Assembly: GCA_958295945.1 (NCBI GenBank)
Contig: OY282386.1
Location: forward strand, 4,148,204-4,212,203
Reading direction: 5' to 3'
Length of the DNA stretch: 64,000 bases
Source: Candidatus Poribacteria bacterium
GTDB lineage: Bacteria > Poribacteria > WGA-4E > WGA-3G
This document shows, piece by piece, positions 1 to 64,000 of the stretch. The position numbers and the translations under genes were made by a program. The notes below the pieces were generated by a model, which was not told the DNA's origin, searched no databases, and was given only the letters and a program-made list of their open reading frames with translations. Each line of letters opens with the position of its first letter. Position 1 is the stretch's first letter.

Positions 1-40
1 TAATCATACTGAAACAGAGTCGCACATTTGTGTTTTAGTA

Positions 41-1675
41 TTAATGCATATAATCGTCGTGCGGATCATCCATATCAGAAAAGTCCGGTGGTTCTTCAAT
101 TTCAGTAATCAATGTTTCAGTAGTCAATAGCAAACCAGCGATACTACTTGCATTTTGAAGTGCCGATCTTACAACCTTTGTTGGGTCAATTACACCGTAT
201 TCAAGCATATCCCCATATTGTTCAGTTGCAGCATTGAATCCGAAGTTTGCGTCGCCAGCTTCAACCTTTGCCAAGACAACTGCACCTTCCATTCCAGCAT
301 TTTCTGCGATAGCGCGAATAGGAGAGCGTAATGCCTCCAGAACGATACTTTTACCAGTATTTTGATCACCATCAAGTTCAAGACCTTGTACATTTGGAAT
401 TGCCCTTAAGAGTGCGGTTCCGCCGCCTGGTATAATGCCTTCTTCAATAGCAGCACGTGTTGCTGCGAGGGCGTCTTCACATCGTGCTTTTTTCTCTTTC
501 ATTTCAATTTCAGTTGCAGCACCAACATTGACAACTGCGACACCACCAGCGAGTTTTGCGAGTCTTTCTTCAAGTTTCTCACGGTCATATTCGGATGTAG
601 TGTCTTCAATCTGTGTACGTATCTGAGCGATTCTGCCTTCAACACTCTCTTTCGCTCCAAAACCCCCGACAATGGTTGTGTTATCTTTATCTATTGATAC
701 ACGTCTTGCGGTTCCCAGCATTCCAACAACGATGTTCTCCAAACGAATACCTGTATCTTCTGAGATAACTTGTCCAGCAGTTAACACGGCTAAATCTTCA
801 AGCATTTCCTTCCGTCTGTCACCGAATCCAGGTGCTTTAACTGCAGCAACTTGTAGTGTGCCACGTAGTTTGTTAACGACCAATGTTGATAGTGCTTCAC
901 CTTCCACATCCTCAGCAATGATTAACAGAGGACGACTAAGTTGCATAACTTTTTCCATAATTGGCACTAGGTCAGCAATCGATGTGATTTTATCTACATT
1001 GATAAGAATATACGGATTTTCTAATTCAACAACTTGTTCATTTTCGTCAGTAACAAAATGTGGTGATAGAAATCCTCTATCAAACTGCATTCCTTCAACG
1101 ATGTCAACATCTGTCTCGGATGTTTTTCCTTCCTCAATAGTAATTGCGCCATCATTCCCTACCTTTTCAATGGCTTCAGCAATAATGGAACCGATATTGC
1201 TATTATTTGCGGGATCGTTTGCTGCAATTGAAGCAATATGAACAACATCTTCATGAGTGCTGACTTCACGACTTTGTGTTGTAATAGCATTAACAGCAAC
1301 ATCAACAGCTTTGTCAATACCAATTTTTAGTTGCATTGGGTCAGCACCAGCAGTGACATTTTTCAGTCCTTCATGAAGGATTTCCTGTCCTAATAAGGTT
1401 GCCGTTGTTGTTCCATCACCGGCAACATCATTTGTTTTTGTTGCGATAGATTCCAATAATTGTGCCCCCATATTTTCATAAGGATCGGGAAGTTCAATTT
1501 CTTTTGCGACGGTGACTCCATCACATGTTACCAAGGGTGCTCCAAAGGATTTTTGTATAACGACGTTGCGTCCGCGTGGACCGAGTGTGACTTTTACTGC
1601 ATTCGCCAGAGTATCTGCCCCGCGTTTGAGTGCAGTCCTGGCTCCTTCGTCAAAGATAATTTGTTTTGCAGGCAT
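41..1675 (-). CDS. groEL: 60 kDa chaperonin GroEL
   Basis: Cytosolic ATP-dependent chaperonin, 544 aa, full family length. Visible hallmarks: the LGPRGRNVV nucleotide-binding segment near residue 32, DGTTTAT near residue 88, RCEDAL (the catalytic Asp region) and EEGIIPGGG near residue 410. The start is fixed by AAGGAGG 7 nt upstream of ATG. The C-terminus ends in an acidic stretch ([13 protein letters not shown]) instead of the usual Gly-Gly-Met tail, and no groES lies next to it; the next gene upstream is an NFACT protein. A sigma-70-like promoter sits at 1736-1764, and I found no CIRCE operator. Family assignment is certain. That it is a secondary GroEL paralog is an inference from the tail and the missing groES. 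Confidence 0.97.
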
Positions 1676-1735
1676 AAAAAGACCTCCTTAAATTATTCTA
1701 AATATAGGTAGTAATCAATATTTTTTAGATATAAA

Positions 1736-1764
1736 ATTATATCATGCACTTTAGGTAAAGTCAA
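1736..1764 (-). promoter_or_regulatory. Sigma-70-type promoter of groEL
   Basis: Reading the minus strand, TTGACT (1759-1764) and TATAAT (1736-1741) are separated by exactly 17 bp. The start codon lies about 60 bp downstream. No CIRCE inverted repeat (TTAGCACTC-N9-GAGTGCTAA) is seen nearby, so heat-shock control by HrcA is not supported. Confidence 0.75.
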
Positions 1765-1773
1765 CTTTTTCGT

Positions 1774-1925
1774 GGGTGTGTACAGTTGTTGTTTAAATAT
1801 GACCGACTCTTAATGTACTGTGCTGTATCTATACGATACTAACTATCAAATCATGAACAATGGCGGGGCACGGAGCCTCCTACTACGATGGTTGGTGAGA
1901 AGTTAGTGACAAAAACTTTACCCAC
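1774..1925 (-). mobile_element. Short degenerate copy of the GGGTGTGT MITE family
   Basis: The block starts GGGTGTGTACAGTTGTTG and ends in the inverted form (tttacccac). It contains TGGTGAGAAGTTAGTGAC and GGCGGGGCACGGAG, which match in reverse orientation the internal sequences of the copies at 48279-48488 and 49296-49540. At about 150 bp it is a shortened, older copy. It lies between groEL and the rqcH-like gene, just upstream of the groEL promoter. Confidence 0.65.
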
Positions 1926-1928
1926 TCT

Positions 1929-3632
1929 TCATTTGTTCTTTGTATCAGGTACTGCTGGCTCAACATATAAGGTTTTTTCGTGTGTATAGTGCACGTAACC
2001 TGCGACATTGCCTTTACGTTTTACCACATATCTTGCCCACGTATAGTCTACTGGGACATAACTGGAGTGATGTGCTTTGCTATAAAATGCTGCAAGCTGC
2101 GCTGCTTGAAGGAGTGTTGGCATAGGTATGTCAGGACGGTTTTCAGGGTTGCGAATGATGACATGCGACCCATGGATTTGTTTTGCATGTAACCACATAT
2201 CACGTGGTTTTGCTATCTCTCGCAAGAGTAGATCGTTAGATTGACTGTTGCGACCGACATAGATATGAAAACCGTTCTTAGAGATATATTTACGATAGGG
2301 ACCATCACTTCTTTGTTGTTTCTTTTGTTTTTGTGTTTTGAGATAACCGTTGCTTAAAAATTCAGAATGAAGTTGTTGTAAGGTTTCAAGTGTTTTTGCA
2401 GATTCCAATTTATTTTCATATCCATTTATTATCTTTTGTTCTGCCTCAAGTTCAGCAAGACGTTGTTGAATCTGTGAAAAGCCGCGTTTTGCTTTTGTAT
2501 ATTTCTTGAAAAATGCTTGTGCATTTTCCGATGGTGTTTGCTCAGGATTGAGTTTGATTGTGAGTGAATCAAGATTTGGACTATAGTAGTTTTGGATTTC
2601 TACCTGTGTTTGTCCACGTCTGATTTTATGAAGGTTGGCAAGCAGCAGTTCTCCCTGGATTTTGTAGTCTTCCGATTTCTCAGCATTTTCTAAATCTCTC
2701 TGTAATGCTTTTTCTTTTCTACCTAACATGCTTTTTTGTTTTTCTAATGCTTGGGTGAGCGTTTGCAATTCTGATGCTATGGTCTCTTGTTGTGTGATAG
2801 CGTCATAGTAGGCAGAAAGAGCATCACTCAATGTTTCATAAGGTTGCGATGTAGCATGCGGGTATTGTTGTAATATGAGAGGATATGCTGCTAAAGGGTT
2901 ATCTTCTTCGGTCAGTAAGTTTGGGGTGACATGGTTTGGTTCGAAATAGATTAAGACTTGTTGAAATGCATCCCAAAGATCTGTTTTCTCAGAACGTATA
3001 ATGATTTCCTTTGCAAGTGTGGGACTCAATCCATTGATTTGACCAAATAATGTCTTCCATGTTACCTCAGAGGATGGTAAAAGTTCTGAGAAAGTGGTTT
3101 TGTCTATTGTCAATGGATCTATCTTTTCTTGTTGTGGTGGGAGGACATAATTGTCTCCCGGTAGAACTTCACGGAAACGGCTCATAGTTTCATCAATATG
3201 TTTTAAGCATTCCAGTATTCTATCATTTGAAGAATCAATCAGAATGATATTGCTATGTTTCCCCATAAATTCTGCAATGATTGCCTTAGGTGGTGGTTGT
3301 ATAGGTTCATCCGTAATGGGTTGAACAGTGATTTTCAATATTCTGTCCCATCCAAGTTGCTCTATGTCAACTATGGTGCCGTGTTTCAGATGGGTAGAAA
3401 GAAAGTCGGCAAAATAGGATTGCTTTTGTCCGGGTGGTGGTTTGTTAATCAGGTGTGCGCGGGCATGGACGGAATGTGCGGATATAGTGAGCCAGTGGAT
3501 ACGTGTGTCTTTTGATATCTTGAAGTTAAATGTTGTTGGGTTTGTTTGTTCAATGTGCCTGATTGAACCACTAATAAGCGTTTGGGACAATTCGTGGGTT
3601 ATATGATGTAGGGTTAAAGCATCAAAAGACAT
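1929..3632 (-). CDS. rqcH: Rqc2/RqcH-type NFACT ribosome quality control protein
   Basis: 567 aa. The family binds stalled 50S-peptidyl-tRNA complexes and recruits tRNA-Ala to add C-terminal alanine tails (bacterial RQC). The N-terminal NFACT-N domain starts MSFDALTLHHITHEL; GWDRILKI near residue 94 carries the Asp-Arg pair that corresponds to the functionally required pair of B. subtilis RqcH. A helix-hairpin-helix-like stretch near residue 205 and a long coiled coil (about 275-430) follow. The C-terminal NFACT-R domain (about 445-560) has PYRKYISKNGFHIYVGRN and the DMWLHAKQIHGSHVII segment. Domain order and length fit the family. It lies upstream of groEL on the same strand, with a MITE remnant between them. 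Confidence 0.92.
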   Translation of the reverse strand: MSFDALTLHHITHELSQTLISGSIRHIEQTNPTTFNFKISKDTRIHWLTISAHSVHARAHLINKPPPGQKQSYFADFLSTHLKHGTIVDIEQLGWDRILKITVQPITDEPIQPPPKAIIAEFMGKHSNIILIDSSNDRILECLKHIDETMSRFREVLPGDNYVLPPQQEKIDPLTIDKTTFSELLPSSEVTWKTLFGQINGLSPTLAKEIIIRSEKTDLWDAFQQVLIYFEPNHVTPNLLTEEDNPLAAYPLILQQYPHATSQPYETLSDALSAYYDAITQQETIASELQTLTQALEKQKSMLGRKEKALQRDLENAEKSEDYKIQGELLLANLHKIRRGQTQVEIQNYYSPNLDSLTIKLNPEQTPSENAQAFFKKYTKAKRGFSQIQQRLAELEAEQKIINGYENKLESAKTLETLQQLHSEFLSNGYLKTQKQKKQQRSDGPYRKYISKNGFHIYVGRNSQSNDLLLREIAKPRDMWLHAKQIHGSHVIIRNPENRPDIPMPTLLQAAQLAAFYSKAHHSSYVPVDYTWARYVVKRKGNVAGYVHYTHEKTLYVEPAVPDTKNK

Positions 3633-3979
3633 GGGAGAAGTCTCTTTGTGGATGTGTTTAGAATAAAATATGGATACACAAGCTAAAAGTTTATGCTACA
3701 AAAATTGCATATATCAGACTCACGTTACCTACATATTTTCGGTTTGTGGTTTCTTTCTGAGAATTTTATTTTACTTGTTTTTTCTCTTTTTAATGCATGG
3801 TGCTTTCGATTGTGTTTTAATATGGGTTTATGAAGGTCTTTTGTTATGTCTTAGTTAAAAAAAACAAGTAAATAAGATGTTTTTTTATAGATATTGTTCA
3901 TTTATTGGACATTTTTATCCTGGTTTGTGGTTGCTAAATTGACGCCTATGGAGCAGTTAGGAAACCGCACCTACACAGG
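3633..3979. other. Intergenic region without a convincing gene
   Basis: 347 bp of AT-rich sequence between two minus-strand genes. It holds a 62-codon plus-strand frame at 3670-3858 that is almost entirely hydrophobic, with no ribosome binding site; I regard it as chance. No clear promoter, terminator or RNA gene was recognised. Confidence 0.5.
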
Positions 3980-4930
3980 TTAATGGTAACGTTTCAAATC
4001 ATTCGTAATGTCGCGTAACTGTTCATTTATTTCTGGTGGTACTCGTGGGTTGAATGGTCCACCTGTGCCTGCCTCAATGTCCTCAAATCCACTTTGAATC
4101 ATTGTTTCAACAACAGCAGAATAATTGTAGACGCGTCCATTCCAAAACCTTATCTCTTCCAGTGGTGCAATGTCAGCTTCAATGCGTGCTGATGTCTCAA
4201 AATCTCCTCTTCGTTGTGCGTTGTTAATCTCATCCGATGCGCGAGCATAGGCAACTGCTATTCCAGAAGTATGTCCCTTTGTTCCAAGTTGTGCAGGTTT
4301 AGTACATCTGTCTCCGATACCCCACATTACAATTCCATTGTCTCCAACACCTCCTATGAGTGGTTGTACATCATCCTCATCAGTTCCAATTTTAACACCT
4401 ATAAAGTGAGGAGAATCGTTCAACAATCGTATCACAGCATCCAATTCGCGTTTTTGACGAAAATAGTAGAGAAATCGAGCGTCACAACTATTGCCGTAGC
4501 TCTCTGCGAATTTCATATACTGTTCGTAGATACCCTCTGGACTGCTTATTCCGGTGAGTGGCATCAATAGATATGCATCTGGTGGTCTTTTTAAATCGGA
4601 TTGTGCTTCTATCAGTTGACCTGCTTGATTTATTGGATTTGGAACAATTCCCGAAATCAGTATACCATCCGAACCCATCTGATTACCCGTTTTATCAATG
4701 AGTCCTAACTGTTCCTTTTCACTGATGTGGTGGATTAGACTAGTACCAGCAATCGCTATAACCCGTTTTCGCCCTTCATCAAGGTAGTTGTTGGTCATCA
4801 GATAGTCAATGTTCTTGACATGACCTGTATAATCGATATTGTTTCCATTGAAAGGAATGATAGGAATTGCAGTAACAGAATTTAGGGCATCTAACAGATT
4901 TGGTAAAGATAATGGCATAGATTTCTCCAT
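3980..4930 (-). CDS. DHDPS/NAL-superfamily aldolase-like protein (divergent)
   Basis: 316 aa TIM-barrel protein of the dihydrodipicolinate synthase / N-acetylneuraminate lyase superfamily, whose members form a Schiff base between a lysine and a 2-oxo acid. The lysine is present in FIGVKIGT (near residue 177). The usual oxo-acid-binding GTTGE is replaced by AGTSLIH, and the catalytic tyrosine of the TPYY motif is replaced (MPLT before GISSPEGIYEQY). Real DapA activity is therefore unlikely. ATG directly follows the stop of the upstream gene (4931-4933), so the gene ends a three-gene operon with the DUF5683-like and PorV-like proteins. An ATG four codons in is an alternative start. Superfamily assignment is good; substrate unknown. 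Confidence 0.8.
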   Translation of the reverse strand: MEKSMPLSLPNLLDALNSVTAIPIIPFNGNNIDYTGHVKNIDYLMTNNYLDEGRKRVIAIAGTSLIHHISEKEQLGLIDKTGNQMGSDGILISGIVPNPINQAGQLIEAQSDLKRPPDAYLLMPLTGISSPEGIYEQYMKFAESYGNSCDARFLYYFRQKRELDAVIRLLNDSPHFIGVKIGTDEDDVQPLIGGVGDNGIVMWGIGDRCTKPAQLGTKGHTSGIAVAYARASDEINNAQRRGDFETSARIEADIAPLEEIRFWNGRVYNYSAVVETMIQSGFEDIEAGTGGPFNPRVPPEINEQLRDITNDLKRYH

Positions 4931-5743
4931 TTAGAACTTTCTCTTAAAGACAAGCGCACCCGTTAGACTTCCATTTGATACATCCGTATGCACATCAATC
5001 TGGAATCCATCAGACTCCGTCTGTTTTTTATTCCAACGTTTGGTTGTGATCCGTGCTTCAACAGCACTTACGACATGGTTTAAGATAACCAGACCAATGA
5101 TTGTGCGTGCAGTTTGAAATGTGTCATTGGCTTTTTGACGTAAGTCATAAGCCTCCAAACGATGTTTTGAATCAAACTCAATAGTGGAATCCTTCTCGTC
5201 CTTCAAAGTTGGGTCAAGGTCTTTCCAGTACCATTTTCCTGTGCGATTCCGTGTTTGCTCAGAATCGTAGACATGATTCCAGTTTTCATACTGAGTAGCA
5301 TGTTCAAAATCCTCAATGAGATCCCAATTTTCAAAAGATCCTGGTCCAATGAATATTACATTTTGACGAACTATATCGCGATAGTCATCACGTGTGTTCA
5401 CTGCATTATTTCGGAGCAAGAAATACGTTGTGAGAAGCGCGACCTCTGCTGCAGTATAGATATAGCCATGTTTTGCACCCGTGTATATTTGCCCCATTCC
5501 TGGAATTGCGAGTGAATAGAGAAATGCTTCATTTGGTGATTTTGTACGAGAGATATTCTGTTCTGCTGCCATAGCAATTGATGAATGCTCTGTTAGGACG
5601 CGGATTCCAAGGTTGGAATTCAGAAAAAAATTTGAAAAGAAATGTGTCTGTGATTCATTGGAGGCACTACAGAGAACACATGTGAAAAAGAACAAGAGAA
5701 CACAGAGACTAATTTGTGTCGTAAATTTTTTAGTCAATTTCAT
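4931..5743 (-). CDS. DUF5683-like membrane-associated protein
   Basis: 270 aa. A basic N-terminus and hydrophobic segment (LCVLLFFFTCVLCSAS) form a signal peptide or anchor. Residues about 70-110 read NEAFLYSLAIPGMGQIYTGAKHGYIYTAAEVALL, the PGxGQ-Y signature of the DUF5683/P-type small membrane domain found in many FCB-group proteins, followed by a hydrophobic segment. A second hydrophobic stretch (ARTIIGLVILNHVVSAVEA) lies near residue 215. It ends in Phe (KRKF), as many outer-membrane proteins do. One base separates it from the PorV-like gene upstream, and its stop abuts the DHDPS-like start, so the three are co-transcribed. Molecular function is unknown. Confidence 0.7.
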   Translation of the reverse strand: MKLTKKFTTQISLCVLLFFFTCVLCSASNESQTHFFSNFFLNSNLGIRVLTEHSSIAMAAEQNISRTKSPNEAFLYSLAIPGMGQIYTGAKHGYIYTAAEVALLTTYFLLRNNAVNTRDDYRDIVRQNVIFIGPGSFENWDLIEDFEHATQYENWNHVYDSEQTRNRTGKWYWKDLDPTLKDEKDSTIEFDSKHRLEAYDLRQKANDTFQTARTIIGLVILNHVVSAVEARITTKRWNKKQTESDGFQIDVHTDVSNGSLTGALVFKRKF

Positions 5744-5744
5744 T

Positions 5745-6926
5745 TTAAAATACTAATCCTGCTGTAACTTCAAGAAGTCGTTTTTGAAAAGGGCCGAGTC
5801 CTACTGCTCCATACGTCAGGTCAAATTTTACAGTATAAGCCTGTACCCCAATACCGTAAGTGAAAAAATCGGACAAATCTAAGAGAAAAGGACCGACATT
5901 AGAAAATTTGAAACCGTCATCAAATTGATCGGATAACTTTGTACGATTTGGGGCAAAGGGGTCAACTTTGTGTCCGATACGGAATGCAAAGGTATTAGCA
6001 AGCCAGTATTCTAAGCCTATGCTTTTTTCAAGATGTCTCCACTCAAAGGCACGTATCCCCACTCCCCGATCAGATAAAACTTGTTCGCGTGTAATTTCAT
6101 ATCCGTTCTCATTTTGGGTTTGTATGTAGAGTTCAAGCTCACTTTCATCTTCAACCCATTTATCAATTCTTGCCGTTAAACCTGTAACGAGCCGGACATG
6201 GTTGTTTTTACTTTGGAAAAGACTTGTTGCGGAGCCTATACGAAATAATGCTGGCAATGGATCGGCTTGATTTTCATCAATAAAATGTATTTTTGGACCA
6301 ATGTTTTGAATTGCAAATCCGAGTGTAGTTGGAAGTAAATTGGTAGAAAGTCTGTATTGACTTCCAAAATCAACTGCATAAGAGTAAGATCCTCCACCTT
6401 CACTACCGAGTACAACTCTGATCATCTTTGCACTTATCCCTGTTGTGAATCTATTTGTAATTTGGTCAGCATAAGAGAATGTAAAGACAAAGTTTGTTCC
6501 GAGGTTTTCTTCTCGTATTGGATCGGGAGAATCTGTTGTAACAAGACTTGTTCCTTGTCCTTGCATCTGAACGGTTGTTCCTATTGCTCCGTAATTACCT
6601 AAAGGAAGTGCTCCAGTAATAAAAGTGTAATACAATCCTTCTCCTGCTTCACCAAATAAATCACCTTGGTTTTTGTAATACATAGAGACACGTGGACCGA
6701 ATTTTTCGGTCTGAAAATTGCTTTTGGTGATGTTAACTAATCCACTTGGATTCCAGAGTGTAGTCGTAACATCGCCTGACATTGCAGAAAAAGCGTCACC
6801 CAGTGCAGTGGCGCGTGCTCCACCACCTAAGTTTAAAATCACAGATCCAGTCCTACCTGCACCTGCAAAAACTGTAATAGGTATAAAGAAAACTACCAAT
6901 AAAAATAGCGTAAAATATCGTTTCAT
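5745..6926 (-). CDS. PorV/PorQ-family (UPF0164) outer-membrane barrel protein
   Basis: 393 aa. Signal peptide MKRYFTLFLLVVFFIPITVFA, then the family hallmark LGGGARATALGDAFSAMSGDVTTTLWNPSGL (residues 33-63). In this family the motif (metabolically unassigned, FadL-like barrel fold) precedes a beta-barrel. The rest has alternating hydrophobic/polar strands and ends in a C-terminal Phe (TAGLVF), as expected for a BAM substrate. PorV itself is an outer-membrane shuttle of type IX secretion, but the wider family occurs in bacteria without that system. It is the first gene of an operon with the DUF5683-like and DHDPS-like genes. Two paralogs lie in the window at 51055-51987 and 56727-57728. Confidence 0.85.
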   Translation of the reverse strand: MKRYFTLFLLVVFFIPITVFAGAGRTGSVILNLGGGARATALGDAFSAMSGDVTTTLWNPSGLVNITKSNFQTEKFGPRVSMYYKNQGDLFGEAGEGLYYTFITGALPLGNYGAIGTTVQMQGQGTSLVTTDSPDPIREENLGTNFVFTFSYADQITNRFTTGISAKMIRVVLGSEGGGSYSYAVDFGSQYRLSTNLLPTTLGFAIQNIGPKIHFIDENQADPLPALFRIGSATSLFQSKNNHVRLVTGLTARIDKWVEDESELELYIQTQNENGYEITREQVLSDRGVGIRAFEWRHLEKSIGLEYWLANTFAFRIGHKVDPFAPNRTKLSDQFDDGFKFSNVGPFLLDLSDFFTYGIGVQAYTVKFDLTYGAVGLGPFQKRLLEVTAGLVF

Positions 6927-7359
6927 ATATACACTGTTGAATTCGTAGAACTATAAATGTTGTCCTACAAAATAATACCTCCTCAATGGGGATTTGTAAT
7001 GAAATTTATGTTATGATACCGTATGTTTCTAACGAAAAACATTTAATTTGGTTTACATATCTACGTTAACAGATTATAACATCAAAAAGTATATTGGACA
7101 AATTATAATTGCAGACTCATCAAGTTGGTCTATTATCTGTGGGTTTGAGGTGACTCAAAAATAGTAAAGATTTTTGTGATTGCATACAACAAATGATTAT
7201 ACCAATTCTAAGTAGAGAATATAAGAGGCGTAATGAATTGCGCGACGACGAACCTGACATTTGGAAGATAATGGTGATAAATGGTTTAGACTTTGCGCAC
7301 AAACCAATTGACATAGGCAGGTAGATATGGTATGATACTCCAAAACTAAATTTCATTCA
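6927..7359. other. Divergent intergenic region between porV-like gene and lnt
   Basis: 433 bp between divergently transcribed genes. The right end holds the lnt promoter (7308-7336). The rest is AT-rich; minus-strand frames at 7120-7356 have no ribosome binding site or recognisable protein content. No repeat or RNA gene was recognised. Confidence 0.5.
7308..7336 (+). promoter_or_regulatory. Sigma-70-type promoter of lnt-prfB
   Basis: Consensus TTGACA (7308-7313), a 17-bp spacer and TATGAT (7331-7336), one mismatch from consensus overall. The predicted transcript start, near 7343, lies only about 17 nt before the GTG start codon at 7360, leaving a very short leader. Confidence 0.75.
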
Positions 7360-8931
7360 GTGGAAGCCATTTTGAGTTTTGTAAAACGATACAGGTATTT
7401 GTTTGCAGCGGGTACGGGAATCCTACTATTCTGTAGTTTTCCAAGTGTCAATTTCTTTCCTTTTGCATGGATAGGATTAGTGCCGTTATTGGTAGCACTT
7501 GATGGTGTTGAGAACTGGAAAATGGCTTTCCGCATAGGGTATGTATCCGGATTTCTATTTTTCGCAGGATTGCTCATAGCAATCGCACTCTTATATCCCT
7601 ATGCGAATATCTTCACAACTCTCCTCGGATATTTTCTACTTGTAGGTTATACTGCCCTCTACTTTGCAGTTTTTTCGGTGTTAGTCTATCATCTACCTTG
7701 GCAATCAAGGGTCTTATTTCCATTAGGTGTTGCTACGATCTGGGTTAGTTTAGAGTGGGTGCGTGGATGGTTGTTAACAGGATTTCCGTGGGGGAATATT
7801 GGATATTCACAGTGGAATTATCATGCTGGTATACAAATTGCATCTATCGCGGGTGTTTTTGGTGTTAGTTTTGTAATAGTGTTTTTTAATGCAGGTGTTG
7901 CTACATTCATTCGTCGTAGACATGAGTGGCAGAAGGAATTGGTCGCAATAATCGCACCTTGTCTACTTGCAGCGATTACACTTATCTATGGATATGCTGC
8001 TATAGGAAAAAGTGATAACATTGAATCACAAAGTATAGAGATTGCTCTGGTTCCAGGAAATATTCCTCAGCTTGACAAATGGAATCCAAAGAAGTTTCCG
8101 TCAATATTTATGAAATATCTTAATATGACAGAAGATGCAGCGAAAGAACAGCCTGATGTAATTGTATGGCCGGAAACTACAGTGAGAGGACAAGTGCTTT
8201 CTGGAGAATGGGCAAATTACAATAATCATTTCAAACAGATGTTGGATAGAATTGGTGACATTCCAATGCTTATTGGGTCTACGGATCCCGATGCATTAGG
8301 TAATCTTTACAACAGAGTTATCTCAGTATCATCGGATGGAGAAATACAAGGGAAATACGCTAAAATGCAGCTTGTTCCGTTTGGCGAATATGTGCCGTTA
8401 GCTGATTTTCTGCCAAGTTTTATTCAATTTTCTCCATTTGAACATGGGAAAACACACAATCTTTTACCGATTAAATATGTTGCTGATGTGTCTACTGAAA
8501 AACAGAATTTATTGGTAGGCACATCTATATGTTTTGAGTCCTCTTTTCCAAATCATTTTCGGAAGTTTGTTAAAAAAGGTGCAGATGTGATGGGAATTCT
8601 TACAAACGATGCGTGGTTCTTAGGTACTGCACTACCTGAGCTTCATTTAGCAATGGCTCCGTTACGTGCTGTAGAAAACCGTATATCTGTTTTTCGGTGT
8701 GCCAATGGTGGTTTTACTTGTGCTGTTGATAGATATGGACGGATCTATACTCGTTTTGTAACACCAAAGACTTCTGATGAATTTCTGATCGCTGATGTAG
8801 CCCTCTCAGATGGGAAAACTACACTTTACACACGATATGGTGATTGGTTGCCGATAATTTGCGCACTAATTAGTTTATCATTCATAATATATCTTGTAAT
8901 CAAAAGATTTCAAACGACACATTCAACGTAA
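7360..8931 (+). CDS. lnt: Apolipoprotein N-acyltransferase
   Basis: 523 aa inner-membrane enzyme that N-acylates the lipoprotein N-terminal cysteine, the last step before Lol sorting. The N-terminal half (about 10-215) has the usual series of membrane segments. The C-terminal half is a nitrilase domain with the catalytic triad visible as Glu in VWPETTVRG (near 267), Lys in YAKMQLVPFGEYVP (near 336) and Cys in GTSICFESSFP (near 390). A final membrane segment lies at about 495-515. The start codon is GTG at 7360, shortly after a consensus promoter; no strong Shine-Dalgarno is seen. It is followed after 16 bp by prfB and fits functionally with the Lol genes downstream. Confidence 0.93.
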   Translation: MEAILSFVKRYRYLFAAGTGILLFCSFPSVNFFPFAWIGLVPLLVALDGVENWKMAFRIGYVSGFLFFAGLLIAIALLYPYANIFTTLLGYFLLVGYTALYFAVFSVLVYHLPWQSRVLFPLGVATIWVSLEWVRGWLLTGFPWGNIGYSQWNYHAGIQIASIAGVFGVSFVIVFFNAGVATFIRRRHEWQKELVAIIAPCLLAAITLIYGYAAIGKSDNIESQSIEIALVPGNIPQLDKWNPKKFPSIFMKYLNMTEDAAKEQPDVIVWPETTVRGQVLSGEWANYNNHFKQMLDRIGDIPMLIGSTDPDALGNLYNRVISVSSDGEIQGKYAKMQLVPFGEYVPLADFLPSFIQFSPFEHGKTHNLLPIKYVADVSTEKQNLLVGTSICFESSFPNHFRKFVKKGADVMGILTNDAWFLGTALPELHLAMAPLRAVENRISVFRCANGGFTCAVDRYGRIYTRFVTPKTSDEFLIADVALSDGKTTLYTRYGDWLPIICALISLSFIIYLVIKRFQTTHST

Positions 8932-8947
8932 AAAATAAAGGACACTT

Positions 8948-10052
8948 ATGTTAACCGATTTAGTTGCAGATGTAGATGAGGTATTTAACCGACTGAATGA
9001 ACTTAGGGGGTATCTTTGACTTACCTACCAAACAGAAAGAGTTAGAAGACCTTGAAAAAGAGGCGATGGCAAGCGATTTTTGGAATAATTCTCAGAGGGT
9101 TCAGACTGTCAATCAGGGCATTGCCAAGCTCAAAGACGAAATCAGTGAATTTGAGAAATTACAGAATACTGTTGATGATCTGAAAGTACTTCTTGAACTT
9201 GCTATTGAAGAAGATGATTCAAGTTTGGCAGCGGAAATCCAGAATGGTCTTTCAGTCGTTACAACACAGTTTGATAAAATTGAACTCCGATTAATGTTGG
9301 ATGGTGAGTTTGATGAAAGCAATGCTATTCTCAACATACATCCTGGTGCAGGAGGCGTTGATGCACAGGATTGGGCAGGGATGCTCATGCGGATGTATCT
9401 ACGTTGGTGTGATCAGCGCAGTTTTACGACAGAAATCGTGGATCTAACTGCAGGAGATGAGGCAGGAATAAAGGGCGCGACCATTCTGGTTAAAGGCACT
9501 TATGTATATGGTTACTTGAAGGCAGAATCTGGTGTCCATCGTCTTGTTCGGTTATCTCCTTATGATTTTAACAATCGGCGTCATACCTCGTTTGCTGCAG
9601 TGCATGTTACACCTGAGATTGATGATAGTATTGATGTAGAAATTAATGCTGAAGACCTACGTATAGATACTTACCGTGCAAGTGGTGCAGGAGGGCAGCA
9701 TGTCAATGTTACAGACTCTGCTGTCCGTATTACGCATATACCGACAAATATAATGGTTCAGTGTCAGAACGAGCGTTCACAGCATAAAAACCGTGATATT
9801 GCAATGAAAGTGTTGCGATCTCGTTTGTATGACCATTTTCGTGCACAACGAGACGAAGAACTCGCTAAACTACAACCCGAAAGACGGAATATAGATTTTG
9901 GAAGTCAAATCCGATCTTATGTCCTTCACCCTTATCAACGGGTGAAAGATACCAGAACAAATATAGAAACGGGCAATGTTGACGCGGTTCTAAACGGAGA
10001 AATTGATGAGTTTATTGAGAGTTTTCTAAAACTTAAACCGGATGAAAAATAG
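8948..10052 (+). CDS. prfB: Peptide chain release factor 2 with programmed +1 frameshift
   Basis: RF2 releases peptides at UGA and UAA. The gene starts with ATG at 8948 and reads 23 codons to an in-frame TGA at 9017-9019. The site AGGGGG (9005-9010) TAT CTT TGA C is the classic autoregulatory frameshift: an internal Shine-Dalgarno-like sequence three bases before CTT, then slippage into the +1 frame, continuing from GAC at 9018. The product is 367 aa, normal for RF2. The GGQ peptidyl-hydrolysis loop is present (SGAGGQHVNVTDSAVRITH). The stop-recognition tripeptide, normally SPF, reads SPY (LSPYDFNNRRHTSF). The frame beginning MNLGGIF at 8997 is only the downstream frame, not a real start. Confidence 0.96.
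9005..9020 (+). promoter_or_regulatory. RF2 programmed +1 frameshift site
   Basis: AGGGGG-TAT-CTT-TGA-C. The purine-rich SD-like element, three-base spacer, slippery CTT and weak-context stop TGA-C are all in the canonical positions. Low RF2 is expected to favour slippage and full-length synthesis. Confidence 0.95.
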
Positions 10053-10068
10053 ATACTACTATATATTA

Positions 10069-10413
10069 CTATAGTTTGGACAGTTTTTGTTCAGCGGAAG
10101 TTGAGTCTTCAACGGAGAAACAATTTTCAGCGAGTTTCCCATATCGGGGGAACCCCACGAAAAATGCTGCACTCCAGCGGAGTGCTATGTTTATAGAAAC
10201 GTTATGGCATATTCTCGCACTCCAGCGGAGTGCTATGTGTTAATTCATACATACCGCTCCGCTGGAGCGGGGAGGTTGTTCCATACTGTGGCTATAAACA
10301 TATTGCTCCGCTGGAGCAAAGAGCGTTTGTGTATTGTGTCAGAATTGGGTAACAGATGTCGTCCAACAAATTTCTTGTCCTAAACTCACGTATGAAAATT
10401 GTCCAAAGTATAG
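10069..10413 (+). mobile_element. 345-bp MITE, copy 1, with 9-bp target-site duplication
   Basis: The ends form imperfect inverted repeats (CTATAGTTTGGACAGTTTT and the complement of AAATTGTCCAAAGTATAG). The element is flanked by TATATATTA at 10060-10068 and 10414-10422. Inside are four 7-bp-stem hairpins with 3-nt loops: GCACTCC-agc-GGAGTGC at 10169-10185 and 10217-10233, CCGCTCC-gct-GGAGCGG at 10254-10270, and TTGCTCC-gct-GGAGCAA at 10303-10319. It has no coding capacity. A near-identical copy lies inverted at 27209-27552. It sits between prfB and the first beta-helix gene; removing it would leave about 36 bp between them. Confidence 0.9.
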
Positions 10414-10432
10414 TATATATTAGGAGCAAATC

Positions 10433-11821
10433 ATGATTGCCAATAAATGTTATGTATATTTGTTGATTTCTTTCTGTTTGGTTTTTACTAATACTTTTAC
10501 ATACGCTGCGGTAATTGAAGTTCCCGCAGACCAACCTTCAATCCAAGCCGGTATTGATGCTGCAAAAGATGGTGATACGGTCTTAGTAGCTGATGGCAGA
10601 TACATCGGGGAAGGCAATGTAAATATTGACTTTATGGGAAAACAGATTATTGTTAAATCTGAAAATGGTCCTGAAGAGACAATTGTAGACTGTCAGTTAA
10701 TTCCAAATACACGCGGATTTATCTTTCAAAATGAGGAGACAAATGATGTTGTTTTAGAAGGATTTACAATCACGAATGCAAACCATGAGGAACGTGGTGG
10801 TATATATTGCACCAATTCTGCACCTACGATTAAGAATTGCAATATTCTGTCAAATCGAGGTGGAATCTACTGTGTTGATTCTAATCCAACGATTATAGAC
10901 TCTAAAATATCCAACAACAATTCTGGTTCTGGCGTTTCATTTAATAGGCATCCTGACAAGGATTTTGAAGATGGTCAATTCAATAGACCAAGGCTACTCA
11001 ATTGTATTGTATCTGAAAATGATGGCTGTGGTATATCTACTTTTGATGGTGCTTCTGTTGAAATCATTGGTTGCAAAGTATCCAAAAACAAGAGTTGTGG
11101 TATTGCCAGTGATTTCTTCTCCACTGTCCATATAAGATATTGTGAGATTTCGCAGAATACTGGTGGCGGAATAAGAGGCACTGAATATTCAGGTTTAAAT
11201 ATCACTGATTCGATTATCAAACAGAATACAGCTGAAAATGGTGGTGGCATCTCTTGTAGTCCTACATCAAGGCTTAAAGTTATAGGGTGTGTTATAGCAG
11301 AAAATATAGCAACAGAATCAGGTGGTGGTATTGATATTTATTCTTCCTTTGGACATGCGTCTATAGCTTACTGTACAATTACAAGAAACACTGCGAATGT
11401 TAGAGGTGGAGGCGTGAATGTTGAACTCAGGGGTTCACCCTTTAAATGCACTAATTCTATTATTTGGGGGAATGTATCAAAAGGCACTCATCCAGAAGTT
11501 TTTGGATCGGGTCCAACTGTTAGTATAAGATCATGTGATATACGACACGGACTTGAAGGGTTTGGAGAAAATTGGGCAGAGTTTATTTTCTATCAAGATA
11601 ACATTGATGAAGACCCTCTCTTCGTAAATGCTGAAACTGGTGATTATCGACTTAGACGTAACAGTCCTGCCAAAGAAATGGGGGTAACCGCACCTCGCGA
11701 AGAACCAGAAGAGGGAGAAATTGAAGAAATTGAAGAGAAAGAGGATTTTATAGAAAAATCTCTCAGTGTGAACGCAGCAGGAAAACATATTGTCCAATGG
11801 GCTGACATTAAGCGTAGATAA
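10433..11821 (+). CDS. Secreted right-handed beta-helix protein 1
   Basis: 462 aa. Signal peptide MIANKCYVYLLISFCLVFTNTFTYA, then VIEVPADQPSIQAGIDAAKDGDTVLVADGRY, the N-terminal cap typical of pectate-lyase-like/DUF1565 parallel beta-helix proteins. About 14 short coils follow (I-x-N-C/S-x-I-x2-N and GGGI turns, residues 90-390), ending PLFVNAETGDYRLRRNSPA. Unlike its three tandem paralogs it has an acidic insert (EEPEEGEIEEIEEKED) before the C-terminal motif LSVNAAGKHIVQWADIKRR. Shine-Dalgarno AGGAG lies 6 nt before ATG, just after the MITE. The family binds or cleaves polysaccharide, but no catalytic residues can be assigned; function unknown. Confidence 0.85.
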   Translation: MIANKCYVYLLISFCLVFTNTFTYAAVIEVPADQPSIQAGIDAAKDGDTVLVADGRYIGEGNVNIDFMGKQIIVKSENGPEETIVDCQLIPNTRGFIFQNEETNDVVLEGFTITNANHEERGGIYCTNSAPTIKNCNILSNRGGIYCVDSNPTIIDSKISNNNSGSGVSFNRHPDKDFEDGQFNRPRLLNCIVSENDGCGISTFDGASVEIIGCKVSKNKSCGIASDFFSTVHIRYCEISQNTGGGIRGTEYSGLNITDSIIKQNTAENGGGISCSPTSRLKVIGCVIAENIATESGGGIDIYSSFGHASIAYCTITRNTANVRGGGVNVELRGSPFKCTNSIIWGNVSKGTHPEVFGSGPTVSIRSCDIRHGLEGFGENWAEFIFYQDNIDEDPLFVNAETGDYRLRRNSPAKEMGVTAPREEPEEGEIEEIEEKEDFIEKSLSVNAAGKHIVQWADIKRR

Positions 11822-11848
11822 GTCGTTACATGAGGATAGGAGGATAAC

Positions 11849-13234
11849 ATGAACACTTATAAAGGAAGTGTCTATATCTTTATCTATCTAATATTGGTTT
11901 GTGGCAATATCTCAGCATTCGCTGCAACGCTTGTTGTTCCAACAGAACATCCCACAATTCAATCAGGTATAGATGCAGCAGTAGATGGGGATACGGTTCT
12001 TGTTAGAGATGGTTCCTATAAAGGAGATGGTAATGTTAACATTGACTTTAAAGGGAAACGCATTACTGTAAAATCACTTAATGGTGCAAAGCATACGAAA
12101 ATCCATTGTAGATGGAAAGAAAACACACGAGGCTTTATCTTCCAGAATTCGGAAACCAACGATACTGTTTTAGAGGGATTTACCATCAGCAATGGCAAAC
12201 ATGATTTTGGAGGCGGAATTTTCTTTAATGGTGCATCACCAACCATTAAAGATTGTGTGATTACTTGGAATAGTGCTAAAACAAAAGATCGTTTCACTGG
12301 TCGTGGTGGTGGTATTTATGTGCTAAATTCAGATGTAAAAATAATAGGATGCACAATTTCAAACAATTGGAGTGATTCTTATGGCGGTGGCATATATTTA
12401 GAGGGTCATAGAGATGTGAATGGTGATTTACGTGATCAACGCTTTCAACCGAGTATAATCAACTGCACAGTAACCGATAATAAAGGTAGTGGAGTATATA
12501 GCATAGAATATGTCAGAACAACTATTTTGAATTCTGAAATATCTAAGAACAAGGGTCGTGGTGTAGTTAATACATTTGTCTCTCGTGGTTCTCAAATAAC
12601 CAATTGTCTTATTTCACTAAACACCGAAGGCGGTATAGAATGCAGTGATAATTCCAGTATGATGATTACAAAAACTATCATCAAACAAAATATTGGAGAA
12701 ATCGGAGGAGGTATTTTCTGTAGTTCGACTTCTTCTATTGATGTTTCTGATTGTATTATTGCACAAAATATAGCAACAGACTCTGGAGGAGGAATTGGAG
12801 TTTTATCTACAAACGGTGATGCGGTAATTGCAAACTGTACGATTGTTCGGAACTCAGCTAATCATAACGGTGGTGGATTATACGCATTCATAGAAGGATC
12901 ATTCTTTTCTTTGACAAAATCTATACTTTGGGGAAATAATTCAAACGAGACAAATCCAGAATTTTCTGGAATTGGTGGCAGAATTAGTATCAGTTTTTGT
13001 GACATACGTGACGGACTTGAAGGGATAGAACGTGAACCGGATGGAAAGTGGTTTATCTATGAGGATAACATAGATGAAGATCCACTCTTTGTAGATGTTG
13101 ATAGAGGTGATTATAAGCTTAAACGGCATAGTCCGGCAGAAAACATGGGGGCACAATCGCACGTCGGTCGATCACTCAGTGTTTCTTCTGTTGGGAAAAA
13201 GTTGACATTATGGGCAGATTTGAAACGTAAATAA
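11849..13234 (+). CDS. Secreted right-handed beta-helix protein 2
   Basis: 461 aa paralog of its neighbours on both sides. Signal peptide through about residue 25 (ending SAFAA), cap LVVPTEHPTIQSGIDAAVDGDTVLVRDGSY, beta-helix coils with repeated GGGI turns, the closing DEDPLFVDVDRGDYKLKRHSPA, and the C-terminal motif LSVSSVGKKLTLWADLKRK. Preceded by AGGAGG 7 nt before ATG and 27 bp after gene 1. Exported; substrate or ligand unknown. Confidence 0.85.
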   Translation: MNTYKGSVYIFIYLILVCGNISAFAATLVVPTEHPTIQSGIDAAVDGDTVLVRDGSYKGDGNVNIDFKGKRITVKSLNGAKHTKIHCRWKENTRGFIFQNSETNDTVLEGFTISNGKHDFGGGIFFNGASPTIKDCVITWNSAKTKDRFTGRGGGIYVLNSDVKIIGCTISNNWSDSYGGGIYLEGHRDVNGDLRDQRFQPSIINCTVTDNKGSGVYSIEYVRTTILNSEISKNKGRGVVNTFVSRGSQITNCLISLNTEGGIECSDNSSMMITKTIIKQNIGEIGGGIFCSSTSSIDVSDCIIAQNIATDSGGGIGVLSTNGDAVIANCTIVRNSANHNGGGLYAFIEGSFFSLTKSILWGNNSNETNPEFSGIGGRISISFCDIRDGLEGIEREPDGKWFIYEDNIDEDPLFVDVDRGDYKLKRHSPAENMGAQSHVGRSLSVSSVGKKLTLWADLKRK

Positions 13235-13245
13235 GAAATATATAC

Positions 13246-14652
13246 ATGGAGGATATGATGAAAAAGTCAAGATTCTTAGTAATTCTAACTTTCATTATTG
13301 GTTTGTTTTGTATAGGTAATCTGTCGTTTGCGGCAATAATTAATGTAGCACCAGAAAAAATGACAATCCAAGAAGGAATTGATCTTGCTGAAAGTGGTGA
13401 TACGGTTTTGGTTGCTGATGGCATCTATAAAGAAGATGGAAATGTTAACATTGATTTCAAAGGCAAGAAGATTACTGTTAAATCCGAGAATGGTCCAGAG
13501 GCAACTATTATTGATTGTGAGTCAACACCGAACACACGAGGTTTTATCTTCCAAAATGATGAAACACATAATTCTATACTGGATGGATTTACGATTAAGA
13601 ACGGCATACATGACCTCGGTGGAGGCATCTTCTGTGACTCTTCTTCTCCAATGGTAATGAACTGTATCATTTCTTGGAATACTGCTGTAGCTGCGAACTT
13701 TCATGCTCAAGGTGGTGGTGGAATTTACTGTTTCAATTCTGATGCGGTATTTGATTCATGCCTTATAACCAATAATACTGCTGAATCTACCTTTGGTGGT
13801 GGAGTCTTTTTTGATGGTGCGTGGATAAGAGACGATGTTGTATTGAGAGAAATTACTCCTGAGCCGTCCCTTCTTAATTGCACAATCTCAGACAATAATG
13901 GCGGTGGTGTCTTTTGTTTTGATGATGTTGATCCGATAATTCAAGATTGTAAAGTTTCTCAGAATAGTGGCAGCGGAATTGTCTACAACTTTTTTCTGCG
14001 AACACAGAATCCCATCATTAATTGTATAATTGAACAAAACAGTGATAGCGGCGTTGTATGCAGTGAGGCATCATCGTTGAAGATCATGGATTCTATAATT
14101 AGGCAAAATGTTGGAGAAATCGGTGGTGGGATTTTTTGTAGTCCAACATCTGTAATTGAAGTATCAAATTGTATAATTGCAGAAAATATAGCGACAGAAT
14201 CTGGTGGTGGTATTGGTGTAATATCCACGAGAGGAGAAGCAATTATTAGCAACTGTACAATCACGCGAAATACAGCAAATGAACGTGGCGGTGGAGTTTA
14301 TACATCAATTGAAGTCTCACATTTTACTCTTTCCAATTCTATTGTCTGGGGTAACAATTCCAATGGAACACATGACGAATTTTCTGCTATAGGTGAAACA
14401 ATAGAAATCACTTCTTGTGATATTCGTGATGGACTTGAAGGAATTGGTCGTCAACCGGATGGAAAGTGGTTTATCTATGAAAACAACATTGATAAAGATC
14501 CTCTATTCGTGAATCCAGATAGAGGGGATTATAGCCTGAGTCGCAACAGTCCTGCTGAGGGGATGGGAGCTCAAACTTCTGGTGTGGGAACACTCAGTGT
14601 TGTTCCACGTGGCAAACAATTAACGATGTGGGCAAATATAAAGAGAAGATAG
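13246..14652 (+). CDS. Secreted right-handed beta-helix protein 3
   Basis: 468 aa. Starts 11 bp after gene 2; the first ATG (13246) and one three codons later (13255/13258, after GGAGG) are both possible, the second having better Shine-Dalgarno spacing. Signal peptide ending LSFAA, cap INVAPEKMTIQEGIDLAESGDTVLVADGIY, coils with GGGIYC/GGGIFC turns, closing DKDPLFVNPDRGDYSLSRNSPA and C-terminal motif LSVVPRGKQLTMWANIKRR. It is closest to gene 2 by eye, for example the shared RQPDGKWFIYE/REPDGKWFIYE stretch near residue 400. Function unknown. Confidence 0.85.
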   Translation: MEDMMKKSRFLVILTFIIGLFCIGNLSFAAIINVAPEKMTIQEGIDLAESGDTVLVADGIYKEDGNVNIDFKGKKITVKSENGPEATIIDCESTPNTRGFIFQNDETHNSILDGFTIKNGIHDLGGGIFCDSSSPMVMNCIISWNTAVAANFHAQGGGGIYCFNSDAVFDSCLITNNTAESTFGGGVFFDGAWIRDDVVLREITPEPSLLNCTISDNNGGGVFCFDDVDPIIQDCKVSQNSGSGIVYNFFLRTQNPIINCIIEQNSDSGVVCSEASSLKIMDSIIRQNVGEIGGGIFCSPTSVIEVSNCIIAENIATESGGGIGVISTRGEAIISNCTITRNTANERGGGVYTSIEVSHFTLSNSIVWGNNSNGTHDEFSAIGETIEITSCDIRDGLEGIGRQPDGKWFIYENNIDKDPLFVNPDRGDYSLSRNSPAEGMGAQTSGVGTLSVVPRGKQLTMWANIKRR

Positions 14653-14661
14653 TACATATTT

Positions 14662-16065
14662 ATGGAGGCAACTATGACAAACAAAAGAGTACTTATAATA
14701 CCATTGATTGTTCTAAGTCTGGTTTTTATATATTCACATGTTCATGCTGCAATAATTAACGTTCCTGCAGATCAACCGACAATACAATCCGGGATTGATG
14801 TATCAAAAGATGGTGACACAGTATTAGTCGCTGACGGTTTTTACAGAGGCGATGGTAATGTCAATATAAATTTCAATGGAAAAGCGATAACTGTAAAATC
14901 TCAGAACGGACCAAAGGTAACAACCATAGACTCTGAAAGTAGGGCAAATACAAGAGGAGTCACTATCAACAACAATGAAACTCCTGCCTCCGTGCTTGAT
15001 GGTTTCACTGTCATGAAAGGTAGACATCAATTTGGTGCTGGTATCTTCATTGATAAAGCCTCACCGACAATAAAAAACTGTATTATCACACAAAACCGTG
15101 CTGGAACTCCTGCAGACTATAGTGGTAAAGGCGGAGGAATCTATTGCAAAGATTCTGATGTGCTAATTGAAGATTGCATTATATCTGACAACATTGTCGG
15201 CTCAAATTTCAGTGGTGGTGTTCATTTTGAAGGTATATGGGATGCAATCGGTGATAGATCAAGGCCAGTAATATTGGATTCTATAGTTAGAGATAACACA
15301 GGTAGCGGCATTTATAGTGAAGGTCGTCTGACTGTTGAAATTAGGGGATGTACAGTTTCTAATAACAGTCTTCGTGGTGTAGTGTGTACTGCGAATTATT
15401 ATGTAGGTATAAATCTCATTTCAAAATCACTAATTGAACAGAACAGTGGCGGAGGTGTTGACGTAACTGAAAGTACAAATTTAGATATCATAGAATCTAC
15501 AATCAGAAGAAATACTGCCAGATCTGGTGCGGGTGTTTCATGTAGTCGAACTTGTAAGTTAAACATATCCGAATGTATCATTGCAGAAAACGAAGCATCA
15601 AAATGGGGTGGTGGATTGGATATTGAATCTTGGATGGGTAGCGTAACTATTTCTCGGACAACAATTACTCATAATACTTCAGTTCAATTCGGTGGAGGTA
15701 TCTTTTTCAATGGTCTTCCAACATTTTCGCGTAGATTAACCCTAACAAATTCAATCGTATGGGGAAATAAATCTGAAGGTAAGTATGATGAGATTTTGGC
15801 TGGTGGAAATCAGGTATATATCAAGTCAAGTAATATCGGTGGTGGATTGAATGGACTGAATAGAGAAGCTGATGGACAAAAACTAATATATGTAGATAAT
15901 ATTGATGCTGACCCGCTCTTTGTTGATGCAGCAAGAGGAGATTATAGACTAATGGAACATAGTCCCGCTGCAGGAATGGGTCCGCAATCCAATGTTGGTG
16001 GTTTTCTCAGTGTTGCTCTAGTCGGTAAGCGTTTAGTGCAATGGGGAGAACTGAAACGTAAGTGA
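14662..16065 (+). CDS. Secreted right-handed beta-helix protein 4
   Basis: 467 aa. The last and most divergent of the tandem set by eye. The track start is MEATMTNKR; the second ATG (14674), after GGAGG, is the better-spaced start. Signal peptide ending VHAA, cap INVPADQPTIQSGIDVSKDGDTVLVADGFY, beta-helix coils, closing DADPLFVDAARGDYRLMEHSPA and C-terminal motif LSVALVGKRLVQWGELKRK. A 79-bp gap with its own promoter separates it from lysS, so the four beta-helix genes form a unit. Function unknown. Confidence 0.85.
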   Translation: MEATMTNKRVLIIPLIVLSLVFIYSHVHAAIINVPADQPTIQSGIDVSKDGDTVLVADGFYRGDGNVNINFNGKAITVKSQNGPKVTTIDSESRANTRGVTINNNETPASVLDGFTVMKGRHQFGAGIFIDKASPTIKNCIITQNRAGTPADYSGKGGGIYCKDSDVLIEDCIISDNIVGSNFSGGVHFEGIWDAIGDRSRPVILDSIVRDNTGSGIYSEGRLTVEIRGCTVSNNSLRGVVCTANYYVGINLISKSLIEQNSGGGVDVTESTNLDIIESTIRRNTARSGAGVSCSRTCKLNISECIIAENEASKWGGGLDIESWMGSVTISRTTITHNTSVQFGGGIFFNGLPTFSRRLTLTNSIVWGNKSEGKYDEILAGGNQVYIKSSNIGGGLNGLNREADGQKLIYVDNIDADPLFVDAARGDYRLMEHSPAAGMGPQSNVGGFLSVALVGKRLVQWGELKRK

Positions 16066-16080
16066 ACATCCGTTTTCATA

Positions 16081-16109
16081 TTGCATTAGACAGAAAATGA
16101 GAGTATAAT
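16081..16109 (+). promoter_or_regulatory. Sigma-70-type promoter of the lysS operon
   Basis: TTGCAT (16081-16086), a 17-bp spacer and a perfect TATAAT (16104-16109). A strong Shine-Dalgarno AGGAGG (16131-16136) follows and the lysS ATG is at 16145. Confidence 0.75.
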
Positions 16110-16144
16110 TAATATGGTCTTAAAAAAGAAAGGAGGGTAGAGAT

Positions 16145-17617
16145 ATGGAAGAAACAAACGACTTAATGCGTCAACGCAAAGAGAAATTGAATGAAATCCG
16201 TAAAGCAGGTATTGACCCTTATCCACATCAATACGCCCCGACCCATACAACATTAGATATCCGAGAAGAATACGATGATGTTACTGAAACGCCTGATGAA
16301 ACACACCGTGTCACTGTTGCTGGTAGGATAATGACGAAACGCGATCATGGGAAAAGTAGTTTTGTCAACTTGCAGGATAGTACTGGACAAATTCAGATTT
16401 ATGTCCGACGTGATGGAGTCGGTGCTGATTCTTACATCATCTATCGCCGATTTGATGTTGGTGATATTATCGGTGCATCAGGAGTAGTCTTTCGGACTCG
16501 CACAGGTGAACTCACGATTCTCGTAGATTCGGTTGAACTGCTTTCAAAATCTATCCGACCACTCCCAGAAAAATGGCACGGATTGCAAGATAAGCAGACT
16601 CGTTACAGGCAACGATATGCTGATCTCATTATGAACCCTGAGGTGAAAGAAGTATTTATCCAACGGACAAAGATTGTGCAATCCATCCGTGATATGCTCA
16701 ACGAACGCGAATTTATTGAAGTTGAAACACCTGTTCTTCAACCAATCTATGGTGGAGCGAGTGCACGTCCATTCACAACATATCATAATACTTTAGATCA
16801 ATCATTATATCTCCGAATTGCAAATGAATTGTACTTGAAACGACTTATCGTAGGTGGTTTTGACAGAGTGTATGAGTTTTCAAAAGATTTCCGGAATGAG
16901 GGGATGGACCGAGACCATAACCCCGAATTCACGATGTTGGAACTCTATCAGGCATACGCTGATTACAAAGAAATAATGGAACTGACAGAAAACTTGGTTG
17001 CTCAAACAGTAGAGGATGTTCATGGAACAGCAAAAATCACATATCAGGAACAGGAAATAGATTTTGCACCACCTTGGGAGAGAATGAGTATGATAGAATC
17101 CATACAAAAATACAGTTCATTTGATCCTGAATCGTTATCAGCACATGAACTTCACTCAACTGCAGCAGATGCAGGTATAGAATTGGAGGGTGACGAACCG
17201 AGGGGCGTAATCATCGCTGAACTATTTGATGTATTTGTTGAGTCTAAACTGATACAACCAACATTTATCTATGACTATCCTATTGAAGTTTCACCATTTG
17301 CAAAGAAGAAACCTGAAAATCCTGATTTTGTTGAACGTTTTGAATTCTTTATTTGTGGGATGGAACTTGGCAATGCCTTTAGTGAACTGAACGATCCTAT
17401 TGACCAAAGACAACGTTTTATGGAGCAGGCAAGCAATTTAGCAAAGGGTGACGAAGAAGCTTTTATGGTTGATGAAGATTACTTACGTGCATTGGAATAC
17501 GGTATGCCGCCAACAGGTGGACTTGGAATTGGTATTGACAGGTTAACTATGTTATTGACCGATCAATATTCTATTCGTGATGTCATTCTGTTTCCCCAAA
17601 TGCGTCCGGAAAACTAA
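16145..17617 (+). CDS. lysS: Lysyl-tRNA synthetase, class II
   Basis: 490 aa, usual length. It charges tRNA-Lys. An N-terminal OB-fold anticodon-binding domain (about 55-150, TVAGRIMTKRDHGKSSFVNLQD) precedes the class II core. Motif 2 is visible as KDFRNEGMDRDHNPEFTMLE (near 245) and motif 3 as GLGIGIDRLTMLLTD (near 460), ending in the lysine-type LFPQMRPE. The ATG follows AGGAGG. The downstream GNAT gene begins one base after the stop. Confidence 0.97.
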   Translation: MEETNDLMRQRKEKLNEIRKAGIDPYPHQYAPTHTTLDIREEYDDVTETPDETHRVTVAGRIMTKRDHGKSSFVNLQDSTGQIQIYVRRDGVGADSYIIYRRFDVGDIIGASGVVFRTRTGELTILVDSVELLSKSIRPLPEKWHGLQDKQTRYRQRYADLIMNPEVKEVFIQRTKIVQSIRDMLNEREFIEVETPVLQPIYGGASARPFTTYHNTLDQSLYLRIANELYLKRLIVGGFDRVYEFSKDFRNEGMDRDHNPEFTMLELYQAYADYKEIMELTENLVAQTVEDVHGTAKITYQEQEIDFAPPWERMSMIESIQKYSSFDPESLSAHELHSTAADAGIELEGDEPRGVIIAELFDVFVESKLIQPTFIYDYPIEVSPFAKKKPENPDFVERFEFFICGMELGNAFSELNDPIDQRQRFMEQASNLAKGDEEAFMVDEDYLRALEYGMPPTGGLGIGIDRLTMLLTDQYSIRDVILFPQMRPEN

Positions 17618-17618
17618 A

Positions 17619-18173
17619 GTGAAAACTGCACCTACATTACACACAGAAAGGTTAATCCTGCGTACATTTAGACTTGAAGATGCATCTGATGTGAAACAGC
17701 TGGCCTGGAACCCTAATGTCGCATCAACTACAGATGTAATAGAATATCCATATAGAGATGGTTTGGCAGAAAAACTAATTAGAAGATGGGGAAACTGTTT
17801 TATTAAAGAGGAAGGACCCAACTTCGCAGTTACACTGAGATCAGATGGTACTTTGATTGGCAATGTTGACTTATTCATACGTAGATATCTTCCACACAAT
17901 GATGCGTTTATATCATATTGGATTGGAGAACCTTATTGGAACTGTGGGTATTGTACAGAAGCTGCTAAAGTTGTCATCAGATATGGGTTTCGTGAATGCG
18001 ATTTGGATCAAATTCTTGCTTACCATTTCAAACGAAATCCTGCATCCGGACGCGTGCTACAAAAAATAGGTATGCGATATTGGGACTACTTTCCAAATGA
18101 CACGAAACATTGGGGGAAGTGGGAAGATCAAATTGGGTATACATTGTCAAAGAATGAGTATGAAGAATTATGA
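17619..18173 (+). CDS. GNAT-family N-acetyltransferase (RimJ/RimL type), copy 1
   Basis: 184 aa. RimJ/RimL-type acetyltransferases transfer acetyl from acetyl-CoA to N-termini of proteins or to small amines. Hallmarks: TERLILRTFRLEDASDV at the N-terminus, YWIGEPYWNCGYCTEAAKVV near residue 105, and the NPASGRVLQKIGM acetyl-CoA-binding end. I chose GTG at 17619, one base after the lysS stop, because the paralog directly downstream begins at the same point of the alignment (MKAIPTLHTERL); the longer frame from 17577 overlaps lysS. Substrate unknown. Confidence 0.85.
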   Translation: MKTAPTLHTERLILRTFRLEDASDVKQLAWNPNVASTTDVIEYPYRDGLAEKLIRRWGNCFIKEEGPNFAVTLRSDGTLIGNVDLFIRRYLPHNDAFISYWIGEPYWNCGYCTEAAKVVIRYGFRECDLDQILAYHFKRNPASGRVLQKIGMRYWDYFPNDTKHWGKWEDQIGYTLSKNEYEEL

Positions 18174-18757
18174 AGGCAATCCCAACACTCCATACAGAAC
18201 GCCTGACACTACGTCCATTTACACTTGACGATGCAGCAGATGTTCAAAGACTTGCGGGTGATAAAGATATTGCCTCAACAACTTGTGCAATACCACATCC
18301 TTATGAAGATGGTATGGCAGAGGAATGGATCAATAGGCATGTAGAGGTCTTTGAAAATGGCAGAGGACTCAATTTAGCAATTACTCTTAAGGGGACAGAT
18401 GTATCAAGGAATACAAAGCTTATAGGAGCTATCAGCGTAGAAATAGACAACATTGATAAAATAGGTGAACTCGGATATTGGATCGGCAAACCTTATTGGA
18501 ACTGTGGCTATTGTACAGAGGCAGCTAAAGTAATCCTTTCTTATGCATTTGACGTTTTAAAACTAAGAAGTATCCACGCCTTCTATCTAAAGCGCAACCC
18601 CGCTTCCGGTAGAGTATTGCAGAAAATTGGTATGCATTTTGAAGATTGCTTTCCTAAAGCTGTAGAAAGGTGGGGTGTGCTTGAAGATTTGGTAAAATAC
18701 AACATTCATAACAACACAACCACTGAATATAGTAATAGGCATAATATAACAAGATAG
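18170..18757 (+). CDS. GNAT-family N-acetyltransferase (RimJ/RimL type), copy 2
   Basis: 195 aa tandem paralog of the preceding gene, with ATGA start/stop overlap (18170-18173) indicating translational coupling. The shared core includes PTLHTERLTLRPFTLDDAADV, GYWIGKPYWNCGYCTEAAKVI and LKRNPASGRVLQKIGMHFED. A short polar tail follows the domain. It probably arose by local duplication, and the two substrates may differ. Co-transcribed with lysS. Confidence 0.85.
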   Translation: MKAIPTLHTERLTLRPFTLDDAADVQRLAGDKDIASTTCAIPHPYEDGMAEEWINRHVEVFENGRGLNLAITLKGTDVSRNTKLIGAISVEIDNIDKIGELGYWIGKPYWNCGYCTEAAKVILSYAFDVLKLRSIHAFYLKRNPASGRVLQKIGMHFEDCFPKAVERWGVLEDLVKYNIHNNTTTEYSNRHNITR

Positions 18758-18795
18758 GCTACAGACGCCTTTTAAATCTGTAAACAATATAAAAT

Positions 18796-20265
18796 ATGAA
18801 ATTTGAATGGTTTGTAGCCTCACGGTATCTACTTTCACGACGAAAGCAATCTTTTATCTCTATCATAAGTGTTATATCAATTGCAGGAGTTGGACTCGGT
18901 GTTGCAACTGTAATCTTAGTTATTGCTGTGCTTGATGGTGTAGATCACGGACTTAGAGAAAGGTTCCTAGCAAATGAAGCACACGTGGTACTTAGGTTGA
19001 TCGACCACAGGTTTTTTGGAGACTATCAGAATAGAATTGATCGAATTACACAGGTTGAAGGGGTAGTGGCAGCATCTCCAGTTGTGTATTCACAAATGGC
19101 TATATTTCAATCAGGACAAGAAAGTATTACAGATGCCATTTATGTTAAAGGAATTGATCTTGTACAAGAAGATGAGGTGACAAGTTTTTCTAAATATGTA
19201 ACAGGTTCAGTTGATTTCAAAACTTCACCATTGATTGAAGAAGCAGAACTCAGGGAAGGTGAAACAATATCAGGTGGTATAGTACTTGGATATCGGTTAG
19301 CAAGTCAGTTAGGTCTTACAGAAGGCGACGTCTTACGACTTGTTGTAAGATTAGCAGATAATCCCGGGAGTGTCGGTTCTCCAACACTCTTTGTGGATTT
19401 CGCGAACTTTGTTGTTATCGGGGTATATGAGTCTGAACTTGCAATATATGACAGTAGGATTGGATATATTGATGTAGACACAGCTCAAAAACTATATGAA
19501 TCTGTAGGCAAAGTTAATGTCATCTTGGTTCGATTAGCAGATTCAGAAATGGCATCGGAACTGAGTTATGAGATAGAAGATGCTGCTCAGTTTTCAAATG
19601 AAGATCAAGTGCCGAAGACATCCACTTGGTTACATACCCATTCAGCATTGTTCGCAGCATTGAAAATGGAGAAAATCGCTACTGTCATCATTGAAGCACT
19701 GATTATTCTGGTTGCAGCCTTTAACATTGCAAGCACCCTTATTATGACGGTTATGGAGAAGACACGTGATGTTGGAACACTTCGCACACTTGGAGCATCA
19801 AGAGGCAATATAATGCGTATCTTTATGATTCAAGGAAGTGTGATAGGAATGTTAGGAACGTTTGCTGGTACAGGTTTGGGACTTGGACTATGCTGGTTGT
19901 TGAGTACAAATATCGTACGACCTTCTCTATGGATTGCGTTAGGAACTATTGCCATACTTATCATTGCACAGATCGTCCTTGTTTACAACAGATTGTTACA
20001 ATCTCCAAAAGTAAGGAAAATCGGAATGGCACTATTATGGTTGCTTGGGATTTGTTTCGCTCTATATTGCTTTGTTAGACCGATTTCTCTCAAGGAATTG
20101 GGTTTTAGTGAAATTTATCAGATGAATCAACTGCCGATAAAAGTAAATTGGTTCTTTGTCTGTTTTATCAACCTGCTTTCATTTGTCATCTGCTGGTTGG
20201 CAACCATCTACCCAGCATGGCAGGCATCAAACCTAAAACCCATTGAGGCTTTGCAGTACGAATAA
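18796..20265 (+). CDS. lolC: LolC/LolE-family lipoprotein-releasing ABC permease
   Basis: 489 aa inner-membrane permease. With LolD it extracts mature lipoproteins from the inner membrane. N-terminal RYLLSRRKQSFISIISVISIAGVGLGVATVI, a periplasmic MacB-like domain (about 50-265) and the FtsX core starting near 290 (AFNIASTLIMTVMEKTRDVGTLRTLGASRGNI) are present, with the closing YPAWQASNLKPIEALQYE. It is longer than usual LolC/E (about 400-415): roughly 60 extra residues with two hydrophobic stretches (about 370-430) lie between the third FtsX helix region and the final helix. Only one permease is seen, so it may act as a homodimer. Confidence 0.88.
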   Translation: MKFEWFVASRYLLSRRKQSFISIISVISIAGVGLGVATVILVIAVLDGVDHGLRERFLANEAHVVLRLIDHRFFGDYQNRIDRITQVEGVVAASPVVYSQMAIFQSGQESITDAIYVKGIDLVQEDEVTSFSKYVTGSVDFKTSPLIEEAELREGETISGGIVLGYRLASQLGLTEGDVLRLVVRLADNPGSVGSPTLFVDFANFVVIGVYESELAIYDSRIGYIDVDTAQKLYESVGKVNVILVRLADSEMASELSYEIEDAAQFSNEDQVPKTSTWLHTHSALFAALKMEKIATVIIEALIILVAAFNIASTLIMTVMEKTRDVGTLRTLGASRGNIMRIFMIQGSVIGMLGTFAGTGLGLGLCWLLSTNIVRPSLWIALGTIAILIIAQIVLVYNRLLQSPKVRKIGMALLWLLGICFALYCFVRPISLKELGFSEIYQMNQLPIKVNWFFVCFINLLSFVICWLATIYPAWQASNLKPIEALQYE

Positions 20266-20307
20266 TTTTTTGATAATAATTATAGTTTGGAATTCACTTA
20301 AACATCT

Positions 20308-21015
20308 ATGGACAAACAAATTAGAATTGACAATTTACACAAATCCTTTTATGATGGTGATTCAGAGCTAAAGGTACTCAAGGGTGTGAATCTTGATGTC
20401 GATAAAGCTGAGATACTGGTTATAATGGGGGCATCTGGTGTTGGTAAGAGTACTCTGTTGCACATCATTGGTACGCTTGACAGACCAACAGAGGGTAGTA
20501 TTTTTTACGATGAACAGGACATAACTATATTTTCAGAAAATGAACTCACACTATTCAGAAATGATGCAATCGGTTTTGTCTTCCAGTTTCATCAGATGCT
20601 GCCCGAATTTAATGCATTAGAGAACGTTGCCATGAGTAGATTAATTAGAAATTCTAAGAATATTGGTTCTTTGGATGGTAGCAGTTCAACGCCTCAGGAA
20701 GTATATCAGACTGCAGAACATCTCCTTGACAGCGTTGGACTATCTGAACGGCTCAACCATTATCCGAGTCAACTTTCAGGAGGAGAACGTCAACGTGTTG
20801 CAATTGCGCGTGCTTTGATGAATAATCCAAAAGTCGTACTTGCCGATGAACCAACTGGAAACATAGACGACAAAACAAGTGATGCCGTCCTTGATTTATT
20901 GTTGGAAGTAAATGAGAAACTTAACCAAACATTTATCATAGTAACACATGATTCGCGTATTTCGGAACGTGCAAAACGGACAGTACATCTCGTAGATGGG
21001 AGAATAGCTGAGTAA
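20308..21015 (+). CDS. lolD: Lipoprotein-releasing ABC ATPase LolD
   Basis: 235 aa cytosolic ATPase partner of the preceding permease. Walker A GASGVGKST (near 43), Q-loop in FVFQFHQMLPEF, ABC signature LSGGERQRVAIARAL (near 150), Walker B VVLADEPTGNID and H-loop VTHD are all present. FQFHQMLPEFNALENV is typical of LolD/MacB-type ATPases. Starts 42 bp after the permease. Confidence 0.93.
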   Translation: MDKQIRIDNLHKSFYDGDSELKVLKGVNLDVDKAEILVIMGASGVGKSTLLHIIGTLDRPTEGSIFYDEQDITIFSENELTLFRNDAIGFVFQFHQMLPEFNALENVAMSRLIRNSKNIGSLDGSSSTPQEVYQTAEHLLDSVGLSERLNHYPSQLSGGERQRVAIARALMNNPKVVLADEPTGNIDDKTSDAVLDLLLEVNEKLNQTFIIVTHDSRISERAKRTVHLVDGRIAE

Positions 21016-21053
21016 ATATAAGAAATATATTATGGGTATAGGAAGGGTTTGAT

Positions 21054-21935
21054 ATGTTGATATATCTAGACGGGAAATATTTACCGTCTGAAGAAGCAAA
21101 AATATCTGTGTTTGATCATGGACTACTCTATGGTGATGGCGTTTTTGAAGGAATCCGATGCTATAACGGATATGTCTTTAAACTTGATGAGCACTTAGAA
21201 AGACTTTATGATTCTGCCAAATCACTTATGTTAAAAATACCGATTCAGATTGATGAGTTGAGGCAGGCTGTGCTTGAAACACTTCGTCGTAATGAACTTC
21301 GTGAAGGATACATTAGATTAATCGTAACACGCGGAATTGGTGATTTAGGTCTTGATCCGGACAAATGTCGGAACCCATCTATCATAATTATTGCTGATAA
21401 AATTGCTTTATACCCGCAAAATTATTATGAAGATGGACTGGAAATTGTTACTGTATCAGTAAGACGAAATTACCCAGAAGCAATCAACCCAAGAATAAAA
21501 TCTTTAAATTACCTGAATAATATACTTGCAAAAATTGAAGCAAAACAATCAGGAGTTGTTGAAGCGCTGATGTTGAATAATGATGGCTATGTTGTAGAGT
21601 GTTCTGGAGATAATATCTTTCTGGTAAAAAATGAAATCATAGTTACCCCACCACCATATATCGGTATTTTGGACGGCGTAACCCGAAATTGTGTAATCAC
21701 ACTCGCACATGAAGCTGGATTTCAAGTAAAAGAACGTGTTTTTACACGTCACGACATATACATTGCTGATGAATGTTTTCTAACTGGAACTGCAGCTGAA
21801 GTCATTCCTGTTGTCAAACTTGACCAACGTGTTATTGGAAATGGAGAACCGGGAATAGTCACACAAAAGTTAATCGCAGCATTCAGGCATTTTGCAAACA
21901 ATTTTGGAACTCCTATATTCCCTGAGGGTGTTTAA
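21054..21935 (+). CDS. ilvE: Branched-chain amino acid aminotransferase (class IV PLP)
   Basis: 293 aa. Interconverts branched-chain amino acids and their 2-oxo acids. Class IV features: FDHGLLYGDGVFEGIRCYNG near residue 20, the PLP-binding lysine in RIKSLNYLNN (near 155), EALMLNNDGYVVECSGDNIF and the phosphate-binding LTGTAAEVIPVV. A D-amino-acid or aminodeoxychorismate role is possible in this fold, but the sequence fits IlvE best. It lies in an envelope-gene run with no obvious functional link. Confidence 0.88.
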   Translation: MLIYLDGKYLPSEEAKISVFDHGLLYGDGVFEGIRCYNGYVFKLDEHLERLYDSAKSLMLKIPIQIDELRQAVLETLRRNELREGYIRLIVTRGIGDLGLDPDKCRNPSIIIIADKIALYPQNYYEDGLEIVTVSVRRNYPEAINPRIKSLNYLNNILAKIEAKQSGVVEALMLNNDGYVVECSGDNIFLVKNEIIVTPPPYIGILDGVTRNCVITLAHEAGFQVKERVFTRHDIYIADECFLTGTAAEVIPVVKLDQRVIGNGEPGIVTQKLIAAFRHFANNFGTPIFPEGV

Positions 21936-21999
21936 GTGATATTACTACAGATTTTGAAAACAGAGACTGAAAAACAAAATTATTAAGGAGAACACTACC

Positions 22000-24447
22000 T
22001 TGAAATGCATCAGAGATTCCATCCAGACAGTCCTTTTTTGTATCATAATCACCTTTATTTTCTCTGCTCTTCCAAATGCAGTCGTTTTGGCAGGAGAATC
22101 TGCGGAAACTCCTTTTGGTCCTATACCCGCGGAAGAAACGCAATCATCTAATGTTCAGGATGAGGATTCGCCCGAAGAACCGACAGATAATACTTTTGAA
22201 ATAAAAACAATTGATTTCAAAGGGGTTCAATCACTGCGTAAAGAGATGCTGCAGACACTTATTCAAACACAAATAGGTATGGAATTGTCTGAAATTGTTG
22301 AGACTATAACAAAAGATATTGAGAATTTATATAAGGATACAGGCTTTTTCTCTGACATTAGAGTTGATGTGTCACGCCTTGAAGAAGGTGGTTATTCGAT
22401 TACCTATCTCCTTGATGAAAGTCCTAAGGTAGAAGGTATCACTATTATTGGAAATGAAGAATTAGATACTGGCAGACTGATGGATAGGGTCACATTACGT
22501 CGTTCAGAAATCTTCAGTGAACGCCTCCTTTGGGAAAGTAAACGTGGGATCAGAAAATATTACCACGAGAAAGGTTTTTACCTTGTAGGAATTCAGGTGC
22601 ATTTAGATAATACTGAAGAGGAGAATACCACCCAGGTAACCTTTGAAATAAATGAGGGGCCACGCGTTAGAATTGCAGAAATAAACTTCATTGGAAACGA
22701 TCAAGTTAATGCGAATAAACTTAGAAAAAAGATGAAGACACGTGTGGGAAAACATTTTGACGAGTTGTTATTTGAGGAGGAGGATATCAGTCTCAATCTC
22801 AGGAATTACTATGAAGACCTCGGTTTCGCGCAAATTAAGATTGTTGGATATACAAAGAACTTTACTGAAGACAAAACAGGGTTAATGTTGGAGATTGAGG
22901 TAGATGAAGGATCAAAATTTGTCGTTGGAACTTACGATGTTCAAATTGAGACTGGCGAAAAAGTTGTATTCTCAGCAGAAAAAGTCAAAAGAATGTTAGA
23001 TCCTGCGGAAGGTGAAGTTTTCAACCGAGACATTTTTGAGGAATCCATCACCAAGTTGAGACAAGCATACCTTGATAAAGGTTTTCTCTTGGCTAATGTT
23101 AACCCTATTCCCACATTTGATGAAGCGAATGCACTGGTAAACATCAACTTGAAAATAAATCAGGGTGATGTTATAATTATTGATGATGTACCTATCAGAG
23201 GTTTGACAAAAACCGATGAAAAAATAATACGACGTGAATTAGATTGGTTAAATATTAAATCCGATGAATTGCTTGATGTCAAAGTTCTTCGTAAAGCGCG
23301 TCAACGTCTGTTTCAAATGGGACCATTTATACGCGCCGTTGATTTTGTCCCAAGTGATACTGAAAACGATAGTCGCAAGAATATAGTTGTCAATATCGCA
23401 GAATCCCCAACAACAGGCACATTAAGTGTCGGTGGCGGATACGGCAGTGAAGGTGGTATTTTTGGCACTGCAGAAATTGGACAACACAATCTATTTGGAC
23501 GTGCATATCGCGTACATCTGAAAGGTGAGCTTGGAACAAAGGATCATCATACAGCAGAAGCAAGTTTCGCGACACCGTGGATTTTAGGCACGCCGACAAG
23601 GTTGAATGCCCGTATATATAACAATCGTCGCTTTAGACGTTACTACGGAACCGTTGGGGCATTGCAGGAAAGTGATTATCTGAGAGACAGATATGTATGG
23701 GATACACGAGGTGGATCAATATCCCTTGGTCGTCCGATCGCTTTTGATATTGATCTCTCAGTTAGATTTCGAAACGAGCTAGTAAAAGCAAGGACACAAG
23801 AAGAAGATCTGTTCAATAGATCGACAAGGAGTGTTCTATTTGCATTAGGTCGAGACACTCGGGATTATAGGACATCCCTTTACGATCCAATGGGTGGTAG
23901 TTCAAGTAGTATCTCTTATGAATACTCAGGTGGAATTTTAGGCGCAGATAATCAGTTCCAAAAGTGGACTGCGGATACAAGTTGGTTTTTCAATCCTTGG
24001 TGGAATCATGTCTTTGCAATCCATGGACGCGCTGGATATATGCTTAGCAAAAGTACGGATATTGAAGTGTTGTTCTACGAAAGATTTTACCTTGGAGGTG
24101 TAGATACAGTACGTGGTTACGAGGATTGGGAAATTTATCCTGATCCTTCTGATGGTTCTGGCGTGCCACATCCATTCGGTGGTAACAAAGTATTTTTCTC
24201 TAATTTTGAGTATAGAATTCCTGTATCTCCACAACTCACAACCGCTGTTTTCTTTGATATAGGTCAGGTATGGGATGAAAGTATTGGAAACCCATTTAAC
24301 CAAATAAACTTAAAAAAGGGAGCAGGTGTTGAAGCACGTTTACAGATGTTAGGGATGTTGGCTCGTTTCGGCTGGGGATATGCATTTGATCGTCAAAGTA
24401 GAGATCCAGGTGGTAGGTTCTACTTTACCATCGGTCCAGGATTTTAG
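22000..24447 (+). CDS. bamA: Outer-membrane assembly factor BamA
   Basis: 815 aa. Central subunit of the BAM complex, which inserts beta-barrel proteins. The TTG start at 22000 is supported by AAGGAG 10 nt upstream and a following signal peptide (ending near VLAGES, residue 32). A short acidic linker, then five POTRA domains (about 65-415; IKTIDFKGVQSLRKEML, VEGITIIGNEELDTGRL, VRIAEINFIGNDQVNANKL, then two more) and the Omp85 barrel, with YLGGVDTVRGYEDWEI (the conserved VRGY of strand/loop 6) near residue 700. Ends in Phe (FTIGPGF). Upstream of skp and lpxD, the common arrangement. Confidence 0.95.
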   Translation: MKCIRDSIQTVLFCIIITFIFSALPNAVVLAGESAETPFGPIPAEETQSSNVQDEDSPEEPTDNTFEIKTIDFKGVQSLRKEMLQTLIQTQIGMELSEIVETITKDIENLYKDTGFFSDIRVDVSRLEEGGYSITYLLDESPKVEGITIIGNEELDTGRLMDRVTLRRSEIFSERLLWESKRGIRKYYHEKGFYLVGIQVHLDNTEEENTTQVTFEINEGPRVRIAEINFIGNDQVNANKLRKKMKTRVGKHFDELLFEEEDISLNLRNYYEDLGFAQIKIVGYTKNFTEDKTGLMLEIEVDEGSKFVVGTYDVQIETGEKVVFSAEKVKRMLDPAEGEVFNRDIFEESITKLRQAYLDKGFLLANVNPIPTFDEANALVNINLKINQGDVIIIDDVPIRGLTKTDEKIIRRELDWLNIKSDELLDVKVLRKARQRLFQMGPFIRAVDFVPSDTENDSRKNIVVNIAESPTTGTLSVGGGYGSEGGIFGTAEIGQHNLFGRAYRVHLKGELGTKDHHTAEASFATPWILGTPTRLNARIYNNRRFRRYYGTVGALQESDYLRDRYVWDTRGGSISLGRPIAFDIDLSVRFRNELVKARTQEEDLFNRSTRSVLFALGRDTRDYRTSLYDPMGGSSSSISYEYSGGILGADNQFQKWTADTSWFFNPWWNHVFAIHGRAGYMLSKSTDIEVLFYERFYLGGVDTVRGYEDWEIYPDPSDGSGVPHPFGGNKVFFSNFEYRIPVSPQLTTAVFFDIGQVWDESIGNPFNQINLKKGAGVEARLQMLGMLARFGWGYAFDRQSRDPGGRFYFTIGPGF

Positions 24448-24528
24448 TTGATGTTTGTTGATGTTATCAGCAAATATGTTTATGTGCAATTGTATAATTG
24501 AAAACAGTTTTATTGAAAAGGATTAAAT

Positions 24529-25128
24529 ATGAAAAAGTTTGTTTTTGTTTTGTTTCCATTGATGTTGTTTAGTTTATTGTCAGGTAGTATTGGACAGGAA
24601 TCACTTAAGCTTGGTGTAGTAGATACACAGCGCGTTTTGGTTAATTATAGCAAAGCAGTGGAAGTTGATAAACTTCTCAAAGCAGCTGAGAAACGTTGGC
24701 AAGAGAAACTAACAGGCATCGGTGAAGATATTACAGCGTTACAGGAGAAAAAAGAGAAAACCGAACTATTTGTTGAAGAAGCAGAGACTGCAAATTTAGT
24801 CAGGGAAATAGAACAAAAACAAATGCAATACCAACAAGAGTTTAATCAAGGCCGAGAGGCACTCTTAGCTAAGAATAGAGAAGAGATGACTCCAATATAT
24901 AAGGAATTAGAAGAACTGATTATAAAGGTAGGAAAAGAGGAAAATTACGACCTTATTATTGATAAACAATCAGTCTTTTATATGAATGAGAAATATGATA
25001 TGACCGACAAACTCATAGGTCTAATTAATGCAGGTGTAGAAAAGGATTCTGTGAACAAGACTAATATTCCTGTTGACACTACAGATGATACGAAGAAAAA
25101 CGAACAACAGAATGATGGAACAAAATAA
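24529..25128 (+). CDS. skp: Skp/OmpH-family periplasmic chaperone
   Basis: 199 aa. Signal peptide MKKFVFVLFPLMLFSLLSGSIG, then LKLGVVDTQRVLVNYSKA, the usual start of mature Skp/OmpH, a long helical hairpin (about 50-145, rich in Glu/Lys/Gln) and YDLIIDKQSVFYMNEKYDMTDKLI, the conserved C-terminal beta strand region. A polar tail follows. It binds unfolded outer-membrane proteins on their way to BamA, encoded just upstream. Confidence 0.92.
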   Translation: MKKFVFVLFPLMLFSLLSGSIGQESLKLGVVDTQRVLVNYSKAVEVDKLLKAAEKRWQEKLTGIGEDITALQEKKEKTELFVEEAETANLVREIEQKQMQYQQEFNQGREALLAKNREEMTPIYKELEELIIKVGKEENYDLIIDKQSVFYMNEKYDMTDKLIGLINAGVEKDSVNKTNIPVDTTDDTKKNEQQNDGTK

Positions 25129-25212
25129 CGGTAGTTTCATTTTTTTGTTAGTTAGATATTCTCTTAATTCTAACATTTGATAACCCGTGAACTCGCATAA
25201 ATGAGGTAATTC

Positions 25213-26271
25213 ATGAGTATAAAACTCAAAGATATTTGTGAGCATCTGGGTGGTGAACTTTCCGGTGATGGAAACATTGAAATTACGGGTGTATCTGGCA
25301 TTAATGAAGCAGAACCAAATCAGATAACATTTGTGGCAAATGCAAAATATCTTGCAGCTATAGCAACAACACAAGCATCTGCCATTATCATTGGTAAGGG
25401 TGTATCTGGCAATGGGAAAGCAACAATCTGTGTTGACAATCCATATTGGGGATTCGTTAGAGCATTGGAGTTATTCTCTAATGGCGTTAGTGAACAGACT
25501 ATATCAGGAATACATGAAACAGCAATCATTGGTGAAAACGTCAAAATTGGTGAACGAGTCACAATTTATGCACACAGTGTAATCCAAGATAATGTTGAAA
25601 TCGGTGATGATACCGTTATAATGCCACTTGTTTATATTGGTGATGGAACCAAAATTGGAGATGATGGTTTAATCTATTCAAATGTATGTATACGAGAAAA
25701 TGTAACAATTGGTGATCGCGTAATCATTCACTGTGGGGCAGTAATCGGTAGTGATGGTTTCGGCTTTACACCTGATCCAGCAAACCATAGACCATACAAA
25801 ATTCCCCAAATCGGGACTGTTGTTATTGAGGATGATGTTGAAATTGGTGCAAATTCAACTATTGATAGAGCAACGTTATCTGAAACTCTGATTAAGAGCG
25901 GGACTAAACTTGACAACCTTGTTCAAATTGCACACAATGTAGTTGTTGGAAAAGAATGTTGTCTTGCAGCACAATCAGGTATTGCTGGCAGTACCACTAT
26001 CGGTGACCGAGTCAACATTGCTGGACAATCCGGTGTAATTGGACACCTTACACTTGGTGAAAACAGTGTGATTTATTCAAAGTCTGCAGTTACAAAGGAC
26101 ATGCCAGCAGGAAGTCAACTCTCTGGTATTCCCGCACGTCCACATAAACAGGAATTAAGGTTTCAAGCATACGCAAGAAAAATACCTGACTTACTTCAAG
26201 CGTTTACTGAACTTCAGAATCGTATCAATGAACTGGAAACAAAACTGCAAGATTTAGAAAAAGAATCTTAA
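25213..26271 (+). CDS. lpxD: UDP-3-O-acylglucosamine N-acyltransferase
   Basis: 352 aa, usual length. Third step of lipid A synthesis, adding an acyl chain from acyl-ACP to UDP-3-O-acyl-glucosamine. N-terminal uridine-binding domain (about 1-100), then a left-handed parallel beta-helix of hexapeptide repeats (about 100-300). The catalytic histidine is in [11 protein letters not shown] (near 240). C-terminal helices follow (about 310-352). It shows that the organism makes lipid A. Confidence 0.95.
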
Positions 26272-26359
26272 AACACATCTGAAAGAACTACCTTCCTATT
26301 ACTTGTAAACACTTCCCTTTCAAATCAATCAATGTTCAAAATGTAAAGACGGATTAAGA

Positions 26360-27208
26360 ATGAAGTCGCTACTTGGTTATGTACAACTTGCGCGTCCACT
26401 AAATGGCATAATTGCATTCATTTCTGCATGGTTAGGAGGTATGTTTGCATCTGGCGGTAAATTTCTGATAATAACTGATCTGAATCTTATCTATGTATCT
26501 ATTGCAGCACTAATAATGCTATCAGCTGGAAATGCAATTAACGACTATTGTGACTATAAGATTGATCTTATCAATAAACCGAATCGTCCACTGCCATCTG
26601 GTCGTTTAAAACGACAAAATGCATTGGTTTTTGCAATTATTCTTATAGGAATTTCCATCACACTTGGGGCATTAATTAATATATATGCGCTGTGTATTGC
26701 TATTCTTGTATCAGGAATGCTTGTATGTTATGCATTCTGGTTAAAACGCACTCCTATCTATGGAAATATAACAGTTAGCACATTGACAGGTATTACATTT
26801 ATTTCTGGTGGTGTAGCGATCGGTTCTATTCAAGGAACCATTATTCCCGCTATTTTTGCATTCCTATTCACAGGGGCAAGGGAAATTGTAAAAGACCTTG
26901 AGGATACAGAAGGCGACCAAGAACATCAGGCAAATACACTGGCCATTCAAAATCCAAGGTTTGCTGTATTATTAGCATTAGGGTTTATGTCGTCAGTTAT
27001 TTTATTCAGTCCTATTCCTTATATATTCGGATGGTATAGTTGGCACTATTTGATAACTATTATTTTCGGTGTAGATATTGTGCTTCTTTACTTAGGATTT
27101 CAACTATGGAAGGATGTTTCAAAATCAAGTTGTGCCTTCATACAACGTTGGATGAAATGGGATATATTTGTGGGTTTAGTGGCAATATACTTAGGAACTC
27201 TATTTTAA
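26360..27208 (+). CDS. UbiA-family prenyltransferase (geranylgeranylglycerol-phosphate type)
   Basis: 282 aa, eight to nine membrane segments. UbiA-superfamily enzymes prenylate aromatic or glycerol-phosphate acceptors. The first Asp-rich motif is NAINDYCDYKIDLINKPNRPLPSG (near 58-82) and the second lies in AREIVKDLEDTEGDQEHQANTLA (near 172). NKPNRPLPSG is typical of the archaeal-type (di)geranylgeranylglyceryl phosphate synthase branch, but I cannot fix the acceptor. The TAA stop is the last three bases of the MITE target-site duplication, so the gene probably ended just before the methyltransferase start prior to insertion. Confidence 0.8.
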   Translation: MKSLLGYVQLARPLNGIIAFISAWLGGMFASGGKFLIITDLNLIYVSIAALIMLSAGNAINDYCDYKIDLINKPNRPLPSGRLKRQNALVFAIILIGISITLGALINIYALCIAILVSGMLVCYAFWLKRTPIYGNITVSTLTGITFISGGVAIGSIQGTIIPAIFAFLFTGAREIVKDLEDTEGDQEHQANTLAIQNPRFAVLLALGFMSSVILFSPIPYIFGWYSWHYLITIIFGVDIVLLYLGFQLWKDVSKSSCAFIQRWMKWDIFVGLVAIYLGTLF

Positions 27209-27552
27209 CTATACTTTGGACAATTTTCATACGTGAGTTTAGGACAAGAAATTTGTTGGACGACATCTGTTACCCAATTCTGACACAGGACACAAACGCT
27301 CTTTGCTCCAGCGGAGCAATATGTTTATAGCCACAGTATGGAACAACCTCCCCGCTCCAGCGGAGCGGTATGTATGAATTAACACATAGCACTCCGCTGG
27401 AGTGCGAGAATATGCCATAACGTTTCTATAAACATAGCACTCCGCTGGAGTGCAGCATTTTCGTGGGGTTCCCCCGATATGGGAAACTCGCTGAAAATAG
27501 TTTCTCCGTTGAAGACTCAACTTCCGCTGAACAAAAACTGTCCAAACTATAG
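27209..27552 (-). mobile_element. 344-bp MITE, copy 2, inverted, with 8-bp target-site duplication
   Basis: Near-identical reverse complement of the element at 10069-10413 (only a handful of differences by eye). Inverted ends CTATACTTTGGACA and TGTCCAAACTATAG; flanks TATTTTAA at 27201-27208 and 27553-27560. The same four hairpins (cores GCACTCC/GGAGTGC, CCGCTCC/GGAGCGG, TTGCTCC/GGAGCAA) are kept. It carries no gene. It sits between the ubiA-like stop and the methyltransferase start. Confidence 0.9.
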
Positions 27553-27568
27553 TATTTTAAGGTTAGTA

Positions 27569-28819
27569 TTGCAACTCTTTTTTGCAGTACTAAATGGATC
27601 ATTGTTCAAATACGAAACGTTAATATCATTCTTGGAGAAAGTAAACTCTCCAACTAAGGTGATTGACCAATTTAAACTTGCATTTAACAAGACAGGTGAA
27701 TTGCAGACTGATTATGACGTATATACATCTGGATGGCACAATCTGGATGGTGTAATGCTAACTATGTCAGACAAGACTACCAATTCGGACTATCTGGTAT
27801 ATATAAGTGCTACTACTGAGCGAAGTCTGAGAGAACTTTTGTTGACATTTCCAAGACAATCTGCTGGTATGTTTCTCATCTCAGAAGAATGGATAGAGAA
27901 TAGACTATGCGATATTTTTGAAGGAGAAGCAATCCAGATTGAATCCGATAGATATTTTCGTGGTGTAAAAAAAGGAAGTAATTCAGAGTCAGAACAGCGT
28001 ACCATCACCAAAAGAAAAGATGATGTTGCAACACATATCCGCAAAATAACATCATTAAAAGGAAAAATTGAACATTCGCTATTCATTATTGAAAGTGAAT
28101 TGTTAGTGGAACGTGCATTTGCCGATGGTCAACCGATTGATGCAATTCTGTATACAACAAAATTCGTGTCTAATGGTGAAGGTAAGCACTTTTTAAGTAA
28201 AGCCATTCAGGAAAACATCTCATGCTATTTAGTCAATGATGGTTTAATGGGTTCTATCACTACAACGAGACCAATTCCTTCAATAATTGCTTCAATACAT
28301 TTCAACTACCCTCATTTTCAGACTGGATCTGGACAACTTAATTTTCATCATAACAAAGACTGTATATTACTGATTGCTGAAAATGTTAGTAACCCTGATA
28401 ATCTTGGAATGCTACTTCGCACAGCAGATGCTGCAGGTATATCAGGCATCCTACTTTGCGGGGAAGGTGCGAGTCCGGTTCATAAGAATACTATACGTTC
28501 TGCACGGGGTGCAATTGGACGTTTACCGATATTCCACGCTTCAGATGCGATTATGGCAATTGAACTCCTCAAAGAGACAGGATGGCAGGTCATCGGAGCA
28601 ACTGCAACAGGAGATACCGACCTATATAATTTAGGATTCAAACCAAATACTGCGATTATTGTTGGAAATGAAAACAGTGGTTTGTCAGATGGAACCCGCC
28701 AACATTGCACAGAACTGATTCGATTACCTATGGCACCAGGACAGTCCTCGCTGAATGTTGGAGTTGCAGCAGGTATATTCCTCTATGAAATTATGAGACA
28801 TCGGATAGTTCATGAATAA
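27569..28819 (+). CDS. SPOUT (TrmH/SpoU) RNA 2'-O-methyltransferase with extra N-terminal region
   Basis: Transfers methyl from S-adenosylmethionine to a ribose 2'-OH of rRNA or tRNA. With TTG at 27569 the product is 416 aa. The last ~250 residues contain an L30e-like substrate-binding domain (RKITSLKGKIEHSLFIIESELLVERAF) and the SPOUT core with its three motifs: ENVSNPDNLGMLLRTADAAG, IVGNENSGLSD and IRLPMAPGQSSLNVGVAAGIFLYEI. About 140 residues ahead of these are not recognised. The ATG at 27479 lies inside the MITE and would add 30 MITE-derived residues; TTG has AAGG 6 nt upstream and would follow the ubiA-like stop by 8 bp once the MITE is removed. Confidence 0.75.
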   Translation: MQLFFAVLNGSLFKYETLISFLEKVNSPTKVIDQFKLAFNKTGELQTDYDVYTSGWHNLDGVMLTMSDKTTNSDYLVYISATTERSLRELLLTFPRQSAGMFLISEEWIENRLCDIFEGEAIQIESDRYFRGVKKGSNSESEQRTITKRKDDVATHIRKITSLKGKIEHSLFIIESELLVERAFADGQPIDAILYTTKFVSNGEGKHFLSKAIQENISCYLVNDGLMGSITTTRPIPSIIASIHFNYPHFQTGSGQLNFHHNKDCILLIAENVSNPDNLGMLLRTADAAGISGILLCGEGASPVHKNTIRSARGAIGRLPIFHASDAIMAIELLKETGWQVIGATATGDTDLYNLGFKPNTAIIVGNENSGLSDGTRQHCTELIRLPMAPGQSSLNVGVAAGIFLYEIMRHRIVHE

Positions 28820-28978
28820 GCATGTGGTGTGTATCGACATATTAAACATACATCTGCAACAGTTCAAAATTACTTGCAAAAAATTCATGAATAAGGTATC
28901 CTGTCTATAGACGGTAGCAGCAAACTAAATCCTGTGATTATATATATTTTGTATCTATGATAGAATGGAGGAATGTGG

Positions 28979-29677
28979 ATGGCACATAAACTATCCATAG
29001 TGATTCCGATATACAACGAAGCAGAACATTTAGAAGAAATCCTCGGACAAATTGAAGCAGTTGATGTCGGCATGGAGAAGGAACTTATTCTTGTCGATGA
29101 TTGTTCAACAGATGGTACACGTGAAATATTAGGTAAACTTCAAAATACAAATAACAATTCCGCTAAAATCTTCTATCATGAAACCAACCGTGGTAAAGGT
29201 GCAACCCTCCGAACCGGCTTTCAGCATGTTACTGGGGATATCACACTGATACAAGATGCAGATTTAGAATATGACCCTCAGGATTATCCAAAATTACTAC
29301 AACCCATTCTTGAAGACGAGGCAAGTGTTGTATATGGATCACGATTTATGGAAGGTCGTCAACATGGGCTGCTAAGAAGTTATCTTGCTAACCGCTTCCT
29401 TACATCGCTATCTAATTTCGTGAATGGCACAAAGATAACAGATATGGAAACATGTTATAAGGTAATTAAGACTGACATCTTGAAAGAGATAACATTACGT
29501 TCAGATAGATTCGGTTTTGAACCTGAAATAACTGCAAAACTTGCAAAACGAAAATGTAAAATCGTTGATGTTCCAATTAGTTATCGTGGTAGAGATTATC
29601 ATGAGGGAAAAACTGTCAGTTGGAAAGATGGCGTGGCAGCCATATTCCACATAATCCGTTTCCGTTTCTTCTCTTAG
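28979..29677 (+). CDS. Family 2 glycosyltransferase (dolichol/polyprenyl-phosphate mannosyltransferase-like)
   Basis: 232 aa. GT-A fold: KLSIVIPIYNEAEHLEEIL at the start, LVDDCSTDGTREIL (near 38), the metal-binding QDADLEYDPQDYPKLLQP (near 92) and FGFEPEITAKLAKRKCKIVDVPISYRGRDYHEGK. These match DPM1/Ppm1-type enzymes that load a sugar onto a polyprenyl phosphate. No membrane segment. ATG at 28979 is chosen over 28973 because GGAGG (28967-28971) lies 7 nt before it. Sugar and acceptor are not decided by sequence. Confidence 0.85.
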   Translation: MAHKLSIVIPIYNEAEHLEEILGQIEAVDVGMEKELILVDDCSTDGTREILGKLQNTNNNSAKIFYHETNRGKGATLRTGFQHVTGDITLIQDADLEYDPQDYPKLLQPILEDEASVVYGSRFMEGRQHGLLRSYLANRFLTSLSNFVNGTKITDMETCYKVIKTDILKEITLRSDRFGFEPEITAKLAKRKCKIVDVPISYRGRDYHEGKTVSWKDGVAAIFHIIRFRFFS

Positions 29678-29802
29678 TCTCATAGCAATTACAATACTCT
29701 TCTACTGATGCATATTCAATCGCAATCATTGTTATTCTTCTGAGTTTTTGGCAAAGCAAAGGAATACTGAATTACTGAGTTGCTGATGTAGGTCAACAAT
29801 CA

Positions 29803-31554
29803 ATGGGAAATTTACAGGATTTACTCAAACAGGTAGACTCTTTCCTCAATACAAGCGAACATATAGACGCAGTAACACCTAATTCACAGGATAGCAAACT
29901 ACAAAATGCATTAGATCAACATTTCGGTTATACAACTTTCCGGCATGGACAGGAAGAAATAATAGAATCTATACTAAATGGTGAGAATGTATTTGCGGTA
30001 TTTCCAACTGGACACGGAAAATCGTTATGTTATCAATTGCCTGCCTTAATGTTACCTGGCACAACGGTTGTTGTTTCACCACTCATTTCGTTGATGAAAG
30101 ATCAAGTTGATGCATTAAAGGCAAGAGGGATAAAATCGGTATCACTAATTAATAGCACGTTGGCATTGGAAGATTATCGTCACGAAATTAATAAGTTGAA
30201 ACAGGGGAAGGTTAAACTTCTATATATTTCACCTGAACGATTGCGAAGCCGAAGGTTTTTGGATTTATTAAATTCCATTCTTATTTCTCTATTTGTTATA
30301 GATGAGGCACACTGTATTTCTCAATGGGGACGTGACTTTCGTCCGGCATACCTTTCCATCTGTGAAGCGATTGAGTTAATATATCCAAAGGTTATAGCTT
30401 TATTTACTGCAACAGCACCGCCAGACATCAGAGATGATATATTAAATATATTGAATATTGATGAACCTAAAGTTCTTGTACAAGGTATAGAACGTCCTAA
30501 TCTCAGATTGAAAGTTGTTGAAAGTCATCAGAAAGATCAAAAATATGACTTGCTTGAAAATTGTATGAAAGAACTGACAGGGAACGGGATAATTTACGCA
30601 GGAAGAAGAAACGAAACAGAAGAAATAGCTGAATTTCTTAACAATAAAGGTTTTCGTGCAGATTATTATAACGCAGGACGAGAATTGCATGAACGTAAAC
30701 AGATACAAGAAGCATTTTTTGATGACAGCGAAAATGGTTTAGACATCGTCGTTGCAACGAATGCTTTTGGAATGGGGATAGATAAACCAAATATTCGCTA
30801 TATTATACACTGGACAATGACCGGTACATTGGAGGAATATTGCCAAGAAATTGGACGCGCGGGTAGAGATGAAATATTGTCCGATTGCATCTTATTCTAT
30901 TACCCAGATGACAGAGATTTACATGAATGGTTCATCAAAGAAAGTGCTCCTGATAAACCTTCTCTCTTGAAACTACTTGAAGAACTTGAACACCTAAAGG
31001 GTTCTGGTAATTTTAGACTGATGGCAATGGAAGATTTGGAGTTGAGAGTTGGGTTTAAAGTTTCAAAAATACAAGTAGCATTGACATATTTGGAAAAACT
31101 CGGTTTTTTGAAGAGATGGCATAACGTGCCGTCTAAGATCTCAGTAAGTTTTAGAACAAAGCCAAATAACGAGAAACCGGTACAGTCAGAATTATACGCA
31201 CATCTGAAGGAAAGACGAGTAACTGATATATTGAGTTTTTGTCAAGACCTTGAACTAAGTCCTCGATTCATGATGGAGCAGCTTGCTGAGTTACAGAATG
31301 AAGGACACCTTCAGTTTTGGGGTAAAGACGACCTGATGCTGATTGAATTGCTACAAGACAGCGAACTCTTTTCTTCACTATCTGAAGATCAAATGGGACT
31401 TGGAGATTATTATAAAGTTAAGCGTAGCAGAATTGATAGAATGGTTCGTTATGCAGTTTCGGAAGGATGTAGAATGAAAGTCATTCGACATTATTTCGGA
31501 GAGGAGGTGTCTGAAGATTACCGCTGCAACAAATGCGATAGGTGTAATCCATAA
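29803..31554 (+). CDS. recQ: RecQ-family ATP-dependent DNA helicase
   Basis: 583 aa. An N-terminal extension of about 45 residues, then the helicase core: FRHGQEEIIESILNG (motif 0), FPTGHGKSLCYQLPAL (Walker A, His where RecQ usually has Gly), SPLISLMKDQVDAL, VIDEAHCISQWGRDFRPAY (DEAH and aromatic-rich loop), FTATAPP, and QEIGRAGRDE (motif VI). The C-terminus is short: a winged-helix-like region (about 390-520) and YRCNKCDRCNP as the last part, a degenerate zinc cluster. Unwinds DNA 3' to 5' in repair. It converges on larC. Confidence 0.9.
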   Translation: MGNLQDLLKQVDSFLNTSEHIDAVTPNSQDSKLQNALDQHFGYTTFRHGQEEIIESILNGENVFAVFPTGHGKSLCYQLPALMLPGTTVVVSPLISLMKDQVDALKARGIKSVSLINSTLALEDYRHEINKLKQGKVKLLYISPERLRSRRFLDLLNSILISLFVIDEAHCISQWGRDFRPAYLSICEAIELIYPKVIALFTATAPPDIRDDILNILNIDEPKVLVQGIERPNLRLKVVESHQKDQKYDLLENCMKELTGNGIIYAGRRNETEEIAEFLNNKGFRADYYNAGRELHERKQIQEAFFDDSENGLDIVVATNAFGMGIDKPNIRYIIHWTMTGTLEEYCQEIGRAGRDEILSDCILFYYPDDRDLHEWFIKESAPDKPSLLKLLEELEHLKGSGNFRLMAMEDLELRVGFKVSKIQVALTYLEKLGFLKRWHNVPSKISVSFRTKPNNEKPVQSELYAHLKERRVTDILSFCQDLELSPRFMMEQLAELQNEGHLQFWGKDDLMLIELLQDSELFSSLSEDQMGLGDYYKVKRSRIDRMVRYAVSEGCRMKVIRHYFGEEVSEDYRCNKCDRCNP

Positions 31555-31605
31555 TATGATATTATGACATAGCCTCTGTAGTGCTGATCTTTTCATTGAT
31601 TGATT

Positions 31606-32886
31606 TTATATTTTTTTGTATGCTGCTTGATAAACAGACTGGATTGGAATTCCATTTTCTTCTGCGATAAGTTTACAATCTTCATATTCAGGAACAGTCT
31701 TTATCAGGATACCATTTAAATATCCGCGTTTTGCTCTAACATGTCCCCATTCTGTATCAATTTCAACATAGTCACGATCAAGTATAACACGGTCAGCATT
31801 ATATACACGAACACCGAAAGTAGTTGTTTCAGTCAATAGTACTCTAATCAACGTATCCCGCATATTAGATGGACTAAGAACACTAATTTGTATTGCTGGC
31901 CTGCCTTTCTTCATTAGAATTGGGGTGAAAAATACATCTAACGCACCGTTTTCAAATAGTTTTTCCATCACATAACCGTATATTTCTGGAGTCATGTCGT
32001 CTAAGTTTGTTTCAATGATTTCTATGTTGTCATTGAAACTTAGATTAACCTCATCATTATCGGTTAAATGTGTTTCAGAATTTGCTGCGATAGTTACATT
32101 ATTATTTAAGGTGTTGCTTGATGTTTGTTTCTTACCGATACAGATGCGAAGAAGATTTGGTTGAGATTCTAAATCTCTTGTACCTGCACCGTAGCCAATC
32201 GTGTCTATAGTCATATTTGGCATCACGCCAAAATCTTCAGCAACGGTTGTGATGATGGCGGCACCCGTAGGGGTAACTAATTCCTTTGGAATATCGGTTT
32301 GTCGGATGGGTATACCTTGCAGTAGTTCCATTGTTCCAGGAACAGGAACTGGCATCATACCATGGGCACAACGGACAAAACCACGACCAAGAGAAAGTGG
32401 AGAAGCATAAACCTGTTCTATACCAAGTAGGTCTAATCCTATTACACTACCGACGATGTCAACGATTGAATCAATTCCACTGACTTCGTGTAGGTGTACC
32501 TTAGACTTTTCTCTGTTGTGCACTTTTGCTTCTGCTTCTGCAAGTCTGTCAAATATATGATTGATTTTATCACATAAATTGGGTTGAAGTTGACTTGCGT
32601 CCATAAGATCTATTATGTCAGATAGGTGTCTGCTGGGACCGTGTGTGTGTTGATGAGAGTGATTGTGGTTGTCTTGATGTGTATCGTCGTGTGTTTCAAC
32701 AACTGCTTTTGTTCCAGTAATGCCGTGTTTTGTTGATTTCTCAAAACTGAGACGAAATTCACCATCTATATTGAGTTTTGACAGTTCTGCGGTCAATTCC
32801 TCTGTGTCAACACCAGCATCAACGACAGCACCGAGAACCATGTCACCACTGATACCTGAGAAGCAGTCAAAATATACGATTTTCAA
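31606..32886 (-). CDS. larC: Nickel pincer cofactor insertion protein LarC
   Basis: 426 aa. LarC inserts nickel into the pyridinium bisthiocarboxylate mononucleotide cofactor of lactate racemase and relatives (CTP-dependent cyclometallase). N-terminal MKIVYFDCFSGISGDMVLGAVVDAG, HLHEVSGIDSIVDIVG (near 128), GRGFVRCAHGMMPVPVPGT (near 165), TPTGAAIITTVAEDFG, and the C-terminal half (about 285-426; ETNLDDMTPEIYGYVMEKL, MKKGRPAIQISVL). A His-rich loop (residues about 66-86, HDDTHQDNHNHSHQHTH) is a likely metal site. It is a single continuous frame, unlike Lactobacillus plantarum, where LarC needs a frameshift. No larA, larB or larE is in the window. Confidence 0.92.
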   Translation of the reverse strand: MKIVYFDCFSGISGDMVLGAVVDAGVDTEELTAELSKLNIDGEFRLSFEKSTKHGITGTKAVVETHDDTHQDNHNHSHQHTHGPSRHLSDIIDLMDASQLQPNLCDKINHIFDRLAEAEAKVHNREKSKVHLHEVSGIDSIVDIVGSVIGLDLLGIEQVYASPLSLGRGFVRCAHGMMPVPVPGTMELLQGIPIRQTDIPKELVTPTGAAIITTVAEDFGVMPNMTIDTIGYGAGTRDLESQPNLLRICIGKKQTSSNTLNNNVTIAANSETHLTDNDEVNLSFNDNIEIIETNLDDMTPEIYGYVMEKLFENGALDVFFTPILMKKGRPAIQISVLSPSNMRDTLIRVLLTETTTFGVRVYNADRVILDRDYVEIDTEWGHVRAKRGYLNGILIKTVPEYEDCKLIAEENGIPIQSVYQAAYKKI

Positions 32887-33023
32887 ATGGATTACCTTAA
32901 TGGATTGTCAGGATTGAGATCACATTGAAAATGGAGTTTGCAGAACCGATGAACAGTTCTGCAAACCATATATGTGATTTAGAATGAGAGAATATTTATC
33001 TCTCCTCTGGATGGAAATAGAAA

Positions 33024-34700
33024 CTAATCTTTTTGGAACAACTCAATCAATAACTCTTTCGGTTCATTCCGTCTGAGTTTATTGAGTGCCTCGACTTCAA
33101 TTTGACGTACACGCTCACGACTGATTTCAAGTTTTGTTCCGATGTCAGCGAGTGTATATTCTGTACCGTCGATTAATCCGTAGCGGAGCACAATAACGTG
33201 TGTTTCACGTGGATTTAATGTTCTATTAAGGACTTCTTCTAACACCTCAATCTTGGAATAATTGACTAATTCAGTTTCAGGTGAGATTTGAGAATTATCT
33301 GGAATAATGTCCCGAATTGGCACTTCTGGTGCAGCATCATTGATAGGAGCGTCTAAAGAAATCGGGTCTTTAGTTGCTTGTAATATTTCATCAACCTTTT
33401 TTTCTGTGAGTTTGACTTCTTGTGCGATCTCTTTAGTGGTAGGTTCTCTCCCAAGTTTTATAGTCAAGTGAGATTGCACTTGTTTGATCATTCTACGAGT
33501 TTCTCCGATATAGCAAGGCACACGGATGATCTGTCCTTGTTGGTCTAATGCTCTTTTTATTGATTGCATTACCCACCATGTGGCATAAGTGCTGAAGCGA
33601 TACCGGAGAGTATGGTCAAATTTTTCAACTGCTTTCATAAGTCCGATACTCCCTTCCTGCATGAGATCAAGGAAGGTCAACGTTGTTTTACTGAAATGGT
33701 GTTGTTTTGCTATGCTTGCGACTAAACGTAGGTTTGCCTCAACAATTTTCATCTTCGTGCCATGAGCGAGTTTGTCCGCTTCTATAAGTCTTAGCAGCAT
33801 AGATTTTAAATGTTCCAACTCAGTCCTAAATGTCTCTAATAGTGGATTTATCGTGCTTACACGCAATTCTACCTCAGAGGCTGAATCATCGTTGTTGTAT
33901 GTTACATCCTGCAAGAATTCTGGAGGCAATTTGTTTAATAGTTGAGCAATTTCATATTGTGTCAAGGAAAATGTTTCAAGTAAAGTAGTTTCCTCTTCAA
34001 CAGAAAGTGGAATTGTTTCAATGATTGTGGTATATTCCAAAGCTTGTGATGTAATTCTATCATCTTGTTCGGAAATTAGAATCCTGTTTTCGTTACTCTG
34101 TTTTTGTATCGCATCAATATTGGCGCGAATGATTCCACGTGCAAAAGTGCTGAACTTTTGTCCATGCATAGGCATCCAACTTTCAATAGCCTTAATTATA
34201 CTGAGGCAACCTGCTTGAATCAATTCCGCATATTTTGTGGTAGAAGGAACTTTATCATTTACATATTTCTTGAGTAGGTGTAAATTACCCATTAGAATTT
34301 TGGACTTTACATTGTCTAACTTCTTCCGTTTTTGCTCAAGTTTGGAAAAAATATCTTCAATAGATTGAACGTGTTTGGATATTTGTTCAATAATTAGTCC
34401 ATGGTCTGTTTGCACAGGTTTTAATTTTAGTTCTGTTACGTTCCGATTTTTTGCAGGAATATCTAATGATTTGATTATCCAATTGGGTAGTCTTTTGAAA
34501 GCACCGTTAAAATTTTGTATGCCTTCTTGGTATCTCTCAAAGTGTGCCTTTTCCTGATGTGCTTCTAATAAAGGAGTCTTAGCAATTTTCTGCAGATAGG
34601 CGAAGGTTTCATCCTTTGAAGGAGTACTATATTCATCTTTTCTCTCTTCATTAGGAAACAGATCTAAATCAGTCGATTCTGCGGGGTAAAAGTCTTTCAT
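33024..34700 (-). CDS. Primary-type (sigma-70 group) sigma factor with duplicated region 1.2-2 module
   Basis: 558 aa. The C-terminal half is a full sigma-70: region 2 (318-400, VEANLRLVASIAK ... FLDLMQEGSIGLMKAVEKF ... RFSTYATWWVMQSIKRA), region 3 (about 405-460) and region 4 (about 485-545, HVIVLRYGL ... LEISRERVRQIEVEALNKLR). Upstream is a second, diverged copy: region-1.2-like 31-60 (TFAYLQKIAKTPLLEAHQEKA) and region-2-like 131-202 (LMGNLHLLKKYV ... YAELIQAGCLSIIKAIESW ... KFSTFARGIIRANIDAIQ). A second region-1.2-like stretch (IIETIPLSVEEETTLLETF, about 226-244) precedes the canonical region 2. The first copy lacks the YATWW promoter-melting residues. It could be this organism's RpoD or an alternative group 2 factor. 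Confidence 0.9.
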   Translation of the reverse strand: MKDFYPAESTDLDLFPNEERKDEYSTPSKDETFAYLQKIAKTPLLEAHQEKAHFERYQEGIQNFNGAFKRLPNWIIKSLDIPAKNRNVTELKLKPVQTDHGLIIEQISKHVQSIEDIFSKLEQKRKKLDNVKSKILMGNLHLLKKYVNDKVPSTTKYAELIQAGCLSIIKAIESWMPMHGQKFSTFARGIIRANIDAIQKQSNENRILISEQDDRITSQALEYTTIIETIPLSVEEETTLLETFSLTQYEIAQLLNKLPPEFLQDVTYNNDDSASEVELRVSTINPLLETFRTELEHLKSMLLRLIEADKLAHGTKMKIVEANLRLVASIAKQHHFSKTTLTFLDLMQEGSIGLMKAVEKFDHTLRYRFSTYATWWVMQSIKRALDQQGQIIRVPCYIGETRRMIKQVQSHLTIKLGREPTTKEIAQEVKLTEKKVDEILQATKDPISLDAPINDAAPEVPIRDIIPDNSQISPETELVNYSKIEVLEEVLNRTLNPRETHVIVLRYGLIDGTEYTLADIGTKLEISRERVRQIEVEALNKLRRNEPKELLIELFQKD

Positions 34701-34956
34701 TGTGTTTTCCTCAAGTGTATGCTATTCCTAACATTCGTATATTGCATATACACCAATATATACATCTAAGTTGCAGGTATTCCCGCGTGAAACTATATGT
34801 AATAGTGATCACAATTTGCTACAATTCGATACTTTTTTATGAAGATAATGTTAATAAACGCCTAATGTTCCTATTTGATACAGAAGGTTTAATCTGTATC
34901 CATCACTGTTGTCAATTTCTAATTGCTGTAAAAAATTATTTAAATGGAGGTAATTT

Positions 34957-35532
34957 ATGCAAGAAAATAATCAAAAAAATGTTGTTCAACGTCTACTAGC
35001 TGGAGAATCCTTATCAAATGAAAACTTATCAAATATAGATTTATCAAACCAATCACTGGTTGGAGCTGATTTTTCGTCGGCAAATTTAAGCGGTTCCATA
35101 CTGAAAGACGCTGATTTAACGGATGCCAATCTTAATGATGCGAATCTCACTGGAGCAGACCTTTCAGGTGCAAATTTGCTAAGGACCTATTTGGTTGGTG
35201 CAAATCTAACTGATGCAACACTGGAAAATGCCAATTTATTTGGAGCGTTTCTTAGTGGGAGTCTCCTTTCTGGTACGAATTTCCGAAGTGCTGATTTACG
35301 ACGTGCTACCCTTGGATGCCCTCAGTGTGTGCCTACTGCTCCTTTTGGTAGTCTAACAACTTTTGAGAATGCTAACCTTGAAGAGGCAATTTTTGGTGAA
35401 ATAAAATTAGACGGTATCGTTCTACTCGGTGCCAATTTCAAAGGAGCGTATCTATATGAAGTAGATTTGTCCGAAGCGATCTACCGCGAATCTGACCTTG
35501 AAGGTGCAATTACTAAACAAGGTAGAAATTAA
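34957..35532 (+). CDS. Pentapeptide-repeat protein
   Basis: 191 aa. From about residue 20 on it is a run of A(D/N)LxX pentapeptides (LSNIDLSNQSLVGADFSSANLSG, DADLTDANLNDANLTGADLSGANL), predicted to form a right-handed quadrilateral beta-helix. A non-repeat insertion with CPQC (near residue 126) interrupts the array. No signal peptide, so cytosolic. Shine-Dalgarno GGAGG precedes ATG. Some such proteins mimic DNA and protect gyrase (Qnr/MfpA), but this sequence alone does not show that. It stands alone, divergent from the sigma factor gene. Confidence 0.85.
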   Translation: MQENNQKNVVQRLLAGESLSNENLSNIDLSNQSLVGADFSSANLSGSILKDADLTDANLNDANLTGADLSGANLLRTYLVGANLTDATLENANLFGAFLSGSLLSGTNFRSADLRRATLGCPQCVPTAPFGSLTTFENANLEEAIFGEIKLDGIVLLGANFKGAYLYEVDLSEAIYRESDLEGAITKQGRN

Positions 35533-35962
35533 TCATTAACTTCAACAGTAATAAATAATAAAGATTTCTGTGTTTTGTATGTAGTATCAACAATATTATC
35601 TAAACTAACTGTTAATAACCCTGACCAACATTGGTCGGGGTTATCTATATGACCATGTTGTTGATAATAAGGTTACCAGGCTTGCATAGTATTGAGACGT
35701 ATTTAAAGTGAAATAGTTTACAAATTCGTTAATTTTTCTTTCTTTTTTGACGTGTAACAGATAGAGACTAAATTTACGAGAAAAGATAGCGGCATTCATA
35801 TCATTTTGATGACAAAGTGTATATAGCGTTTATTCATTCCAAGAAGTTATAGGTGGCAGCTTAGGTTGTAATATCCTATGTCACAATAACTGTATGCACT
35901 TAATTATGTTTATTAAATGTTCATGACAATCACTTGATGAAAGAACTTTAAAATCTCATGAT
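35533..35962. other. Intergenic region with one hairpin
   Basis: 430 bp between convergent genes. Apart from the hairpin at 35615-35644 it is AT-rich sequence in which I recognise no gene, promoter or repeat family. Confidence 0.5.
35615..35644. terminator. Long hairpin between convergent genes
   Basis: ATAACCCTGACCAA and its near-perfect complement TTGGTCGGGGTTAT are separated by only CA, giving a 12-14 bp stem with one G-T type mismatch. It lies about 85 bp after the pentapeptide gene and between convergent genes. It has no T tract, so intrinsic termination is likely but not certain. Confidence 0.55.
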
Positions 35963-37786
35963 TTACCTTAACATCTGTTGTTCACACAAATCTCGGTAGA
36001 GTCCACCTTTTTCATACAAATCAGTATGTTTGCCATTTTCAACAATTTTCCCAGCATTTAATACTAATATGTTATCTGCTTGCATTACCGTGGATAATCG
36101 GTGTGCTATGATAAAACATGTTCTTCCGTGCATCAGATTAGATAAAGATTCCTGAATTATGCCTTCGGTTTGTGTATCCAGCGCAGATGTTGCTTCATCC
36201 AGCACAAGAATTGGTGCATTCTTTAAAATTGCACGAGCAATGGCAATGCGTTGTTGTTCTCCTCCAGAAAGTGTTCCGCCTGCTTCACCGATTTCAGTTT
36301 CGTATCCATTGGGTAATTTGGTGACAAAATCGTGTGCATTTGCTTGTTTCGCTGCGTCAATAACTTGTTGCCTACTTGATTTGGGAAAACCGTACTGGAT
36401 GTTTTCAAGTACTGTACCATCAAAAAGAAAGGTATCTTGTGGCACTAACGCGATATTTTTCCGAAGTGAATTCAGAGTTACTTCATCAATTGAGACATCA
36501 TCAATAAGTATTCGGCCTGTATCAAGTAAATAGAATCGCTGTAGAAGGTTCAACAGTGTAGTTTTTCCACTTCCACTTGGTCCGACTAAGGCGATGATTT
36601 CACCTTGATTAGCAGTAAAACTAACATTATTAATAACAAGATTATCGCGGTATGCAAATGACACGTTTTGGAATTCTACACATCCTTGTATGTCAGTAAG
36701 TTCTCTTTTACTATCAACAATTTCTGTATATTCTTCCGTATAATCAGAAATATGAAATATACGTTCAGCGGATGCCAGTCCCTGTTGCAGAACTATATTA
36801 ACTGTTCCAATGGTTTTTATTGGTTTAAACAACAAGGTAACCACTACAAAATAACTTAGAAACCAACCGATAGACAGATTACCTACAATTACTTGCCAGC
36901 AACCAAAGCCGAATACAGCTGCAATGCTGATTGCAGCCATCATTTCTATGATAGGTGGGAGTAGTGCTGCAAATCTTGCCCTACGTATTGCTGCATTATA
37001 GAAACTGGATACAATTACGCGAAAACGTCTTCTTTCAATCCGTTCAGCTGTAAAACTCTTAATAATTTTGATTCCGGATAAAGTTTCCTTCAGTTGCGTA
37101 TAGATATCCGAACTCCTTTGTTGAATTTCCTCGCTTTCCTTCCGAACCCGTTTCCCAATGCGCGAAATGAAATATGCTACAAATGGAAGGACAAGAATAC
37201 AGAAAATTGTCATCTCAATATTCCTGTAAAACAACCATAGAATGAATATGATTACTTGGATAACGGAACGCATTATATTCGCAGAAGCGGCAACTGCTTG
37301 CTGCAACATTCGGACATCGTCAGTGGCTCTTGTCATAATGTCTCCTATATGTTTTTCTGACAGTGTGCCAAGTGGTGCAGAAACAATCTTCTCATAAAGG
37401 ACATTCCGTAAACGGAAACTAAATTTATTACCAACACGCTCCATTAGAAAATCGCTGCCATAACTGAATATTCCTTTAACAAAGACAAGAATGAGTACTC
37501 CCACAATCATCCAGAGGAAGAAATTAATTGCACTCCTAACATCTGTCAAAGTTATTTCAAAACCTTCAAAAACATATTTGATGTTGAAAAAACGAATAGG
37601 GATAGGCTGCTGTCTCTGTCTGTATCCTTCTAACAACTTTAGGGAATCAAGTGATTCAGCAAAAATTTGCATGTGTCCCAAATGTGTCATTGAGACGATC
37701 ATAGCACAAAACATTGCCACAACAATAGTGCCTTTGAAAGGAGCAAGATAACGGAGGAATCGAAACAGAACATTCTTATTTCGCAA
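35963..37786 (-). CDS. MsbA-like ABC exporter (fused membrane and ATPase domains)
   Basis: 607 aa. Transmembrane domain about 1-330 with six helices, nucleotide-binding domain about 365-600. Walker A VGPSGSGKTTLLNLL (near 398), Q-loop LVPQDTFLFDGTVLENIQYG, signature LSGGEQQRIAIARAI, Walker B ILVLDEATSALD and H-loop FIIAHRLSTV. The half-transporter works as a homodimer. Next to envelope polysaccharide genes and in an lpxD-containing genome, lipid A-core or other lipid export is plausible; substrate is inferred only. Last gene of a long minus-strand run. Confidence 0.88.
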   Translation of the reverse strand: MRNKNVLFRFLRYLAPFKGTIVVAMFCAMIVSMTHLGHMQIFAESLDSLKLLEGYRQRQQPIPIRFFNIKYVFEGFEITLTDVRSAINFFLWMIVGVLILVFVKGIFSYGSDFLMERVGNKFSFRLRNVLYEKIVSAPLGTLSEKHIGDIMTRATDDVRMLQQAVAASANIMRSVIQVIIFILWLFYRNIEMTIFCILVLPFVAYFISRIGKRVRKESEEIQQRSSDIYTQLKETLSGIKIIKSFTAERIERRRFRVIVSSFYNAAIRRARFAALLPPIIEMMAAISIAAVFGFGCWQVIVGNLSIGWFLSYFVVVTLLFKPIKTIGTVNIVLQQGLASAERIFHISDYTEEYTEIVDSKRELTDIQGCVEFQNVSFAYRDNLVINNVSFTANQGEIIALVGPSGSGKTTLLNLLQRFYLLDTGRILIDDVSIDEVTLNSLRKNIALVPQDTFLFDGTVLENIQYGFPKSSRQQVIDAAKQANAHDFVTKLPNGYETEIGEAGGTLSGGEQQRIAIARAILKNAPILVLDEATSALDTQTEGIIQESLSNLMHGRTCFIIAHRLSTVMQADNILVLNAGKIVENGKHTDLYEKGGLYRDLCEQQMLR

Positions 37787-37857
37787 ATATTCATCACCTA
37801 ATTGCGTATATTCTTATGGTCAGCATATATGTGTTTATTCCGGTTAATAAATGACTC

Positions 37858-38913
37858 TCAAAGTTTATCACTGAACTGATATTCACCAAACTGAAGAACC
37901 TTCACATCAGAAGCAATTCCAGATTGACATCGGACTTGAAGTTCTTTGTTGTTATAGTCAAGTGCCTCAATTATCCCAATTCCTACTGTTATACCAGAGT
38001 CATTTAACATTCCCACAAGTCGCTGGTCAAAGTATGAAGCTGTTTCTGATGCTACATAAGTCAAACTCAGATAGTCTTTAAGTTTTTTTGTTGATGCTTG
38101 CGTAAGTTTTCTTCTTGCAATTAGACTGACTGATCGTTGTCCCCATTCAGCATATACAACATCGTTTTCAGTCAAACCTGAAAGAAACTCCAATTCTTTC
38201 TGGTTTGCTATCCTACCATTAAAAAATGGAGTGCGTGCACCCCTAATTTGTTCAAATGGTATCTCTTGAAGTTCACTGTCGTCAAAATATTGTCTAAACT
38301 TTGAACCACGATTCTTCTTTCTTGCTTCACTACTCTTTTTTCGTACCAATCTATGTGGAAGTAGATAGTGAATTGTGAGCCAATTAAAAGAGCGATAACA
38401 ACCGATAATCCGTTCTAAATCTTTTGAACGACCTATGCAGACGATATGATTTGGTCTGATTAGGTCAATCTTTTGCTGTTTCAGCATTGCAGCTGCATCA
38501 TTATGAACATATCCTGTTGTGTCAACCACAATGAATTCAGCATTTTGATTTATTGCAGAATCTACCATCAATCGCGTGCCAGTCAAAGTTGGAAGCAGAT
38601 TGCGTTGAGGTGATATAGCCCCTACAAAGTAAAGTGCGTCTATAGTATCTTCAGATTGGGATATGTCGGATTCTTGTGAAGAATCATAATGCTGCATTCC
38701 CACGGTGGTAGGCGGGCCAATTTGGGATTGTCCAATATCAGCATCTACGAGAGCAACTTTCAACGATTCCGCACAACCACAATCTATCAGATAACGACAA
38801 AATGTGGATTTTCCTGTATCAGAAGCACCAAGGACAAGCACACGTTGGTTCGGCATTACAATTTGGTCTGCAAGCCGTTTCCAATCAGTATTAATCTGAT
38901 ACTCATGATTCAT
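37858..38913 (-). CDS. Clp1/Grc3-like polynucleotide 5'-kinase
   Basis: 351 aa. Clp1/Nol9/Grc3-type P-loop kinases phosphorylate the 5'-OH of RNA or DNA. Walker A GASDTGKSTFCRYL (near 29-42), VALVDADIGQSQIGPPTTVG (near 53-72; the D-x-GQS of the family) and Walker B-like FIVVDTTGYV (near 127) are plain. A C-terminal beta domain (about 260-351, VGIGIIEALDYNNKELQVRCQSG) resembles that of archaeal and eukaryotic members. Such kinases are best known from eukaryotes and archaea; bacterial roles are little studied. It sits 12 bp downstream of sppA and is likely co-transcribed. Confidence 0.85.
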   Translation of the reverse strand: MNHEYQINTDWKRLADQIVMPNQRVLVLGASDTGKSTFCRYLIDCGCAESLKVALVDADIGQSQIGPPTTVGMQHYDSSQESDISQSEDTIDALYFVGAISPQRNLLPTLTGTRLMVDSAINQNAEFIVVDTTGYVHNDAAAMLKQQKIDLIRPNHIVCIGRSKDLERIIGCYRSFNWLTIHYLLPHRLVRKKSSEARKKNRGSKFRQYFDDSELQEIPFEQIRGARTPFFNGRIANQKELEFLSGLTENDVVYAEWGQRSVSLIARRKLTQASTKKLKDYLSLTYVASETASYFDQRLVGMLNDSGITVGIGIIEALDYNNKELQVRCQSGIASDVKVLQFGEYQFSDKL

Positions 38914-38925
38914 GGTGGATAGACC

Positions 38926-39798
38926 TTAGTTACCAAGGCTAAGTTGATATCGGAATGTTACACCGGGAAAGTTTAGGATTTCATCAAGGTGAGGATTATG
39001 TTTTATACCGATGAGTTGTTCAAGTAAAGATGTCCTTCTTTCTTTTCGCAATACTTTGGGTTTACCTTCAATGTTGCCAAGTTCGCCAGCCACAATAATC
39101 GCATCTTGTAAGTTACCTAATTTGTCAATCAGTTTATGTTCAAGTGCTTGTCTTCCAGAAAAGATGCGTCCATCAGCCAGAGAGACGATTTGTTCACGTG
39201 TTAATATGTCTTCACGCGATTCAGAGATTGCATCAACAAATTGGTTGTAGACATCATCTACGGTCTCTTGTAGAACAGCGATGTCGTCTTCAGAAAGATC
39301 ACGAAACATAGACCCAGAATCTTTGAATTTTCCGCTTTTTATGACTTGATGTTCTAACCCGACTTTTTCATACAACCCCTTTATTTTGGTAAACTGCATA
39401 ATAACACCGATACTTCCAGTCAAAGTTCCTGGGTTTGCTACAATCGTATCTGCTGCGCAAGCTATGTAGTAACCGCCAGAAGCTGCTGTACTTCCCATTG
39501 ATGCCACTATAGGTTTTTCCAACTTTCTCAATTCACTAAAGATCTCTTGAACAGGTGCGACGCTTCCACCTGGGGTATTTATACGGAGTATAATCGCCTT
39601 TACATTTGGGTCATCACGATATGCGTGGATGAGTTTTATTGTGGAGTCGGATTTTGTTATGATACCTGTAATATCAAGCACAGCGACTTTCTCACCGATA
39701 GAGGATGAACCACTCAAAAATCGGATAGATTGAATGACAATGAAGAGAAATAGAATAACTATTACTGAAAGAATAATCAATACACGTTTTCGTTTCAT
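38926..39798 (-). CDS. sppA: Signal peptide peptidase SppA
   Basis: 290 aa, the short (single-domain) form. Inner-membrane serine peptidase that degrades cleaved signal peptides. An N-terminal membrane anchor (ILSVIVILFLFIVIQSI), then the ClpP/crotonase-like fold: LRINTPGGSVAPVQEI, the nucleophile Ser in ASMGSTAASGGYYIACAAD (near 107) and the general-base Lys in IKSGKFKDSGS (near 160). Ends without a second domain. Confidence 0.93.
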   Translation of the reverse strand: MKRKRVLIILSVIVILFLFIVIQSIRFLSGSSSIGEKVAVLDITGIITKSDSTIKLIHAYRDDPNVKAIILRINTPGGSVAPVQEIFSELRKLEKPIVASMGSTAASGGYYIACAADTIVANPGTLTGSIGVIMQFTKIKGLYEKVGLEHQVIKSGKFKDSGSMFRDLSEDDIAVLQETVDDVYNQFVDAISESREDILTREQIVSLADGRIFSGRQALEHKLIDKLGNLQDAIIVAGELGNIEGKPKVLRKERRTSLLEQLIGIKHNPHLDEILNFPGVTFRYQLSLGN

Positions 39799-39853
39799 AA
39801 TGTATGCAGCAATTTAAGGGATCTAATCACTAAGCTAAACTGTCATGGAATTC

Positions 39854-40549
39854 CTAATTGTGGGTAGGTTTATTTGGTACGATAGGTTGATTTTCAACCT
39901 TAAGTGGAAACACAAGCACCCATAAAGTCTTTAATATCCACCCAATGTCAGATATGAAACTCTGTGTCGCAACATAGTGAAGGTCAAGTGCTAGCTTCTT
40001 CGGCAGTAACTCAGTGATATAATACTGCTCCGGATATGTCTGTTCGGCTAATTTTTCTTCTTCGTTTCGGTTCGCAATCTGTGAAGGACCCGTAATCCCT
40101 GGTCGGACAAGTAAGACTTTTCTCTGATCGTAGGTGTAGAATTTAACGTAAGTAGGAGACTCAGGACGTGGACCCGTTAAACTCATATCACCTTTAATCA
40201 CATTTATGAAGTTTGGAAGTTCATCTAATTTTGTAAAACGCAACAAACGTCCAATTTGCGTTACACGGGGATCCTTATGTGTTGTCAACCCAATACCAAT
40301 TTTATCAGCATTCTCTACCATTGTTCTGAACTTGTACATTTCAAAAACTTGTCCATTCCGTCCCACGCGATTTGCTTTGTAAAAAACTGGTCCGATGGAT
40401 TGGATTTTTGCAAGGAAACTACCGAGTAAAAAGAGTGGGAAAGATAAGATGAGAATTATCGTGGATAGGATGATGTCAAAAAGTCTTTTCAACCAACTTG
40501 AATGGATCTGCAGACCATCTTCAACGGACGACATATCATACCCCGACAA
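39854..40549 (-). CDS. Undecaprenyl-phosphate sugar-1-phosphate transferase (PglC/WbaP type)
   Basis: 231 aa bacterial sugar transferase. It starts polysaccharide or glycan assembly by linking sugar-1-phosphate to undecaprenyl phosphate. One membrane helix (WLKRLFDIILSTIILILSFPLFLLG), then the catalytic domain: FYKANRVGRNGQVFEMYKFRTM, the Asp-Glu pair in FTKLDELPNFINVIKGDMSLTGPRPE, and VRPGITGPSQI. Length fits the minimal PglC/WcaJ-C-terminal form. With the adjacent CapD-like dehydratase it probably starts an O-antigen or capsule repeat. Confidence 0.9.
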   Translation of the reverse strand: MSGYDMSSVEDGLQIHSSWLKRLFDIILSTIILILSFPLFLLGSFLAKIQSIGPVFYKANRVGRNGQVFEMYKFRTMVENADKIGIGLTTHKDPRVTQIGRLLRFTKLDELPNFINVIKGDMSLTGPRPESPTYVKFYTYDQRKVLLVRPGITGPSQIANRNEEEKLAEQTYPEQYYITELLPKKLALDLHYVATQSFISDIGWILKTLWVLVFPLKVENQPIVPNKPTHN

Positions 40550-40634
40550 TCCTATTTTACTGAATTATAACTTAGTGATGTACCATTCTACCTTTTCAAT
40601 ATATCATGCAGAATCAACGAAGCAATCTTAGGAT

Positions 40635-42617
40635 TTATACAGTGTCCGTTAAACCAGATTCCTCTGTCTCTGAATCTTGATCGGTATTTAGAAGATGCCT
40701 TCGAATTTCGGTTTCAGAACTGTCTTCACTAACCGTATCCTTGATGAATTCTCGGTTTGGTTTATAAGTCGGCACTAATTCTTGAAATTTCGCAATAATC
40801 CCATCTGTATCAAGTGCCTCTGCATATTCAGATAGTTCACTCAAATGAGATAAAAGCTGATTCTCCTCAATATGTTCCATCTGTGCTACAAATATACGTT
40901 GGTGTTTTGTTGCTGTTACACCTTCTTGTGGCGTAAGTAGTTCTTCATAGAGTTTCTCACCAGCTTCTAATCCAGTAAAATCAATCTTAATATCCTTATC
41001 AACTTCTAAACCTGACAATCTAATAAGGTCTCGTGCAAGGTCAAGTATCTTTATAGGTTCACCCATATCGAGCATAAGAATTTCACCGCCATTTCCCATT
41101 GCCCCGGCTTGAATAAGGAGTTGAACTGCTTCGGGGATAGTCATAAAGTAGCGCGTTGCTTCGCGATGTGTAACTGTGACGGGACCACCTTTTGCAATTT
41201 GTCTTTTGAAATTTGGCAATACACTCGCTCGACTACCAATTACATTACCGAATCGCACTGCGATAAACTTGGTGCCATTCCGATTCGCTTTACATTGGAT
41301 AAGTTTCTCAGTAACTCGTTTTGAAGCCCCGTAAACACTTGTAGGATTAACTGACTTATCCGAAGAAACAAGAATGAATGCTTCCACATGGTTTTTTATT
41401 GCAGCGTCAATCAAGTTTTTCGTGCCAAGTATGTTGTTTTTCACAGCTTCATCTGGATGTCTTTCCATAAATTTGACATGTTTGTGTGCTGCAGCATGAA
41501 AAATAATATGGGGTCGGTAACGTTTTGTAATCTGAAACACTTTAGAGTTATCACGGATATCACCTATAATTAATTCACGGTTAAGCTGCGGATCAGATTC
41601 ACGCAGTTCCAGATCAATATGATAGATACTATTTTCTCCGCGTCCGAAGAGGATGAGTAGTTCAGGATCAAGTTTTGCGACCTGTCTGCAAAGTTCAGAA
41701 CCGATAGATCCGCCTGCACCCGTTACCATGACCCGTTTGCCGGATAGATACTTTGAAATTTCTGCTAAATCAACCGGATCGGTTGACCGATTAAGAAGGT
41801 CTTCCAACTTCACTTCGCGGATATGACTGATGCTTACCTTACCCTCAAGAATTGCGTGTATATTTGGCACGATCTTGAATTGGCATCTACGGTATTCACA
41901 TTGCCGGATAATATCTCTTATTTTGCCACCTGGGGCAGACGGTATTGCGATAATAACTTCTTCAATTTCCCGTTTGCGTGCAATATAAGTAAGGTCACGT
42001 GTCGTGCCGAGAACTTCAAGACCTGCTATCGATTTTCCAACTTTCTGCGTATTGTCGTCAATAAATCCGATTGGTAGATAACCCTTTTCTGGGTGCCCGC
42101 GTAATTCTTTCAAGACTCCTATTCCAGCCATGCCAGCACCAACTATCAAAACCTTTCTTCGTGGTGGTGCTACCTCTTTGAGTCTTCCTTCTCGCAAGAT
42201 GCTATGTGAAAATTTGATGAAACCGATAATAATGGCACTATAGATGCCATCAATAAGAAAGAAAGTCCATGTATCAAAACTCTTGAAAATTACAGATATA
42301 CCGACAAGCAACAAACTGGAAATACCTATTGCAGCTGCAAAAGTGCGGAATTCTTTTACGCCAGCATATCGCCAAATGGGTTTATAAATTCGAAAACTTC
42401 TGAACGTAACGATACGCACTAATGTAACTATGGTTGCGATAGAGAATAGTAGTAATGCGTTAGAAGTTATGCCTGAAAGAAATGATATCTGGCCGAAATT
42501 TGCTAATACATCTGGATTGAGTTGTTTGCAGGTAAAATAGGCTAATAAGAATGCAAAATAAACAAGTAAAATGTCAACAACAACCGATGAACTCCATTTG
42601 ATTTTGTTTTTTTCCAT
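40635..42617 (-). CDS. CapD/WbpM-like UDP-sugar 4,6-dehydratase, membrane-anchored
   Basis: 660 aa. Four N-terminal membrane helices (about 5-130), a CoA-binding-like Rossmann domain (about 155-290, VLIVGAGMAGIGVLKEL) and an extended SDR dehydratase domain (about 300-600, VMVTGAGGSIGSELC). It is expected to convert UDP-GlcNAc to a 4-keto-6-deoxy sugar. The active-site stretch is VSSDKSVNPTSVYGASKR, keeping the Tyr of the SYK triad, where the long WbpM form has Met. ATG at 42617 follows AAGGAGG; the GTG at 42644 would put the Shine-Dalgarno inside the gene. Confidence 0.9.
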   Translation of the reverse strand: MEKNKIKWSSSVVVDILLVYFAFLLAYFTCKQLNPDVLANFGQISFLSGITSNALLLFSIATIVTLVRIVTFRSFRIYKPIWRYAGVKEFRTFAAAIGISSLLLVGISVIFKSFDTWTFFLIDGIYSAIIIGFIKFSHSILREGRLKEVAPPRRKVLIVGAGMAGIGVLKELRGHPEKGYLPIGFIDDNTQKVGKSIAGLEVLGTTRDLTYIARKREIEEVIIAIPSAPGGKIRDIIRQCEYRRCQFKIVPNIHAILEGKVSISHIREVKLEDLLNRSTDPVDLAEISKYLSGKRVMVTGAGGSIGSELCRQVAKLDPELLILFGRGENSIYHIDLELRESDPQLNRELIIGDIRDNSKVFQITKRYRPHIIFHAAAHKHVKFMERHPDEAVKNNILGTKNLIDAAIKNHVEAFILVSSDKSVNPTSVYGASKRVTEKLIQCKANRNGTKFIAVRFGNVIGSRASVLPNFKRQIAKGGPVTVTHREATRYFMTIPEAVQLLIQAGAMGNGGEILMLDMGEPIKILDLARDLIRLSGLEVDKDIKIDFTGLEAGEKLYEELLTPQEGVTATKHQRIFVAQMEHIEENQLLSHLSELSEYAEALDTDGIIAKFQELVPTYKPNREFIKDTVSEDSSETEIRRHLLNTDQDSETEESGLTDTV

Positions 42618-42700
42618 ACTACCTCCTTGATTTGTCAAATCCACAATACACCAAAATAATAGATATATGTCTAATGCCTGTTAATCTGTTTCGTCAAAAA

Positions 42701-43924
42701 TCAGATTTCGGCATAAACCTGCTCAAGTTTTTCAACGAGAACTTGCCAATCATAACTCGCTTCAACCCGTTTTCTACCAGCATTACCAAGATTCTGTCGG
42801 TTCTCAGGATTTTCAATCAGATGAATGACACAGTCAGCAAAATCTTTTGGTGTATCAGCAGTAAGAAGTTCTTCTCCAATCTCTGCTTCTAATCCCATTG
42901 CACCGATAGAAGTAGTTACGACCGGAGTTCCCATCGCCATTGCTTCTAAATTTTTTGTCTGTATACCTGAACCCGCACGTAAAGGTGCTACAAAAACAGA
43001 TGCCTTCTGAAAATAAGGACGGATGTCTGGAACAAATCCTGTGACGGTCACTCCTCTATATTCAGCAAGACGTTGCACCTGTTCTGTCGGATGATTGCCA
43101 ACAATATAAAAGTTAACATCCGGATGCTGTTTCTGTATCAAAGGATAAATCTCTTCACAAAAGTAAATTACTGCATCAGAGTTCGGAAAATAATTCATCG
43201 TACCAGTAAATACAAGATTCTTGCTTGAATCTAATGAAACTGTTGTCTGGTTACCGTTTGAATCCAAGGGTTCATTTATATTCTCTTGATTTGGATGAAA
43301 ATACTTAAGATCAACCCCCATTGGAACAACAGATAAATTCAGACTGTTGTCTTGTTTAAGCAAATAATCCCTATCAAAGTTTGCGACAACAGTACCCCAA
43401 TCAAACGATTTCATAATCTCTATTTCATACTGCCGAACTCGTTTTTCCTCCAATTTTACCAAAAATCGTTTTGGTGTGCAATCTAATTCTGCGCGCCGAC
43501 TTAAGTTCAATGCTAACGAATCACACAAATCCAACACCTTTTGAGTTCCATACGCGTTCAAAACATATTGTCCCATCCGAAAAAGTTGCGCATGAATGAG
43601 ATCAAACCTATTCTCTTCAAGAAGTTGGTTGATTTTTCGCTGCATTTGTGGTGAATACCAATAATGCACTTGCAATGGAGTCCGAGATAAACAATGAAAG
43701 ACTGTGTTCAATTTTGCAAAATTTGGACGAAACCGTACGCACTCAACACGTTCACAGAATGGCTGCAGCTGACTGACAGCCTCAATGTCAGAATCTGATT
43801 CAGCAAAAAAGACCAATGTGATTTTATGCCGTTTTGATAGTTGCTTGATAAAATGGTATGAACGAATCCTGTCCCCTCGTTGTGGTGGATATGGACATCG
43901 CAAACATAGAAATAAGATTCGCAT
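42701..43924 (-). CDS. GT4-type glycosyltransferase (EpsH1/PEP-CTERM-associated sugar transferase family)
   Basis: 407 aa, GT-B fold. N-terminal MRILFLCLRCPYPPQRGDRIRSYHFIKQL, then VVPMGVDLKYFHP (near 205), NLVFTGTMNYFPNSDAVIYF (near 240), and the donor-binding VFVAPLRAGSGIQTKNLEAMAMGTPVVTT (near 315-345). PYPPQRGDRIR and FTGTMNYFPN are typical of the family named for PEP-CTERM/exosortase-linked gene clusters (TIGR03087). No exosortase is in the window. It is part of the polysaccharide cluster. Confidence 0.87.
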   Translation of the reverse strand: MRILFLCLRCPYPPQRGDRIRSYHFIKQLSKRHKITLVFFAESDSDIEAVSQLQPFCERVECVRFRPNFAKLNTVFHCLSRTPLQVHYWYSPQMQRKINQLLEENRFDLIHAQLFRMGQYVLNAYGTQKVLDLCDSLALNLSRRAELDCTPKRFLVKLEEKRVRQYEIEIMKSFDWGTVVANFDRDYLLKQDNSLNLSVVPMGVDLKYFHPNQENINEPLDSNGNQTTVSLDSSKNLVFTGTMNYFPNSDAVIYFCEEIYPLIQKQHPDVNFYIVGNHPTEQVQRLAEYRGVTVTGFVPDIRPYFQKASVFVAPLRAGSGIQTKNLEAMAMGTPVVTTSIGAMGLEAEIGEELLTADTPKDFADCVIHLIENPENRQNLGNAGRKRVEASYDWQVLVEKLEQVYAEI

Positions 43925-43959
43925 TATACTCTCTTACCAAAATCAAACTTTTCAAAAAC

Positions 43960-44157
43960 TTATTCTTTAGTTGGTAATACCGCTTCATCAATTAACATCA
44001 CAGGTATCCCGTCACGAATAGGATACCTTCGTTGACATTCACCACGACAAACCAGTTTTTCGTCCGCTTCTATATGTTCAATTTTACCCTTACAAGCAGG
44101 ACACGCCAAAATATCAAGCAAGGTTTGTGATAGCGTATAGGTTTCTTCTGATTTCAA
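43960..44157 (-). CDS. Trm112-like zinc protein (YcaR family)
   Basis: 65 aa. LLDILACPACKGKIEHIEADEKLVC with a second Cys in RGECQRRYPIRDGIPVML. The CPxC...C..C pattern and DGIPVML are diagnostic of the Trm112/YcaR family, small partners that stabilise methyltransferases in eukaryotes and archaea; in bacteria the role is less clear. Lies 51 bp after secA and 35 bp before the glycosyltransferase gene. Confidence 0.9.
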   Translation of the reverse strand: MKSEETYTLSQTLLDILACPACKGKIEHIEADEKLVCRGECQRRYPIRDGIPVMLIDEAVLPTKE

Positions 44158-44208
44158 GACTTTCCTCCATATTCATAATTCATGCTGAAACACATCAATT
44201 AACTATCT

Positions 44209-46905
44209 CTATCTTCCATGACATTTCTTATATTTTTTACCACTCCCACAAGGACACGGAGCATTACGTCCGACTTTCGGCATACTCCCCATAGCTTGTT
44301 GTGAAGCGAATTCTGCCGAAGATTGTGTTCCATCATTGCCTTGTGCGGCACGACGTTGTGGCATCCGACGCGAGCGACCCGTTCCTCTGCTTGGAGCACG
44401 GCGCGGTGCTTCTGTATTGACACTTGATTTGAATATGAACTCACTCACCTCTTTCTCTATGTTCTGATACATAGATTCAAAGATACCAAGAGCCTCACCC
44501 TTAAATACTACAATCGGATCTTTACCACCGTATCCTGCTAATCTCATTTCTTGTTCAACAAAGTCAATATTATAGAGATGATCTTTCCAATGACTATCAA
44601 TTCTATCTAAAACAAGTAATCTTTCCAACGTACGCATCAACTCAGACCCCATCTCATCTTCACGTTTCTGATATGCGATTTTTAGCGCGTCAATGATCTG
44701 GTCGTAGAGTTCTTCCGAACCTATCTCAGTTAACGGTGTTTTGACAACAACTTCCACTGGAAAAGTAGCTCCGAGCCATTTCTCAAATTTATCTAATTCC
44801 TCTTCGTCACGCAGTCCACGTTCAGGAATTACTTCTTCAATCCGATCAGCAATTACATTCTCAATCATCTCCCACACAATTTCTTTCGGATCCTCTTCCG
44901 ATAGAATAGAGTCTCTTAGAGAATATATGGTGTCACGTTGTGCTTCCATCACATCATCAAATTTTAGGATATTCTTCCGAATATCAAAGTTCATTTGTTC
45001 AACGCGGGTCTGTGCTTTTTCAATCGATTTCGACATCCATGGGTGTTCCAATGGAATGTTATCATCCATTCCTGCTCTACCCATCAACCCTTGTAGCCGT
45101 TCTGAACCGAACTTTTTCATGAGATCATCTTCCAAGGAGAGATAGAAACGTGATGAACCGGGATCCCCTTGCCGTCCTGAACGTCCACGCAATTGGTTAT
45201 CAATTCTTCGTGAATCGTGTCGTTCAGTACCGACGATATGTAGTCCACCCGCACTCAATACCTGTTCTTGATTCTTTTTACAAATCGCTTCGGCTTCTGC
45301 AAGTGCTTCCTCCCACTCCTCAGTTTCTTGATAGGGTATACTCATGTCTACTTTTTTCTTACGCAGCATATCCTTTGCCATACCTTCTGGATTGCCACCT
45401 AATAAGATATCAACACCTCTACCCGCCATATTTGTAGCGATTGTAACTGCCCCCGGTAAACCTGCTTGTGCAACGATGTCTGCTTCACGTGAATGTTCTT
45501 TAGCATTCAAGACTTGATGCTTGATGTTGCGATGTCTGGCTCTGAGCAACTTACTCAGTTTTTCTGAATTTTCAATTGAGATTGTCCCCACAAGTACTGG
45601 ACGACCTTTTTCGTATTGCTCAGCAATATCTGCTAAGACTGCATTATATTTTGCCTCTTCCGTACCGAAAATCTGATCAGCATTGTCAATACGAATCATC
45701 GGTTCGTTGGTTGGAACAACGACAACATCTAATCCGTAAATATGTCCAAATTCATTTGCCTCTGTCGCTGCAGTACCTGTCATTCCCGCAAGTTTTTCAT
45801 ACATCCGAAAATAGTTTTGGTATGTTATTTTTGCAAAAGTTTCATTTTCTTGAGCAATCTTCACACGTTCTTTTGCTTCTATTGCCTGATGAAGACCCTC
45901 ACTCAACCTACGACCAATCTGTTTACGTCCAGTGAACTCATCAATAAGTAAAACTTCACCGTTTTCTACGAGATAGTCAATATCGCTTGTGTATAGATGA
46001 TGTGCAGTGAGGGATTGCTGTAGATGGTGTACAAGCATTATATTGTCATGGTCATATAAGTTTTCCACGCCAAGAAGACGTTGAACTTCTTCTATCCCAT
46101 CGTCTGTCAGCATCACACTGCCACGTGATTTTCCCTTCTCATCTATATCAAAGTGGGTTTCTTTACGTAGTTGTGTAACAACATGATTTATTCTACGATA
46201 GAGTTCCGCAGGTTTATCGGATGGATCAGAAATGATAAGAGGTGTTCGCGCTTCGTCAATTAATATACTATCAACTTCGTCAAGAATTGCATAGACATGA
46301 CCACGTTGTGCTTTCGTATCTAAGGTGTGGGCGCGGTTATCGTTTAAATAGTCAAACCCGAACTCACTATGCACTCCATAAGTGATATCAGCTTTATAGG
46401 CAAGTTTCTTCTGTTCATGAGGCATCAAACTGAGTGTTAGTCCAACTGATAATCCGAGAAAGTTATATATCTTACCCATCCATTCAGCATCACGGCGCGC
46501 TAAATAATCATTCACTGTGGCGAGGTGAACACCATTTCCTGTAAGCGCATTGAGATAAACAGCAAGCGTAGATGTCAATGTCTTACCTTCACCCGTTCTC
46601 ATTTCAGCGATAGCACCCTGATGCAGGGCAGCACCACCTATAATCTGCACATCATAGTGTCGTTGTTTCAATGTGCGAACGGCTGTCTCTCGGACTACGG
46701 CAAACGCCTCAATCAAAATATCATCAAGCGAAGCACCTGCTTCTAATTGACGTCGAAAGTTAGGGGTTTTTGCTTGAAGTTTTGCATCATTTAATTTCTT
46801 GATTTCATATTCACGATTATTGACAGCTTCAACTATACTGCGATATCGTTTGACATCGCGATCTTCCTTACTTCCAAAAACTTTAGTTAATGCTTTTTGT
46901 AACAT
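44209..46905 (-). CDS. secA: Preprotein translocase ATPase SecA
   Basis: 898 aa. Motor of Sec export. Walker [21 protein letters not shown] (near 98-118), [33 protein letters not shown] (DEAD-like motif II near 205), [27 protein letters not shown] and the [13 protein letters not shown] motif VI are all present. After a basic, Ser/Arg-rich linker the C-terminus is a complete SEC-C zinc motif, [17 protein letters not shown], which binds SecB or ribosomes. Full length. Confidence 0.97.
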
Positions 46906-46999
46906 TTTTACTTATGAACGATAAAGAACTCAGTTCAAGGTATGGTGTATTGTAGTTTGAATATCCATTCTGACATACTACAACCATCATTGTTCAATA

Positions 47000-48136
47000 T
47001 CATTCATCTCCTATTTGTACCGATAAAGTGGAAATCTGTTCATCTGTGCCGATTACCTGAATGAGATTTTGTCCATCAATCCGTGGTCTAAGAATAGTAT
47101 AAATAAGCGTTGTTCCGACAGATGCTAATGAAAAAAGATAGGCTACTACACCACCGACTATACATATTAACGTCAATGTTATGAATATGGCACAGATCGT
47201 GGTGGACAAATTAGTCATCGCTGGCAGTTGAAATGTGGTATTAATTCCTAAAAAAGTTGTGTTCTCCATAGAAAAGAGATCAACTAATTTCTGTAATGTC
47301 CCTCCCAACCATTTATTCACAATTCCCAGAGATTCTTGTATATAGGTCGGATGTAAGGCATGTGTAAGCAGCAAGACAATAAAAAATCCAGCAAAACAGA
47401 AAACCGTCCAAATCGGAACAAGAATTAACTTCAGTAGTAACAATAACAAACCGTAACTGACAAGTCGCCACGGTTGATTCCATAACATAGCAAAAAGTTG
47501 ATAGATTGTTTCAAATGCATCCGCACCCGTGGTCGAAACAACGGCAGGAACAAAAAACAGACTGCTTATAAAAACAGCGATACTCAATACGGTAAGAAGT
47601 CCTAAAATGAATGCAATCGGTATGAAAATGGAAGATATGGTGAGAATTGACTTTCCGACGAGAGGGATTTTACCAAGAAGTCCAATACTGACAGGTATCA
47701 ATAGAAGTAGGAGTATGAATGCAAGTAATCCCAAGTAAGAACCGAATACAGTTAACCACTTCTGTTTTATGTACTTAATGGAGTTACGAATTGAAAAAAA
47801 TATATCTCCACGCAACTGTTCAATTGTAATTTTAGATGCCATTGTACTGACAAGATAAAAAATGGATGCAAAGATGATTAAACCTAACCACATTGCACTT
47901 GTCGTTAGTGAGGTTAACTCTGTCGGTATAAATGGAGGAATCGGCAAAATTCCGTAGGCATTCCAAAACTTTGCTACTTCTGAACCACCTTCAATAACTA
48001 AACTCAGATAGATCAAAATTTCATATATTAGGTAAGCAAGCAGTATGCCTATAAGATGAATTCCTATTCTTCTAAGACTGAAACCGTAGTTTCTAACTTG
48101 ATAGATATCTGTGAACTTGAATTGCATCTGTTCCAT
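47000..48136 (-). CDS. Polytopic membrane protein of unknown function
   Basis: 378 aa with about six strongly hydrophobic segments (near 28-48, 80-100, 130-155, 165-200, 225-260 and 315-345) separated by short polar loops. No motif I can name. The layout (SIRNSIKYIKQKWLTVFGSYLGLLAFILLLLLIPV, then FVPAVVSTTGADAFETIYQLFAML) resembles DUF4013-like or glycerophosphodiester-type membrane domains in general pattern only. It is the first gene of the minus-strand run containing secA; 94 bp separate them. Confidence 0.7.
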   Translation of the reverse strand: MEQMQFKFTDIYQVRNYGFSLRRIGIHLIGILLAYLIYEILIYLSLVIEGGSEVAKFWNAYGILPIPPFIPTELTSLTTSAMWLGLIIFASIFYLVSTMASKITIEQLRGDIFFSIRNSIKYIKQKWLTVFGSYLGLLAFILLLLLIPVSIGLLGKIPLVGKSILTISSIFIPIAFILGLLTVLSIAVFISSLFFVPAVVSTTGADAFETIYQLFAMLWNQPWRLVSYGLLLLLLKLILVPIWTVFCFAGFFIVLLLTHALHPTYIQESLGIVNKWLGGTLQKLVDLFSMENTTFLGINTTFQLPAMTNLSTTICAIFITLTLICIVGGVVAYLFSLASVGTTLIYTILRPRIDGQNLIQVIGTDEQISTLSVQIGDE

Positions 48137-48278
48137 GTTCTTTTTAAGACTCTTTTACGCATATACCAAAGTAGAAAACGTTAGTCGGTATGCGTAAGAA
48201 TCAATATGTGGTTATGCTTTATATTACTATATTATGATACCATAATATACCTCTACTGTCAAATATTAAATGGGTGTG

Positions 48279-48488
48279 GGGTGTGTCCAGATTTTGTCAC
48301 TAACTTCTCACCATGAATTGTAGGGACGGGTCTCTGTGCCCGCCCGTTGCATTACAGGATAAGGAATGGCGGGGCACAGAGACCCGGGGAATGCCATAAG
48401 CGCATTCATACCGTTGATTTGGCACTACAATAGAGGACAGGTTTTTCACTTGAATTGACATCTACGATGACAAAAACTTTAAACACCC
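48279..48488 (+). mobile_element. GGGTGTGT-family MITE, copy A
   Basis: About 210 bp with imperfect terminal inverted repeats: GGGTGTGTCCAGATTTTGTC at the left, and the complement of GACAAAAACTTTAAACACCC at the right. An internal inverted GC-rich pair (GGGTCTCTGTGCCCGCC and GGCGGGGCACAGAGACCC) would form a strong hairpin. No coding capacity. No clear target-site duplication. A second, longer copy lies in the same orientation at 49296-49540. Confidence 0.8.
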
Positions 48489-49295
48489 AGATTGACAGCA
48501 GGGATATTTGTATTTAGGATTTTCTTAATTCCTACTAAATACCCCAGATTGACAGAGGTGTGTAAAGTTCTTAGAAAAATATTACATTAACCCTATAGTC
48601 TTGTTCGTATATTCGTAGCACATGCTGCCAGCTTGTGCATGCAAAACTATGCCAAAAAGTCAGAAAAAGAATTAAAAGAATACAAATTTCGCTAAAATTG
48701 TAAAAAAATACTTGACTCACGTTATTTATTCGGTTATAATACATGTCACATAGATTTCAATTTCAAAGCAGTAAATTATGAAAACAAGACCTCTTATGCA
48801 AAGAACAATGATTAACCTACAAGCAATCTCTTCATTACATAGAAACACATTACACAAAAGTGAGAATGCCCAGACATTCAATATTAAACGCATTCACATA
48901 AACGCCAAACCCTTAGGCATCACACCACTTTTGACATTTAGAAACATTCTATCTGCATTCGTCCAATGCTGGACAAGTATGATGCTCAGTCTACCAATCT
49001 CACACAACAAAAGACGAATAGTGAAAGTGTACAAAATAAAAATTTTTTGTTTTTTTATAAATCCTTTACCAACCCTGATAGCGACTGCTCTGAAAGCACT
49101 AAAAAAAACTGTACAGATGTACGAAATAATGTCCAATTTCTGTACAGTTTTGATAAGCGAAAATTCCATAAAATTAGAAGGAAATCACAGAGAATATATT
49201 GTCAGATGAAACACAGAATTCATGAACACTTCAACTGCTGTCAATCAAACCGCACAATAAAATCTTAAGATTAAGATTTACTATCAGATTGATAA
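48489..49295. other. Segment between two MITE copies, no confirmed gene
   Basis: About 0.8 kb of AT-rich sequence flanked by direct MITE copies. CCCAGATTGACAG occurs twice (48486 and 48544), the second followed by another MITE-like end, GGTGTGTAAAGTTCTT. A near-consensus promoter lies at 48712-48740. Downstream is a 143-codon frame (48778-49209) without Shine-Dalgarno and with low-complexity, unrecognised product, and a 12-bp perfect inverted repeat (AAAACTGTACAG at 49105-49116, CTGTACAGTTTT at 49140-49151). It could be a decayed gene or a noncoding RNA locus. Confidence 0.5.
48712..48740 (+). promoter_or_regulatory. Near-consensus sigma-70 promoter without a clear gene
   Basis: TTGACT (48712-48717), 17-bp spacer, TATAAT (48735-48740). 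Reads into the AT-rich segment between the two MITE copies. Confidence 0.7.
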
Positions 49296-49540
49296 GGGTG
49301 TGTCCAGATTTTGTCACGAACTTCTCACCATGAATTATAGAGACGGGTCTCTGTGCCCGCCCGTTGCATTACAGGATAAGGAATGGCGGGGCACAGAGAC
49401 CCGGGGAATGCCATAAGCGCATTCATACCCGGGGAACGCCAAAAGGCGTTCATACCGTTGATTACTTGATTTGGCCCTACAATAGGTTACAGGTTTTTAA
49501 CTTGAATTGACGTCTACGGTGTCAAAAACTTTACACACCC
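49296..49540 (+). mobile_element. GGGTGTGT-family MITE, copy B
   Basis: 245 bp. Ends GGGTGTGTCCAGATTTTGTC and the complement of GTCAAAAACTTTACACACCC. The first ~130 bp match copy A almost base for base, including the hairpin pair GGGTCTCTGTGCCCGCC/GGCGGGGCACAGAGACCC. It has an extra ~30 bp (CCGGGGAACGCCAAAAGGCG region) relative to copy A. Located just upstream of the tnpB element. Confidence 0.8.
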
Positions 49541-49652
49541 AGAAGCATAACTTTAGTTGACTATTGTTCAATGATATGCTACAATTCAAATATCAAATTA
49601 TGAAGGGAATTAACTGGCAATCCCAAGCATTTATGCTTGGGTCAAAAAACGC

Positions 49653-49682
49653 TTGATATTTACATATATTTTGTGATATAAT
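49653..49682 (+). promoter_or_regulatory. Promoter of tnpB
   Basis: TTGATA (49653-49658), 18-bp spacer, TATAAT (49677-49682). A stem-loop follows in the leader, GTGGTAGGTG-cgtcaa-CACCTGCCAC (49698-49723), about 40 nt before the ATG; AGGAG precedes the start. Confidence 0.6.
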
Positions 49683-49762
49683 AATAAGACTGACTCTGTG
49701 GTAGGTGCGTCAACACCTGCCACACCTTTGACGAGGGGTCAGCATCTTATCAGGAGTCAGAT

Positions 49763-50839
49763 ATGCCATACAAGACCCATAAAATCACATTAGATCCGAC
49801 ATTTAAGCAGAGGCGTTGGTTTTCCCAACAATGTGGTTATGCGCGTTTTGCGTATAATCAAGCGTTGTCAGATTTTAAGATTGGATTAGATAATGATAAC
49901 TTCCAATCATGGCGAACCCTTAATAACACCTTCAACAAAGCGAAAAAGCGTTATGAGTGGACACGTTCACAAGACCAAAGAGCTGCACTGTATGCCATCA
50001 GAAATCTTGGGCAAGCGATTGCGAATTGGCTATCCAAGCGTGCGAAGTTTCCAAAGTTCAAAAAGCGTGGAATTAGGGACGCTTGGACAACGGACGAACA
50101 ATCCGTGCGAGTAGAAGGTAAACGTATCAAGTTGCCAAAAATCGGTTGGGTCAAAATGTTTCAACCCTTACGTTTTGAAGGCAAGATTATCAGCGTAACG
50201 ATTTCAAGGACAGCACACCGTTGGTTTGTATCTATCACCGTCCAAACAGAGGACACCGCAGCAGTTGACACCTCAACACACCCTGTAATCGGTATAGATG
50301 TCGGTATCAACACATTAGCAACCTTGAGTGATGGCACAAAATATCATAATCCGAGACCGCTAAAACGCTATGAACGAAAACTAAAACGAGAACAACGCAA
50401 GTTAAGCCGCAAAGTGTTCACGTCTAAAAACTGGTATAAGCAAAAACATAAAGTGGAACGAGTTCATTACAGAATCGGTTGTATCCGAAGCGATGCACAT
50501 CACAAAGCAACAACTACTATTGCTAAACGAGCAAGTCGTATCACAGTGGAAACACTAAATATAACGAACCTGCTAAAAAATAGAAGTTTAGCAAAAGCAT
50601 TAGCAGATAGTGCATTAGGCGGGTTTCTACAGAAACTCAAGACGAAAGCAGACGCATTAGGAATACCCATCACAGAAGCACCGCAATTCTATGCATCCAG
50701 TAAAACTTGTTCCAGTTGCGGACATAAGAAAAAAGACCTAACACTTTCAGAGAGAACATATCACTGCAACGTATGCCAATATCAAGAAGATAGAGATGTA
50801 AACGCTGCAATAAACCTAAAAAACCTCGCTGTCGGATAG
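49763..50839 (+). CDS. tnpB: TnpB RNA-guided endonuclease (IS605 OrfB)
   Basis: 358 aa. TnpB is the RNA-guided nuclease ancestral to Cas12. The RuvC-like residues are visible: Asp in VIGIDVGINTLATLSDG (near 180), Glu in ITVETLNITNLL (near 260) and Asp in QEDRDVNAAINLKNLA (near 342). The zinc ribbon is CSSCGHKKKDL and YHCNVC (about 313-332). All catalytic residues are retained, so it should be active. The 3' flank is the expected location of its guide (omega) RNA. Confidence 0.93.
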   Translation: MPYKTHKITLDPTFKQRRWFSQQCGYARFAYNQALSDFKIGLDNDNFQSWRTLNNTFNKAKKRYEWTRSQDQRAALYAIRNLGQAIANWLSKRAKFPKFKKRGIRDAWTTDEQSVRVEGKRIKLPKIGWVKMFQPLRFEGKIISVTISRTAHRWFVSITVQTEDTAAVDTSTHPVIGIDVGINTLATLSDGTKYHNPRPLKRYERKLKREQRKLSRKVFTSKNWYKQKHKVERVHYRIGCIRSDAHHKATTTIAKRASRITVETLNITNLLKNRSLAKALADSALGGFLQKLKTKADALGIPITEAPQFYASSKTCSSCGHKKKDLTLSERTYHCNVCQYQEDRDVNAAINLKNLAVG

Positions 50840-50975
50840 ACAGAGAGAATAAACGCCTGTGGAGTCCGAATAAGACCTCACACAGTTCAGAATAGAGGCA
50901 CGAGAGACGGAAGCAGGAATCACATAGAGGAGAGTTATGTGTTTCAAAGAAGCACACGACTTTAGTCGTAGTGAG
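50780..50975 (+). ncRNA. Probable omega RNA overlapping the tnpB 3' end
   Basis: In this family the guide RNA overlaps the 3' end of tnpB and runs to the transposon right end. Here the non-coding 135 bp after the stop contain AATAGAGGCACGAGAGACGG and GGAAGCAGGAATC, blocks typical of IS605-type right ends, and the terminal hairpin ACGACTTTAGTCGT. The guide would be the sequence right after the element (about 50980 onward). Boundaries are inferred. Confidence 0.55.
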
Positions 50976-51054
50976 TATCACCAAAATCAATGATATAAAC
51001 ACTAACTCTATACATTTTTATTCTAACTGCCTAATGTTTTTACCAGACAAATAT

Positions 51055-51987
51055 ATGAAACGAATAATTGCATTCATCCCTATCATTCTTTTCCTATTCA
51101 CGAGTATTCCTATATTAGCAGATAACTCCGATATACACGAAAATGCAGGCACACGTGCAATGACATTCTTAAAAATAGGTGTCGGTGCAAAGGCGATTGG
51201 TATGGGAGAGTCGCAAGTCGCTGCAACAGATGACTTATACGCTTCCTTTTGGAACCCAGCAGGACTAATCAAGCTTGAAAGACCGCAACTTGCCCTAATG
51301 CACAACGAATGGTTTGCAGAGATAAATCAAGAATTTGTAGGAATAGCACTCCCAATTGGAAAAAGCAATTCAGTGGGGATCAGTGCGAACTTTCTGTCCT
51401 TCGGTGATATAGAAGGACGAGATCAAGATGGAAATTTAACTGAAGTATTTCGTCCTTATGATCTCGCAATGATATTATCTTATGCGCGTGGATTTGGTAA
51501 TACATTGAGTTTTGGCGTAAATGCCAAATACATCAGAGAACAGATTTCTGACGAAAACGGGACAGGTGTGGCGTTTGATTTTGGTGGGTTATACAACTTT
51601 TCACAATTTCCAATCTCCATCGGCATCAATGCACAAAATGTCGGTCCACGAGTGAAATATGTTGAAGATGCGTTTCAACTCCCATTTGTTCTAAGAGTGG
51701 GAACTGCGTATAGGTTACTAAACGATGATGCAATCTTAACGATGGATTTCATAAGACCTACCGATAATGATAATGCATTCGCAGTTGGAATAGGTTATAC
51801 GATTGCAAATATTCTGCAAATTCGGACTGGCTATAAATACCAACTCGGAGGAAACGATTTAGGGGCTAATTCCGGTTTAACCGGAGGTTTTGGTTTGTCA
51901 ATACTCAGATTCCAAATTGATTATGCACTCGTGTCGTTAGGAGATTTGGGATTGACACATCGACTATCGTTGATTGCCAATTTCTAA
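51055..51987 (+). CDS. PorV/PorQ-family (UPF0164) outer-membrane barrel protein
   Basis: 310 aa from ATG 51055, which begins a clear signal peptide (MKRIIAFIPIILFLFTSIPILA). The longer frame starts inside the IS element end. Family hallmark FLKIGVGAKAIGMGESQVAATDDLYASFWNPAGL near residue 45, beta-strand-rich body, and C-terminal Phe (SLIANF). Paralog of the genes at 5745-6926 and 56727-57728, closest to the latter by its FLKIxxGxxxxGMG motif. The tnpB element ends about 75 bp upstream and may have displaced the native promoter. Confidence 0.85.
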   Translation: MKRIIAFIPIILFLFTSIPILADNSDIHENAGTRAMTFLKIGVGAKAIGMGESQVAATDDLYASFWNPAGLIKLERPQLALMHNEWFAEINQEFVGIALPIGKSNSVGISANFLSFGDIEGRDQDGNLTEVFRPYDLAMILSYARGFGNTLSFGVNAKYIREQISDENGTGVAFDFGGLYNFSQFPISIGINAQNVGPRVKYVEDAFQLPFVLRVGTAYRLLNDDAILTMDFIRPTDNDNAFAVGIGYTIANILQIRTGYKYQLGGNDLGANSGLTGGFGLSILRFQIDYALVSLGDLGLTHRLSLIANF

Positions 51988-52006
51988 TAAATCGTTCTCT
52001 GAAAAT

Positions 52007-52705
52007 CTATTTTGATGCTTCGTCTATAAACGCTTTGAATAATTTGTTTCTATGATCTACAAATTCTTCTGTAGCAAGCATTCGCTCAGGATGGTATTGA
52101 ACGCCTACCATGAATGTTCTTGATGGATTTTCTATTGCCTCAACAATCCCATCACTTGAATATGCAGTGACAACAAATCCCTCACCAATATCGTCTACTG
52201 CCTGATGATGTGCTGAATTCACATCAGCAACACTCTCACCGATAATCTTCTCAAGTTCACTATCAGGTTCAATCTCAATCGTATGTTCAGAATCTATTCC
52301 GTGCTCCTTAGGATGCGTGAGGAACGGTTTCGGATATACAGTATCAATATCTTGAAATAGACTGCCTCCCATTGCAACGCTCATGATCTGTATACCTCTA
52401 CATATCCCAAACACTGGAATATCTCTTTTATATGCCTCTTTGAATAGAGACAATTCCAAATCATCACGTTCCTCATTTACAAATTTTATTTTCGGATGCC
52501 ATTCCTGATTAAAATTATCTGGGTGAATATCTCCACCGCCAGGAAGCAGAAGTGCATCAATTCCATCAATGAATTCTGAAATTGATTGTTCATTACTGAC
52601 TAAAAAACAGACCGTTCCACCATGGTCTTTAATCGCAACCTTATAGTTTTCAAAGTTATTTTTCGCAAATTCGTCAACTGCTGGAATACCAATTTTCGGT
52701 TTCAT
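52007..52705 (-). CDS. Class I glutamine amidotransferase, gamma-glutamyl-GABA hydrolase family (PuuD-like)
   Basis: 232 aa peptidase C26-type hydrolase. LLLPGGGDIHPDNF (near 50), nucleophile Cys in VFGICRGIQIMSVAMGGSLFQDI (near 95), and the His-Glu pair in GVQYHPERM (near 208) form the triad. Relatives remove gamma-glutamyl groups from gamma-glutamyl-GABA or similar amides. AAGGAGAGG 5 nt before ATG at 52705 sets the start; the frame is open for eight more codons upstream. It stands alone; its pathway is not shown by neighbours. Confidence 0.88.
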   Translation of the reverse strand: MKPKIGIPAVDEFAKNNFENYKVAIKDHGGTVCFLVSNEQSISEFIDGIDALLLPGGGDIHPDNFNQEWHPKIKFVNEERDDLELSLFKEAYKRDIPVFGICRGIQIMSVAMGGSLFQDIDTVYPKPFLTHPKEHGIDSEHTIEIEPDSELEKIIGESVADVNSAHHQAVDDIGEGFVVTAYSSDGIVEAIENPSRTFMVGVQYHPERMLATEEFVDHRNKLFKAFIDEASK

Positions 52706-52835
52706 TATTTCCTCTCCTTGCATTTTCAAACTTAAGAAGTTTAACGTATTTTAGGTTCAAGTTTCAATCAATAAATTTATGTGTTTGCAAATTATTCAAA
52801 AACAGTGATATTTAACCCAAGTTACCATCTTACAC

Positions 52836-52935
52836 TTGTTGGAGAGGTTTCTAACCTCAATTTACCATAATTGGTATTAGAAGTCGTTATTTCTACTTTT
52901 TTATCATCAATCGGGTTTAGAAACCCCTCTAACAA
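52836..52935. repeat. 100-bp imperfect inverted-repeat element
   Basis: TTGTTGGAGAGGTTTCTAACC at the left and its imperfect complement GGTTTAGAAACCCCTCTAACAA at the right enclose about 57 bp. Related TTGTTGGAGTGG blocks occur in direct orientation at 54201 and 54236, one with its own inverted partner (CCAACTCCAA). Confidence 0.6.
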
Positions 52936-52949
52936 ATAATCGGTAGCAA

Positions 52950-53047
52950 CTTATACCAAATTAACCTAAATTATAGGGGCAGGGTTCCCCTGCCCGTCTG
53001 TGTTCTCAGCATCATAAACAATACAGATCTCGTTAATTTGGTATAAG
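52950..53047. mobile_element. 98-bp MITE-like element with 16-bp perfect terminal inverted repeats
   Basis: CTTATACCAAATTAAC (52950-52965) and GTTAATTTGGTATAAG (53032-53047) are exact complements. An inner hairpin GGGCAGGG-tt-CCCCTGCCC follows the left end. Too small to encode anything; presumably a non-autonomous element. Confidence 0.75.
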
Positions 53048-53090
53048 GTATATTTATAGTAAACTTTTGAATTAATGAGACATTTTGAGA

Positions 53091-53156
53091 TGTCCGAGCG
53101 AACTCCGATTCTTGATTATCACTGCGTTAACTCGCGATTCGGAGATCGCTCCTACA
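53091..53156. repeat. 66-bp palindromic repeat, copy 1
   Basis: The right arm GCGATTCGGAGATCGCTCCT is identical to that of copy 2 at 53283-53348, and the left arm (GAGCGAACTCCGATTC) is its imperfect complement. The spacer TGATTATCACTG is also shared in part. REP-like extragenic palindrome. Confidence 0.7.
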
Positions 53157-53282
53157 GGTATCTGTATTATTATTTTCAATGTTCACTATAATTAAATATC
53201 GTACCATTATTTAGCACTTGTTTAGAAAACGCATAAAAACTGAAACTATGGTAGAATTTAGAATTAAATGAACATTAGGAAT

Positions 53283-53348
53283 TGTAGGAGGGAACTCCGA
53301 TTCCCGATAATCACTGAATTAAATCGCGATTCGGAGATCGCTCCTACA
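53283..53348. repeat. 66-bp palindromic repeat, copy 2
   Basis: TGTAGGAGGGAACTCCGATT at the left pairs imperfectly with AATCGCGATTCGGAGATCGC...CTCCTACA at the right, around a spacer of about 20 bp. Same family and orientation as copy 1, 192 bp away. Confidence 0.75.
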
Positions 53349-53581
53349 GTGGTGTGTCCAATTATTTTCATACTTCACCATAAATACTCTGATTCAAGAA
53401 ACGGGTGTGTAAAGTTATTGTCACCTTATACTTCAATATATTGTAGATCATGCTCCTCTGAGCAAAAAAGATATGTCGAACTCTAAAAATCCTAATTCAG
53501 ACAAGAAACTCAAAATTTAATCAAAAATCAAGGAATTCTCTATAAATTCACGAAAAACTATGAATATTATTACATTTTTAC

Positions 53582-53610
53582 TTGACAATTACTTATGTAT
53601 AGTGTATAAT
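53582..53610 (+). promoter_or_regulatory. Perfect consensus sigma-70 promoter without a clear gene
   Basis: TTGACA (53582-53587), 17-bp spacer, TATAAT (53605-53610): no mismatch to consensus. Transcription would start near 53617. Confidence 0.8.
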
Positions 53611-53616
53611 TAACAC

Positions 53617-53920
53617 GTGTTTAGAATGCAAACCCAAAACGGCTACGCAAGTTTAGAAACTCTTAGAGGCGGTGCAGTTCCCTGAAGAAGCGACAACACG
53701 GGATCTCAAATTTACAACCACAACAGTCGCTCGAAAACTTGACGAAAAGTCGTGGGTAGTCTCTGCAGAGCGCGAAACCAACAGAGACAGAATAATAAAA
53801 CACGAAAAACATCGCGTAAATTCTCACGAAGTCGCGGGAAGTTCACCTTTGACCGATGACAGCAAAGGATTCAAATCTATAATGTCCAAAATATACACTC
53901 AAGAATATTAATCAGTCCAT
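53617..53920 (+). other. Putative transcript of unknown nature
   Basis: Sequence downstream of a perfect promoter, less AT-rich than its surroundings. It contains a 79-codon frame (GTG 53672 to 53911) with AGAGG close ahead, product start MQFPEEATTRDLKFTTTTVARK, matching nothing I know. It could be a small protein gene, a fragment of a lost gene or a noncoding RNA; I do not recognise tmRNA, RNase P, 6S or SRP features. Confidence 0.4.
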
Positions 53921-54533
53921 CATATCCTGATTAGCATTTGAATCCATATTGTAATTTCTTTTGAATTGGGGTTTAAAATACAATTACAATAGGATCACTG
54001 AGACAAATGCGGACATACCCGTAGGAATATGTCATCTAAAATCTCATAGAGTCATGGATGTTTCTGAGAAACCGTAGCATCTCAGCAATTGGGAAAACCA
54101 TGCCTTTGTTGCGAAACCACCAGTCTGTAAAGCTGGAACTTGTAAAGCCAAATTTGGGTTTTGCATTCCACGTTTTCTATATCTCTTGCTGCCCATCCAC
54201 TTGTTGGAGTGGTTTGCAACCACGATTCCTCACATTGTTGGAGTGGGGTTTCCAACTCCAATATTATAGGTCTTGACTCAAATCATCTGCATTACAAACA
54301 CTTACAATATCAAAGCAGTTTTTCTTAACAATGGCACTTAGAAACGACAGACTCATAATCATGTAAATCTATAAATCCCGCAAATCCTGGTTCAGACAAA
54401 GAGAAATACAAACCTATAATAAATCTAACGTTTGTGAATATTACTGATCGAAAGTCCTAAAACTATATAATCCTGCACACCCGATTAGAATCTTGCATTT
54501 ATATGGGATGTTTGCTAACGTATACATTGGTAA

Positions 54534-54911
54534 CACAACGTAACATGGCAACCTGCGGATCCTGACGAGGACCCACAAGCCACAAACAATACACAGTATC
54601 GGTGGTCAGTTCAAGGGGGAAACGCATGGCATTGGGATCGTATCAATCACTGGTTAAACGCGGGAACAAATGAACGAATTTGGGAGTTTGATGCACCAGG
54701 AGAAACAGTGTTGCGGATTGGCGTGCGTGAAGATGCAACAAAGTTAGACGCTATTTTTGTAACATCAAATACGAACGCAGTGAATCCTGTCCAAGCCAAT
54801 GTTCGCGTTCCAACCGATGAAGATAGGGAGTTGCAGATTGAGGGATTAGCAGTTGACGCAAAGGGGAAAGTGACAACCACCTGGGGTTCACTAAAAAAGT
54901 CGTATCGGTAA
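54534..54911 (+). pseudogene. C-terminal remnant of a secreted protein
   Basis: Open frame of 125 codons from 54534 (after an in-frame TAA) to the TAA at 54909, with no start codon at its head. It reads QYRWSVQGGNAWHWDRINHW near 54600, then WEFDAPGETVLRIGVREDAT, a carbohydrate-binding or jelly-roll-like beta pattern, and ends LAVDAKGKVTTTWGSLKK plus three residues. The ending matches the C-terminal motif of the four beta-helix proteins at 10.4-16 kb in spacing and key residues, though the rest is unrelated. Its N-terminal part is missing from the window. Confidence 0.65.
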
Positions 54912-55320
54912 GTACTGAAGAAACAGATCTGTTTCGATTAGATGTATGATATGGGAGGAGATTCCACTGAACAGTATTATGAAATCTTTGATTCAGGGAA
55001 AAGGCGTTAGCTGCCTTTTTCCTGATGATACGGTTGTTCAAAAAATAATATGTCTGTTCAGGGAAGTGATGTATCTCCCATTTGTCAAACCCACGTTCAA
55101 TCTGTATGATATGTTCTGCTTGACCGAGTTGAGACTTTAATTCTTCCGCTGCATGTCTATCGCGTTTAACAAGAGTGTGTGTCAAATAGGCAACTCCTGA
55201 AAGAATGCCAACCAATGCCAGTTTTCCTCTCAGTTTAACCGAGATTCCCTCGGCAGGAAAACTACAATTCCATATTAAGCACGCAATAATAAGAATATTA
55301 AGTGTTTTTTTGAGATTCAT
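54751..55320 (-). CDS. Small exported hypothetical protein with chimeric 3' end
   Basis: 189-codon frame. The first ~105 residues look genuine: signal peptide (MNLKKTLNILIIACLIWNCSFPAEG), a second hydrophobic segment (KLALVGILSGVAYLTHTLV), a charged helix (KRDRHAAEELKSQLGQAEHI) and KWEIHHFPEQTYYFLNNRIIRKKA. The remaining ~80 codons lie opposite the exoprotein remnant at 54534-54911 and read as chance sequence. The original 3' end was probably lost when that remnant arrived. Function unknown. Confidence 0.5.
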   Translation of the reverse strand: MNLKKTLNILIIACLIWNCSFPAEGISVKLRGKLALVGILSGVAYLTHTLVKRDRHAAEELKSQLGQAEHIIQIERGFDKWEIHHFPEQTYYFLNNRIIRKKAANAFSLNQRFHNTVQWNLLPYHTSNRNRSVSSVLTDTTFLVNPRWLSLSPLRQLLIPQSATPYLHRLEREHWLGQDSLRSYLMLQK

Positions 55321-55362
55321 ACTGCAATTATACCAAAATTCTTGCGTTTTTGTGTGATATAC

Positions 55363-55391
55363 TTGACAAAATTGAATTTAGTGAGTATCCT
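55363..55391 (+). promoter_or_regulatory. Promoter of nadA
   Basis: TTGACA (55363-55368), 17-bp spacer, TATCCT (55386-55391). It would give a leader of about 110 nt before the chosen ATG at 55508. Confidence 0.6.
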
Positions 55392-55507
55392 AATATGAAC
55401 AAAGAAGCCCCGTTAATCAAATGGTCCCTGTCCGTATGAGATAGTAATTAGACGTGGAAGCGATAGATCTAACCATTAGATTAGCAATAACTTGGAGCGT
55501 GATTAGC

Positions 55508-56626
55508 ATGGATCCTATGGGAAATTCTCCCCAGGTGGAAAGTGCGCAGAATAATAGTCAGGAATTGACACTTGAAGACGTTAAGAATGAGTTGTATAAT
55601 CGGCACCACCCGAGTCTAATGTCTCTTGATATTGAAGTCCACGCAAAAACGATACATCAGATACGAACATTGAAACAGAGAAATGACGTTGTGATGTTAG
55701 GTCACAACTATATGGAACCTCTGGTTTTCGGTCTCTCCGATAAAGAGGAACAAGGGGATTCCCTTGGATTGAGTATGTTCGCTGCGAAGACAGATGCTCC
55801 TTACCTCATCTTCAATGGTGTGCCGTTCATGGCGGAAACCGCAAAAATCCTGAGTCCAGATAAAACTGTGTTAGTAGCGGACAAAACAGCCGGATGCTCT
55901 CTTGCTGACAACTTCGGTGCTGAAGATGTCAGAAAATTGAAAGAACTATATCCGGGTGCTCCTGTAATGATTTATGTGAACAGTTATGCGGATGCGAAAG
56001 CTGAATCCGACATCTGTTGCACATCGGCAAATGCAGCACACATTGCTAAATCTATGCCAGGAGATATGTTGATTTTCGTACCAGACATCTTCTTCGCACA
56101 AAATTTGGAAGAAGAACTGAAAGACGAGAAAACTGTGGTTTATCCCGGTAAAGACAACACTGCTCGCGGAGCGGTTTGTGAAGTCCATGAAAGGTTCACC
56201 CTTTCTGATCTGCTCGCAATACGTGATTCCTTTGAAATTCCAAAAGGGCATTCAAAACGATTGCTATATGCGCATTGGGAATGTCGTCCTAATGTCCTAA
56301 AGGAAGCCGATTTTTACGGAAGCACCAGTCAGATAATGAAGGATATTGCTGGACGTGTGGAAAATGATATGTTAGAGCGGGCATTTGTCGCCTCAGAATG
56401 TGAGTTAACCTCCAATTTAGCACAGGAGTTTCCCAAAGTAGAGTTTTGGACAGCATGCTCTGTGCGGTGTTCGCACATGGCAAAGGTGCGATTGGACAAG
56501 ATCGCGAACATCTTAGAAGCCATTGACAACGATGACGACCTATCCGAATACGAGATTACTCTTGATCCAGAGGTAATCGACAAAGCCCGTTTACCGATTG
56601 AGCGAATGCTTGAAGCGAGTGTGTAG
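55508..56626 (+). CDS. nadA: Quinolinate synthase
   Basis: 372 aa. Condenses iminoaspartate with dihydroxyacetone phosphate to quinolinate in de novo NAD synthesis; a [4Fe-4S] enzyme. Three cysteines expected to bind the cluster lie in DKTAGCSLADNF (near 125), AHWECRPNVL (near 260) and FWTACSVRCSHM (near 330). VMLGHNYMEPLVF and DSLGLSMFAA are family signatures of the long form. ATG at 55508 with GGAG 10 nt upstream is preferred to the GTG at 55454. No nadB or nadC adjoins it. Confidence 0.93.
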   Translation: MDPMGNSPQVESAQNNSQELTLEDVKNELYNRHHPSLMSLDIEVHAKTIHQIRTLKQRNDVVMLGHNYMEPLVFGLSDKEEQGDSLGLSMFAAKTDAPYLIFNGVPFMAETAKILSPDKTVLVADKTAGCSLADNFGAEDVRKLKELYPGAPVMIYVNSYADAKAESDICCTSANAAHIAKSMPGDMLIFVPDIFFAQNLEEELKDEKTVVYPGKDNTARGAVCEVHERFTLSDLLAIRDSFEIPKGHSKRLLYAHWECRPNVLKEADFYGSTSQIMKDIAGRVENDMLERAFVASECELTSNLAQEFPKVEFWTACSVRCSHMAKVRLDKIANILEAIDNDDDLSEYEITLDPEVIDKARLPIERMLEASV

Positions 56627-56651
56627 AGACAAAACGAGATTAATGTTATAA

Positions 56652-56694
56652 ACGTGGGGGAGGTATGTTTTATCATACCTCCCCCACGTGTTTT
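56652..56694 (+). terminator. Strong intrinsic terminator after nadA
   Basis: A perfect 16-bp stem ACGTGGGGGAGGTATG with loop TTTTAT, followed by G and TTTT. It starts 26 bp after the nadA stop. Because it lies between convergent genes it may also stop transcripts from the minus-strand porV-like gene. Confidence 0.9.
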
Positions 56695-56726
56695 AAACTG
56701 TAGTATAGCAATCTTTTAATGGTATT

Positions 56727-57728
56727 TTAAAACCTTGTAATGATAGATATTCGGTGTGAATTGCTTTCAAAATCGGTTTGTGGGACGAAAGCATAATCAA
56801 ATTGGAAACCCACATTTGCTAAGGAGTCCAATCCTTTCTTTTTAACTCCAATACCGATTGACAATCCATCATTTGGATTGTCGTTTAGTCCGATACGATA
56901 ACCGATTCGTGCAGCAATAATATCGTAAAACCATCTCTCAACACCGAAGTGGAAACTTGGATTTGCATCAATAAGAGGAAGATGTGCATCTGCCACGAAT
57001 GCCCATAATTCATGTTGTTGCATCCCTTCTTCACCTTCAATTTCAACTTCCTTTGACAATCTATATGCAAATCCTGCCCGAAGTGCAAGTGGAGGGTATT
57101 CACTGGGAAGATCTTCGTCGCGTTCAGAGTCTTCAAAAAATACGCCAGCATTTTGTACGGTAAAACCAAGTCCGAGTCGATTATCTAAGAAGTGTGTGAT
57201 TAAGCCGAAGTCCACTGAGGCTCCGTACACGTTTTGTATATCCAATTGTTGCGAAATGAATTTCGCTGTACCTCCAATTGAACTGGATTTACCGAGTGGG
57301 TATGCAAGAGATAATCCAGTAGCAAACCCGCCTACTGTTACGGCACTATCAGGGGTTTCCGATGGACCTGTTCTGCGTTGAACTTCAGTGAAACTTCCTA
57401 CCAAACTTGCTCCCCAAACGATATCATTTAATCGCTGGGCATATCCGATAGATTGGCTGCTAATATCTGCAACCCAGAAGTGCTGCATTGCGGTAAGTGC
57501 ACGTGTCTGAATGGTAGTTAGACCTGCGGGATTCCAAAATATGGTATTGATGTCGTTTGCAAGTCCAGTAAACGCTCCACCCATTCCAACAGGTCTGCTT
57601 CCAGGTTCGATTTTGAGAAAAGCTGCCCCCGCAGTTCCAGCACCGTCAGAGAGATCTTGAGCGAAACTATGTGCTCCGGTTAGGAGTAGGGCAATGGTTA
57701 GAACTGCTACAACTACACTTTTGTGCAT
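56727..57728 (-). CDS. PorV/PorQ-family (UPF0164) outer-membrane barrel protein
   Basis: 333 aa. Signal peptide MHKSVVVAVLTIALLLTGAHSFA, then AGAAFLKIEPGSRPVGMGGAFTGLANDINTIFWNPAGL (about 33-70), the family hallmark, a beta-rich body and C-terminal Phe (ISIITRF). It follows the giant Ig-like gene by 41 bp and is probably co-transcribed with it. This pairing of a surface protein and a PorV-like barrel is suggestive because PorV shuttles cargo in type IX secretion, but no other T9SS gene is in the window. Confidence 0.87.
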   Translation of the reverse strand: MHKSVVVAVLTIALLLTGAHSFAQDLSDGAGTAGAAFLKIEPGSRPVGMGGAFTGLANDINTIFWNPAGLTTIQTRALTAMQHFWVADISSQSIGYAQRLNDIVWGASLVGSFTEVQRRTGPSETPDSAVTVGGFATGLSLAYPLGKSSSIGGTAKFISQQLDIQNVYGASVDFGLITHFLDNRLGLGFTVQNAGVFFEDSERDEDLPSEYPPLALRAGFAYRLSKEVEIEGEEGMQQHELWAFVADAHLPLIDANPSFHFGVERWFYDIIAARIGYRIGLNDNPNDGLSIGIGVKKKGLDSLANVGFQFDYAFVPQTDFESNSHRISIITRF

Positions 57729-57769
57729 TATCTGTCTCCTTTTCGTTTGTTTCCGTTTTTGAAGCTGTA

Positions 57770-60700
57770 TTAGTCAACGACAAGTATCTTGCCGACAGCG
57801 TTAGCGCGATTTCCTGCTCCATCGACTGCTTCTAAACGGAACACGTAAATGCCGCGCGCGACTCGGTTTCCAGCACTGTTTTTCAATTGCCAACTAACTT
57901 CGTTCCCATTTCGATGTCCGGGTTCTATTCTGTCATAAGTTTTGGAATAAACCATGTCACCGCTCCAATCATAAATGTAAAGACCCAACTTGACTGTATC
58001 GTCCGAGGTATTTAGTTCGTAGGAGAAGAATCCAACATCGTCATTGGATTGGCGTAATGGGTTCGGCCAAACAAATGTGTTTCCACTGAACGTAAAGGAA
58101 ACGGACATCGTGACCTCTCCATAATCGTATACAGCGTAGTTCCCTGCTCTATCAGTGACTCGTATATCCAAGTCGTAGTCTCCAGATCGGGTTGGTAGGA
58201 AATCAGCCGTCCAACGACTCCACGGTTCTTGTTGTGCATCACTGTCGTCCTCTGCTGGCACCGGTTCAATAGGTTGTCCATCTGGTCCTGTGCCAACGAT
58301 TTCAACGAGCCATACACCAGATGCAGGAACTGGGACTTCATTTTCGCCTTGTTGTCCTGCTCTACGGACACCTTCTGGGTCTGTAGCAGTTCCGATTAAT
58401 GGCAGTGCTTCGTCAGTAAGTTCCGTTTTGCCGCCATCATCTGTTACAACTGCAGTTGGTTCTGTTGTTTCGTATAGGAACGCTGTTGTAATAGATCCTT
58501 GAGGCGTAATACCGAGTAGTTCAGTGTCATTGCCAGTAGCGGTGACTGTTACTTGGTAGATGCCTTCAATATTCAACCCATCTGATTTGAAGACCAACGT
58601 GTCAACCCCATTTTGTCGAGTGGTTCCGGAGAGTTCTTGACTATTGGGATTTCTTACGGAGATTCGGGATTGTGATAGATTGACACCTAATCCTGTGTCA
58701 GAAACAACCGCCTGAATAACAACACCACCGGGGGTTGAAACTGCACTTGGATAATCGTCAGCATCAATATCAGTCAGCAGTGGTGCATCATTTAACAGCA
58801 GTGAGTTTGGATCAATAACAGGTGGACTTGTGTCGTAGGTAAATTCTTTCTCGTAAGTTTCATCTCCATTCCCTGCTTTGTCTATAGGCGTAACGGTAAT
58901 TCTGTATTTTCCATCTGCAGACCCATCGTCAGCGAGTGGGACATTAAGAGTGAATATAAGATGCTCAGGTTCATCAGACACATATTGTACACTACCATCT
59001 ATGTCATCAGAATCAGGAGAAATCCGCTCAAAGGTTACCCAATCTGTATCAAGGTTTTCCCAATCTACACCCGCCTGGTTATCGGTAATATCCAAACGAA
59101 TTCTGACGAGTGAATTGTCTACCTCCTGTTCGGCAACGATAAGATGTACATCTTTGGGATCAAGTTCAGGTGATTGCGTATCGTAAGTGAAGACCAGACT
59201 TTGTGCGGTACCACTACGACCAGATGAACTTATAGGTGTAAATTCAATTGTATAATCCCCATCTTCAGATCCATCTGTTGTGAGTGGACGGACTAACCTA
59301 TAAATTAACTTTCCGGTTGCCCGATGCTGCTGTCCCGCTATTTCTTGTCCCTCAGCATTCAATAAACGCACTGTTGAAAGATGACGTGTATCTACAGTTT
59401 CAAGTAGGACTTCAATCTCATCAACTTCTTGATTTGTATACGCTTCATCTCTGGGAGCAGTGATTGGCACTGTAGAAACAATAGCCGGTAATCGTCTTGA
59501 AAGTAGGAAATCACTTTCATGGACAGTTCTGCCTCCGTTTCCTGCTCTATCAATTGCTTGAACCTGTATAACATATCGTCCATCTGCTACGAGTTGATTT
59601 GTCTTAAGAGTCAATTGGGATTTTCCATCGCTGGATAAATCACCTGAAATTGTTATACCGTTCGGATCAATCAATGTCACCGTTGTACGCGACCAATCTA
59701 TGCCGCTTTCACCCTTATCGTCAAGACTTACCTGAATTTGTGTTATGTCTTCAGTCAATTGTTCATTATCAGCGGGAACTGTGCTGACAAGGGTCGGTGC
59801 TTGTGTATCATACACAATAGGGTGATTAATAGAAAGAACATTTTCTGATCTATCGGAGAATGCTATTTCCAAGGTATATTGACCATCCCTACTACCATCA
59901 AGTGGAAGTGGTTCGTCAAGTGTGAGGAAGAGTTGATTATTCGTATCATTCGTAAGTTTTGTCGGCACAAGAACACCACTTTGATTTCGTAGTGTCACTA
60001 CCTGATCTTCCAGCATCAAATCTGCAGGTCCAACATCCTGAATAGTCCATTGGAATTGTGTTAGACTTTCGCTGATATATGAGACCGGTTGACTCAGGTC
60101 CATCGGTGAAGCGTTTGTAATTTCGGGTTCTTGGGTGTCATAAACAAACTCGCGATAGACTACATTCGCCTCACGTCCCTTTTTGTCAACAGCATAAACA
60201 TATACAGCGTATCTCCCATCGGAACTACCATCGTTGGAGAGTGTTATAGGTCTCCACACAAGTAGGTCAGTTCCATTAGTGGCTACTGATCCTCGAACGA
60301 TTGTTCCATCAAGTGTTGCCACGATTATATTAGAACCGCCAGTAGTATCAAAAGATAACCCCGTGCCAGCGGGATCAAGTAGATTCGCCGCAATTACAAG
60401 ATTGTCAGCATTGACATAAGCTGTGTCTGCGCTTCCCAATGTTATAGTGTCACCGATAATGATGGACTCAACATCGGGGAGAATGAATTCAAGATTAAAC
60501 GCATATTGAATCGGACTTTGTGCAACATTTCCTGCAATGTCTTGTGGTGTTACTGATAATGTATACTGACCGATTTGTGTCAAAGCAACAAAACTGAGTG
60601 TCATTTGAGAGACACCATCATCGCCTACAGTAAGAGGAATCGTTTGGGAATTTGGATCGAGCAGTAAAATACTTGTGTTTTCAAAATCAACCCGCGTTGC

Positions 60701-63700
60701 TTCGTTGAACTTAATCGTGATAGTGTCAACAGATTCAGAAAGTTCTGCGACCTGACTTGGCGAAAGTTCTATAGGCGTTCCAGCAGTATTTACTTGAACA
60801 GATGATACTTGCGGTATAATTGAATCGTAGACCAGATTAAATCGTGTGGTTAAACGATTGCCAGCTTTGTCAATAAGGAGTACATTGAGCGTATAAGGTC
60901 CGTCTGCGGTACCGTCACTGGCAAATGGAGTGTCAAGAGTTAAATACAACTGATTTGTCAGTTCATCATAAGTCAACTTTGCTGGGACGGGTTTGCCTGT
61001 CGCATCCATCAATGCTACGACTTGAGAGGCATACACGATATCAGACGGACCCACATCTTCAACGGTGAGAACAAATTGATTTAACCCACTGCCGAGATAA
61101 GAAATAGGTGCATGAAGCGTTATGGGGGTAGCAGATGTTAAGCGAGGTGCTTGTGTATCATAGATAAATTGCCTTCGGACAACAGTACCTGTGCGTCCAA
61201 CCTTATCAACAGGTGTGATAACAACTGTATATTCCCCATCAGCACTTCCATCTACTGGAAGTGGTATCGGTATCCACGTTAACTGATTTGCTGCATTGAG
61301 GGTCGTAGTTGCAGATACCTGTATGCCTTGTGAATTGGTAACGACAATAGTAGAACCGGTATCTCCTACAGACAACCCAACACCAAGTGAATCGGTGATA
61401 GCTGCGATGATTCTGGGAACGGCTGTTTTTACGTATACAGTTGAACCTACTTTTCCATCAATGAGAACAGAATCGACTGTTGGTAATGTTGTATCAAGTC
61501 GGAACTGGTATCGGATAGCCGTTTGGGCTACGTTTCCTGCGATATCTTGTGGTGTTACAGAAATCGTGTAGATGCCACTTTGTGTCAATGGTACGAAACG
61601 AACCGTTAGTTGAGAGTTTTCATTGCCTTCAAGCGTGACAGGGATTTCCTGACCGTTTGGATCTGACAATGTTACGGTGGTGTTCACAAAGTCAACACGT
61701 TGTGCATCAGTGAACTTCAATGTCAGACTACCTATAGATTCAGAAATCTCAACAATGTCATGTTGAATGAGAGCAACAGAAGTATCATCGGCATGTGCTG
61801 TTACAGATTCTAAACCCGGCACTTCAAATTTTAACCTAAATTGGTAGGAAACAGCATTCTGTGCAACAGTACCGTCAATATCTTGTGGTGTGATAGAAAG
61901 TGTATACAAACCACTTTGGTCTAAGGCGACAAATCGCACAGACAACGTTGCATCATCATCGTCTTCTAAAATAACAGGTATCTGTTGTCCGTTGGGGCCC
62001 GTCAAAACCACACTTGTCCTTTCAAAATCGACTCGCGATTCATTTGTAAATTCAAGTGTGAAGCCTTGGACAGGTTCAGAGAGTTCAATAATCTCATAAG
62101 GAGTGAGATCTAAAGAAGTATCTGCAGTGTTAACTTTTACGGAGGCTATCTCCGGCATATCAAACTCCAACCTAAACGGATACGACACAACTCCCTGTGC
62201 GGTATTTCCAGCAATATCTTGCGGTGTGACAGTAAGCGTATATAAACCCTCTTGAGTTAAGCTGACAAAACTTACAGTTAATTGGTCAAGACCATTATTT
62301 TCTAATGTGAGTGGGATTGCAGTATTATTCGTCCCTGTGAGTGTGACAGTCGTAGCCGCGAAATTAACCTGTGTTGTCTCAATGAAATTCAAGGTAAGTT
62401 GATTAACAGACTCAGATAGATCTGTAATTTGATACGGTGTTAGGACAATCGGTATCTCAGTATTCAGAGAGACTGCTGATATCCGTGGTACTTGCGAATC
62501 ATAATAGATTTTGTGTGTAGTTTGATGTGTGTTACCTGCTTTATCAACGAGGTTGATCGTCAGCGTGTATTCTCCATCTTCGCTTCCATCAGTGGATAAA
62601 GGTGTCGTTGGTGTAAAGAAAAGTCTGTTAACGCCATCATTTGTTACATGTCCGGCAACTATTTCTCCATCTTCATTCCTCAATCCGATTGTTTGATCTG
62701 CCAGATCAAGTAATGATGGACCAACATCTTCAACTGTGAATTCAAACGGTGGCATATTTCCACCTATATACGACATAGGTTGATGGAGTATGATTGATGT
62801 AGCATTGGTTATTCGTGGTGCTTGTGTGTCGTAAATAAAGTGGCGAGTGACTACTGTCCCCGTCCGTCCAGATTTGTCTAAAGGTGTGATAGTAACAGTA
62901 TATCGTCCATCGGCACTACCATCTGTCGGAAGTGCTGCGGGAGTCCACGTCAACTGGTTAGTTCCGTTGGAAGATATGATTCCAGTAACAACAATGCCTT
63001 GGTCATTATTGACAGTGATTGTTGATCCGCTATTGCCAAACGCTAACCCGACACCACTTGCATCGGCGAATGTTGCAACTATCTCTGTATCAGGATCATT
63101 AATCAAAATATTTGTTCCGGGTTTGCTGTCAATAAGTACAGAACTCACTGTCGGAAGAGTGATGTCAAGTTTAAACTGATATTGCATCGGACTTTGTGCA
63201 ACATTCCCGCCAATATCTTGTGGTGTAATAGAGAGTGTATAGAGTCCGTTTTGTCCCAATGTGACAAAACGTGCCACAAACTGTGAACCGTCTCCATGTT
63301 CTTTTGTAACAGTGTTCACTTGTCCATTAGGTCCTGTCAAAGTCACTGTGGTCCTTTCAAAGTCAACACGCGATGCGTCTGTAAATGTAACCGTGAAATT
63401 GCTAATAGTATCAGTAATATCAAGAATCTTATAGGCAGCAAGTTCATAAGATGCGTCAACAGAGTTTGCATGAACTGAGGTAATACCTGGCACTTCAAAC
63501 TTCAACTTAAATGGATAGGGGACTTCCCCTTGTGGAGTATTACCAGTCATATCTTGTGGAGTAACGGAAAGCGTATACAAGCCGCCTTGTATTAGGGAGA
63601 CAAAACTCGCGGTTATTTCGTCAGTCCCGTTGTTTTCAAGTGTTAACGGGATTGTTGAACCATCCGGACCCATTAATGTGATAATCGTATTATCAAAATC

Positions 63701-64000
63701 GATCCTTGTCATTTCTATAAAGTTTAGTGTGATTTTGCTGATAGAACCTGGTAGATCTGTAACTTGATAAGGTGTTAGATTTAACGGTGTTTCTGTATTC
63801 AACGAGACTGAAACTATCTGTGGTGCTTGAGAATCATAAATAATAGTATGCTGGACTTGAGATGGATTACCTGCTTTGTCAACAAGGTTGACCGTAAGTG
63901 TGTATTCTCCATCAGCACTCCCATCAGTTGGCAATGGAGCAGGGAGTGTGAAGAAGAGTTGATTGTTGTTATCGTGTGTAATATGTCCGGCAACAGCTTC
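57770..64000 (-). CDS. Giant Ig-like repeat surface protein (5' end beyond window)
   Basis: At least 2,076 aa; the frame stays open to the window edge, so the N-terminus is missing. It is built of Ig/cadherin-like modules of about 100 aa. DGSxDGxYT occurs about ten times and DKAGN/DRAGN recurs near each module end, suggesting calcium-binding loops. Blocks opening with DTQAPRITNA...QPMSYIGG repeat near 62.8, 61.1 and 60.1 kb, separated by variable numbers of LTPYxI-type modules. The C-terminus (last ~100 aa, FVWPNPLRQSNDD ... SGDMVYSKTYD ... RGIYVFRLEAVDGAGN) is a FlgD-Ig/CHU-C-like domain. Probably a secreted adhesin or matrix protein. Confidence 0.85.
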   Translation of the reverse strand, partial: EAVAGHITHDNNNQLFFTLPAPLPTDGSADGEYTLTVNLVDKAGNPSQVQHTIIYDSQAPQIVSVSLNTETPLNLTPYQVTDLPGSISKITLNFIEMTRIDFDNTIITLMGPDGSTIPLTLENNGTDEITASFVSLIQGGLYTLSVTPQDMTGNTPQGEVPYPFKLKFEVPGITSVHANSVDASYELAAYKILDITDTISNFTVTFTDASRVDFERTTVTLTGPNGQVNTVTKEHGDGSQFVARFVTLGQNGLYTLSITPQDIGGNVAQSPMQYQFKLDITLPTVSSVLIDSKPGTNILINDPDTEIVATFADASGVGLAFGNSGSTITVNNDQGIVVTGIISSNGTNQLTWTPAALPTDGSADGRYTVTITPLDKSGRTGTVVTRHFIYDTQAPRITNATSIILHQPMSYIGGNMPPFEFTVEDVGPSLLDLADQTIGLRNEDGEIVAGHVTNDGVNRLFFTPTTPLSTDGSEDGEYTLTINLVDKAGNTHQTTHKIYYDSQVPRISAVSLNTEIPIVLTPYQITDLSESVNQLTLNFIETTQVNFAATTVTLTGTNNTAIPLTLENNGLDQLTVSFVSLTQEGLYTLTVTPQDIAGNTAQGVVSYPFRLEFDMPEIASVKVNTADTSLDLTPYEIIELSEPVQGFTLEFTNESRVDFERTSVVLTGPNGQQIPVILEDDDDATLSVRFVALDQSGLYTLSITPQDIDGTVAQNAVSYQFRLKFEVPGLESVTAHADDTSVALIQHDIVEISESIGSLTLKFTDAQRVDFVNTTVTLSDPNGQEIPVTLEGNENSQLTVRFVPLTQSGIYTISVTPQDIAGNVAQTAIRYQFRLDTTLPTVDSVLIDGKVGSTVYVKTAVPRIIAAITDSLGVGLSVGDTGSTIVVTNSQGIQVSATTTLNAANQLTWIPIPLPVDGSADGEYTVVITPVDKVGRTGTVVRRQFIYDTQAPRLTSATPITLHAPISYLGSGLNQFVLTVEDVGPSDIVYASQVVALMDATGKPVPAKLTYDELTNQLYLTLDTPFASDGTADGPYTLNVLLIDKAGNRLTTRFNLVYDSIIPQVSSVQVNTAGTPIELSPSQVAELSESVDTITIKFNEATRVDFENTSILLLDPNSQTIPLTVGDDGVSQMTLSFVALTQIGQYTLSVTPQDIAGNVAQSPIQYAFNLEFILPDVESIIIGDTITLGSADTAYVNADNLVIAANLLDPAGTGLSFDTTGGSNIIVATLDGTIVRGSVATNGTDLLVWRPITLSNDGSSDGRYAVYVYAVDKKGREANVVYREFVYDTQEPEITNASPMDLSQPVSYISESLTQFQWTIQDVGPADLMLEDQVVTLRNQSGVLVPTKLTNDTNNQLFLTLDEPLPLDGSRDGQYTLEIAFSDRSENVLSINHPIVYDTQAPTLVSTVPADNEQLTEDITQIQVSLDDKGESGIDWSRTTVTLIDPNGITISGDLSSDGKSQLTLKTNQLVADGRYVIQVQAIDRAGNGGRTVHESDFLLSRRLPAIVSTVPITAPRDEAYTNQEVDEIEVLLETVDTRHLSTVRLLNAEGQEIAGQQHRATGKLIYRLVRPLTTDGSEDGDYTIEFTPISSSGRSGTAQSLVFTYDTQSPELDPKDVHLIVAEQEVDNSLVRIRLDITDNQAGVDWENLDTDWVTFERISPDSDDIDGSVQYVSDEPEHLIFTLNVPLADDGSADGKYRITVTPIDKAGNGDETYEKEFTYDTSPPVIDPNSLLLNDAPLLTDIDADDYPSAVSTPGGVVIQAVVSDTGLGVNLSQSRISVRNPNSQELSGTTRQNGVDTLVFKSDGLNIEGIYQVTVTATGNDTELLGITPQGSITTAFLYETTEPTAVVTDDGGKTELTDEALPLIGTATDPEGVRRAGQQGENEVPVPASGVWLVEIVGTGPDGQPIEPVPAEDDSDAQQEPWSRWTADFLPTRSGDYDLDIRVTDRAGNYAVYDYGEVTMSVSFTFSGNTFVWPNPLRQSNDDVGFFSYELNTSDDTVKLGLYIYDWSGDMVYSKTYDRIEPGHRNGNEVSWQLKNSAGNRVARGIYVFRLEAVDGAGNRANAVGKILVVD

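Follow-up and report, generated by a model that had tools for sequence, protein, structure and literature searches.

A short C-terminal peptide on diverse exported proteins of Poribacteria is a candidate sorting tag

Poribacteria, one of the dominant groups of marine-sponge symbionts, end many unrelated exported proteins in a common linear peptide of about 20 residues. We propose that this motif is a C-terminal sorting tag of a new kind that acts once Sec has exported the protein, a candidate role to which, judging from sequence, we assign a probability of roughly three in four; the figure refers to the sorting-tag statement alone, without the further step in which a type IX secretion system (T9SS) would be the receptor. 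A 2014 single-cell study found T9SS-type C-terminal domains in Poribacteria, did not find T9SS structural genes, and left the export route of their surface proteins open (PMC3909097). SprA, PorU and PorV are now shown in the phylum, and beside the T9SS-domain class a further, more numerous set of exported proteins, marked by the tag, is defined.

Results

Tagged genes in the window

The window, the whole 64,000-nucleotide stretch analysed, contains four beta-helix genes and the remnant of another tagged gene (Table 1). The earlier note had described a shared C-terminal pattern on the four beta-helix ORFs and on a decayed reading frame; the four ORFs exist, the pattern sits exactly where it had been placed, and the decayed frame also ends in the tag. 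Beta-helix protein 1 is laid out as a signal peptide, a right-handed beta-helix, an acidic spacer (seen in the alignment) and the tag. A Pfam search with the remnant gave no match. In all five tails the residues L, V, G, K, W and K are the same. The tails of the beta-helix proteins form a divergent subtype with the pattern GK-x-[LI]-[VT]-x-W-[AG]-x-[LI]-K-R, and the remnant is nearer than they are to the commonest form of the tag, LAVEPxGKLTTTWGxLK. In an AlphaFold model of beta-helix protein 4, made from a shallow alignment of six sequences, the body is confident and the tail is of low confidence (Table 1); by prediction the tag forms a flexible tail.

Table 1. Tagged genes and PorV/PorQ-family genes in the window
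Feature	Position	Strand	Evidence
PorV/PorQ-family outer-membrane protein	5745..6926	-	NF033709 157.9 bits, cut-off 90
Beta-helix protein 1, 462 aa	10433..11821	+	ORF; PF13229 E 1.3e-25
C-terminal tag LSVNAAGKHIVQWADIKRR of beta-helix protein 1	11762..11818	+	ORF end; profile match
Beta-helix protein 2, 461 aa	11849..13234	+	ORF; PF13229 E 2e-20
C-terminal tag LSVSSVGKKLTLWADLKRK of beta-helix protein 2	13175..13231	+	ORF end; profile match
Beta-helix protein 3, 468 aa	13246..14652	+	ORF; PF13229 E 5.9e-22
C-terminal tag LSVVPRGKQLTMWANIKRR of beta-helix protein 3	14593..14649	+	ORF end; profile match
Beta-helix protein 4, 467 aa	14662..16065	+	ORF; PF13229 E 1.4e-22; AlphaFold model
C-terminal tag LSVALVGKRLVQWGELKRK of beta-helix protein 4	16006..16062	+	ORF end; profile match; pLDDT 31-44
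PorV/PorQ-family outer-membrane protein	50971..51987	+	NF033709 202.8 bits, cut-off 90
Further tagged gene, a remnant lacking its start region	54534..54911	+	open frame
C-terminal tag LAVDAKGKVTTTWGSLKKSYR of remnant	54846..54908	+	profile match E 3.1e-9
PorV/PorQ-family outer-membrane protein, downstream of large Ig-repeat ORF	56727..57728	-	NF033709 127 bits, cut-off 90

The tag is fixed at the C-terminus and conserved as a peptide

The overall consensus is L-[AS]-V-[ED]-[PA]-x-G-K-L-T-T-T-W-G-x-[LI]-K, followed by 1-10 residues. About 138 sites in the source genome match the tail profile. Among 1771 ORFs called in the genome stretches around these matches, 127 of 129 profile matches (E<1) lie no more than 12 residues from the stop codon and two are internal; the untagged background used below consists of the neighbours of tagged genes and is not a random sample. 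Five shuffles of the same 1771 ORFs produced two matches, neither of them C-terminal, as against the 127 in the real ORFs, and chance is thereby excluded. Pattern matches in other genomes were in frame and 1-10 residues ahead of the stop in every case (124/124). An alignment of 127 tags shows that the tryptophan and the last lysine are invariant while 119 of 124 coding 30-mers of the tag differ in DNA, so purifying selection acts on the tag peptide and the DNA is not the target. Codon variety and the strict in-frame position at the stop also rule out a DNA repeat or a gene-conversion product. No model for the tag was found in Pfam or NCBIfam, and literature searches for the motif returned nothing relevant.

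Tagged proteins are diverse and carry type I signal peptides

The bodies of the tagged proteins in the source genome fall into 28 unrelated clusters and 49 Pfam families, mostly carbohydrate-binding or propeller domains, and include very large multidomain proteins; beta-helix proteins account for 6 of the 117 clustered. The number of body clusters and the low-confidence tail rule out the natural end of one fold. By a strict heuristic, signal peptides are present in 108 of 125 tagged and 275 of 1190 untagged proteins (odds ratio 21), and most of the remaining 17 tagged proteins either have one by eye or from an alternative start or are truncated. A lipobox occurs in none of the 108 tagged and in 34 of the 275 untagged signal-peptide proteins (p 1e-5). 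In the source genome the tag therefore goes with type I signal peptides that have no lipobox and is an alternative to a lipid anchor. In one adjacent pair of paralogues the lipoprotein member ends exactly where the tag extension of the other starts. Tag anatomy also ruled out that the tagged proteins of this genome are lipoproteins.

The sole strong internal match stands directly ahead of a T9SS domain in one composite protein, and some bodies or architectures carry a T9SS domain in place of the tag. The earlier note had placed the motif at the C-terminus of signal-peptide proteins of differing folds, and the genome-wide counts bear this out. The profile search that it had proposed recovered many matches, on varied domains and at the extreme C-terminus of signal-peptide proteins, and they were not confined to beta-helix paralogues, to internal positions or to cytosolic proteins.

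The tag is universal in the Poribacteria genomes searched

Tags were found in 59 of 59 Poribacteria genomes, at tens to more than 100 each; genomes of the main family often have 100-150 tagged proteins. Of 58 genomes from a control phylum, 56 had no tag at all. Two genomes outside Poribacteria, G059 and G085, hold few tagged proteins. In G059, a 1.9 Mb draft, tagged proteins are present and a match to SprA was not found. Some tagged proteins of G085, from a related lineage, are lipoprotein-like, and ankyrin proteins are also tagged; the 460 kb sampled, 16% of the contig, showed neither PorV nor SprA.

Poribacteria encode the outer-membrane half of a T9SS

A co-occurring processing gene had been suggested as worth seeking, and T9SS genes are indeed present in the source genome. 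The phylum has a SprA of divergent sequence, numerous PorV paralogues and a PorU sortase whose gene adjoins that of a PorV. SprA_N is matched in 29 of 30 genomes. Against TIGR04189, SprA aligned in colinear stretches with E 1.8e-43 and 148 bits, under the equivalog cut-off of 200. Among PDB sequences the SprA profile found no match; in a Foldseek search with Poribacterial SprA the four best matches were SprA structures, with E down to 3.7e-23. By VIA-align, SprA 6h3i (Z 15.3, 392 residues aligned, rmsd 6.0) was level with generic beta-barrels, which in that list match only the last 400 residues. The PorV family (NF033709, above cut-off) is present in 30 of 30 genomes at 13-25 genes each. Matches to C25 likewise occur in 30 of 30, and PorU, which matches NF033707 with E 6.5e-125 and 418 bits (cut-off 420), is encoded next to a PorV-family gene. 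GldM gave no matches in 12 genomes, in a search run without a positive control, and GldL gave one weak match among the 12.

Clients with conventional domains also occur: 10 ORFs in the sampled stretches have an NPFNPETW-type domain, and TIGR04183 scored above its cut-off in the composite protein with both tag and T9SS domain and in two PorU-type proteins. The three PorV/PorQ-family proteins of the window may be linked to the tag, and those at 5745-6926 and 50971-51987 are candidate parts of a machine that would read it.

Discussion

Poribacteria append the tag to soluble proteins that Sec carries over the inner membrane. We envisage that an envelope receptor would then recognise it and either deliver the protein to the outer membrane, or move it across, or else retain it at the surface. 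The receptor could be the Poribacterial T9SS outer-membrane machine, with SprA as translocon, PorV-family proteins as carriers and PorU as sortase, in which case the tag would be a short stand-in for the folded C-terminal domain of the T9SS. We hold this identification tentatively, at somewhat under even odds. Both tag and T9SS genes are universal in Poribacteria, and their co-occurrence therefore does not single out the T9SS; in the composite protein, a tag directly before a T9SS domain would be redundant if the same machine read both. Counting against the T9SS step are also the folded nature of known T9SS signals (PMC10994853) and perhaps the failure to detect GldL and GldM in the 12-genome searches, bar the weak GldL match.

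A dedicated sorting or anchoring system independent of the T9SS might instead read the tag through its own envelope receptor, with the T9SS serving only the large proteins that carry folded T9SS domains. Such a route is possible because G059 has tagged proteins and no detected SprA; the tags that G085 has on ankyrin and lipoprotein-like proteins, the dissimilarity of the tag to T9SS domains in size and sequence, and the existence of conventional T9SS-domain proteins in the phylum point the same way. No candidate receptor was found, however, G059 is a draft, both outside lineages hold few tagged proteins, and some bodies and architectures exchange the tag for a T9SS domain. We regard this explanation as plausible at a little less than an even chance. 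Its full form, a previously unrecognised system with its own receptor, Poribacteria-wide and also in one or more further lineages, which would route more than 100 exported proteins per cell by a short helix-free C-terminal peptide, is slightly less likely.

A docking role, in which the peptide would bind proteins exported by another route to a surface layer, matrix or other protein, suits a short linear peptide on flexible spacers and bodies that are mostly carbohydrate-binding or propeller domains. We consider it unlikely: very large multidomain proteins are tagged too, no scaffold family is known, and the extreme C-terminal placement is stricter than a docking motif requires. That the tail lacks a sorting function and is either an end that paralogues inherited from their ancestor or a DNA repeat located where genes stop might be read from the partial tracking of tag subtypes with body families and from the W-[AG]-x-[LI]-K-R shared by beta-helix tails. 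The unrelated bodies, the invariant tryptophan and lysine despite varied codons, the in-frame matches at the stop and the retention of the tag throughout the phylum already contradict this account, which is highly improbable.

The sorting-tag reading gives a testable list of proteins that uncultured Poribacteria place in the envelope or release into the sponge. If the T9SS reads the tag, a 20-residue peptide would take the place of a folded domain; otherwise a new sorting system has yet to be found.

Comparison with known C-terminal signals

The column composition of 127 tags includes no hydrophobic stretch, LPXTG, PEP or conserved cysteine. With signature motif and membrane helix both absent, tag anatomy rules out an LPXTG, PEP-CTERM, MYXO-CTERM or GlyGly-CTERM identity. 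PEP-CTERM signals combine a PEP motif, a membrane helix and a basic end, and MYXO-CTERM also includes a membrane helix. LPXTG/sortase signals share with the tag a C-terminal position on exported proteins and basic last residues; the tag lacks their motif and membrane helix. The PEP-CTERM/exosortase (EpsH) signal is a short C-terminal homology region common to unrelated exported proteins (PMC1569441), and MYXO-CTERM, a C-terminal tag found across its phylum, marks dozens of varied exported proteins in each genome (PMC11980579). The Poribacterial tag resembles the former as a short C-terminal region on otherwise unrelated exported proteins and differs in having no hydrophobic helix. It resembles MYXO-CTERM/myxosortase in being phylum-wide and on many varied exported proteins per genome, but has neither the invariant cysteine and tripartite layout nor the helix.

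T9SS C-terminal signals fold into seven-stranded beta-sandwiches, which bind within SprA and PorV (PMC10994853). Like the type A domain (TIGR04183, Por_Secre_tail), the tag is C-terminal, occurs on varied Sec-exported proteins, has a conserved lysine near its end and is found in a genome with SprA, PorV and PorU; unlike that domain, it is about 20 residues long, has an invariant tryptophan and is predicted to be disordered. TIGR04183 matches 1 of 121 tagged proteins, and this, with the size and the tail pLDDT of 31-44, rules out that the tag is a T9SS C-terminal domain; the 25 commonest families listed for tagged proteins do not include the type B and C models. Although its SprA falls under the equivalog cut-off, its genomes hold 13-25 PorV-family genes each and GldL and GldM went undetected in 12 genomes bar one weak GldL match, the Poribacterial machine resembles that of Bacteroidota in its SprA, PorV-family and PorU homologues, in a PorU gene adjoining PorV and in its T9SS-domain clients.

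A C-terminal tail on exported proteins

An earlier note ascribed a common C-terminal motif to four beta-helix proteins and one decayed exoprotein. The four ORFs and their tails were confirmed exactly as given, and the spacing is indeed the same in all five, with L, V, G, K, W and K common at fixed positions. The four bodies are right-handed beta-helices (PF13229), the others being 46–47% identical to that of protein 4. Their tandem is flanked by what we take, by reading the sequence, to be prfB-like and lysS-like genes. The remnant, which lacks a start region, is an open frame ending in LAVDAKGKVTTTWGSLKKSYR; a Pfam search of it gave no match. A 140-nt intergenic repeat with the core GATTCGGAGATCGCTCCTACAG also lies in the window as two direct copies, 76% identical.

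With the remnant protein as query, the single-contig host genome (5.34 Mb) yielded 28 places; in nearly every one the match covered the tail only, and the proteins were of other kinds. A profile of 40 tails (A2), all C-terminal and part of them from the host genome, matched 140 places at E≤10 and 126 at E≤0.01. In 1771 ORFs called from 87 stretches of 20 kb around matches outside the window, 127 tag matches at E<1 were C-terminal versus 2 internal; when these ORFs were shuffled five times, 2 matches arose, 0 of them C-terminal. Because the profile carries no positional information, terminal placement is an independent result. Across the 127 tags as located, no substitution occurs at W or at the K of the last [LI]K. 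Near-invariant positions are V (116), G/A after W (120) and the K that precedes W by five residues (121); 1–10 residues follow the final K.

By a strict heuristic, signal peptides were present on 108/125 tagged proteins versus 275/1190 untagged neighbours (p = 3e-45); a terminal position on signal-peptide proteins agrees with the note's reading of the tail. Inspection of the 17 heuristic negatives by eye identified 10 with a signal peptide (a non-ATG start or one failed filter), 6 truncated frames and 1 unclear case. A lipobox occurs in 0/108 tagged versus 34/275 untagged exported proteins (p = 1e-5). The clearest case is one pair of adjacent paralogues: the first has a signal peptide and tag, and the second, a lipoprotein, terminates exactly where the tag extension of the first starts. 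Tag and lipid anchor thus look like alternatives.

The tag is not tied to one fold. Ordinary-sized tagged proteins (117) fell into 28 body clusters (phmmer E<1e-6) of 48, 17, 6, 4, 4, 3 and 3 members, the remainder pairs and singletons, and some tagged ORFs reach 776–1571 aa. Pfam searches of 121 tagged proteins returned 49 families, many overlapping one another, including LamG (58), TolB/PD40-type propellers (17), beta-helix (6), 3-keto-disaccharide hydrolase (6), CBM9 (4) and NPCBM (2); a restriction to beta-helix paralogues is contradicted. Among 11 untagged homologues of tagged bodies, four are broken genes with the tag legible downstream or in another frame, a decay pattern that the remnant fits; of the others, one carries a weak tag, another is a lipoprotein, and a third is a LamG protein with a terminal T9SS domain.

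Features in the window and on the host contig (G000:C1)
Feature	Window	Host contig	Locus	Strand	Families
Four beta-helix ORFs	10433-16065				PF13229
TnpB-like transposon ORF (presumed, by eye)	49763-50839			+	
Intergenic repeat	53055-53386				
Tagged remnant	54534-54911				
Ig-repeat ORF and PorV-family gene	56727-63934			-	
Broken tagged gene (stop/frameshift), tag legible past break		3864149-3864823			
Broken tagged gene, same type		2526967-2527677			
Broken tagged gene, same type		999078-999818			
Broken tagged gene, same type		449625-450680			
Paralogue with signal peptide and tag		4030751-4031395			
Paralogue with lipobox		4031712-4032380			
Divergent SprA/Sov homologue, 2140 aa		1010676-1017095	L223:7677-14096	+	SprA_N, TIGR04189
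PorU-type sortase gene, PorV-family gene directly downstream		1640605-1648162	L268:6606-14163	-	
FG-GAP-like protein		2936431-2938287	L186	-	

Distribution of the tag

A degenerate DNA pattern for KLTTTWGxLK was run over GTDB species genomes. Among the matches listed, 78/80 records were Poribacteria, and 124/124 matches reached a stop within 1–10 residues after the pattern. The coding 30-mers differ in 119/124, with all four Thr codons in use, indicating that the peptide is conserved and the DNA is not. At E≤0.01, A2 matched 37 to at least 150 places per genome in 59/59 Poribacteria, the deepest sampled branches included. The exception, L025, is a record labelled Pseudomonadota, and 56/58 genomes of its phylum are without the tag; the other two, G059 and G085, have 4 and 9. 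Their tagged proteins (L025; L259-L265) have signal peptides or lipobox-like N-termini, three with ankyrin repeats. A match in a 24-residue frame (L045) is probably chance. The tag is therefore a feature of Poribacteria that recurs on a small scale in another lineage.

T9SS genes and possible readers of the tag

Kamke et al. (2014; PMC3909097) saw T9SS-type C-terminal domains in Poribacteria, found no structural genes of the system, and described the pathway as still to be revealed. T9SS genes, raised in the earlier note as possible companions of the tag, do co-occur: SprA, PorU and PorV homologues are present. SprA_N matched once per genome in 29/30 Poribacteria (above the family cut-off in 10), in ORFs of 2020–2300 aa save one interrupted by a contig end. 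TIGR04189 matched the host homologue in colinear stretches (E 1.8e-43) at 148 bits; a score this far under the 200-bit cut-off may explain how SprA was overlooked. Its modelled C-terminal half (mean pLDDT 63, >20 long strands) had SprA structures as its best four Foldseek matches in the PDB (E 3.7e-23 to 1.6e-17; fifth, 1.3e-5). The PorU sortase model NF033707 picked out a pair of C25 proteins, each near 2150 aa. One of them, adjoining a PorV-family gene, reaches 418 bits where the cut-off is 420, and has a T9SS type A-like domain at its own C-terminus. PorV-family matches number 13–25 per genome in 30/30 Poribacteria, three within the window. One of these lies directly downstream of an Ig-repeat ORF (at least 2054 aa) whose end is similar to the PorU C-terminal part and FlgD, and another just downstream of the presumed transposon ORF. 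GldL matched weakly in 1/12 genomes; GldM had no match in 12 genomes in a search run without a positive control. Ten proteins in the sampled stretches carry a T9SS type A-like domain and are thus conventional candidate clients for this machine too.

The T9SS signal is a folded seven-stranded domain recognised within SprA and PorV (PMC10994853). That the tag is itself such a domain was rejected: it has about 20 residues, is predicted to be disordered, and TIGR04183 occurs in just 1/121 tagged proteins. The disorder is indicative only, since the AlphaFold alignment held six sequences (beta-helix protein 4: body mostly near pLDDT 90, tail 31–44). The T9SS machine might still read the tag, to which we assign a probability of roughly 40%: both are universal in Poribacteria, PorV paralogues are numerous, and a T9SS domain replaces the tag on some bodies. 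The sole strong internal tag, in the FG-GAP-like protein, is intact with a T9SS type A domain directly after it, and a propeller-like pair has a decayed tag without W directly ahead of the domain, as if the tag were dispensable where the domain is present, although the numbers are small. Against reading by this machine, G059 is tagged, yet no SprA was detected in its 1.9 Mb draft. An independent system that reads the tag is an equally serious possibility, and other roles take the remainder.

Relation to known sorting tags

No tail model was found among the 25 commonest Pfam/NCBIfam families listed for tagged proteins, and the literature search returned no mention of the motif. We rate the tail as a probable C-terminal sorting tag of new anatomy. 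MYXO-CTERM is phylum-wide and found on dozens of varied proteins (PMC11980579). The tag would resemble it in role, and likewise PEP-CTERM (PMC1569441), but has the motif and helix of neither.
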